Virus record (IMG/VR): IMGVR_UViG_3300027852_000116
Location: 1-35,520 of that record
DNA: 35,520 nucleotides
From: a virus
Strand: one strand, 5' to 3'
Shown: positions 1 through 35,520 of the stretch, piece by piece
Layout: every line of letters starts with the position of its first letter
How positions within the stretch are numbered: position 1 is the first letter of the stretch
Position numbers and translations under genes: made by a program
Notes under the pieces: model-generated
The model's input: only the letters and a program-made list of their open reading frames with translations
What the model was told of the DNA's origin: nothing
Databases searched by the model: none

Positions 1-103
1 GTTTTGATTCCGCCGCGCAGCTCTCTCGGAAATTTTGAGCTTTTCGCGCAACGCAACCCTCAGCCATTGACCGCTACACCTCGTTTGCGCTACCCTGTGT
101 GGC
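1..103. other. Upstream region of the terminase genes, no gene called
   Basis: No convincing coding sequence is seen here; the open frame starting at base 4 reads through the terminase start in another frame and looks like a shadow. A TTGACC at 67-72 lies 18 bases before TACCCT at 91-96, a poor promoter match that would start transcription almost on the terminase ATG. In lambda-type phages the cos site lies just before the small terminase, so a packaging site here is possible by position only; I see no diagnostic repeat set. Confidence 0.3.
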
Positions 104-775
104 ATGACACGAATTATCAGCAGATCCGAGTTAGGGCGATGGGCTGGTGTCAACAAATCCACCTCCGCCCGCGCTTGCAAAAAACACCTCTCCGATGCCG
201 TAGTACCTGACGGCGTGGATGTCGAGCACCCGCTTGTTCGCCAATGGCTCAGCGAGCACGGCGTGGACGAGTTGCCCCCGAAGCAGGACGCACCTAAGCC
301 GAAAGGTAAAAAACGGGTGCGAAAGAAAGCCGTAGCTAAGACCCCTCCCAAACAATCGCCGCCAGCAGAGACCAAACCGGTTCACGCGCACGACCTGGAA
401 CACCTCGAAGATTTAACAATTCGAGAAGTCGTGATGCGCTACGGATCGGTCGATGGTTTCAAAAGATTTGTTGACAGTCTCAAAAGTATTTCAGAATTTA
501 AGTACAAAGAGCTGCGGGCAAAACAGCAACGCGGTGATCTGATTGACCGTCAAAAAGTCGCCGGTTTAGTTTTCCCAATGATCGATGTTGCTTTTTCTCG
601 ACTGGTAACAGACGTCCCGGTGGCGGTGAGTAAGTCCGTTGTGGCCAGAGTTCAATCCGGCGGCCCTGAAACCTACACCGACGTGCAAAAAATCATTCGT
701 GACGCCAATAGTCGAGTACTTAAAAACGTTAAGCAGTCCGCCATGAATTTGGAGATTTTAAACGATGCAAATTGA
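104..775 (+). CDS. Terminase small subunit (Nu1-like), putative
   Basis: Probably recognises phage DNA and hands it to the large terminase for packaging. The first 50 residues contain a helix-turn-helix-like stretch (SRSELGRWAGVNKSTSARAC) followed by a DVEHPLVRQWL segment, which resembles the winged-helix DNA-binding domain of Nu1-type small terminases. Residues about 55-90 are rich in Lys and Pro, a likely flexible basic linker. The C-terminal half (about 95-223) is mostly helical and would carry oligomerisation and large-subunit contacts. 223 residues compares with about 180 for lambda Nu1. ATG 104 is chosen because later starts would cut into the helix-turn-helix; the ribosome site is weak. 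The gene overlaps the methyltransferase by 11 bases. The call rests on the N-terminal motif and on position before a GpA-type terminase; sequence similarity is not strong. Confidence 0.65.
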   Translation: MTRIISRSELGRWAGVNKSTSARACKKHLSDAVVPDGVDVEHPLVRQWLSEHGVDELPPKQDAPKPKGKKRVRKKAVAKTPPKQSPPAETKPVHAHDLEHLEDLTIREVVMRYGSVDGFKRFVDSLKSISEFKYKELRAKQQRGDLIDRQKVAGLVFPMIDVAFSRLVTDVPVAVSKSVVARVQSGGPETYTDVQKIIRDANSRVLKNVKQSAMNLEILNDAN

Positions 776-1931
776 ACACGTACCCCCCGGCAACTTACGA
801 GTTGCCGCCAATAATTCGCGCACGCATTCCAGTGAGCAGGTAGACCAGATTTCGGTTGAGGGCGATTTATGGTTGATGGGCGGCCACCGGGTAATGTGCG
901 GCGATAGTACCAGCATCGATGCCGTCGAGAAATTATGTGGCGGCGAAAAGGCTCAATTGCTCCACGCCGATCCGCCGTATGGGATGGGAAAGCAAAAAGA
1001 CGGCGTGCAAAATGACAATCTTTACTGTGAAGACTTGGATCAGTTTCAAATGGAGTGGTGGAACACGTTCCGCCTGTTCGTCCATGAAAACGCGAGCGCA
1101 TACATTTGGGGCAACGCGCCGGATTTGTGGCGTTTATGGTACCAAGGGGGTCTGGCTGATTCGGAAGTACTCTGCCTTCGCAATGAGATAGTTTGGGACA
1201 AAAAGAGCGTGCCGGGCATGGCTTCGGATCTTATGACTCAGTTCCCGGAAGCCTCCGAGCGGTGTTTATATTTTCAACTGGGCGAGCAATTTTTGGGGAA
1301 CGTTAACGCCGATCAATATTGGGAAGGTTGGGACGCTATTCGCGGTTATCTGGAAGAACAAGCGACTGCCGCCGGTTTAACACCTGGCAAAAGTCGAGAA
1401 ATTACCGGCGTGCAAATGTACGCGCATTGGTTTTCAAAGTCTCAATGGTCGTTAATTTCTGAGAAACATTACACTGGCCTGCAGGCTAATTTGCCCGAAT
1501 TTTTCCAGAAACCTTACTCAGAAATCCGACGAATTTACGACGAAATCAAAGGCGGGTACCGCAATCACGTTAACGGGATTCAAGGGGGTATGCGGTCTTA
1601 TTTCGACAACGCCCATGATGCAATGCGCGATGTTTGGGAGTTTTCCCGAGTGGTCGGAGACGAACGCCATGGCCATGCAACCCCGAAACCGGTGGAAATG
1701 ATGGAACGGGTCATGCGAACCAGTCTCCCGCGCGAGGGGCTTTGTTTTGAGCCTTTCGGGGGCTCAGGCTCAACGTTGATCGGGGCCGAACGAACAGGCC
1801 GCCGGTGTTTTTCCATGGAGCTCACGCCCGCGTATGTCGATGTGATGGTTCGACGTTGGCAGAAGTTGACCGGCCAACAAGCGGTGAATGCTGAAACAGG
1901 TCAGACGTTCGACGCTCATGCAACTTCGTGA
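765..1931 (+). CDS. DNA (N4/N6) methyltransferase, beta-type motif order, with ParB-like N-terminal remnant
   Basis: Predicted to methylate the exocyclic amino group of adenine or cytosine in phage DNA using S-adenosylmethionine. Catalytic motif DPPYGM lies at residues 69-74 and the SAM-binding motif FEPFGGSGST at 328-337, so the catalytic motif precedes the SAM motif as in beta-class enzymes. The about 250 residues between them include a helical segment (about 185-275, with MYAHWFSKSQW) that resembles the target-recognition insert of phage methyltransferases. Residues 1-29 (MQIEHVPPGNLRVAANNSRT, then HSSEQVDQI) match the opening of ParB-like domains often fused to such enzymes, but the frame then jumps straight to GDLWLMGGHRVMCGDST, the usual start of the methyltransferase half. 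It starts inside the small terminase gene and ends inside the large one, so it is co-expressed with packaging. Likely roles are restriction evasion or marking DNA for packaging; target sequence unknown. Confidence 0.88.
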   Translation: MQIEHVPPGNLRVAANNSRTHSSEQVDQISVEGDLWLMGGHRVMCGDSTSIDAVEKLCGGEKAQLLHADPPYGMGKQKDGVQNDNLYCEDLDQFQMEWWNTFRLFVHENASAYIWGNAPDLWRLWYQGGLADSEVLCLRNEIVWDKKSVPGMASDLMTQFPEASERCLYFQLGEQFLGNVNADQYWEGWDAIRGYLEEQATAAGLTPGKSREITGVQMYAHWFSKSQWSLISEKHYTGLQANLPEFFQKPYSEIRRIYDEIKGGYRNHVNGIQGGMRSYFDNAHDAMRDVWEFSRVVGDERHGHATPKPVEMMERVMRTSLPREGLCFEPFGGSGSTLIGAERTGRRCFSMELTPAYVDVMVRRWQKLTGQQAVNAETGQTFDAHATS

Positions 1932-4257
1932 AATACTGGCGTTAACTGCCGAGCAAGCTATTGAAAAATCCAAAAGTGCCGACGCTGATACTCAAGCCTT
2001 GGTGCGTTTTTTGGTGGCCAAAATTCAGACCAAAGAACACCATCCGCTGATCAAATATATCGAAAACGAAAAGGCAATCGACCTGCTCGAAGATCCGTAT
2101 AACGAATACCGCCGGATGGAAGTCACCACCCTAACAAAACTCATTCAAGCCAAAGCGCGCGACCTTCCTCTCGCGTCAATTATCGCTGTGATTTACATTG
2201 TGCAATCGGTGGCGGCTGGCGAACCGATGCGGCTTAAATTTACCCCGCGCGTTGAGCTTATGGCCATCAACCACGAACTGGACGACGACGACGATCACTG
2301 GTTAGCGGTCCAGGTCCAAGGGTTAACTGACGAAAAAATGACCGTTATGGTAAGCCAATGGGCTGAGGAGAAACGATATTTGCCGCCGCAAGTAACACCG
2401 ATGCCGGGGTTCTATTCGTATGATGTCGCTCCGTTTTTGCGAGAAATTGCGGACTGTTTGTGCTTAGACTCTCCCGTGCGCGAGTTCGATTTTATGAAAG
2501 GCGCTCAGATTGGGGCGACGGTTGGCGTCTTGGAAAATGCCATCGGGTATATTATCGATCATGTGAAAGTCGCACCAACCATGCTATTGACAGCGGACGC
2601 CGAATTGGCACAACTTCGGATGGAGTCCTACATTACGCCCATGCTGCAGCACTCGGATTTGATGCACTTAATCCAATCAGCGGACACCACCAATAGTCGA
2701 AAAACTGGTAAGACTGATAAAAAACTAGAGTGGACAGGGGGCGGTTTTCTCGTTCCTTTTGGTGCGCGTAATGCTGATAAACTTCGCTCAATATCGATCC
2801 AGTATTTATTGGAAGATGAGTGCGATGCGTTCCCGGATAAAGTCGGAAAAGATGGTGACCCGCAAAAATTAGCTGAAGCACGAACCAAGGCATATCACGA
2901 AAGCCGAAAAATCGCCCGAGTTTCCACACCCTTGCTTTTAGGTTCTAGTCGTATTGCCCGAGGTTTTGAACGAGGGGATCAGCGCAGATATTTTATGCCA
3001 TGCAAAGGGTGTGGCGAAAAGCAAGTACTCGTTTTTCAAGGCGGAAAAAATAAAACGGACGAAAAGCGTCACGGTTTAATTTGGGAGACAGACGAACACG
3101 GTGCCTTAGTGCCGGATTCGGTTCGCTATGTCTGCAAATTTTGCGACCACCAACATATCAACGCCGATAAATCGTGGATGCTTCCGCGCGGAGAATGGCG
3201 GCCAACGAGTCACGCTCGCGACCCTAATCACCGGAGCTACCATATTTCCGCGCTATACTCACCGACCGGAATGTACCCATGGGAGGCCATCGTTCGAGAT
3301 TGGTTGGAAGCGTGGGACGAAGAAGCAAACCAAGTGCGAGACGTTACCTTGCTGCAAGAATTTTACAATAATAATCTCGGAATGCCGTTTGAAGTGATGG
3401 GATCGAAAGTTCGGTTTACTAGCGTATCGGCGCATCGTCGACCGCATTACAAACTGGGTCAAATTCCGAATAAATACGCCGAGGAATATTGCGGATCGGT
3501 TATTTTATTTCTCACTTGCCAAGTTGATGTGCACAAAAATAATCTAGCCGTCTCCGTGATGGGGTGGACCCGTGACGCTAAGTGTTTTGTGATCGACTAC
3601 TGGCGTTTTGAAGTTGAAAGCGGAGAAGATGACTGCAGCGAAATATCCAGTCCGGTTTGGGGGCGACTTCGTTCACTACTCGAGGAGAGTATCTACACCG
3701 CCGACGATGGCAAAGTATATTCGATCACTATGACGCTGGTCGATGCCGGTTATGCCAACGATACCGTGACCACGTTTTGTTCGGACTATACTTCCGGCGT
3801 TTACCCAATTTTAGGACGTGACCGACCAGGTAAAAACCAAACGATTAAAGAATTTGCTGAATTTACCACGCAAGCGGGAACGGTTGGGTACCGAATACTG
3901 GTTGATCACTACAAAGACCGGATCGCGCCGGTTCTTCGCCGTGAATGGTCCGAGGATGCCGGACCACAAAAGCGGTACCACTTCAACGCGCCTGTCGATT
4001 TATCCGATAAGCAGTTGAAAGAATTAACTGTCGAAAGTCGTCGCGAAAAACTAGACGATAACGGAAATGTGACCTACTACTGGCACCGCCCAGGCAACGC
4101 GCGCAATGAGCTTTGGGATTTACTCGGGTACGGACACGCCGCCGTTGAGATACTAGCGTGGGCAATTTGTATCCAACATTTCGAGCTTGAGACGATTGAT
4201 TGGACACAGTTTTGGGACTACATCGAAGGCGATGCGCTTTACTATCGAGAGAAGTAA
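1918..4257 (+). CDS. Terminase large subunit (GpA family)
   Basis: The ATP-driven packaging motor and nuclease that cuts concatemers and pumps DNA through the portal. Counting from ATG 1888, the Walker A-like loop KGAQIGAT is at 204-211 and the Walker B/catalytic carboxylates LLEDECDAFP at about 307-315. A CxxC pair region (PCKGCGEKQ, then YVCKFCDHQ) matches the zinc-like segment seen in GpA proteins. The C-terminal nuclease contains VDVHKNNLAVSVMGW and DAGYAND. Length is 779 residues from ATG 1918 or 789 from ATG 1888, against 641 for lambda GpA; the excess is an N-terminal extension of about 150 mostly helical residues. Neither start has a good ribosome site; 1918 gives a 14-base overlap with the methyltransferase, in line with neighbouring junctions. 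The Walker A loop lacks its terminal Lys, a known feature of variant terminase P-loops. Confidence 0.93.
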   Translation: MQLREILALTAEQAIEKSKSADADTQALVRFLVAKIQTKEHHPLIKYIENEKAIDLLEDPYNEYRRMEVTTLTKLIQAKARDLPLASIIAVIYIVQSVAAGEPMRLKFTPRVELMAINHELDDDDDHWLAVQVQGLTDEKMTVMVSQWAEEKRYLPPQVTPMPGFYSYDVAPFLREIADCLCLDSPVREFDFMKGAQIGATVGVLENAIGYIIDHVKVAPTMLLTADAELAQLRMESYITPMLQHSDLMHLIQSADTTNSRKTGKTDKKLEWTGGGFLVPFGARNADKLRSISIQYLLEDECDAFPDKVGKDGDPQKLAEARTKAYHESRKIARVSTPLLLGSSRIARGFERGDQRRYFMPCKGCGEKQVLVFQGGKNKTDEKRHGLIWETDEHGALVPDSVRYVCKFCDHQHINADKSWMLPRGEWRPTSHARDPNHRSYHISALYSPTGMYPWEAIVRDWLEAWDEEANQVRDVTLLQEFYNNNLGMPFEVMGSKVRFTSVSAHRRPHYKLGQIPNKYAEEYCGSVILFLTCQVDVHKNNLAVSVMGWTRDAKCFVIDYWRFEVESGEDDCSEISSPVWGRLRSLLEESIYTADDGKVYSITMTLVDAGYANDTVTTFCSDYTSGVYPILGRDRPGKNQTIKEFAEFTTQAGTVGYRILVDHYKDRIAPVLRREWSEDAGPQKRYHFNAPVDLSDKQLKELTVESRREKLDDNGNVTYYWHRPGNARNELWDLLGYGHAAVEILAWAICIQHFELETIDWTQFWDYIEGDALYYREK

Positions 4258-4324
4258 GGCTATCCTATAGGCCACAGATTTAAAATCTTTCTTCCACTAA
4301 AACCGGCGGGGCTTAGAAAATGTA

Positions 4325-4576
4325 ATGGATCGTGATTTTATTGAAGCACGTATTACTGCCACCAAGGCGCAAATCGTAGCTTATGAAACCGCTGCAGACG
4401 CATTAGCGACCGGCGGGATTCAATCGTATACCTTGGATACTGGCCAGACGCGACAAACTGTCACTCGTCTGGATCTTGCCGCGCTGCAAAAAACTATTGA
4501 TTCGCTATACAACCGATGCGCTACTCTTGAGGCACGACTTAATGGCGGAACGTTAACAGCGAGGCCAGCTTGGTGA
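4325..4576 (+). CDS. gpW-like head-tail joining protein, putative
   Basis: A small 83-residue helical protein between the large terminase and portal, the position of lambda gpW, which closes the head and forms the tail attachment surface. It has an N-terminal helix (residues about 4-28), a short hairpin-like stretch around QSYTLDTGQTRQTV, and a second helix (about 50-75) with the pattern LAALQKTIDSLYNRCATLEARL. This helix-hairpin-helix layout matches gpW and related small connector proteins. The ribosome site is weak. Its stop overlaps the portal start (GTGA at 4573-4576). A 67-base gap precedes it with no clear promoter. Function is inferred from size, layout and position. Confidence 0.6.
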   Translation: MDRDFIEARITATKAQIVAYETAADALATGGIQSYTLDTGQTRQTVTRLDLAALQKTIDSLYNRCATLEARLNGGTLTARPAW

Positions 4577-6291
4577 ATATATTCCAGAGACTTTTCGGGG
4601 CTTCGGCTACCGACTTAGAACCAACGGGAGGCCCTTCGACAGCAATGCTTGTGGACGAGCTTGAGGCGTATACTTATGCCGGGCAGCAGCATCTTTCCGG
4701 TTTTGAGCATTCGATCCACGACGGCGGCAAATTCTTTGGCGGTTTCGGCACTACTCAAATTCAGCACACGGACTATTGGACATTGCGCCAACGTTCCGCC
4801 CAACTATTCAATGATAATCTTTATGCGAAAGGCCTTATCCGCCGATTAGTAACAAATGAAATTAATACCGGATTGACGCCAGAGGCTTCCCCAGACGAGG
4901 CGATAATTGGCGTCCCCGAAGAAAGTCTGGACGATTGGACAGAAACAGTCGAGAACCGATTCGCTATATGGGGCAAAAACCCCGAGCTTTGCGATTGGAA
5001 GCGGGCTGATACGTTCGGAGCTATTCAGCGAGCGGCACGCATGGAGGCGCTAATAAGCGGCGACGTGTTGGTTGTTGCCCGTAGTTCAAGACGAACAGGA
5101 TTACCAACCATTCAGCTTATCAGCGGTGATAAAGTACAAACACCTTTAGGCGACCAATCAAATGTTCGAAAAGGCCATAAAATTGCCCACGGTGTCGAAA
5201 TGGATTCAGAGGGGCGCGTTGTGGCTCATTGGGTTCGTCAAAAAGACCGTAAATTTAAACGTCTTCCTGCTTTCGGTGAGAAATCAGGCCGTCGTATTTC
5301 TTGGCTAGTTTACGGCACAGAGCGGCGTTTGGACGAAGTTCGTGGCCAGCCGATACTTGCGCTTGTCATGCAATCGCTTAAAGAGATTGACCGGTATCGA
5401 GATTCGACTCAACGCAAAGCGGTGATCAATTCTATTCTTGCCATGTTCATCAAAAAAGGTGAGGACAAGATGGGCACGCTACCTGTTACGGGCGGAGCGG
5501 TTCGGCGCGACCAGGCAACCGTGACCGATACCGATGGCACGAACCGTACATTTAATTTAGCTTCGCAGATACCAGGTGCAATCATGGAAGAATTGCAAAC
5601 CGGAGAAGAACCCGTGCTGATGGGTGGCCAAGGGACAGACACTAACTTTGGCGTGTTCGAGGAGGCAATTGTACAGGCCGTTGCTTGGGCTAATGAAATA
5701 CCGCCTGAAATTTTACGCCTTGCTTTCTCTAATAATTACAGTGCCAGCCAAGCGGCGATCAATGAATTTAAAATTTACCTCAATAAAATCTGGGCTCAAT
5801 GGGGCGAAACCTTTTGCACACCAATCTATATCGAGTGGCTAATCAGCGAAACTTTAATGCAGAAAATCATTGCGCCTAGTCTTTTATCATCGTGGCGTGA
5901 CCCAAAACAGTATGATGTTTTCGGCGCTTGGGTTTGCACCGAATGGTACGGCGCAATCAAGCCGAGCACTGACATGCTCAAACAGGTGAAAGCCAGCGAC
6001 CTATTGGTGGCGGGCGCATATTCTACTCGCGCGCGTGAGGCCCGGATTACCACCGGCACAAAATACAGTAAAAACGTTAAACGCTTGAAGCGCGAAAACG
6101 AGCAGCTAGTTGAGGCCATGCGCCCGATGGCGGAATTTAAACAAGAATTTAATGAGCCTGAAGAAGAAACACCTGCAGGCGGGGAAGCAACCGCCGCCAT
6201 GACAGAGGCGATAGTTGAGGCGCTTGAAGACTCAAATGTTAGCGGGGATTTTATCGAAGGCTTTATGGAAGTGCTGGAAAATGTCGGATGA
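4573..6291 (+). CDS. Portal protein (lambda gpB / phage portal family)
   Basis: Forms the dodecameric ring at the head vertex through which DNA enters and leaves. About 572 residues, close to lambda gpB (533). Family-like features include the N-terminal segment with WTLRQRSAQLFNDNLYAKGLIRRLVTNEI, the GDVLVV strand in the core, IQLISGDKVQTP, the GQPILALVMQSLKEIDRYRD helix, and the Gln- and Asn-rich segment around FSNNYSASQAAINEFK. The C terminus is acidic and rich in Glu and Ala, as in many lambda-like portals. I choose GTG 4573, which overlaps the preceding stop as GTGA and has GCGAGG about 9 bases upstream; a TTG at 4570 would add one residue. It overlaps the next gene by 11 bases. Confidence 0.93.
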   Translation: MNIFQRLFGASATDLEPTGGPSTAMLVDELEAYTYAGQQHLSGFEHSIHDGGKFFGGFGTTQIQHTDYWTLRQRSAQLFNDNLYAKGLIRRLVTNEINTGLTPEASPDEAIIGVPEESLDDWTETVENRFAIWGKNPELCDWKRADTFGAIQRAARMEALISGDVLVVARSSRRTGLPTIQLISGDKVQTPLGDQSNVRKGHKIAHGVEMDSEGRVVAHWVRQKDRKFKRLPAFGEKSGRRISWLVYGTERRLDEVRGQPILALVMQSLKEIDRYRDSTQRKAVINSILAMFIKKGEDKMGTLPVTGGAVRRDQATVTDTDGTNRTFNLASQIPGAIMEELQTGEEPVLMGGQGTDTNFGVFEEAIVQAVAWANEIPPEILRLAFSNNYSASQAAINEFKIYLNKIWAQWGETFCTPIYIEWLISETLMQKIIAPSLLSSWRDPKQYDVFGAWVCTEWYGAIKPSTDMLKQVKASDLLVAGAYSTRAREARITTGTKYSKNVKRLKRENEQLVEAMRPMAEFKQEFNEPEEETPAGGEATAAMTEAIVEALEDSNVSGDFIEGFMEVLENVG

Positions 6292-6751
6292 TAATAAACT
6301 AGAAGGCCGTAAGGCGGCGCTGGCTATCGTTCAAAAGATAAACCAGAACAAAGAGCCGCCATCGGAGCCGGAATCGTTTGACGGCCTTGTGCAGGCGATT
6401 GAAGCATTGGCCGAAAGTCGTCCTGATATGTCAGGCGCGCTTGAAGTTATCGCTGAAAAGCTGGGCGAACTTAAAAAAGACGATTTAGATTTTTCTGCAA
6501 TTGTTCAGGCGATTAAATCAATCGAGCTGGATGCGAGTATAGACCTCGAGCCGATTGCATTACAGATTGAAGCGTTAGCAGAGCGACCAGGTACAGACCT
6601 TTCCCCCGTAGTCGATAAACTTGACGAAATCAAAAAAGCGATGGAAAATAACACGAAAGTACTCTCCGATTTAGTGAACGTTGCTAAAGCGGCAAAAGTC
6701 GTCACATACGATGGTGTGGGGCGGATCACTGAAATAAAACTTAAAGGATAA
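6281..6751 (+). CDS. Small structural-region protein with repeated helical segments, unknown function
   Basis: 156 residues starting MSDDNKLEGRK. I do not recognise it with confidence. It is acidic and mostly helical, built from loosely repeated blocks in which hydrophobic positions such as IVQAI, LVQAIEALAE, AIVQAIKSIEL, IALQIEALAE and VVDKLDEIKKAM recur, suggesting a coiled coil or helical bundle. It ends in a short strand-like motif VTYDGVGRITEIKL. ATG 6281 lies inside the end of the portal gene (11-base overlap), so translation is probably coupled to portal. Possible roles are a portal-associated head factor or an assembly chaperone. The longer frame beginning at 6215 would read deep into portal and is not preferred. 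Confidence 0.7.
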   Translation: MSDDNKLEGRKAALAIVQKINQNKEPPSEPESFDGLVQAIEALAESRPDMSGALEVIAEKLGELKKDDLDFSAIVQAIKSIELDASIDLEPIALQIEALAERPGTDLSPVVDKLDEIKKAMENNTKVLSDLVNVAKAAKVVTYDGVGRITEIKLKG

Positions 6752-6755
6752 TAAA

Positions 6756-7298
6756 ATGCATAAATTTATCATGGCTATGGTTTTTTGCCTATTCGCCACC
6801 ACCGTTTCTGCTGACGAAAGTTTCACACTTTGGGGGCAGGACACCACGCTTACTCCGCCGTTTACGGACGGGTTAGTAGCGACCAGCCCGGTCATAGCTA
6901 ACAACTCAGGGACGATTTATAAAAGCCTTGAGATTGTCATTAATTACGTCGATATTACGCCGGATCAAGCCGACAGTGTGCCAGCTAATTTTAAATTAAC
7001 AGCTATTGTTGAAGGACAAGTGGGCGGCGAGTGGTATCCTATCGCGGCACAGTTTGACGGGTACCATAATTCCGACAACGGGCCTTTGCAAACGATCCTA
7101 TTAGAGCCATCTGCCCCCGACACTAATTCGGTGCCCGTCCTCGTGGCAGTTGGTAATAAAATTGTGGCCAAGCAAAACTATAACCAAGGTGTGCTCGGCG
7201 AGAAGTTCCGCGTTAGTTTTTACGTCGACCCTAATGCTTCGGCACCCCTAACCTCGCTCACACTGCGAGCGTCAGGAAGGATGTTCAACGAACAATGA
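6756..7298 (+). CDS. Beta-rich protein with an N-terminal signal peptide, virion-block protein of unknown role
   Basis: 180 residues. Residues 1-19 (MHKFIMAMVFCLFATTVSA) have a basic start, a hydrophobic core and an Ala-x-Ala-like end, so a signal peptidase I site after VSA is likely; no lipobox is seen. The mature part is beta-rich with no Cys and reads like phage appendage or decoration proteins (IYKSLEIVINYVDITPDQA, then LGEKFRVSFYVDPNA). AAAGGA precedes ATG 6756 at good spacing. The stop overlaps the next start as ATGA. A Sec signal in the middle of a head operon is odd, because virions assemble in the cytoplasm. It could instead be a secreted or periplasmic phage product, or the hydrophobic segment may not act as a signal. 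Confidence 0.75.
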   Translation: MHKFIMAMVFCLFATTVSADESFTLWGQDTTLTPPFTDGLVATSPVIANNSGTIYKSLEIVINYVDITPDQADSVPANFKLTAIVEGQVGGEWYPIAAQFDGYHNSDNGPLQTILLEPSAPDTNSVPVLVAVGNKIVAKQNYNQGVLGEKFRVSFYVDPNASAPLTSLTLRASGRMFNEQ

Positions 7299-7459
7299 TC
7301 CTTGCCGCCGGTTGCCCCTACTGCCAGAGCCGTACTTTCGAGTGTGATACACCGGAAGTCGCACCGGAAGTATATGAGAACATTTGCAAAAGTTGCGGAA
7401 AGACGTCTTACCATATTGAAGAAACCAATGAACAGGTGAAAGAATGGCCGCCGTCGTAG
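7295..7459 (+). CDS. 54-residue zinc-ribbon protein in overlapping frame
   Basis: A small gene whose ATG overlaps the preceding stop (ATGA, 7295-7298) and whose last 16 bases overlap the start of the next gene. The product begins MILAAGCPYCQSRTF, contains a second pair as ICKSCGKTSYH, and ends EQVKEWPPS. Two CxxC knuckles (CPYC at residues 7-10 and CKSC at 32-35) spaced by 21 residues form a typical zinc ribbon. The ATGA junction, intact zinc ligands and coupling on both sides argue that it is translated. Function is unknown; small zinc ribbons in phage structural operons may be assembly factors or regulators. The next gene's ribosome site (CAGGTGAAAG) lies inside this gene. Confidence 0.7.
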   Translation: MILAAGCPYCQSRTFECDTPEVAPEVYENICKSCGKTSYHIEETNEQVKEWPPS

Positions 7460-9045
7460 TTGCCGCAGATAATCTTCGTGCGGACAACATGGATGCCCTG
7501 ACCGATGTCACTGGTATCGGTGGCGGAGCGGGGCCAGGACTAGAGCCGGACATTGCTTATCAAGGTGCAACTGTCGTCGCCGCTATATCTCGAAAAGTTG
7601 GGACAGCTCAGCGCGGGTTTTACACCACGACGGGGGCTACCCGTGACATGACCGCCGCGCGTAGAACAACCGTAATAATGAAAGTGGCCATCGGTAACTG
7701 GGCTGCACTAGATCCGCAGACGACACCCGGACTACGGTTAAGCGTTGGATCAGGCCCCAGTGACTTTTACAGCTACGACCAAGCACTTTTTGTAAATTAT
7801 CCCGCCCGAGGAGGGTTCATTTTTGTCCCCATCGACCCTGGCATCGCTTCCCATAGAGACGGTACAACAGGCACCCCCGTAGTAAGTGCGGCGGACTATT
7901 TCGCTATTGAGGCGGACTTTAATGCTACGTCAAAAGCTGAAAACGTAGTCATGGATGCGGTAGATATCGGTGCGGGGCTTAATCTTACTGGCGGAGACGG
8001 CGGCGATGCTGACGGGGTTTTTCAGGACTACGTAGACCATGACGAAGGCACGGTTGGCAACCGTTTCGCTTTCGTCGTGTCTCAAGAAGGTATCCCTTTT
8101 GTACTGGGTCGCCTTTGGATCGGACAAAACATTTCACAGGCGTCGGTTGCCACGGAGTTCACTGATTCTAATAAAACGGTCGTTTTCCCGGACGGATTGT
8201 TTGCCGCAGGGTTTAGCGGCCTATCTTTTGACCTTGGCAACGCCTCGACTGTCGTCGATATTTCCGGCTGTTCGTTTATCGGACGAGGCACAACCACGGG
8301 CGAAGACACACGCCCTACCCATACAGTCACGGGTACGACGGGAACGGCTACAGTAGACGCCTCCTTGTTTTTGAATTTTGCGGCAATCAGTCCTACCAGC
8401 GTGGGGGTTTACTCGTCCTGCACCTTTGAGGCTTGCGGCCAAATCACTGCGGCGGGTGCGGATTTTTCCAACAGTGCCGTGTCTAATAGTACCGCCGCCA
8501 GTGCGTTGCTTTGGAACGTAGCTACCGACACCGACGGGCTGTTGGACGGTGTTCGTTTTACTTCGGCGGGCACGGGCCACGCAATAGAACTCGGGTCTAA
8601 CACCCCCGCGACAATAAATTTCAATGAGCAGGAGTACACCGGCTACGCGGGCGTGGACGGATCTACAGGTAACGAGGTTCTATACAACAATTCCGGCAAA
8701 GCAATAACGATCAACTATACTGGCGTTGCCCCGACGGTTAGAAACGGTGCCGGAGCCAGCACAACGCTAGTTAACACGATTAATTACACGATTACCGGTT
8801 TAGATCAAAATGCAGTGGTAACGATAGTGGACATCACTACCCCGACGAGTCCGTCTCTGCTGTTCGAGGAAACCGCAGGCGTTGATAATGTCGTGACTTA
8901 TGCTTTCGATGGTGCTTTAATAGGCACAGCGATAGGCGTGTATGCGCGAAACACAACCATTAAAAACCAAGAATTTGACGATGTGCTACCTGCGGTTGAT
9001 ACCTCGTTTCCGATTTCACAGGTTGCCGACACTGTTTATATTTAA
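7444..9045 (+). CDS. Large beta-rich virion-type protein, unknown function (accessory head/neck block)
   Basis: 533 residues, poor in Lys, rich in Gly, Thr, Ala, Asp and Asn, with the short alternating hydrophobic pattern typical of beta-helical or beta-sandwich phage surface proteins. The N-terminal part (to about 220) reads as one domain. Residues about 250-420 have turns rich in Gly, Asn and Ser consistent with a beta-helix (for example SFDLGNASTVVDISGCSF). The C-terminal about 110 residues form a separate domain with TINYTITGLDQNAVVTIVDI. No enzyme motif is visible. ATG 7444 has AGGTGAAAG just upstream within the preceding zinc-ribbon gene. It is followed after 12 bases by another large protein of similar composition, suggesting that both belong to one virion structure. 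Head fibre, neck whisker or decoration are all possible. Confidence 0.75.
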   Translation: MAAVVVAADNLRADNMDALTDVTGIGGGAGPGLEPDIAYQGATVVAAISRKVGTAQRGFYTTTGATRDMTAARRTTVIMKVAIGNWAALDPQTTPGLRLSVGSGPSDFYSYDQALFVNYPARGGFIFVPIDPGIASHRDGTTGTPVVSAADYFAIEADFNATSKAENVVMDAVDIGAGLNLTGGDGGDADGVFQDYVDHDEGTVGNRFAFVVSQEGIPFVLGRLWIGQNISQASVATEFTDSNKTVVFPDGLFAAGFSGLSFDLGNASTVVDISGCSFIGRGTTTGEDTRPTHTVTGTTGTATVDASLFLNFAAISPTSVGVYSSCTFEACGQITAAGADFSNSAVSNSTAASALLWNVATDTDGLLDGVRFTSAGTGHAIELGSNTPATINFNEQEYTGYAGVDGSTGNEVLYNNSGKAITINYTGVAPTVRNGAGASTTLVNTINYTITGLDQNAVVTIVDITTPTSPSLLFEETAGVDNVVTYAFDGALIGTAIGVYARNTTIKNQEFDDVLPAVDTSFPISQVADTVYI

Positions 9046-9057
9046 GAGGTTATTATC

Positions 9058-10893
9058 ATGGCAAAGATTGTAGACCCCGATCAAATTAATGACGGGACAG
9101 AGGCAGTTTATAACACCACACTTTTAACCGTACAATATCTTGTTGCGGGCAACTTGGATGATAACTCCCCCGGCAAAAGTTCCGGTGTTACAGGACAAGC
9201 GGCATACTCCGCATCTAAAGATCATATTTTAGCAAGCGCTAGTTTAAGGCGACACAGGTCACCCTACGACCCTGTTTTTGACGCGTCGTTCTTGGTTAAA
9301 GACGGCTGGGATTTCGCAGATCAACAATCACGCGATTTGCTCCGTGACGCGGGCTTCAGGGTTACAGTAACCGGACAAGAACTCGCATGTATAATCGGTT
9401 TGCAGTCCGCTGGTGCGCTAGACCAACTCTACTATCAGCAAGTTCTCGGGTTTACTTCCGCGACCGTTGACTTCGATAAAACCGGCGACCTTAACGAATT
9501 AATCGAAATATTCGACGGGGCGGCCAGCGATAGGCGAGACTTCTTAAAAGTTTTTAACCGTATTGAAGGAAAACTTTACTCGGAAGGAAACCTTCTTATC
9601 GATCAGGATTTGGCTGCGCTTACTTTCATTGCCTATAGGTTGCCGCTAGGAAATGGCGACGACCCTAATAACAACACATCCGACGCTACTATTGACGGCA
9701 ACGCACCCTACACAGGCATGTCACTGTCTTTTGTGCAAGGTAGCGGATTTACGACTTTCGCGAACAGCACGGTGTATCCTGCAGGCGCGGTAGTCCTTGA
9801 CCCCGCCGTTCAATCCGGCGGGTCGTCTAACGGCACATGGTGGTTCACCCCCGGAGGCGGAACGTCTAACGGGGCGAACACTGGCGTCGACACAGGTATC
9901 ACTGATTGGGAAAGTTTTGCAGGTGAACGTCAAATCGGCGACGAGTGGTTCGCGTATAACCGAATAATCGCAGGTAACGCGGGGACAGATATTGAAGTCC
10001 ACGAGTGGGCGAAACGTCAGTTACGCCTTACCACCGACATTAACGCCGACGCGATCGGCTCGCCTAACCAAGATGGTTTCGGCGCGGTCAACGGCGAGGT
10101 TGCACGTTTGCTCACACAGATAGTTGGCGGCATGGCTACTTTCGGCGGAGTATTCATAGACAATTTTGATTCTAGCTCCAGAGCGACCGCGACTTTTAAT
10201 GATATTACCGTGGACGGGGGCGGCCTTGATGCGGAATCCGTACCGGTAACGTTTACGGGACGAACGTTCCCGTTTAGTTCTGCAGGTAACTTCGTGTTTA
10301 GCCAGAACGGTGTTGACGAAACAAACGTCGATACGTTTTACGACGCATACTTCAAATATACCCGCCGTGACACTAATACTGATGTAGCGGTGACCAGTGC
10401 GGCTACGAATACCGCCACCATCACAAGTACCTTAATTGATTTATCAATTTATACGGCTAACGACTGGGTCGAGCTATCAGGTTTCGCTAATTCTGAAAAT
10501 AATGGACTCTTTCAGGTGACAGGCACGCCAACGGCAAACAGCATGGACGTAGTTAAAACACGTGAGCCTAACACCGTTCTGGTTGACGAAACCGTAGGCC
10601 CCACCGTTAGTGTTGACGACAATCCGTTCAATACGGACGACGCTGTTATCGTCAATGACGATACTGGCACGCCGATTACCGGCCAAATTACACAAATTAA
10701 CGAACCCTTCACTTTTGCCTATGACACTAACGTGCAAGGCGGGCGTGTCGCGGGAACCGACGCTCCGATAGTAATCGTGGCTCAAGGTTTAAACGACGCC
10801 AAATGGGGCGAAGCTCAATTCACAATTACACGCGCAGTCGGCCTATCGTTCCCTGTGAACCTTTTGGACGAATCTGTATACAATAACCCGTAA
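9058..10893 (+). CDS. Large virion structural protein, uncharacterised phage family
   Basis: 611 residues. From memory it resembles a widespread but functionally uncharacterised phage structural family. Recognisable parts are an opening with GWDFADQQSRDLLRDAGF (about residues 80-97), a block around DLNELIEIFDGAASDRRDF (about 143-161), and NAPYTGMSLSF near residue 220, followed by a Gly-, Asn- and Thr-rich middle. The last about 150 residues are a beta-rich tail with VTSAATNTATITSTLIDLS and repeated short strands. No signal peptide, membrane segment or catalytic motif is seen. The start has the weak upstream AAGAGGTT (about 9045-9052). It belongs to the inserted block between portal and protease. 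A capsid- or neck-attached appendage is the best guess by context. Confidence 0.75.
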   Translation: MAKIVDPDQINDGTEAVYNTTLLTVQYLVAGNLDDNSPGKSSGVTGQAAYSASKDHILASASLRRHRSPYDPVFDASFLVKDGWDFADQQSRDLLRDAGFRVTVTGQELACIIGLQSAGALDQLYYQQVLGFTSATVDFDKTGDLNELIEIFDGAASDRRDFLKVFNRIEGKLYSEGNLLIDQDLAALTFIAYRLPLGNGDDPNNNTSDATIDGNAPYTGMSLSFVQGSGFTTFANSTVYPAGAVVLDPAVQSGGSSNGTWWFTPGGGTSNGANTGVDTGITDWESFAGERQIGDEWFAYNRIIAGNAGTDIEVHEWAKRQLRLTTDINADAIGSPNQDGFGAVNGEVARLLTQIVGGMATFGGVFIDNFDSSSRATATFNDITVDGGGLDAESVPVTFTGRTFPFSSAGNFVFSQNGVDETNVDTFYDAYFKYTRRDTNTDVAVTSAATNTATITSTLIDLSIYTANDWVELSGFANSENNGLFQVTGTPTANSMDVVKTREPNTVLVDETVGPTVSVDDNPFNTDDAVIVNDDTGTPITGQITQINEPFTFAYDTNVQGGRVAGTDAPIVIVAQGLNDAKWGEAQFTITRAVGLSFPVNLLDESVYNNP

Positions 10894-10910
10894 GCTAGGA
10901 GTATAGGGCA

Positions 10911-11324
10911 ATGAGCTTGCAACAATTAATGACACATGAAACCATCGAGGCGCGTCGCGCAAAATTGCGCAACGAGAGTACGGAGAAACACCTAGCTTTG
11001 AAAGCGCGTCGGTATGCTTTTTTCCGAATGCAAAATTTTTTAGAAGGCGGTACGGTCCCGGAGGCGGAACACGCCGCGACTGTAAAAGAAGTCGAGGCAG
11101 AAATCGCCCCACTAGGGGGTGTTTTAGAATTTGCCAAAAAGTGGGACTTTGACCCTTTGACTGGGAAAATTATTAGTCGAGACCGTTCGGTGTGGAAAGC
11201 CCATGATGAATTTATGGAACGGGCGGCACCCTGCCTCGGTTCTAAAGAGGCCGAAATGATGGAACGCAATATCGCTCACGAGGCACTGATGCGCGAAAAA
11301 AAAACGCCTGCCACGGAGCATTAA
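10911..11324 (+). CDS. Helical hypothetical protein in the virion block
   Basis: 137 residues starting MSLQQLMTHETIEARR, charged and almost entirely helical by pattern (many Glu, Lys, Arg and Ala). I do not recognise a family. AGGAGTATAGGGCA precedes the ATG, a good ribosome site. It sits between two large beta-rich virion proteins, and phage appendage genes are often paired with small helical chaperones, so an assembly chaperone is a reasonable but untested guess. It has one Cys and no membrane segment. The stop is 3 bases before the next ATG. Confidence 0.65.
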   Translation: MSLQQLMTHETIEARRAKLRNESTEKHLALKARRYAFFRMQNFLEGGTVPEAEHAATVKEVEAEIAPLGGVLEFAKKWDFDPLTGKIISRDRSVWKAHDEFMERAAPCLGSKEAEMMERNIAHEALMREKKTPATEH

Positions 11325-11327
11325 ACC

Positions 11328-12575
11328 ATGGCCGCAAAGGCGATATTTGATGTCACCAACCGACGTATAGAAATAATCGAGCCGCCGGTTAACGGTGTTT
11401 CGACGATTGACATACGCGTCGATTTATATAGTGACGGAAAAGAGGACTGGGAGCTTAACGCTGATGATGAACGGTCGCACCGGTTCCCGTTTATCACTAG
11501 CCAGACGGCAGGCCAAGAAACCAGCGGAGGACGCACCGAACCAGTTTTCTTTCGTCTTCGTAACGGTATCGAAGGTTGGCGAATACTTCCTCACGATTCT
11601 GATCATGTTTTAACTTTGATCGGAACTCTCGTTCCTAACGATGAAACAGTCCCCTTAGCCGAGCCAAGACCAGGCAGAACGATAGTCATATTGACCGACG
11701 GTTCGGAGGTTGCTCAGCTAACTCAAGGCAACACCCTGTCCATTGCGCAACAAACTCAACTGTCAGACGTACACGGCCAAGTCGTTCGGTCGGTGTTCAT
11801 TGACACTGAAAAGCTAGCCGCAGGTAACGGATACCAGCAAACACCATTTAACACTTGGACGGCGGCGGTTGATTACGCCGAAGAAAATAATTTAGTTAAC
11901 CTTGTTTTACTGGCTGATGCGGTAGTTGATAGGCAGCTTAAAAACTTCGTGATTGACGGCGTTGGCGTCCCGGCCATTGACTTAAACGGGCAAATAATGG
12001 ACAACACTATCGTCCGGCGTTGCCAAGTGACAGGTAGCTATACCGGCCAAATGCAAGCTAATGAATCGGCGCTTGTGAATCTTTCTGGAATGGCAGGTGT
12101 TTTTCTTACTGTTACTGCTGCGGGAACTTTGACAGTCGCGCCTAACAGTAATTTATTCATATCGAGAGTTGCGCCTGCGATTGCCGCCCAACCTTGGACG
12201 CTTAGTATGAACAGTGGGCAGCCTTCGCAAGCCGCCGTGCATAACATAACGGGCGGCCTAATTGTTACCAACATGGATCATGCGGGGGATGTTCTTCATT
12301 TACATTTTGCGCAAGGAGAGCTTACTATTGACGCCAGTTGCACCCTTGGCGGTCTAGTCGTTACTGGCGATGTTAAAATAAATAATAATTCGGCAGGTAC
12401 AACTCTCGTCGACAAGACGACCAGCACACTAACCACGGACATTCATAAGCTACACGGACTAGAACTCGGAAACCCGATGACCGTGACGCCAGCCAGCCGT
12501 AAAACTCAGGACAATAGTCTTGATCAAGTGATTACGGGAGACGGCGAGACAACCAGTACGGTGACGCGCCAATGA
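11328..12575 (+). CDS. Virion surface/appendage protein with beta-helical middle and conserved phage C-terminal motif
   Basis: 415 residues in three visible parts. The N-terminal part (1-110) matches, from memory, the opening domain of an uncharacterised phage tail/appendage family: VDLYSDGKEDWELN, VFFRLRNGIEGWRILPHDSD and LTLIGTLVPND. The middle (about 160-360) is beta-helix-like and includes AQGELTIDASCTLGGLVVTG, a pattern common in phage surface proteins. The C-terminal about 45 residues contain LHGLELGNPMTVTPASR and end GDGETTSTVTR, a tail often seen in phage distal-tail or neck proteins. No enzymatic motif is seen. The stop overlaps the next start as ATGA. Likely an exposed virion component; which part of the particle it decorates is unknown. 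Confidence 0.75.
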   Translation: MAAKAIFDVTNRRIEIIEPPVNGVSTIDIRVDLYSDGKEDWELNADDERSHRFPFITSQTAGQETSGGRTEPVFFRLRNGIEGWRILPHDSDHVLTLIGTLVPNDETVPLAEPRPGRTIVILTDGSEVAQLTQGNTLSIAQQTQLSDVHGQVVRSVFIDTEKLAAGNGYQQTPFNTWTAAVDYAEENNLVNLVLLADAVVDRQLKNFVIDGVGVPAIDLNGQIMDNTIVRRCQVTGSYTGQMQANESALVNLSGMAGVFLTVTAAGTLTVAPNSNLFISRVAPAIAAQPWTLSMNSGQPSQAAVHNITGGLIVTNMDHAGDVLHLHFAQGELTIDASCTLGGLVVTGDVKINNNSAGTTLVDKTTSTLTTDIHKLHGLELGNPMTVTPASRKTQDNSLDQVITGDGETTSTVTRQ

Positions 12576-12799
12576 GCTTGAAATCTTTAGGCATTGCTTC
12601 GCTAGGTTTGCTGAAGAAAGCAATCAAGCAGGCGTTGCATATTACGTCTAACGGATTGATCAGAATAGGTGAGGGGGATAAGGAAGAAATCTTTATCCAG
12701 CCAGGTGCTATGACTTTAGCAGCAAAGCGAGTAGAATTGCCAGATACACTCGCGGGAAATAACCTTGCTGTACTATTGACAAATCATAGTTTATTATAA
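12572..12799 (+). CDS. Small hypothetical protein, last gene of the accessory virion block
   Basis: 75 residues starting MSLKSLGIASLGLLKKAIKQ, translationally coupled to the preceding appendage gene through ATGA. The N-terminal about 25 residues could form an amphipathic helix, followed by short strands (GLIRIGEGDKEEIFIQPGAM) and a hydrophobic end. I do not recognise it. It may be an accessory partner of the upstream virion protein. Confidence 0.55.
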   Translation: MSLKSLGIASLGLLKKAIKQALHITSNGLIRIGEGDKEEIFIQPGAMTLAAKRVELPDTLAGNNLAVLLTNHSLL

Positions 12800-12821
12800 C
12801 CCCCAGAGAAAAGGACAAATT

Positions 12822-13994
12822 ATGTGGCTAATTCTAACAGCAGTACGTGAAGCTCTTGAGCAGGCACAGCGCAATGGCGTGATGCCTACCGCTGAGCAAC
12901 AAATACAGTTCGAGTCCAGGTTTAACGCTTTCAACGAAGATGGCACTCCTCGCAATCGGCTGCTAACCGTTGTTGATGATAAAGCAGAAATAGAAATCAA
13001 AGGCGTACTCACGAAAGCGCCAAGTTTTTTCGCTATGCTTTTTGGCGGTGGAAATACTACCTACCCTGAAATAATTTCAGCACTTGCAGAAGCCGACAGG
13101 AATGATAGTGTCCAAAGCGCCACCATTGCGGTGGATAGTCCCGGCGGCCATTTTGAGGGACTGTTTGACGTTTTGGCAGCAATTGAAACATTTAGTAAAC
13201 CTTTAAAAGTTAACGTAACCGGCACAGCAGCTTCGGCGGCTTTCGCTATTGCGGCTAAAGCTGATTCAATCGAAGCGGCAAACAAAGCTGTACGAATTGG
13301 AAGTATTGGCGTAGCGGCCACGATTGGGGTCGAAGATAACGAAGTCACGATCACAAGTACCGCCGCTCCGAAGAAACGCCCAGACGTTACCACAGAAGAA
13401 GGCAAGGCCATGGTTCGGGAAGAATTGGACGCCATGCACGAAATATTCGCCGATGCGATTGCCACCGGCAGAGACACTACAGTCGAAAATGTTAACGCTC
13501 GCTTTGGTCAAGGTGCTACACTCTTGGCGGAAGCGGCATTAAAACGCGGTATGATTGACGCCATAGCGGGTTCCCCGTTGAAAATAGTTAAGAGTACTAA
13601 ACCAACCACCGCCAGCGGCGGATTAAAACCGGAGACCGGAAATATGGATCTTTCAACACTGAAAGCCCAGCATCCCGCCGTATACGCGGCGGCTATGCAA
13701 GATGGGGCAACCAAAGAGCGCGACCGTGTGTCGGCGCATTTAACCATGGGTGAAGCCTCGGGCGACATGAACACAGCTATTACAGCCGTAAAGGACGGGG
13801 CAGGAATGACCGCCAATTTACAGGCAACGTATATGGCTGCGGGCATGAACCGAAGCGATTCTGCTAACCGTCAAAGTGACGACGATGATGCAGGTAACGC
13901 CGCCAATAGCGCGGACGATAGCGACAACGCTTCGGCCAGTGACAGTAATGTTGCTGACCTAGTTGCTGCTAAACTCGGCTATACAGAGGAGTAA
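12822..13994 (+). CDS. S49-family head maturation protease with C-terminal scaffold (gpC-like)
   Basis: Serine protease that trims head proteins during prohead maturation. 390 residues (lambda gpC is 439). The ClpP/SppA-type core runs from about residue 55 to 255: the strand-and-turn SATIAVDSPGGHFEGL, then TGTAASAAFAIAAKAD with the likely nucleophile Ser138, then RIGSIGV. The likely catalytic Lys is in AAPKKRPD (184/185). The region after residue 270 is Ala-rich and helical, typical of scaffold, and the last 50 residues are strongly acidic (DDDDAGN, DDSDN). AAAAGGAC precedes ATG 12822. An in-frame ATG at 13644 has its own ribosome site (see the nested gene). It is followed directly by decoration and major capsid genes, the lambda C-D-E order. 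Confidence 0.93.
   Translation: MWLILTAVREALEQAQRNGVMPTAEQQIQFESRFNAFNEDGTPRNRLLTVVDDKAEIEIKGVLTKAPSFFAMLFGGGNTTYPEIISALAEADRNDSVQSATIAVDSPGGHFEGLFDVLAAIETFSKPLKVNVTGTAASAAFAIAAKADSIEAANKAVRIGSIGVAATIGVEDNEVTITSTAAPKKRPDVTTEEGKAMVREELDAMHEIFADAIATGRDTTVENVNARFGQGATLLAEAALKRGMIDAIAGSPLKIVKSTKPTTASGGLKPETGNMDLSTLKAQHPAVYAAAMQDGATKERDRVSAHLTMGEASGDMNTAITAVKDGAGMTANLQATYMAAGMNRSDSANRQSDDDDAGNAANSADDSDNASASDSNVADLVAAKLGYTEE
13644..13994 (+). CDS. Nested in-frame scaffold protein (Nu3-like), putative
   Basis: Within the protease gene, codon 275 is an ATG that begins MDLSTLKAQHPAVYAAAMQD and would give a 116-residue protein identical to the protease C terminus. GGAG lies at 13631-13634, 9 bases before this ATG, a good ribosome site inside a coding region. 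In lambda, scaffold protein Nu3 is made from exactly such an internal in-frame start within gene C. The product is Ala-rich and helical with an acidic C-terminal tail, as expected for a scaffold. The evidence is sequence position and family precedent; no other support is available. Confidence 0.6.
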   Translation: MDLSTLKAQHPAVYAAAMQDGATKERDRVSAHLTMGEASGDMNTAITAVKDGAGMTANLQATYMAAGMNRSDSANRQSDDDDAGNAANSADDSDNASASDSNVADLVAAKLGYTEE

Positions 13995-14000
13995 GCGGAC

Positions 14001-14402
14001 ATGGCTAACATTAGAATTGAAAACGTAGATATCGGGAGCATCATCCTTGAAGAAGGAAAGTTCCGTGATGATTTACTGACCGTTGGCGGCGCAGTAACCG
14101 TTTTGGAAGGAACTATTCTGGCGCGTGATTCTATCTCGCTAAAGTTGGTGCCTTTCGTTAAGGGCGGCGTTACCAACGAGAATGGTATTCCTAAAGCGAT
14201 TTTAACTTATGAAGTTGCTTCAACGGGTGCAGGCGATATTGCTATACGCGATATGGTTTCGGGTTCGGTACGTGCCGAACGTTTAGTTATTGATGCTGAT
14301 GGCGATGCCACCAATGTTGATAATGCAGTTCTTGATCAATTGCGCGATTATTCGCTTGTTTCAATTGATGTGCAAGAACTTAACATTTTAGATAACCAAT
14401 AG
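14001..14402 (+). CDS. Head decoration protein (gpD-like)
   Basis: 133 residues; binds the outside of the expanded capsid lattice and stabilises it. Located between protease and major capsid, as in lambda. Supporting family features are the central segment KAILTYEVASTGAGDIAIRD, the DMVSGSVRAERLVID strand, and the C-terminal VLDQLRDYSLVSIDVQELNI. The N-terminal half is beta-rich. Lambda gpD is 110 residues; this one has a longer N-terminal arm. It is only 6 bases after the protease stop, and a ribosome-site-like GAGGAGTAAGCGG precedes it. Confidence 0.85.
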   Translation: MANIRIENVDIGSIILEEGKFRDDLLTVGGAVTVLEGTILARDSISLKLVPFVKGGVTNENGIPKAILTYEVASTGAGDIAIRDMVSGSVRAERLVIDADGDATNVDNAVLDQLRDYSLVSIDVQELNILDNQ

Positions 14403-14412
14403 GAGAGCGGAC

Positions 14413-15507
14413 ATGAGTGGTTCTAATACAACGCGTATGATTCGTGTTTACAACCAGATGGCTCAGCCGATGCTGTTCCTATCCGGTTTTTTCCAAAGCC
14501 CGCCTGAAAATTTCCACACTACCGAAGAAGTCGAAATCGATATTGTTCGTAGTGATGAAGATATTTCGATAGTGGTTCAGGATTTGAGTACAGGCTACCG
14601 AATGAACTCGGAAGACCTATACACCAACAAAGGCTTTAAACCGCCTATCCACAAAGAAGCGTTGCCGATTAATTCGCACGATCTGATTAAGCGTATGCCG
14701 GGTGAGAATCCGTTTGAATCGCCAGATTTTAGAGCGAACGTAATCACGCGCCTCTTTAACGGCATGACAAAGATCGAGCGTAAAATTCGCCGTTCAGTCG
14801 AGCTGCAAGCCTCGCAGGTTTTGCAGACCGGTATTGTCACGTTGACGGATATTAACGGCGTCGCGCTTTATACGCTCGACTATAAGCCGAAGGCAACACA
14901 CTTTCCGACTGCAGGAACTTCTTGGGCGTCTGCTACTGGTGCTCAGAAAATGGCTGACCTTACCGCTTTGGGTGAGATTATCCGAAACGATGGTCTGGGC
15001 GACCCTGATCAACTTATCTTCGGCATCGACGCTTTTGAGAACTTCATCAGTGACACAGACGTTCAGACTCGTTTAGATACGAGACGCATCGAACTTGGTG
15101 GCGTAGCACCTGAATCGCGCGGCAATGGAGCAACGTTCCAGGGCTGGATTCGTTTAGGTAACTATCGCTATGAGATGTGGACGTATGCGGGACGATATAA
15201 GGACCCTCAGACGGGCAACAAACTTTCGTACATTGATACCGGTAAGATCGTCATTCGTGACAGTCAAGGCCGATTAGATGCGACGTTTGGCGCTATTCCG
15301 AACATCGGGGCGTTGTTAGGTAATCAGCAGACTAGCTTATTGCCTGAATTGCCAGGTCGAATCAATAACACGGCTGGCGGTATGGATTTATTCACTAACG
15401 CTTGGTTGTCCGCTGATGGCGAGCAATTGTTCGGCGGAGTGGGTGCGCGTCCGTTGATGATCCCAACGGCCATCGATACTTATGGTTGTTTAGATACTCA
15501 GTTGTAA
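14413..15507 (+). CDS. Major capsid protein (gpE-like)
   Basis: 364 residues (lambda gpE is 341); HK97-fold shell protein. Family-type features are the N-terminal MIRVYNQMAQPMLFLSGFF, the IDIVRSDEDISIVV strand, YTNKGFKPPIHKEALPIN, the long helix around NGMTKIERKIRRSVELQASQ with VLQTGIVTL, the FGIDAFENFISD segment, and YRYEMWTYAGRYKDPQTG near the end of the shell domain. TAGGAGAGCGG precedes the ATG, a strong ribosome site. The gene is followed by a strong terminator, consistent with high expression and separation from the tail genes. No N-terminal propeptide is obvious. Confidence 0.94.
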   Translation: MSGSNTTRMIRVYNQMAQPMLFLSGFFQSPPENFHTTEEVEIDIVRSDEDISIVVQDLSTGYRMNSEDLYTNKGFKPPIHKEALPINSHDLIKRMPGENPFESPDFRANVITRLFNGMTKIERKIRRSVELQASQVLQTGIVTLTDINGVALYTLDYKPKATHFPTAGTSWASATGAQKMADLTALGEIIRNDGLGDPDQLIFGIDAFENFISDTDVQTRLDTRRIELGGVAPESRGNGATFQGWIRLGNYRYEMWTYAGRYKDPQTGNKLSYIDTGKIVIRDSQGRLDATFGAIPNIGALLGNQQTSLLPELPGRINNTAGGMDLFTNAWLSADGEQLFGGVGARPLMIPTAIDTYGCLDTQL

Positions 15508-15523
15508 TTTGGTATCCTACGTT

Positions 15524-15554
15524 TGCCGCCTTGTCATGTGGGCGGCACTTTTTT
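15524..15554 (+). terminator. Rho-independent terminator after the capsid gene
   Basis: TGCCGCC at 15524-15530 pairs perfectly with GGCGGCA at 15541-15547 around a 10-base loop, followed by C and six T at 15549-15554. It lies 16 bases after the capsid stop and 23 bases before the next ATG. It probably lowers transcription into the tail genes and protects the capsid message. Confidence 0.85.
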
Positions 15555-15577
15555 AAACTTAAAATAGGGGTAAGATT

Positions 15578-15988
15578 ATGCCTAGCAATAAAGATTTAGA
15601 AGCATCAATTAATGAAGCGGCTGAAACATTGGGCGTAGATGCGCCGGACGTATCAGATGCAAATAACGCACAACGTGCGGAAATTTTGAAAGAAATGAAC
15701 GCTGAAATTGAAGCGGCAAAAGCCGAGAAAGAAAGACTCGAGCTTAAAGAATTAGAAGCGCAAGCCGAAGAAGATTCAGCGGCGGCAGCACTACTAGCTA
15801 AAAAACAAGCCGAGGCCAAAAAAGCCGAAGCTGAAAAACTCCCGGAGTATTACGTGCCTGTCGGTAAAGCGATCACAACACGCCGTGGAATTTTATCGGA
15901 TAACTCAGAGATTACAGCCAAAGATCTCGCTGGTGGAAAAGAAGCGCTTGACGCTTTCGTTACGTCTGGCCATGTAGCTAAAGGCTAA
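15578..15988 (+). CDS. gpFI-like head assembly protein, putative
   Basis: 136 residues. Residues about 25-90 form a long charged helix with EIEAAKAEKERLELKELEAQ, a probable coiled coil. The C-terminal about 45 residues switch to a small beta-rich domain beginning YYVPVGKAITTRRGIL and ending FVTSGHVAKG. Lambda gpFI, encoded right after the capsid gene and helping terminase dock to proheads, has a similar helical N terminus plus a small C-terminal domain and is 132 residues. AGGGG precedes ATG 15578. The call rests on position, size and domain layout. Confidence 0.55.
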   Translation: MPSNKDLEASINEAAETLGVDAPDVSDANNAQRAEILKEMNAEIEAAKAEKERLELKELEAQAEEDSAAAALLAKKQAEAKKAEAEKLPEYYVPVGKAITTRRGILSDNSEITAKDLAGGKEALDAFVTSGHVAKG

Positions 15989-15990
15989 AC

Positions 15991-16374
15991 ATGAGCCTTC
16001 GTCAGTTAGCCGAAGCAGACCTTGGCGTTATCCTTGAGGATGGCGTTACTGGCTTCGGCTGGCCGATTACCGTCACAGACCCCACAGGCAATGCTCAACC
16101 GCTTACGGGGTTCTCTGACGATATCGCGCAGGTTATCGACCCAGATACCGGACAAGTCCTATCAGGTCGCCTCGCTTCCGTTGCTTTGCGTATTTCATCT
16201 TTGACGACTGCCGGTTTGGCACTTCCTCAAGGTATCGCAGACGCTACAAAAAAACCGTGGCTTATTGCCTTTGACGATATAAACGGGAACAACTTCACAT
16301 TTAAAGTTATGCTTTCAAATCCCGATCGAGCACTCGGTTTAGTGGTTTGCGTGTTGGAGCTTTACCAGCCATGA
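15991..16374 (+). CDS. Head-tail connector protein, putative
   Basis: 127 residues starting MSLRQLAEADLGVILED. It contains GFGWPITVTDPTGNAQPLTG and DIAQVIDPDTGQVLSGRLAS, a beta-rich pattern I associate with a common but weakly characterised phage connector family that occurs between capsid and tail terminator genes. The position corresponds to lambda FII or the equivalent myophage connectors. It starts 3 bases after the previous stop and overlaps the next gene by ATGA. Function is inferred from location; the family match is from memory. Confidence 0.6.
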   Translation: MSLRQLAEADLGVILEDGVTGFGWPITVTDPTGNAQPLTGFSDDIAQVIDPDTGQVLSGRLASVALRISSLTTAGLALPQGIADATKKPWLIAFDDINGNNFTFKVMLSNPDRALGLVVCVLELYQP

Positions 16375-17039
16375 CCATTGCAGCATTAATTGATAAACAG
16401 GATAACGTCGAAGTTATCCGCGACCAAATCGCCGCGATACTTGCGATAGAAGTAGCAAGCCAGATGGTTTTAGCTACCGCCGCGTCGAAAAATCCTGACG
16501 ATTGGGAACTTCAAGTTTTCTCAGAACGGTCAAATCCATGGGAACGCTTTTTAAACGACCAAACCGATGAGAGTCCTATTGTTAACGTTTGGTGGGATAA
16601 CTCAAACTTTGATTTGAAGTCCAGTAATATTATCGAGCGTCAAAAATCAGAGGCCGTCTATAACATCGATTGTTACGGATATGGCAAAAGCGCAGACGAC
16701 CCCAACGGAGGGCATATCCCCGGAGATCGTGAAGCTGGCTTTGAAGCCCATAGAGCGGTCAGGTTAGTACGAAATATTTTAATGGCGGCGGAGTACACTT
16801 ATTTAGGTCTTCGCGGCACCGTATGGCGGAGGTGGGTCCAGGCGATAACGATCTTTCAGCCGCAACAAGACTCAAACCAAATGCAACAGATAGTTGGTGC
16901 TCGACTCGCTTTTCGAGTAGAATTCAACGAGTTCTCCCCGCAAATACCGTTGGAGACTTTGGAATTACTTTCCGTTGATGTGAACAGAACGGAAGACGGC
17001 CAATTAATAGTCGAGGCCGATTACGACTACACAACCTAG
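16371..17039 (+). CDS. Tail terminator / neck protein upstream of the sheath, putative
   Basis: 222 residues. Residues about 45-80 read DWELQVFSERSNPWERF, then SPIVNVWWDN; the centre has QKSEAVYNIDCYGYGKSADD; and the helix HRAVRLVRNILMAAEYTYLG follows. This mix of an alpha-beta core with conserved Trp residues, located immediately before the sheath gene, matches the position of Mu-type tail terminator proteins, which cap the tube and sheath and join the head. ATG 16371 overlaps the preceding stop as ATGA and is preferred over an upstream GTG- or ATG-type start at 16347. The last residues are acidic. Confidence comes mainly from gene order. Confidence 0.6.
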   Translation: MTIAALIDKQDNVEVIRDQIAAILAIEVASQMVLATAASKNPDDWELQVFSERSNPWERFLNDQTDESPIVNVWWDNSNFDLKSSNIIERQKSEAVYNIDCYGYGKSADDPNGGHIPGDREAGFEAHRAVRLVRNILMAAEYTYLGLRGTVWRRWVQAITIFQPQQDSNQMQQIVGARLAFRVEFNEFSPQIPLETLELLSVDVNRTEDGQLIVEADYDYTT

Positions 17040-17050
17040 GAGAACTTAAC

Positions 17051-18547
17051 ATGTCTATAAGTACAGCAGTTGACGCGTCCGCCGTAGCCCGTGTGGTCGG
17101 CATTGCGACGAAATTTAAAGATTTACGCGGCGGGAGTATTCTACTTTTGCCCCAACGTATCGCGCTAGTTGGCCAAGGCTCAACCGCCTCAACTTACGCT
17201 ACAACTAAACAGCAGGTAACGAGCGCACTTGAAGTCGCGCAAACTTACGGCTTTGGTTCTCCGCTTCATTTAGCGGCTTTACAATTAATGCCAACAAACG
17301 GTGACGGCATCGGGACGATCCCTTTGACAGTTTATCCGCTTGTTGATGATGCTTCAGGTGCTCCGTCGGTAGGTGACATCACCATCGCAGGCGCTCAAAC
17401 CGAGGCGGCAAGTTATATAGTTCGGATCAATAATATTGATTCTGAAACCTTCGTTATTGATGCGGCGGAGTCCGTAACAGATGCGGCAGTAAAAGCGGCG
17501 GCGGCGATTAATGCTTCGCTTAACATGCCCGTCACAGCTACATCGGCGATAGGCGTTGTCGAGGTTACTTCCAAATGGGAAGGAACCGGCGCAAATGATT
17601 TAGTTATCGAGGTTATCGGGTCCACTACAGCAGGATCTACTTTCGCATTCACTCAACCGGTTGGCGGATTAGTTAATCCTGATGTTGACGACGCTTTAAC
17701 GCAAGTCGGTGATGTCTGGGAAACAATGTTTTTAAACTGCATGGATATCGCAGACACGGCCACACTCGGCAAATTTGCAACATTTGGCGAAGGTCGTTGG
17801 GGCGCGTTAACTCGTAAGCCTATGATCGCTTTCACGGGCAATACCGCGACAACCGTTTCGGCGGCAACAGCAATCCCTGATGCAAGAAAAACAGATCGAA
17901 CCAACGCGCAATTAGTCGCTCCAGGTTCAAACGATTTGCCGTTCGTAACGGCGGCGCGCCAATTGGCTCGCATTGTCGTTGTGGCAAACAATAATCCGCC
18001 TCGCGACTATGGCAGCCAACCGGCTACGGGTTTAACGCCCGGCACCGACGGCGAGCAATGGACATACGTTGACCGAGACGTCGCAGTTAAGGGCGGAAGC
18101 TCAACAATCGAAGTCAAAGACGGCGTGGTTAATGTCGCGGATACGATTACTTTCTACCATCCCGATGGCGACCCTATCCCAGCGTATCGCTTTGTTGTCG
18201 ATATCGTTAAGCTGCAGAACATTATTTTCAATTTGGACTTGATTTTTGCAACGGCTGAATGGGACGGCGCTCCATTGATCCCAGACGACCAGCCAACAAC
18301 CAACCGAGACGCTAAGAAGCCGAAAGCGGCAGTCGCCGCAGTTTCGTCAATGTTGGATAGTTTAGGCTTGAATGCGATCATAAGTGACCCTGAAACCGCT
18401 AAGGCAAACACCTTTGCAGAGATAGACTCGGGCAACCCTAAGCGTTTAAACGTAGCCACAACGGTACAGCTAAGCGGAAACACTAACATCATCTCAGTTG
18501 ATTTGAATTTTGGTTTTTTCTTTGGCCAATCTCAAGTCGTAGCATAA
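17051..18547 (+). CDS. Contractile tail sheath protein (Mu gpL-like)
   Basis: 498 residues, close to Mu gpL (about 495). Forms the outer helical sleeve whose contraction drives the tube through the host envelope. Sheath features are the N-terminal LLLPQRIALVGQGSTAS with GFGSPLHLAALQL, repeated Ala-rich helices and Val/Ile-rich strands in the middle domains (for example IRNDLVIEV-type strands around residues 170-200), and the C-terminal core beginning near DGVVNVADTITFYHPDGD with RFVVDIVKLQNIIFNLDLIF, ending with a strand LSGNTNIISVDLNFGFFFG that donates to neighbouring subunits. CTAGGAGAA precedes ATG 17051. The tube gene follows after 15 bases. Confidence 0.93.
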   Translation: MSISTAVDASAVARVVGIATKFKDLRGGSILLLPQRIALVGQGSTASTYATTKQQVTSALEVAQTYGFGSPLHLAALQLMPTNGDGIGTIPLTVYPLVDDASGAPSVGDITIAGAQTEAASYIVRINNIDSETFVIDAAESVTDAAVKAAAAINASLNMPVTATSAIGVVEVTSKWEGTGANDLVIEVIGSTTAGSTFAFTQPVGGLVNPDVDDALTQVGDVWETMFLNCMDIADTATLGKFATFGEGRWGALTRKPMIAFTGNTATTVSAATAIPDARKTDRTNAQLVAPGSNDLPFVTAARQLARIVVVANNNPPRDYGSQPATGLTPGTDGEQWTYVDRDVAVKGGSSTIEVKDGVVNVADTITFYHPDGDPIPAYRFVVDIVKLQNIIFNLDLIFATAEWDGAPLIPDDQPTTNRDAKKPKAAVAAVSSMLDSLGLNAIISDPETAKANTFAEIDSGNPKRLNVATTVQLSGNTNIISVDLNFGFFFGQSQVVA

Positions 18548-18562
18548 TTTAAGGAGAATACC

Positions 18563-18946
18563 ATGGCAGCAGTAGGCGGCAGTATTGAATCAGTTACCCT
18601 CGACGGTCGCAACTTTCCTGTTGCCGCTGATGCCGAGGCTCAACGAAAACTAGGCGGGTTCGAGAATGAAGTCCAGTCCAATGGTGACGGCACCGCGCGT
18701 TTGATAAAGACTCGCGTACCGCTAAGCATCGACGGGTTAACGGTTGAAATTGACGATGATCGCGCCGACCAAGAGTTCCTTCAAGAACTTTCAAATCGAA
18801 ACGACTTCTTTCCGGGAGCGATCACATACGCATCCGGTGCGACGTATCAAGCGACCTTGCAGATTGTTGGCGAAACTCAAGCGAGTAGCCAGAATGCAAC
18901 TGCAGCGGTTTCTCTGATGGGTCCGGGCGTTTTAACCAAACAGTAA
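18563..18946 (+). CDS. Tail tube protein (Mu gpM-like)
   Basis: 127 residues (Mu gpM is about 118); stacked hexamers form the inner conduit. Tube-family features are the opening GGSIESVTLDGRNFPVAADA, GGFENEVQSNGDGTARLIKT, and the C-terminal YQATLQIVGETQASSQN followed by AVSLMGPGVLTKQ. It follows sheath directly, with TAAGGAGAA as a strong ribosome site. A structured 93-base gap then separates it from the chaperone genes. Confidence 0.92.
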   Translation: MAAVGGSIESVTLDGRNFPVAADAEAQRKLGGFENEVQSNGDGTARLIKTRVPLSIDGLTVEIDDDRADQEFLQELSNRNDFFPGAITYASGATYQATLQIVGETQASSQNATAAVSLMGPGVLTKQ

Positions 18947-18953
18947 GCAAAAA

Positions 18954-19031
18954 CTATAGGGCACACTACGCTGCGCGGGAGCCCTAACCCTATCTCGTTC
19001 GCGAGGGCGTGGCACCATATTTAAAATAGGG
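18954..19031 (+). promoter_or_regulatory. Structured leader between tail tube and chaperone genes
   Basis: The 93-base gap 18947-19039 is unusually long for this operon and is full of complementary segments. ATAGGG occurs at 18956-18961 and again at 19026-19031, where it contains the ribosome site of the next gene. CCCTAT at 18988-18993 can pair with either copy. CTCG-TTCG-CGAG at 18994-19005 is a perfect UUCG-type hairpin. GCCCT at 18981-18985 can pair with AGGGC upstream (18958-18962) or AGGGC at 19004-19008. Mutually exclusive pairings of this kind could expose or hide the ribosome site. No terminal T run is present, so it is not a simple terminator. The regulatory role is inference. Confidence 0.45.
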
Positions 19032-19039
19032 CAAAAATC

Positions 19040-19453
19040 ATGACCGATGTAATTGATAAAGAAACAGCGGAGCAAGAGTTTGATCGCTTCGTTGAAGAAA
19101 TGGATTTAGATTTAGACACCGCAGATATGGACGCGGAAGATTTAACCGCATTCAATAAGCAAAAAAGCAAAATAGTTCGAGCTATCCAAAAAGGCAGCTT
19201 AATAGTTAACGACAAAGGTGAGGCGGTGTATACGCCAAGCCATAAACGTTCTAAGCATACCGACGCCATTACGTTCCACGAACGAACCGGCGCGTCATTG
19301 ATGGCGATGGACGGCAAGAAAAAGAATCATGACGTTTCAAAAACCTACGCGGTTATGGCGCAGATGTGTCGAGTACATCAAAGCGTTTTTGCTGGCCTAG
19401 TCGGCACCGATGTTAAAGTTTGCGAGGCGCTTTTTGCGCTACTCATGGACTAG
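19040..19453 (+). CDS. Tail assembly chaperone, frame 1 (Mu gp41-like position)
   Basis: 137 residues between tube and tape measure. Tail assembly chaperones coat the tape measure during tube polymerisation and are absent from the virion. The N-terminal 45 residues are very acidic; the rest contains KRSKHTDAITFHERTGASLM and AVMAQMCRVHQSVFAGLV, followed by the helical end VCEALFALLMD, a layout typical of these chaperones. AGGG precedes ATG 19040 with 8 bases spacing, inside a structured leader. The last 34 bases overlap the second frame; see the slippery site at 19430-19436. Confidence 0.8.
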   Translation: MTDVIDKETAEQEFDRFVEEMDLDLDTADMDAEDLTAFNKQKSKIVRAIQKGSLIVNDKGEAVYTPSHKRSKHTDAITFHERTGASLMAMDGKKKNHDVSKTYAVMAQMCRVHQSVFAGLVGTDVKVCEALFALLMD

Positions 19454-19665
19454 TCAAGACCTCGTTAGTTCGGCAGGGTGCTGAATTTAGGCACCCAAAA
19501 CGGGGTCATACATTTGAACCTGTTTATGGCGAAATGTTATTGCAGGTTTGCCGAGATTATCCGGGACTGCCTGATCCGCGAACACTCAAGGCACGGGAGA
19601 TACGTTTTTTCTTTGAAGGTTTGCGCGCGGAGCTGACCGAGCACACTAAGCCGAGGGCGAAGTAA
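19420..19665 (+). CDS. Tail assembly chaperone, frame 2, probably made as a -1 frameshift extension
   Basis: An open frame in -1 relative to the first chaperone, spanning the overlap to 19665. As an independent gene it would need a TTG start at 19420 with no visible ribosome site, so a fusion is more likely. The distinctive part is after the overlap: FRHPKRGHTFEPVYGEMLLQ, then REIRFFFEGLRAELTEHTK. The IRFF-type helix near the end is typical of the C-terminal extension of phage tail chaperones. Slippage at TTT 19433-19435 would give a fusion of about 208 residues. The stop TAA at 19663-19665 shares its last base with the tape measure ATG. Confidence 0.75.
   Translation: MRGAFCATHGLVKTSLVRQGAEFRHPKRGHTFEPVYGEMLLQVCRDYPGLPDPRTLKAREIRFFFEGLRAELTEHTKPRAK
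19430..19436 (+). promoter_or_regulatory. Candidate -1 ribosomal frameshift site (C TTT TTG)
   Basis: In the overlap of the two chaperone frames, the zero-frame codons are CTT TTT GCG. The TTT at 19433-19435 can re-pair perfectly with TTT at 19432-19434 after a one-base backward slip, entering the second frame. The slip must occur after the TAA at 19414-19416 of the -1 frame and before the TAG ending frame 1 at 19451-19453, and this run of five T is the only homopolymer in that interval. It is not a classical two-codon heptamer because CTT does not re-pair, so efficiency is uncertain. Confidence 0.5.
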
Positions 19666-21590
19666 TGGCAGGTCGTTTCAGCGTTGAAGCCGTTTTTAAA
19701 GCAATAGATCGTGTAACGGCTCCCGTCTCTCGGATGCAAAACCGCGTCGGGAAATTCACCCGCAGCATGAATCGCGGATTCAATAAACTCAATCGTACCG
19801 TCAACAAATTTGGCAGAGGTTTAAAACGTGGTGCTCAAGTGGCCGCGCTTTCTCTCGTATTTATCGGCGGAGCCATGGCGGACGTAATCCGTACTGGTGC
19901 TCAATTTGAACAAACGTTAGTCAATGCCGCCGTCAAATTCCCCGGTGAGATCCGAAAAGGCACGAAGGCGTTTAAAGCCCTTGAAGATGCCGCACGTCAG
20001 ACAGGCAAAACCACAGAATTCACCGCCACCCAATCGGCGGAGGCTCTTAACTTTTTGGCCATGGCAGGCTTTAGTGCCGAAGCGGCGATCAAGGCGCTTC
20101 CGGGTGTAGTTGATTTAGCAACCGTCGCACAGATAGACCTCGGCGCGGCTTCCGACATTGCGACGGACTCTCTCGGCGCGTTTAATTTACTCACCAAAGA
20201 CGCCGCCCAGAACCAGAAAAATTTAACCCGTATTACTGATGTTTTCGCCAAAGCAACAACAAGCGCGAACCTGTCCGTTGAGGAAATGTTCGAGGCTATC
20301 AAACAAGGCGGACCGGTCGGTGTCGCCGCTGGCCAGAGTCTTGAAACTATCGCCACGTTTGCCGCTAAAATGGCCGACGCGGGTATTAAAGGCACTCGGG
20401 CGGGCACTGGCCTTAAAAACGTATTCTTATCGCTTAACGCACCAGGCAGCGCCGCCGCTAAGGTAATGAAACGCCTGGGTATTGAAACCGCCGATGCAGA
20501 CGGAAATATCCGAGACGCCATTGACGTGTTCCAAGATTTCAGCCGGGCAACTAAAAAACTACCAGAGCAAACACGCCTGCAGGTATTCAACGAGATATTC
20601 GGAAAGATACCAATCGCGGCGGCCATCAATTTAACCAATGCAGCGGATAGCATGAAAGACTTCCGAAAAGAATTGGAAGCCTCGGCTGGCGCTACTAAAA
20701 AAATGGCGGACATCATGCGAGATACTTTGCAGGGTCGATTGAACGCGCTGTCTTCTGCTATTGAAGGCGTAAAGCTAACAATGTTCAGCATGACCGAAGG
20801 GCCGCTAAACGATGCAATTGAAAGAATGACGGACTGGATACGCGTCAACGAGGAGGCTATAGCTTCCGATATTGGTCAGTTCCTCGCTGACATAATCAAC
20901 AACTTTGAAAACATCGTGATTTGGACAAAACGTATAGCTACGGGATTAGCGGTCTTTGTGACTTTCTCCATTATCCTTAAAACGCTTATCGGCATCCTGA
21001 CACTAGTTAATCTTGTCATGGCCGCCAATCCTGTCGTCTTAATTATCTTAGCTGTGATCGCCCTTATAGCCGCCATAGCCGCATTGATATTCTGGTGGGA
21101 GAATTTGGTGGCAGGTTTTATGGAAGGCGGCAAGGCCATGGACATTATAGTGGCGGGGATCGGGATACTACTAGGGCCGGTCGGTCTGTTAATCGCGGCA
21201 GCGGCGTTAATTATCAAACACTGGGAGCCAATCAAAGAATTCTTTAGCGGACTATGGGACGGCATTGTGGCCGGTTTTGAGAGCGCCCTCGGATTCATAA
21301 CGGGAATCGTCGATAAGGTCATTGCCAAAGCGACTGCAATAATCAATACCGTTAAGGCTATCGGTTCAGGCGTAGCATCGTTCTTCGGATTCGATGATGA
21401 TGAAGCGGCGGACAGTGCCAGGGCGAAAGCCGCTGTGGTTAGCCCTCAAGATCGAACAGCCAGACAGATTGACGAACAACGTTCAACAAGTACCGCCGAG
21501 GTGACTTTACGCGACGAGACAGGACGCGCCGAAGTGACAGGCGGCCAACTTGGCGCAGGAATAACTTTACAACCTTCAGGGGCGTTCTAA
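19665..21590 (+). CDS. Tape measure protein (Mu gp42-like)
   Basis: 641 residues. Sets tail length and is ejected ahead of the DNA. The N-terminal part is helical and basic (MQNRVGKFTRSMNRGFNKLN). The phage-minor-tail-type domain at about 70-370 includes GKTTEFTATQSAEALNFLAM, DVFAKATTSANLSVEEMFEA and GTGLKNVFLSLNAPG. Two very hydrophobic segments follow at about 420-480 (LAVFVTFSIILKTLIGIL, then NPVVLIILAVIALIAAIAAL) and about 490-525. The C terminus is polar. At about 0.15 nm per residue, a tail near 95 nm is expected, an estimate only. The ATG overlaps the preceding stop by one base (TAATG), and the stop overlaps the next ATG in the same way. Confidence 0.94.
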   Translation: MAGRFSVEAVFKAIDRVTAPVSRMQNRVGKFTRSMNRGFNKLNRTVNKFGRGLKRGAQVAALSLVFIGGAMADVIRTGAQFEQTLVNAAVKFPGEIRKGTKAFKALEDAARQTGKTTEFTATQSAEALNFLAMAGFSAEAAIKALPGVVDLATVAQIDLGAASDIATDSLGAFNLLTKDAAQNQKNLTRITDVFAKATTSANLSVEEMFEAIKQGGPVGVAAGQSLETIATFAAKMADAGIKGTRAGTGLKNVFLSLNAPGSAAAKVMKRLGIETADADGNIRDAIDVFQDFSRATKKLPEQTRLQVFNEIFGKIPIAAAINLTNAADSMKDFRKELEASAGATKKMADIMRDTLQGRLNALSSAIEGVKLTMFSMTEGPLNDAIERMTDWIRVNEEAIASDIGQFLADIINNFENIVIWTKRIATGLAVFVTFSIILKTLIGILTLVNLVMAANPVVLIILAVIALIAAIAALIFWWENLVAGFMEGGKAMDIIVAGIGILLGPVGLLIAAAALIIKHWEPIKEFFSGLWDGIVAGFESALGFITGIVDKVIAKATAIINTVKAIGSGVASFFGFDDDEAADSARAKAAVVSPQDRTARQIDEQRSTSTAEVTLRDETGRAEVTGGQLGAGITLQPSGAF

Positions 21591-22834
21591 TGGCGTGGAA
21601 TGATAGATTAAGAGAAGCGGCATACACTCCGCCTTCAGGTATTCGTTTAACGTTCGCCTATGAAAATGTATCGAAAACAGTCGAAAAGAAAACGACGGCT
21701 TTTGAGTTTCCCGACGCTAACGGAACCTACGTGCAAGACCTTGGCCACTCAGGACGACGTTACCCTTTACGGGTGTTTTTCTGGGGGAACGACCACGACT
21801 TAGAGGCGCAAGCATTCGAGGACGCTTTGCTTGAAACTGGCACCGGTAAACTCGATCACCCATTTTATGGCTCGGTTGATGTTGTGCCGTTCGGAGAGAT
21901 TAAAACGCGGGACGATTTAAAGACTGGCGCAAATCAAACCGTAATGGAGGTGACTTTCTGGAATACTATTGGCTTAGTTTACCCGACCAACCAACAAGAC
22001 CCTGCGTCTTCTGTTCTTGCGGCGGTAAGTGAGTACAACGATGCGGCGGCCAGTGAATTCGAGGTAATCACTAGCTTAGACTCTGCTGTTGAACAGGCCA
22101 CTTTTAAAAATTCGTATCAATCTTTGCTCGATTCGGCTTCGTCCGGTTTGCAGGCAATAGCAGATGTTCAAGACGACGTTCGGACTCAGTTTGGCGCCAT
22201 CGTTGATTCGATTAACCAAGGGATCGACATTCTGGTATCTGAACCGCTTACGTTGGCTTTTCAAACCGTCCAGATGATTCAAGCACCGGCCAGAGCGTTG
22301 GCCAATATCGAGGCACGTTTAACCGCGTATTCTGACCTTGCAAATAGTTTGATCACCGGAGACGGCGCGGTTGTTTCGCCGGGTAATGATGCTAGAAACT
22401 CAAACGATTTTCACACCAACGACCTGTACGCTTCGACGTATGTTACGGGTTCAGTCGTGTCGGTCGTTAATAACCAATTCACCACCAAGACCGAAGCACT
22501 GCAAGCCGCCGAGGCCGTACTCCAACAACTTAGCGATGTTACCGATTGGCGGGATGATAATTTTCAATCTTTAAGTGAAGTCGATACCGGCGGAGCGTAC
22601 CAGCAATTACAAGAAGCGGTCGCGTTGACGGCAGGTTTTTTGGTTCAAATTTCTTTCAACTTAAAACAAGAACGACGGGTGGTTTTAGTCCGTAATCGAA
22701 CCATCGTAGATTTAGCCGCCGAGCTTTATGGCAGCGTCGATGACCAGTTAAACTTCTTGATTAGCTCAAATAATTTAACAGGCTCTGAAATTTTAGAACT
22801 TCCGAAGGGGCGTGAAATTGTCTACTACGTATAA
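21590..22834 (+). CDS. DNA circularisation / baseplate protein (Mu gpN-like)
   Basis: 414 residues. The N-terminal about 95 residues match the DNA_circ_N-type domain of Mu gpN: MAWNDRLREAAYTPPSGIRL, then EKKTTAFEFPDANGTYVQDL, GRRYPLRVFFWGNDHDLEA and DHPFYGSVDVVPFGE. Mu gpN is a baseplate component historically linked to circularising injected DNA. The middle (about 140-370) is helical with no catalytic motif. The C-terminal end contains RTIVDLAAELYGSVDD followed by a LysM-like turn, resembling domains that contact the baseplate hub. One-base coupling to the tape measure upstream; the next gene starts inside its end. Confidence 0.9.
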   Translation: MAWNDRLREAAYTPPSGIRLTFAYENVSKTVEKKTTAFEFPDANGTYVQDLGHSGRRYPLRVFFWGNDHDLEAQAFEDALLETGTGKLDHPFYGSVDVVPFGEIKTRDDLKTGANQTVMEVTFWNTIGLVYPTNQQDPASSVLAAVSEYNDAAASEFEVITSLDSAVEQATFKNSYQSLLDSASSGLQAIADVQDDVRTQFGAIVDSINQGIDILVSEPLTLAFQTVQMIQAPARALANIEARLTAYSDLANSLITGDGAVVSPGNDARNSNDFHTNDLYASTYVTGSVVSVVNNQFTTKTEALQAAEAVLQQLSDVTDWRDDNFQSLSEVDTGGAYQQLQEAVALTAGFLVQISFNLKQERRVVLVRNRTIVDLAAELYGSVDDQLNFLISSNNLTGSEILELPKGREIVYYV

Positions 22835-24053
22835 CACTTCTGCCGGAGATACCTTCGAGGCGGTCGCGCGTAAAGTTTACGGCACTGAGGTAGAAGCGTC
22901 CCGACTTCGGGAAGCCAACCCCGGCACCAGCGAGCCGTTTTCCGCAGGTATTGTTTTAGTTGTGCCTGCTTTACCCGGTACCCCGATTGACCAACCCCAG
23001 CAAGCTCAGGCGGGCTCAGAGAACGAAACTGCGGTACTAATTGAAGGTGAGCGTTTTCGTTTTTGGCAAAGCATTCGGATTACCCGAGCAATTGACGCTA
23101 TGGACACTATGGAATTGCTCGCACCTTTTGATTCAGAGGTTGCTAGTTTTCGTGAAACCTTCCGGCCTTTCTCGTATAAATCCGCCAATGTTACGGTGGG
23201 CGGCATTCCGCTATTCACCGGCACCATGGTCGGCGTTGTTCCGGTCCTGGACCCTGCACGAAAAGTCGTATCAGTAAGCGCGTATTCTTTACCCGGAGTG
23301 CTTAACGATTGTACGGCTCCGGCCAGTGCGTTCCCGTTAGAATTTAACGATCAAAATTTACGTGATATCGCCAACAAGGTGGCGGGGCTCTTTGGCCTTA
23401 AAGTGGTATTTGATGGCGAACCGGGCGCAGTATTTGACAGAGTAGCCTTAACGCCCGGAAAGAAAGTTTTATCATTTTTAGCGGACTTGGCGAAGCAGCG
23501 AAACTTGATAGTCTCGAGTACTCCACTCGGCGAGCTGTTGTTTTTAAAGTCAACCGATGCGAGACAACCGGTCGCACAATTACGGCAAGGCGAATCGCCG
23601 CTGCTATCTGTTACGCCGTTTTTCAGTCCGCAAGAGTATTACAGCCACATCACCGGACTTGAGCCGGTTTTAGTTGGTCTGGCCGGTTCGCAGTTTACCG
23701 TTAAGAATCCGAGGCTAGTCGGCGTAGTAAGGCCGATCACTTTTGAGGCTTCCGACGCGGTAGCCGCTGACGTTAAAGGTGCCGTCGAATCTAAAGCCGG
23801 TCGAATGTTTGGCAATGCGGCTTCGTATTCCATAACGTTGACAACGTGGCGCAATCCTTCAGGCAACCTTTGGGCCCCAAATTCTACGATAACTTTGATC
23901 GCCCGTGACGCCATGGTTTATTCCGAGTACGCGTTTATTGTTCGGAGCGTTGAGTTCATAAGAGAGCGAAGTGCGGAGACCGCCGTTTTAAATCTCGTCA
24001 TACCTGGCTCATTTAGTGGCCAAGTGCCGGAGGTTTTACCATGGGATGGGTAG
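22812..24053 (+). CDS. Baseplate hub protein (Mu gp44/gpP-like) with N-terminal LysM-like domain
   Basis: 413 residues; the hub links tail tube to spike. The N-terminal about 50 residues (TTYNTSAGDTFEAVARKVYG, then ANPG and VLVVPALP) look like a tail-protein-X or LysM-type domain, fused here to the gp44-like body. The body contains WQSIRITRAIDAMDTMEL, GTMVGVVPVLDPARKVVSVS, YSLPGVLNDCTAP and FLADLAKQRNLIVSSTPLGE, all typical of Mu-type hub proteins. Start is ambiguous: GTG 22812 sits one base after AAGGGG, whereas TTG 22818 has that same site at 7 bases, so the true start may be 22818. It overlaps the circularisation gene by 17-23 bases and the spike gene by 13 bases. Confidence 0.91.
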   Translation: MKLSTTYNTSAGDTFEAVARKVYGTEVEASRLREANPGTSEPFSAGIVLVVPALPGTPIDQPQQAQAGSENETAVLIEGERFRFWQSIRITRAIDAMDTMELLAPFDSEVASFRETFRPFSYKSANVTVGGIPLFTGTMVGVVPVLDPARKVVSVSAYSLPGVLNDCTAPASAFPLEFNDQNLRDIANKVAGLFGLKVVFDGEPGAVFDRVALTPGKKVLSFLADLAKQRNLIVSSTPLGELLFLKSTDARQPVAQLRQGESPLLSVTPFFSPQEYYSHITGLEPVLVGLAGSQFTVKNPRLVGVVRPITFEASDAVAADVKGAVESKAGRMFGNAASYSITLTTWRNPSGNLWAPNSTITLIARDAMVYSEYAFIVRSVEFIRERSAETAVLNLVIPGSFSGQVPEVLPWDG

Positions 24054-24658
24054 GCCGCGTATTGTCATTTTTTCGAGTTGAGCGAAACGGGGCTAAAATT
24101 TCCGATACTCAAATCGATACCGGCGGAGGCCCTAATGTAACGGCAGAACATTTCGCGCCCGCAGGCGATGATTCGTACCCGCTCGAAACTGATTATGCAA
24201 TAGGGCACGATGTTCAACAAACCGGACGGGTGGCGGTGACAGGTTACCTCGACCCAAAGAACACGCCCAAAGCCCAGAAAGGCGATAAACGAATATATGC
24301 TCGGGACGCTGACACCGGTGCGGTAGTGGTTGAAGTCTGGCTGAAGAACGACGGAACGGCGGTAATCTCGAACGATAACGGCTCGGTATTGCTTCGGCCT
24401 GATGGCGGCTCGATTGTGACCACACCGGGCGCTACATTTGACGCCAAGGCGGACGGGTCGATTAAAGGCGATAACGGCAGCGGTTCATTCGAGCTTGAGG
24501 CCGGTGGTGACTTTGTTGTTAATGGTGTTACCATAGACACGGGCGGAAATATAGTCACGGGCGGAACTTTGAACGCCGACGACGTGACGGCGGATAATCA
24601 AAACGTGACGCTCAGTACCCATAATCACGGCGGAAGCGCCCCAGTACCGGGAACATAA
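24041..24658 (+). CDS. Baseplate spike protein (Mu gp45-like)
   Basis: 205 residues (Mu gp45 is about 197). The trimeric spike pierces the outer membrane at the start of contraction. The N-terminal OB-fold part contains GPNVTAEHFAPAGDDSYPLE and the turn-rich KGDKRIYARDADTGAVVVEV. The C-terminal beta-helix part has regular short strands (GTAVISNDNGSVLLRPDGGS, FELEAGGDFVVNGVTID). The tip sequence THNHGGSAP has His194 and His196, the HxH iron-binding motif known for contractile-tail spike tips. The ATG lies inside the hub gene. Confidence 0.93.
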   Translation: MGWVGRVLSFFRVERNGAKISDTQIDTGGGPNVTAEHFAPAGDDSYPLETDYAIGHDVQQTGRVAVTGYLDPKNTPKAQKGDKRIYARDADTGAVVVEVWLKNDGTAVISNDNGSVLLRPDGGSIVTTPGATFDAKADGSIKGDNGSGSFELEAGGDFVVNGVTIDTGGNIVTGGTLNADDVTADNQNVTLSTHNHGGSAPVPGT

Positions 24659-24661
24659 AAC

Positions 24662-25105
24662 ATGGCACAGCAAGGCGATATAGTTTTAACTCAGACCGAC
24701 GACGACGGTGATATTTGCGTCGTGGACGGGTTGGTTGCTATGTCCGGCGGTTTATCGACTTCGGTTTATCTTTCGCTGTTTGGCGGTAATGAAGACGATG
24801 GTGGGGAGCAAGACTCGGTTTTAAATTGGTGGGGGAATATTGACGAAAACGAATTAGAAAGACAGTACCGAAGCGAGACGCAATATTTGCTGCAGGGCAT
24901 TCCGGCCACGTCAGGAAATTTGCGAAGAATTGAAGACGCCGCTGTCCGTGATCTCGATTGGTTATTGAGCAGCAACGTAGCGTCGAAAGTATCGGTTGCG
25001 GCTTCAATACCTGGGCTAAACCGAATAAAACTGATAATAGACCTCGAGGCGAATGGCGAAGAGTCGCGCTTTGAGTTCGTAGAAAATTGGAAGGTCGCAC
25101 CATGA
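24662..25105 (+). CDS. Baseplate wedge protein (Mu gp46 / gp25-like)
   Basis: 147 residues, following the spike as in Mu. Wedge proteins of the gp25/GpW type seed sheath polymerisation at the baseplate. Family-like features are DGDICVVDGLVAMSGGLSTS near the N terminus, YLSLFGGNEDDGG, LNWWGN, and the C-terminal LDWLLSSNVASKVSV. It overlaps the next gene as ATGA at 25102-25105. Confidence 0.9.
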   Translation: MAQQGDIVLTQTDDDGDICVVDGLVAMSGGLSTSVYLSLFGGNEDDGGEQDSVLNWWGNIDENELERQYRSETQYLLQGIPATSGNLRRIEDAAVRDLDWLLSSNVASKVSVAASIPGLNRIKLIIDLEANGEESRFEFVENWKVAP

Positions 25106-26298
25106 GCTTAATTACACCAACAACGAAAGCGATAAACGATAACATCATTGCGCAGTTAGAAGCGTCGCTTAACCAATCGATACCGTTATTGCCTAAATCC
25201 TTTATGCGCGTACTGGCCAAAGCACTGGCTGGCGTTTTTGTTATTTTGTACAAGTACGGCGGCTTCATGTTCTTGCAAATTTTTGTAAGGACGGCCAGTT
25301 TTTCCGCCACCAACATTAACGGCGAAGACGTGAACCCTTTGACCGAGTGGGGGCGTTTGATTGGTGTTGGCGACCCAGCCGCTGCGACGATCGCCGAAAT
25401 GACCATCGACATGACGGTCAACAATCAAACTGGCACTTTGCCGTCTGGGTCCCAATTAGTGAACACTGATAACGGCGTGACTTATATCACTATCGGCGCA
25501 GTGTCGCTTAACGCGGCAACCGTTCAAGCAACTATCCGGGCGGTTTCAGACCAAACCGGTGGCGGGGGTGCGGGCGTGATCGGAAACCTTGATCCCGGCG
25601 CGACTGTTTCTTTTGCCAACCCATTGGCGAACGTTGCCCGTGATGCTATAGTCGTCACACAGACGGTCACAGGTGCCGACGCAGAGACAACCGAAGCCTA
25701 CCGCCAGCGAGTAATCGACCGGTTCCAGAAACGCCCTCAAGGCGGCGCGTATGCCGATTACGAAATATGGGGAGAAGAACCGGCGGGGATCATAAATATT
25801 TATCCGTACACTAGCGATTGTCCCGGCCAAGTGGACGTTTACGTTGAAGCGACGCCGGAAAGTTCGGGCGACCCCGATGGCACTCCAACCGCACCACAAC
25901 TTCAAGAGGTTCTTGACTCCATCGAGTTAGACAGCAACGGGCTGGCAAGCAGGCGTCCGGCTAATGCGCTAGCAAACACTTTCCCGATAACCCGCACGGG
26001 TTTTGATGTCCAAGTAACTGGCCTGCAGGTTGATAATTTGGCATCGGTTCAAGCAACCATAACGACCGCCATCGAAGAATACTTTCTCGACCGTGAGCCG
26101 TTCATTACAGGCCTGTCGGTTTTACCACGACGCGACCGAATAACTCGAAGTGCAATAGGCGGAACGGTGGACGATATTGTTAGTGCGGCGGGCGGAATAT
26201 TTAGCTCGGTAATTGTTAGCCAATCAACGATCAATGTTGAGTTATATTCTCTCGGTATCGGTGAGAAAGCCAAAGCAAGTACGGTAACGTTTGTATGA
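25102..26298 (+). CDS. Baseplate J-like wedge protein (Mu gp47-like)
   Basis: 398 residues from ATG 25102, which overlaps the previous stop as ATGA and has GGAAGG 7 bases upstream; the longer frame from 25087 is not preferred. Baseplate_J-type features are NINGEDVNPLTEWGRLIGV, the beta-rich TGTLPSGSQLVNTDNGVTY, AGVIGNLDPGATVSFANPLA, then TGADAETTEAYRQRVIDRFQ, GGAYADYEIWGEEPAGI and the YPYTSDCPGQVDVYVEA strand pair. These proteins form the ring of wedges around the hub. The end overlaps the next ATG by 4 bases. Confidence 0.94.
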   Translation: MSLITPTTKAINDNIIAQLEASLNQSIPLLPKSFMRVLAKALAGVFVILYKYGGFMFLQIFVRTASFSATNINGEDVNPLTEWGRLIGVGDPAAATIAEMTIDMTVNNQTGTLPSGSQLVNTDNGVTYITIGAVSLNAATVQATIRAVSDQTGGGGAGVIGNLDPGATVSFANPLANVARDAIVVTQTVTGADAETTEAYRQRVIDRFQKRPQGGAYADYEIWGEEPAGIINIYPYTSDCPGQVDVYVEATPESSGDPDGTPTAPQLQEVLDSIELDSNGLASRRPANALANTFPITRTGFDVQVTGLQVDNLASVQATITTAIEEYFLDREPFITGLSVLPRRDRITRSAIGGTVDDIVSAAGGIFSSVIVSQSTINVELYSLGIGEKAKASTVTFV

Positions 26299-27110
26299 AT
26301 TTTTTGCGCATCCTACAGCATCTATTGCCTAATGCGAGAGCATGGCGAACAACGGTTGATAAACAGCTTCGGCAGTTTTTTGACGGGTTGGCAGCTACAG
26401 GTGACAATGTAAAATCTTTTTTCGATTTGGTATGGCTTGATGTCTTCCCGCAAACAACCCGAGAGTTGGACGCTTGGGAAGATCAATTCGGGCTACGCGA
26501 TACGGGCACTACTGAGCAAGAACGACGGAATAGATTAGACGCGACATGGAAAGCCCTTGGCGGTCAAGATCCTCGGTATATTCAGGACACTCTACGCGGA
26601 GCGGGTTTCGACGTCTATGTCCACCAATGGTGGGAACCGGGAACTAAGCCAGCGGTAAGTGTTAAGCAATGCGTTACTCCCCGAAACCCTTTACAGTGGA
26701 TACGGCGCGAATTTACGGGGGCTAATTTGCTGGTTGAATGCGGAGAGGCTAACGCAGCATGTGGAGAGTCTTTTGCGGAGTCTGGTAACGGATTTAGCCC
26801 GCTCGGTTATCCGCTGGTTAATAAAATTTTTGAGACTACGCCCGATATAATACCGGCTTGCGGAGAAGTACTTGCGGAAGCTGGTGAGCCTGACGCACTA
26901 TGCGGAAATTATTTTAGATTCATAGACAAGTTAAAAGAGTATGTAGTACCGAACGAACCGGACAAATGGCCATATTTTTTGTACATAGGTGGCCAAGTTT
27001 TCGGAGACTTAGCAATAGTTGACTCAAAAAGACGGAGTGAGTTCGAGGATCTTTGTCTTAAAATTTGCCCGACTCAACAATGGTTAGGTATACTAGTTGA
27101 ATACGGATAG
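26295..27110 (+). CDS. Tail protein connecting wedge to fibre (Mu gp48 / YmfQ-like, DUF2313)
   Basis: 271 residues, coupled to gp47 through ATGA. Residues 1-110 show the family core: LLPNARAWRTTVDKQLRQFF, ELDAWEDQFGLRDTGTTEQE and DTLRGAGFDVYVHQWW. Mu gp48 is shorter (about 193); the excess here is a segment at about 140-205 with two Cys-Gly pairs in duplicate: ECGEANAACGESFAESG (Cys149, Cys156) and ACGEVLAEAGEPDALCG (Cys189, Cys203). The C-terminal part (YVVPNEPDKWPYFLYIGG, then CLKICPTQQWLGILVEYG) is common in this family. Its product probably connects baseplate wedges to the tailspike encoded next. Confidence 0.9.
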   Translation: MNFLRILQHLLPNARAWRTTVDKQLRQFFDGLAATGDNVKSFFDLVWLDVFPQTTRELDAWEDQFGLRDTGTTEQERRNRLDATWKALGGQDPRYIQDTLRGAGFDVYVHQWWEPGTKPAVSVKQCVTPRNPLQWIRREFTGANLLVECGEANAACGESFAESGNGFSPLGYPLVNKIFETTPDIIPACGEVLAEAGEPDALCGNYFRFIDKLKEYVVPNEPDKWPYFLYIGGQVFGDLAIVDSKRRSEFEDLCLKICPTQQWLGILVEYG

Positions 27111-27123
27111 TGGAGCATAAATC

Positions 27124-29373
27124 ATGTCATTAAATTTAGAAACGCAATACCCTGGGAAAATAAACCCGTCAGATGCAGACTACCCGTATGGGTCGGCTCG
27201 AAATATTACCGTTCCGGGGGACGGTACGGGAACGCCATGGGAACAAGCTATCGTTAATGATAACATCGGGTTCCAGCAATCTTTATTAACGGCGGCGGGC
27301 ATAGTGCCTAGTGGCTCCCCAGATAAAGTAGGTGAATCCCAGTTTTTACAAGCCCTTTTAAGTATCTCGGGTCGGACGGAACTAACGACAATTACTATGG
27401 CCAGCATGAAAGAGCCGAAGGTCGGGCAACTGGTGACTACTTTAGAATTCGATACCGGTAACGGCCTGAACAGTGGAGCCCCGTACGTCGGTGTTCTCAC
27501 TTCAAGTGGTACGCCAAACGGGACGGATTTTATAGTAAGTACCGAGGATGCGTTAATTAGTTTTCAACTGAGGACAGGCACTTCCGCAAATGTTAAGCAC
27601 TTCGGTGCAAAAGGCACGGGGGCAGACGATACCGTCGCGGTTCGTGCGGCGGCGGCCTACTTAAAGGCTCTTGGCGGCGGTTCTTTATACTTCCCAGACG
27701 GAACTTACGCGTTATCTACCGGCGATGCACCGGCGTACTGTTTGAGGATACCCGCAAATGTGCGCGTTTTTGGTGAGTCCAAAGCTGGGACGATTATTAC
27801 TCGGCTTGTCTTAGAGGAAGTTAGTATCCTTTTTGTCAATGACGATGCGGACACGGCTACCGGATACGCAGCCGCAGGTAACATCACCATAGAACACCTC
27901 ACTATGACCGACAGTGTTACAAACACCGAAAGAAACGCAACGAATGGCGACCTAATCGCGTTCGGGCATGGCGACGGATTAATAGTTCGGGACTGTCACT
28001 TTGGAAACCACACGCAGCATTGTCTTGATATTGGAGGGTCTAAAAACATACTGTTTGCCGGGAACACCCAGCTTAACAGTAACGGAGCGACGGGATTTGC
28101 TGAAAATTCCGCGGTACAAGTTGACTCTGCGAACGGGGCGGCGTTTTTAGGGTTAAACATAGACGGAACTGAAACGGAGCAAGTCACTATAACCGACAAT
28201 CGGTTTATCAATACGAACACCAATACGCTGCTACACGTCGGGCATAATGGCGGCACAGCGAAAAATGTGATAATTGCCAATAACTATTTCGAAGGGACAA
28301 GCAGGTCGTTCGGTAAATTCATTAGGACGGATGTTGACGACGCGAGTATTGACGGGCTTATAATAAAAGGTAACACTTTCAATCTGACCACACAGGCAAA
28401 CCTTTCAGCGGTATCTATAATCACTAACGGCAACAACAGCGAGTCTTTTAAAAATGTCGTTATATCCAACAACACAATAGTGGGTTTAGCAAGAATAGGG
28501 ATAGACTTCGGCGGATCAGAATCGTATCTCGGCGCTAATTTACCTTCAATTGAAAACATAAACATATCGGATAATACTTTAGATTTGGACTTTACGGGAG
28601 CGGCCACGCTAAACGTAGGAATAAAAGCCGACCTTTGCAAAGCCTCGTCAATTCGCGGAAACAATATAAAAATATTTAAAGATACGGACGACGTCGATAT
28701 GTTTGGCATACGGTCGATCACTTCTACGATGATGGACATTATAGGGAACACAATACTAACGGGTTTAACAACGTTTACAGGTGCCAACCTAAGTGCGGGT
28801 ATCAAGGTTGACCGCTTCGGGTCCATCGCGACTTCAGCGCTGGTGGATATTTCTGTGATTGATAACAATCTTGACGTAACGAAACTAGATTACGGGATAC
28901 ATCATGAGTTTCTAGTTAATGGGAATACGGTATTGCTAAGCGGGAATCGATTCAGCGGGGACTTGGTAAATGGTGACGCTCATATATTTGAAAGTATACC
29001 TACCAGCGACGGGTCGAACGGATATCGATCTATAGATTTAACCGGTGCGGGCGGGTACACTTTGCCGGTTGCGATAGATACTTCATACGCGATAACAACC
29101 GGCTTAATTAAGAAGGCGGGGACTAACACTGTACGGTCGATTGAAAAAATAGATATCAACTATACTAGCTTAGGCGCGTCGTCTCTATCAACCGTAACGG
29201 AGCAATTCTTTGACGACGCCAATATTGCGCTGCAGGTGAGCGCCATCGACCCGAGTGCAGGGACATTCGACTTGGTTACGGGGAGTACGGCCATAACCAC
29301 GACGATCAAAGCACCGACAACCGCAGACTCGAATAGGGTGTCGGGTAATATTTCAATCATGGCGGGCATATAG
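27124..29373 (+). CDS. Tailspike / receptor-binding protein with pectate-lyase-type beta-helix
   Basis: 749 residues. The N-terminal about 85 residues (YPYGSARNITVPGDGTGTPW, then NDNIGFQQSLLTAAGI and PSGSPDKVGESQFLQAL) match the virion-attachment domain seen in many phage tail fibres. At about 157-195, VKHFGAKGTGADDT and SLYFPDGTYALS match the pectate_lyase_3 opening of a right-handed beta-helix. Repeated rungs with Asn-rich turns follow to about residue 640 (such as VTITDNRFINTNTNTLLHVG and VIIANNYFEG). The last about 100 residues form a different C-terminal domain, likely for trimerisation. Such proteins bind and often cleave surface polysaccharide; the active-site residues cannot be placed from sequence. 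The gene lies after the baseplate genes and before lysis. Confidence 0.9.
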   Translation: MSLNLETQYPGKINPSDADYPYGSARNITVPGDGTGTPWEQAIVNDNIGFQQSLLTAAGIVPSGSPDKVGESQFLQALLSISGRTELTTITMASMKEPKVGQLVTTLEFDTGNGLNSGAPYVGVLTSSGTPNGTDFIVSTEDALISFQLRTGTSANVKHFGAKGTGADDTVAVRAAAAYLKALGGGSLYFPDGTYALSTGDAPAYCLRIPANVRVFGESKAGTIITRLVLEEVSILFVNDDADTATGYAAAGNITIEHLTMTDSVTNTERNATNGDLIAFGHGDGLIVRDCHFGNHTQHCLDIGGSKNILFAGNTQLNSNGATGFAENSAVQVDSANGAAFLGLNIDGTETEQVTITDNRFINTNTNTLLHVGHNGGTAKNVIIANNYFEGTSRSFGKFIRTDVDDASIDGLIIKGNTFNLTTQANLSAVSIITNGNNSESFKNVVISNNTIVGLARIGIDFGGSESYLGANLPSIENINISDNTLDLDFTGAATLNVGIKADLCKASSIRGNNIKIFKDTDDVDMFGIRSITSTMMDIIGNTILTGLTTFTGANLSAGIKVDRFGSIATSALVDISVIDNNLDVTKLDYGIHHEFLVNGNTVLLSGNRFSGDLVNGDAHIFESIPTSDGSNGYRSIDLTGAGGYTLPVAIDTSYAITTGLIKKAGTNTVRSIEKIDINYTSLGASSLSTVTEQFFDDANIALQVSAIDPSAGTFDLVTGSTAITTTIKAPTTADSNRVSGNISIMAGI

Positions 29374-29777
29374 TGTTTGCTCTCAGTGAAAGATCAAAGC
29401 GTAACCGGTCAGAAGTTGACGTCCGGTTAATCCAAATAAGCGACCTAGCGATCACTATTTCGCTGGTTGATTTTGGTCACGGTAGGGTTGCAGGTAAGCG
29501 AACCGCCGAAACGCAAAACCAACTATTTAAAGAAGGCAAATCAAAGGCCGACGGCTTTGAGAAACTAAGCGAACACCAATCAGGCAACGCGTTGGACTTT
29601 TACGCGTATGTAGACGGGAAAGCAAGCTGGGATCCCGAGCACCTGGCCATGGTGGCAGCGGCATTCTTACAGGCCGCCTCGACGCTTGGTTACAGAGTCA
29701 AATGGGGCGGTCTTTGGAAGTCTAGCCGCTCTAAACTTTACGGCTGGGATATGCCGCACATTCAATTAGTGGAGTAA
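29373..29777 (+). CDS. Endolysin, M15-type L-alanyl-D-glutamate peptidase
   Basis: 134 residues. Predicted to cut the peptide stem of peptidoglycan. The zinc-site pattern is SEHQSGNALDF (His68, Asp75) and, near the end, WDMPHIQL (Asp126 as the likely base, His129 as a ligand), with WGGLW at 111-115; this is the VanY/T5-type M15 layout. There is no signal peptide, so release depends on the holin encoded next. The start is a GTG at 29373 that overlaps the tailspike TAG by one base; no later ATG precedes the conserved region with a better ribosome site. Confidence 0.92.
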   Translation: MFALSERSKRNRSEVDVRLIQISDLAITISLVDFGHGRVAGKRTAETQNQLFKEGKSKADGFEKLSEHQSGNALDFYAYVDGKASWDPEHLAMVAAAFLQAASTLGYRVKWGGLWKSSRSKLYGWDMPHIQLVE

Positions 29778-29781
29778 TGTT

Positions 29782-30207
29782 ATGACACCAATTATCGGCG
29801 ATGTAATTTCAGCAGGTTTTGGATTAATCGATTCGCTTTTTACCAGCGACGAAGAAAAATCAGCGGCAAAGCTTAAATTGCAAACTTTGGCTCAGCAAGG
29901 AAAACTAAAGGAACTTGAGATCGGAATGTCTGCAATTATCGCAGAAGCAAACTCGAAAGACCCTTGGACGTCTAGAGCAAGACCGTCGTTTTTATATGTC
30001 ATGTACCTTATGATTCTAACCGCCATCCCTATGGGCGTTTTGTCGGCGTTTCAGCCTGAAATTGCAGAACGCATTGCAACTGGACTGCAGCTTTGGTTGG
30101 CGGCCATTCCTGACGCGATGTGGACGCTCTTTGGAGTAGGCTATACGGGTTACGCGGTTAACAGAACTTATGATAAACACTCCAAAAACAAACATGGTGC
30201 GAAATGA
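29782..30207 (+). CDS. Holin, three-TM type (GTA-holin-like)
   Basis: 141 residues. Permeabilises the inner membrane to release the endolysin. It has a charged N-terminal half with a long helix (KSAAKLKLQTLAQQGKLKEL), then DPWTSRARPSFLYVMYLMIL, a hydrophobic segment to about residue 90, and another at about 105-127 (TGLQLWLAAIPDAMWTLFGV), finishing in a basic tail. The N-terminal helix followed by a SRxRP-type motif and hydrophobic segments matches the GTA_holin_3TM-type family by memory. It starts 4 bases after the endolysin stop and overlaps the next gene by ATGA. Confidence 0.82.
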   Translation: MTPIIGDVISAGFGLIDSLFTSDEEKSAAKLKLQTLAQQGKLKELEIGMSAIIAEANSKDPWTSRARPSFLYVMYLMILTAIPMGVLSAFQPEIAERIATGLQLWLAAIPDAMWTLFGVGYTGYAVNRTYDKHSKNKHGAK

Positions 30208-30500
30208 ACGAAGACACCATAGCCGACGTCGAGAAGAAAGCAATAGATCGCGTCCCGAACTGGTTTTGGGGCGTCGCAGGTATCGCTTTTGTTTCGTCGA
30301 TATGGCTATTTTTTAACGGGCTTAATCTCGGTTCTATTGTTAACCGATACATCGATGTACGGTTCGAGGAACGCAAGGCGCAGCAAAGTTGCAGAATTCC
30401 ACAGATACTTGAACTACAGGCGAAAGTTGACGATCTACTCCACCGGATTGAACCTGTCGAAGAACTTTCACATGAAGCACACAACAAACCGGAGAAATAG
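30204..30500 (+). CDS. One-TM lysis-cassette protein (spanin- or antiholin-like), unknown
   Basis: 98 residues with a single hydrophobic segment at about 19-38 (WFWGVAGIAFVSSIWLFF) and a charged, partly helical remainder with QILELQAKVDDLLHRIEPVE, a possible coiled coil. Coupled to the holin by ATGA. Inner-membrane spanins have an N-terminal TM and a periplasmic coiled coil and would fit, but this one is short and no outer-membrane lipoprotein partner is visible. An antiholin or holin accessory is also possible. Confidence 0.6.
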   Translation: MNEDTIADVEKKAIDRVPNWFWGVAGIAFVSSIWLFFNGLNLGSIVNRYIDVRFEERKAQQSCRIPQILELQAKVDDLLHRIEPVEELSHEAHNKPEK

Positions 30501-30501
30501 T

Positions 30502-30729
30502 ATGACAACCTCAATTAAAGTTTCGGCGCATTGCGCTGATGATAGAGAAGTCGTAATCGATTACAAAGACAACAACGGCGCGCAACAACAGGTAATACAG
30601 GACGGTGAGGAATTTGAAACCGTAGTTTATGACGATCTTTGTTGTTCTGCCCGTGAAAGACCAAAAGTTGTTGCAACTCCGAGCGCGGGCGGAGACGGGA
30701 AAACTCGGCCAAAACCCGACACACAGTAA
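30502..30729 (+). CDS. Small soluble hypothetical protein of the lysis region
   Basis: 75 residues from ATG 30502, with GGAG 7 bases upstream. It begins MTTSIKVSAHCADDREVVID, continues with QQQVIQDGEEFETVVYDDLC, and ends in a Lys-, Gly- and Pro-rich tail. From memory, similar small proteins (KVxAHCADxxEV opening, VYDD motif) occur near lysis or tail genes of many phages and have no assigned function. The stop TAA is at 30727-30729, after which the same frame stays open and becomes strongly hydrophobic (next entry). Confidence 0.65.
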   Translation: MTTSIKVSAHCADDREVVIDYKDNNGAQQQVIQDGEEFETVVYDDLCCSARERPKVVATPSAGGDGKTRPKPDTQ

Positions 30730-30730
30730 A

Positions 30731-30960
30731 ATGTTGCCTTAAGTGTTTTTGTACTAACACTGATTGCGCTCTCTGCTATCATCTGCCATAAGCAAGATCG
30801 AACAGCAGTAATTGTTTTCAGTATTTGCACCCTATCGTTTGCTTGGGCTGGTACAAAAATTGACGACGCCTTTGCGACCTTCTATTACGTCGGGGCGGCG
30901 GCGGTTATCTCATTGAGCGTCCTCATATCTTTTTGCCCCCGACCATGGCGCGGTTCTCCG
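30731..30960 (+). pseudogene. Membrane-protein reading frame without a usable start, probably frameshifted
   Basis: Reading from 30733 in the frame of the preceding gene gives three strong hydrophobic segments: VALSVFVLTLIALSAIICH, then TAVIVFSICTLSFAWAG, then FATFYYVGAAAVISLSVLIS, ending around FCPRPWRG. This looks like a real small membrane protein, but the frame has no ATG, GTG or TTG before its third segment. An ATG at 30731 is one frame off (ATG TTG CCT TAA); one extra T in the CCTT run would join it as M-L-P-L-S-V-F-V-L. The frame then runs on antisense to the MazG-like gene until 31272. It may be a broken gene, a sequencing indel, or a product of stop readthrough or frameshift. Confidence 0.45.
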
Positions 30961-31321
30961 GCTTATGATCGGCACGTTGTTGGTTATATTTCAATTTTTC
31001 AACCAATGCACCGCCAAGATCAAGGCCAAACGCGCCCGCATAGTCAAAAATTCGGATCAACGCATCGGCCAGCTCGACTTCCTCCATTTTGCGGTGCTTC
31101 AGGTGGGTGTCTTTGCAATCCTTACGAACGCCCTCCAAGCACTCCGAAATCTCGGAATGAATCAAACAGAGCAGTTCGGCTTTATTGCGTTTCAGACGTT
31201 CGCCAGTTTCTAGGTCATGCCACCAACCACCATCGACGGCGGCGCAATGGCAGATGTCGCTCAAATTATTAACGCTTTCTTGTAATTCACACATGGGTTG
31301 CTTCCTGTAGTTGACTATCAT
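30923..31321 (-). CDS. MazG-like nucleotide pyrophosphohydrolase
   Basis: 132 residues. Predicted to hydrolyse nucleoside triphosphates to monophosphate and pyrophosphate with divalent metal. The core motif pair is visible: AELLCLIHSEISECLEGVRK (ExxE) and then MEEVELADALIRIFDYAGAF (ExxD-type), the metal-binding helices of MazG-like enzymes. It is the last gene of the minus-strand operon, 4 bases after the polymerase stop. Two starts are possible: ATG at 31321 with AAGGA at 8 bases, or an internal ATG (MCELQESV) with AGGAAG at 6 bases. In phages such enzymes adjust the dNTP pool or remove a competing nucleotide; the substrate cannot be read from sequence. Confidence 0.82.
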   Translation of the reverse strand: MIVNYRKQPMCELQESVNNLSDICHCAAVDGGWWHDLETGERLKRNKAELLCLIHSEISECLEGVRKDCKDTHLKHRKMEEVELADALIRIFDYAGAFGLDLGGALVEKLKYNQQRADHKPENRAMVGGKKI

Positions 31322-31325
31322 AATA

Positions 31326-33683
31326 TTAATCCTTCTGATATCGTTTATGTCGCCAACCGGCGGCGCGTAGTGGCCACCATGAAGCCCACTCGGGACGTTC
31401 GGACATTATCGCCGACATCTCGTCAACACTTCCGAACCACTCCGGTACTTCGGCGGTGCCCTCATCGTGGGTATGCATGACAATCGGATAGCCTCTTGCC
31501 TCACAACGCAGTAGTGCATCGAACTGAATGTCCGCCGCCACCGCTTGCACGACGTTCTCAAATAGGCGTCCGCCGTAAGTCTCCATGCGGTGCCAGCCTA
31601 TAGGACCTTTGGCGCTGTTTGAGTTATAGCCCTCGAAGGTGATTTGATACGACGGCCCCCTGTTCAATTTGTCCTGCGCTTCGGCTAGGCGTGGGCGGTG
31701 GTAATGCAAATAACGTCCTGAAGGCAAACGGCAATAAAGAATATAGTCGCGCACCGCGTAGGTTATATCGATATGGCTGAAACATTGGCCAGGGTAAAGG
31801 ATGGCGTTAATCGCCGCGCCTTCAAGACCGAAAAGCTCCGGTCGGTAGTCCCATTTCCCCGGACCGCACCAGCGGAATTGACCGCCCCACATCTCGACGA
31901 TTTCGGGCGATTCTTCACGCCACTTGAGGACGTCCTGCTTAATCTCGTCCTCGTTCATGAATTTATCTGCGCCGAAATTTGTCCATGCTCCGATCCAACC
32001 GCCGTACCCACCGGCCAGTTCTCGCACCTTGCCGATAGTCTTTCGGGCGGGGTGGTGCATGCCGTTTTTCTTCTTGTAGTCGAGGATTTCTTGAAACGGA
32101 ATGCCGGTGGCGTTGGCCGCGCTTTGCTCGTATATTTTGCCATGGCCGCTGAATACTTCGATCCGCCATTGGCAACGAGATAAGCACGCCGCCGCCACCG
32201 CTTCAATCGCCGAGAAGTCGCAGCAAATGAAATCCTTGCCCTCGACGGCCATGAGTAGTCCCCGCAGACAGCCACAAAGCACCGTAATCGGGTCGCCCCA
32301 TACGACCTCAAGGTGGTCGAGTTTTCGCGTTAAAATCATCTTGATAGCGGATTCAACCGCTTCAACCGTCCAATCTGACATCGTGTGGAACATGAAAGAC
32401 CCGCAATGCGGGCACTCACTGGCCCACTCGTCCGGGTTAAAAAATTCTTCGCACGCTTCACACTGAGCCGACTTCGGACCTTTCGACGTGATGTTTTGCA
32501 ATTGAACGCCGCCCGCCGAAGCGCGCCCTGTTCTATCGGCTCCGCAGTACATGTACTGGTCGCGAAGTCGTCCGTCGCTACTGACCTGCAGTTTAAGCGT
32601 TCGGAGTTTCTTGACGTTGGCCGCGCCGAGTGTATCGCGTATTTCTAGTGCCCTTCGAGCGACCGGCGGAATGTCTTCACGCTTGAGCGTATCAGAGACG
32701 GTTTGTTTCTGCATATTCGGCATACTGAGCCCGACCGACCCGAGCCAGTCCACGAACTTGGCCACTTCGGACACTGAACCCACCGCGCCTTGAGTTATCT
32801 GGCCGAGCTCCATTGTATATTTGCGTTCAGTCTGGCCAAGTATGTCCAGCATGGCGTCGAGTGCTTCAGTATCGACCGGCACGCCGCGAACGTTTATGGT
32901 CTGATCCATTTGCCAGGTAGCGAACTCTTGCGGGCTTAGGTCGGGGATCATTGCAGAGGCGTGATCTTCGGTTTGAACATCGACGTCGCAGTAGGCGTAA
33001 AATTTTACAAAGTCGTCCCACGCCGTCGCTGGCGTCCATCGGTGCTCGGGTCGGTTTTTGGCTGGCGTATGGGGTCTGGTTAGTTTCTGGATTAACCGGC
33101 CACCTTCTTTGTCTTTTTCTAGGGTGCCGAGAACTGCAGCAGCTTTACCCAATGCGCCCGGAAGGCTATGCCGTCTTGATTTGGCCATAGCGCACCGGCA
33201 TTGTTCGAGTTCTAACACTGGCCAGCCGTAACGCTTGGTGCAGACCATATTCCAAATCCAAAACTCAAAGGTCACGTTCCACGCTTCGATCAACCCGCCG
33301 TTTTGAATGTGGGCGATTAAATCAAGCGGATCGGGAAACCCTGGGTACCACGCCCGTCTGCCTTTGCCGTCTTTCAAATCATAATACAAACAGAGTACTT
33401 CGGTCGAATCATGGCAGGCATAGTTCGGCGTACCGACGACCGGCAGACCGCCTTTACCTTGCGCGCCTACGCCTTTCACCTTGCCCGTCTGGGGGTCGAT
33501 ATTGAAACCTGCCTCGCTATACGTCTCGAAATCCATTGAAGGCAATACAAGCGACGTGCCGAGGTCTACCGAGATTGGAGTATTGGCGGAAAGTTGAGTT
33601 GCGTCGGCTGGCCATTCATCCGGATCAAGATGTTCGCCAACATAATGTTCGAACGTATGTCGCCCGAATAATAGGCGTTTCAT
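31326..33683 (-). CDS. Family A DNA polymerase with 3'-5' exonuclease, phage type
   Basis: 785 residues from ATG 33683, which overlaps the upstream gene as ATGA; a longer frame from 33734 is not preferred. It replicates the phage genome. The exonuclease domain starts near SMDFETYSE (Asp51, Glu53) and includes AWNVTFEFWIW and the CDVDVQTEDH motif near 232-241. Polymerase landmarks are DRTGRASAGGVQLQNI (about 383-398), motif A CDFSAIEA (about 488-495), motif B RKTIGKVRELAGGYGG (547-562), YGGRLFENVVQAVAADI, and motif C HTHDEGT with HDE at 739-741. No 5'-3' exonuclease domain is present. Between LQNI and motif A is an insert with four Cys (CEAC at 408-411, CPHC at 424-427), a probable zinc ribbon. 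Confidence 0.95.
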   Translation of the reverse strand: MKRLLFGRHTFEHYVGEHLDPDEWPADATQLSANTPISVDLGTSLVLPSMDFETYSEAGFNIDPQTGKVKGVGAQGKGGLPVVGTPNYACHDSTEVLCLYYDLKDGKGRRAWYPGFPDPLDLIAHIQNGGLIEAWNVTFEFWIWNMVCTKRYGWPVLELEQCRCAMAKSRRHSLPGALGKAAAVLGTLEKDKEGGRLIQKLTRPHTPAKNRPEHRWTPATAWDDFVKFYAYCDVDVQTEDHASAMIPDLSPQEFATWQMDQTINVRGVPVDTEALDAMLDILGQTERKYTMELGQITQGAVGSVSEVAKFVDWLGSVGLSMPNMQKQTVSDTLKREDIPPVARRALEIRDTLGAANVKKLRTLKLQVSSDGRLRDQYMYCGADRTGRASAGGVQLQNITSKGPKSAQCEACEEFFNPDEWASECPHCGSFMFHTMSDWTVEAVESAIKMILTRKLDHLEVVWGDPITVLCGCLRGLLMAVEGKDFICCDFSAIEAVAAACLSRCQWRIEVFSGHGKIYEQSAANATGIPFQEILDYKKKNGMHHPARKTIGKVRELAGGYGGWIGAWTNFGADKFMNEDEIKQDVLKWREESPEIVEMWGGQFRWCGPGKWDYRPELFGLEGAAINAILYPGQCFSHIDITYAVRDYILYCRLPSGRYLHYHRPRLAEAQDKLNRGPSYQITFEGYNSNSAKGPIGWHRMETYGGRLFENVVQAVAADIQFDALLRCEARGYPIVMHTHDEGTAEVPEWFGSVDEMSAIMSERPEWASWWPLRAAGWRHKRYQKD

Positions 33684-34285
33684 ACTCGCACCCCCATAAT
33701 ACGGAATTTGCCGTACTCCGAGTTCCCGGTGCAACCGTTTTCCGCGTTCACACTATCAACAAAAACCGTTAAATCCTTGCCGTTGGTTGCCGCTTTTAAA
33801 TAGTCGGCTCGAACCGCCCCGCCGTTGGTGAATTTTACGAATTGAAATGGCTTGGTTTTTGTTCCGGGGGAACTTAGACACGGTTCCGCCTCGACGGTTC
33901 TGCATGAGTTTGGCGCGTTAAACGGAGCCTTTACCCTATCGAGGTCGGGCAGCGTGCCCTTATAGTCGACCCGCAATTGCGTTTTAGGATCGTAAGTCCC
34001 GTCAGGTAGGTAAGTGTCCGCCCAGTGCATTCTATGACCATCGGTGGCGGTCGCTATGCCGTTTTTCACATGAATGTAGTGCGTGAATTCTCGGACGTCT
34101 TTAATACCGCACGCCATACCTACCCCTTGCTCGGCGGATTTAGCTTTTTTCGGTAACGCGGGAGCGAAAAAATTTAAAAGTTTATCAAGTTGTTTGCCGG
34201 GCGGCACGCGATCGTCCTGCTTCATGGCAAGAACTGCTTGGTATGCCGCCTTTCGACTGAATTTGTCTAAAGTCGCTAGTTTCAT
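33680..34285 (-). CDS. Sliding-clamp-like processivity protein, putative
   Basis: 201 residues directly upstream of the polymerase and overlapping it by ATGA. The centre reads HVKNGIATATDGHRMHWADT, then LPDGTYDPKTQL and YKGTLPDLDRVKAP. The ATDGHR (80-85) and PDxDRV motifs recall beta-clamp domains (an ATDGHRL-type motif is common there). The last part has VRADYLKAATNGKDLTVFVD and ends in a strand FRIMGVRV, similar to phage clamp-like proteins. It is too short for a three-domain clamp, so it would need to oligomerise or act as a single-domain accessory. The N-terminal 50 residues are helical and basic. The similarity is motif-level, from memory. Confidence 0.55.
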   Translation of the reverse strand: MKLATLDKFSRKAAYQAVLAMKQDDRVPPGKQLDKLLNFFAPALPKKAKSAEQGVGMACGIKDVREFTHYIHVKNGIATATDGHRMHWADTYLPDGTYDPKTQLRVDYKGTLPDLDRVKAPFNAPNSCRTVEAEPCLSSPGTKTKPFQFVKFTNGGAVRADYLKAATNGKDLTVFVDSVNAENGCTGNSEYGKFRIMGVRV

Positions 34286-34524
34286 AGTCCATCCTCCTCG
34301 ATTGCTTCGGGTGTCAGTGCGGTATTCTTGCCCCAGATAAATGCGATAGCAGCGAACGTTGCCTTGATCTTATGCTTGCCGACTTGGAGAATATACGTGC
34401 CGTTATGGGCGAACCGTGGGGCGGCGCTTTTGACTCGGGTTTTAATCAGCGAGTCGTTATGGCTAAGGACAAAATCGCCCCTCAAATCGACGTGCTGTTT
34501 TCCTTGCTTTTTATAGAAATACAT
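34282..34524 (-). CDS. Small hypothetical protein in the replication operon
   Basis: 80 residues from ATG 34524 (MYFYKKQGKQHVDLRGDFVL), one base after the stop of the upstream gene, with GAGGG 8 bases before it. A longer frame from 34575 would overlap that gene by about 50 bases and is less likely. The protein is basic and beta-rich, with HNGTYILQVGKHKIKATFAA in the centre and an acidic end EAIEEDGL. I do not recognise a family. The stop overlaps the clamp-like start as ATGA, so it is co-translated with the replication genes. Confidence 0.6.
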   Translation of the reverse strand: MYFYKKQGKQHVDLRGDFVLSHNDSLIKTRVKSAAPRFAHNGTYILQVGKHKIKATFAAIAFIWGKNTALTPEAIEEDGL

Positions 34525-34525
34525 G

Positions 34526-34717
34526 TCAAATGCCCTCGAGTGCCGAAGCCGGAAAGCGCATTTTCCCCCACGCACCCGGACGAGTTCGATTGTCTATCTC
34601 CAAATCTCCAACTATAGCCCCGCATTGGGCGCACCATCGAACAACTTTTTCGGAGTCGTCCCAGCTAGGGTGAATTCGGGTAATTACTTGGAGGTCATGT
34701 TCGTTGTCTTTACACAT
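34526..34717 (-). CDS. Small zinc-ribbon-type protein of the replication operon
   Basis: 63 residues with a CxxC knuckle VVRWCAQCGAIVGDLEIDNR (Cys29, Cys32) and an N-terminal MCKDNEHDLQ that could supply Cys2 and His7 as further ligands. Small proteins with a C-HD-WCxxCGA pattern are frequent in phage early regions and have no assigned function. It starts 20 bases after a strong minus-strand terminator and its ribosome site is weak, so its expression may depend on terminator readthrough or an unseen promoter. Confidence 0.6.
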   Translation of the reverse strand: MCKDNEHDLQVITRIHPSWDDSEKVVRWCAQCGAIVGDLEIDNRTRPGAWGKMRFPASALEGI

Positions 34718-34736
34718 ATTTTGGGAGCCCTACGTT

Positions 34737-34768
34737 AAAAAGGCCGCCCGTCGTATTGACCCGGCGGC
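34737..34768 (-). terminator. Rho-independent terminator on the minus strand
   Basis: Read on the minus strand, GCCGCC (34768-34763) pairs with GGCGGC (34748-34743), with an inner GTC/GAC pair (34760-34758 with 34752-34750) around AATAC, followed by C and five T (34741-34737). It lies 10 bases after the stop of the DNA-binding protein gene. The stem is GC-rich and only the minus-strand side has a T run. Confidence 0.8.
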
Positions 34769-34778
34769 GAAGTGGTGA

Positions 34779-35348
34779 TTACCGCTGAGGCATGAAATTA
34801 TGCGCCTGCTGCGGTTGACCGCCACCAAATGCGCGAGAAGTATCAACTCCGCTGCCGCCAAAGTTCTGGCGTTGGGCATTTGCGCTTGCAATGATCGAGA
34901 ACGCATCAAGACCGGTCGCGATACCTTTGTTGCCTGCTTTGTCGTACTCATAACAGTGAAGCAAAACATCAACCTGCTGGCCGCCATATAGCGCCTGTCC
35001 GTATTGCATTGGGTCGAGACGTTGACCGTTTTCGTCGTAAACGTCTGGCAGGCGTTGAGTGTTACAGTTTAGAACCGCCCAGCCGTTGTACATGCCGTTA
35101 AATTCGGTCGGCATAGCTTGGCCAATCGGCATGCGTCCGCCTTGCGGCAGTACGCCTTGGAATTTCGACTGCTGCAGCGACGTATTAGCCAACGATTGAA
35201 ACAGAGCAAGATCGGGGCTGTTCGGGTTACAAACGACCTTGAGCGAGTATTTCGGCGATCCATCTTGGTTCTTATCGGGTCGAGTAATTCCGTCCCAAAC
35301 AACAAAACAGCCGAGTATCTTTACGTGAGTATCATCAAATTGTGGCAT
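34779..35348 (-). CDS. Phage single-stranded DNA-binding protein (DUF2815-like), putative
   Basis: 189 residues. Supporting pattern: an OB-fold-like opening (VKILGCFVVWDGITRPDKNQ, then SPKYSLKVVCN), a helix (FQSLANTSLQQSKFQ), a beta-rich middle (MYNGWAVLNCNTQRLPDVYD) and YDKAGNKGIATGLDAFSIIA, followed by a Gly-, Gln- and Asn-rich tail FGGGQPQQAHNFM. This matches, from memory, phage ssDNA-binding proteins encoded next to PolA-type polymerases. It lacks the acidic tip of bacterial SSB. AGAGGAAA precedes ATG 35348, a strong ribosome site. A terminator right after the stop suggests separate high-level expression, as expected for a stoichiometric DNA-binding protein. Confidence 0.6.
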   Translation of the reverse strand: MPQFDDTHVKILGCFVVWDGITRPDKNQDGSPKYSLKVVCNPNSPDLALFQSLANTSLQQSKFQGVLPQGGRMPIGQAMPTEFNGMYNGWAVLNCNTQRLPDVYDENGQRLDPMQYGQALYGGQQVDVLLHCYEYDKAGNKGIATGLDAFSIIASANAQRQNFGGSGVDTSRAFGGGQPQQAHNFMPQR

Positions 35349-35379
35349 TTTTATTTCCTCTATTTAGTAAGTTTAAGTT

Positions 35380-35520
35380 TTATTCGAAATCTTTGTATAA
35401 GTTGCCGCCGACGCTCAACCCTTCGGGTAGGCTCGTAATGCCCGTGCCTTCAAGGTCTAAGTTGCCGCCGACGCTCAACCCTTCGGGTAGGCTCGTAATG
35501 CCCGTGCCTCGAAGGTATAA
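35380..35520 (-). CDS. Leucine-rich-repeat protein, C-terminal fragment (cut by window edge)
   Basis: The minus strand from the right edge encodes 46 residues ending in TAA at 35380-35382. They consist of 20-residue units: LYLRGTGITSLPEGLSVGGN, LDLEGTGITSLPEGLSVGGN, then LYKDFE and the stop. The LxLxGTGITSLPEGL pattern is a bacterial-type leucine-rich repeat, so the missing N-terminal part probably contains more units. The array stops just after starting another unit, with no C-terminal cap. It lies 31 bases upstream of the DNA-binding protein in the same direction. LRR proteins bind other proteins; the target is unknown. Only the C terminus is in the window, so length, signal peptide and start cannot be judged. 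Confidence 0.75.
   Translation of the reverse strand, partial: LYLRGTGITSLPEGLSVGGNLDLEGTGITSLPEGLSVGGNLYKDFE
35401..35520 (-). repeat. Two tandem 60-bp coding repeats of the LRR gene
   Basis: 35401-35460 and 35461-35520 are tandem copies, identical at 57 of 60 positions (differences at positions 50, 51 and 57 of the unit). Each unit encodes one 20-residue leucine-rich repeat on the minus strand. The second copy runs to the window edge, so more copies may follow. Such high DNA identity points to recent duplication or ongoing copy-number change by recombination or slippage. Confidence 0.9.

Follow-up and report, generated by a model that had tools for sequence, protein, structure and literature searches.

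The end of this viral sequence raises two questions: whether a truncated minus-strand frame of leucine-rich repeats (LRRs) belongs to a real gene and, if it does, what a phage might use such a protein for. The window analysed here is a virus record of 35,520 bases ending at position 35520. By ORF translation, its last minus-strand frame reads LYLRGTGITSLPEGLSVGGN LDLEGTGITSLPEGLSVGGN LYKDFE followed by a stop, running off the contig end. Each unit is 20 residues long (LxLxGTGITSLPEGLSVGGN), and TRF reported the array as a tandem repeat with a period of 60 bp (2.1 copies, 93% matches, score 231), the sole strong tandem repeat in the window. This frame is the 3' end of a real LRR gene, with the following features:

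35380..35520, minus strand: 3' end of the LRR gene, 46 codons plus stop, open at the contig end
35461..35520, minus strand: LRR unit LYLRGTGITSLPEGLSVGGN, with codon 2 TAC (Y) and codon 4 CGA (R)
35401..35460, minus strand: LRR unit LDLEGTGITSLPEGLSVGGN, with codon 2 GAC (D) and codon 4 GAA (E)
35380..35400, minus strand: C-terminal tail LYKDFE plus stop, a terminal half-unit strand
35380-35382, minus strand: stop codon TAA of the LRR gene

The initial annotation had recognized the LRR identity of the frame but described the units as perfect and the protein as ending without a cap. Neither description held: the first unit differs from the second at codons 2 and 4, and the protein closes with a short terminal strand, LYKDFE, that has counterparts in other LRR-only relatives (...GGRIFKNF in L065, ...GGSLYKDF in L080, ...SGTIFKDF in L133).

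The other half of the gene was located on contig L031 (3300027852_000276, 12,433 bases), which terminates in the same 60-base units as the window:

L031, 12092-12433: 5' part of the LRR gene, comprising the start and units, the last unit cut by the contig end

Here the gene starts as MDVKLEGKKLTIKVIKEFDTEGN, with an ATG that follows the exonuclease stop by 3 bases and a ribosome-binding-like stretch; a 23-residue N-terminal segment is followed by at least 5 units. The gene order on L031 is helicase, a 247-aa gene, phrog_69 exonuclease, LRR gene. A contig from a second metagenome (L150, 3300002180_000278) encodes an exonuclease 100% identical to that of L031 and the same LRR start. From that metagenome also comes contig 3300002180_000062, which, as L002, is 100% identical to window positions 24782-35498 and, as L027, identical to 22386-35498; it too stops within the repeat. 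The presence of both sides of the array in metagenome 3300002180 supports a single phage with the order exonuclease, LRR, ssDNA-binding protein, polymerase. The gene model, assembled from two halves on separate contigs (the start from L031, the end from the window), implies that the LRR gene of the window phage has a start codon and at least 7 units. The initial annotation had allowed that the full gene might prove a short low-complexity frame, or one lacking further units and a start; such a spurious frame is ruled out by the ATG and further units on L031 and by the conserved family described below.

The LRR gene is thus flanked by the exonuclease on L031 and, next downstream in the operon, by a gene for an ssDNA-binding protein (SSB). 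Both the SSB-like neighbour and the placement in a replication and recombination operon agree with what had been proposed from the sequence at the outset. Small genes of unknown function lie between the SSB and polymerase genes, and the downstream members are as follows:

34779..35348, minus strand: ssDNA-binding protein, Enc34/gp2.5-like (PF10991, 2.9e-10; phrog_112, 3.7e-14)
33680..34285, minus strand: 201-aa protein of unknown function, same operon
31326..33734, minus strand: family A DNA polymerase, same operon (phrog_17, 3.6e-85)

Eight related phage contigs have no LRR gene here, their exonuclease and SSB genes being separated by a gap of only 2-11 bp, and for this reason the LRR gene is considered an accessory insertion. 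Another phage, L065, has a short LRR gene at this position, between genes for an exonuclease that is 39% identical and an SSB of a different PHROG. Three other observations concern these genes and their surroundings. Weak HypA-like and C1 zinc-binding profile matches at residues 417-452 of the window polymerase suggest an inserted zinc-binding stretch. A 388-aa DNA methyltransferase-like frame, recognized by eye, lies at window positions 765-1931 and is followed immediately by the large terminase gene. In a close relative, the ssDNA-binding protein (L003, 5051-5938) carries a long Q/N-rich C-terminal tail that the window SSB does not have.

LRR proteins had been called uncommon in phage replication operons, which is only partly right: relatives of the array were found in 257 IMG/VR stretches and in 36 contigs from genomes of bacteria and archaea, as well as in Edwardsiella phage Edno5, plasmids, and E. 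coli prophages. Members differ in their N-terminal segment and C-terminal domain, and the window protein is of the LRR-only type. Its units have the hallmarks of an LRR solenoid in sequence (units of 20-30 residues, an L-x-L strand, and an N/T/C-x-L motif). The L031 protein scored exactly at the Pfam LRR_1 cut-off (20.6 vs 20.6) and several relatives scored above it; otherwise the profile libraries returned generic LRR matches, without function. AlphaFold models were confident; in that of the L031 N-terminal part, the repeats had a pLDDT of about 95 with a short strand in every unit, and the protein of L031 and the window is accordingly modelled as a curved solenoid of parallel strands. Fold matches of this model were LRR proteins, only one of which passed E 0.001; those in the PDB included designed LRRs, lamprey variable lymphocyte receptors (VLRs, among the first matches), IpaH/SspH domains, and an LRR protein of the polar flagellar motor (PDB 8z5u, 8z5w, 8z60), the host genus of which we take to be Vibrio. 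The flagellar protein was the best PDB match by both sequence and fold and shares the unit xVGGxLxLxxTxIxxLP (E 1.5e-28). Type III effector profiles reached at best 11-34 bits against cut-offs of 450-1243, ruling out an identity as a type III LRR effector (YopM, IpaH, SspH, XopL). The anti-defence or host-takeover role offered in the initial annotation is plausible, although PADLOC gave no match to the LRR proteins, a result that would still permit an undescribed function, and their PHROGs matches were to families of unknown function only.

Several kinds of C-terminal extension were observed in other members. A conserved domain of ~85 residues follows the array in L119, L014, L114, L071, and the E. 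coli loci L154-L157 (NVAYRENCGYSxRTIFAxWxGKEFRIAAGCFFGTIxEFExAVD... in enterobacterial members); in E. coli A34 it stands alongside no LRR unit and in phage GF-2 alongside only one, and it may represent the constant effector portion of the enterobacterial LRR proteins, in which both N- and C-terminal parts are conserved. A different, longer domain of ~165-185 residues (...YIKADGIFSxVVSHKxNVYKI...HGDTLKEAxADLIYKI...) was found in L016, L020, L028, L033, L040, and L094, members of Bacteroidales or Clostridia type by sequence; no Pfam or PHROG match to this domain was found in the two that were scanned (L033 and L028). On several large phage contigs (L103-L111), numerous distinct short LRR genes follow one another in tandem; each is a gene of its own, and its units have diverged.

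The most striking feature of this family, and one beyond the view of the initial annotation, is codon-restricted variation at the positions predicted for the concave face. In the 7 units of L031 and the window, codon 2 is either GAC or TAC and codon 4 either GAA or CGA, with no other difference. When near-identical units were compared in pairs across 80 proteins, non-synonymous to synonymous differences numbered 582:4 at position 20, 478:3 at position 2, and 607:2 at position 4; framework positions were unchanged or showed mostly silent changes. Unit pairs are not independent, and arrays were therefore counted instead. At each of positions 20, 2, and 4, 35-38 of 42 arrays varied in residue and 0-2 varied synonymously. 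Clustering of the frameworks left 32 independent arrays, in which residue variation was observed in 31, 27, and 27 (positions 2, 4, and 20, respectively) and synonymous variation in 0, 2, and 1. The resulting ratio, 85:3 non-synonymous to synonymous, compares with 44:41 at eight control positions, the others left free in the search pattern (Fisher 1.6e-12).

The residues involved are few. Usually two or three occur at a given position of an array (S/Y or S/W at position 20, D/Y at position 2, and R/E, R/S or R/Q at position 4), and the same pairs recur across phages of different codon usage (TCG/TGG, TCT/TAT, CGC/GAA, CGA/GAA). Units aromatic at both positions 20 and 2 were rarer than in permuted arrays (15 observed vs 37 +/- 4), an avoidance that points to constraint at the protein level. 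Most arrays showed little linkage between variable positions; the linkage of positions 20 and 2 in some arrays fits the avoidance of double aromatics, and the arrays are too short to support more. Adjacent units did not share residues above chance at any of the three positions. In the LRR strand, x-L-x-L-x, the side chains that alternate with the core leucines face the concave, ligand-binding side. Positions 20, 2, and 4 flank two core leucines and, from knowledge of the LRR fold and their place in the strand, are expected to lie on that face. As far as sequence comparison can establish it, units kept alike in DNA with three residues per unit kept different is a broad pattern among these phages and prophages, combining high unit identity within a gene with variation in few codons, as in the fungal HNWD receptors considered below.

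The number of units also varies. To avoid assembly doubts, counts were taken from complete genomes: E. coli prophages carry 14 (ET846), 8 (ET791), 5 (LHM10-1), and 0 (A34) units in a gene downstream of the repressor; in three of these prophages it lies close to exoX or immediately ahead of it, and six units are perfectly duplicated within the ET846 array. The same gene has 7 units in Edwardsiella phage Edno5 and 1 in GF-2. Two metagenome contigs (L017 and L018) share a flank and differ by an eight-unit block, though assembly may have influenced this difference. A contig end cuts the LRR frame in 31 of the 80 viral loci that carry relatives of the array, indicating that such genes systematically break assemblies, and short-read assembly may have collapsed metagenome arrays. 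Breakage of this kind, as in the window, suggests why such genes are overlooked.

Exonuclease, ssDNA-binding or annealing genes directly adjoin the LRR gene in L031, L065, L083, L071, L039, L133, and L118, and in other records recombination genes lie within a few genes of the array. Seven recombination families were searched for in 48 records, and those without a match were left out. In 15 of the 22 records with a match, a recombination gene was located no more than 3.5 kb from the array, where 5.2 were expected at random placement; this value was reached in none of 200,000 simulations, though the figure is weakened by family relatedness and by the general clustering of early genes. For records of at least 25 kb the count was 13 of 20 (4.3 expected, P 2.5e-5). 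Arrays also occur elsewhere, near a head-tail adaptor gene in L062 and near PAPS reductase in L041, and the proximity could reflect a shared early, gene-exchanging region with no functional link.

Taken together, we assign a probability of about 60% to the reading of the window frame as the last part of a rapidly diversifying LRR binding protein, an accessory, cytoplasmic phage protein and probably an early one. In it, a brief N-terminal segment would lead into a solenoid of 7 or more 20-residue units, closed by a short terminal strand, with its gene apparently inserted between those for the phrog_69 exonuclease and the gp2.5-like ssDNA-binding protein. Unequal recombination between units would add, remove, and re-order them while keeping the framework uniform, with the neighbouring phage recombination genes as a possible source; selection on the three face residues would maintain a small combinatorial alphabet. 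In this way the concave surface could be remodelled rapidly as its partner changes. Less surely, the partner may be a host protein encountered while phage DNA replicates or recombines, such as a host nuclease or defence sensor, and the protein, acting early in the cytoplasm, might then serve as a fast-evolving binder for host takeover or counter-defence. The most general form of the idea is speculative and, as a whole, improbable: that phages carry fast-reshuffled LRR recognition proteins with a three-residue code per unit, which neutralize variable host factors from beside the recombination module.

The gene's position allows another reading, in which the LRR protein is a recombination helper: as a scaffold for the exonuclease, the SSB or the annealing protein of the phage, it would assist phage recombination or replication. 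The LRR gene lies directly between exonuclease and SSB in the window phage and in L065, arrays lie near RecE, RecT, Erf, YqaJ or exoX genes in many other phages, and the polar flagellar motor of Vibrio contains a related LRR protein as a structural component. Yet the adjoining exonuclease and SSB families vary from phage to phage, the LRR gene is missing from eight close relatives, and a partner encoded alongside would not obviously need such variable contact residues; we regard a helper role as rather unlikely. More doubtful still is a surface or secreted protein, whether an adhesin, a receptor-binding protein, or a YopM/IpaH-like effector delivered to a eukaryote. Bacterial effectors belong to the same broad LRR class, with weak profile matches and a shared fold, and a diverse LRR-like protein of a Vibrio mediterranei phage sits in the tail module (PMC10945359). 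Here every profile score fell far under its curated cut-off, the gene lies in a recombination operon rather than a tail module, no effector domain was found, and no signal peptide was seen by eye in the N-terminus (MDVKLEGKKLTIKVIKEF...). The surface-binding role suggested in the initial annotation is not favoured.

The remaining two explanations concern the variation itself. Near-perfect 60-bp units and changes in copy number are what would be expected if a functionless array expanded and contracted by neutral slippage, with the three-codon variation as a by-product. That account fares poorly against the contrast between the three positions and their controls, the avoidance of double aromatics, and the conserved N- and C-terminal parts of the enterobacterial members, and we give it very little weight. 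Mutations confined to a few codons of a binding protein are a hallmark of diversity-generating retroelements, and the changes observed are restricted in just this way. A reverse transcriptase (RVT_1) was found in 1 of 35 array records, and none in contigs L002 and L031, which cover part of the window phage; no single template-like adenine pattern is apparent, since the CGC/GAA, TCG/TGG, and GAC/TAC toggles differ in kind. Such a retroelement, rejected as the cause on the rarity of reverse transcriptase, is in our judgement the least probable of the explanations.

The preferred reading, a diversifying cytoplasmic binder, can be set against known systems. Among the closest are Edno5 gp47 (YP_010052858, hypothetical) and the LRR protein of E. 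coli prophages near exoX, which have the same 20-residue unit as the window and the same variable positions and letters (S/Y/W, D/Y, R/E). Their genes likewise lie near recombination genes, in an early pL-type operon, with copy number differing between relatives; unlike the window protein, they carry the extra ~85-residue C-terminal domain (FRIAAGCFFG...). The flagellar-motor LRR protein differs in that its array is divergent and non-homogenized and has a structural role in the motor. Type III effectors (YopM, IpaH/SspH, XopL/XopAC) share short bacterial LRR units, whereas the phage proteins have no ligase or effector domain and no secretion signal was seen. LRR proteins of phages and other dsDNA viruses have already been described; in open papers, no prior description was found of a widespread phage LRR family with units homogenized in DNA but diversified at just the codons predicted for the concave face, with small residue sets that recur across unrelated hosts, and with a place beside recombination genes. 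The proposed three-residue code per unit would be modular in the manner of TAL repeats or the lamprey receptors. The VLRs of lamprey and hagfish are also LRR solenoids diversified on the concave face, but these extracellular, disulphide-capped receptors are put together somatically from gene cassettes, and no such features were seen in the phage LRRs. By analogy, the evolutionary parallel that comes closest lies in the WD40 repeats of the Podospora HNWD NOD-like receptors (het-d, het-e), in which near-identical repeats are maintained by concerted evolution, with few hypervariable codons on the interaction face, gain and loss of units, and failure of short-read assembly (PMC12222747). There the repeats form WD40 propellers in a fungal immune receptor; here they are LRR units in phages. 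If the preferred reading is true, phages would possess a recombination-driven binding repertoire of their own, with a logic comparable to that of the HNWD receptors or the VLRs.
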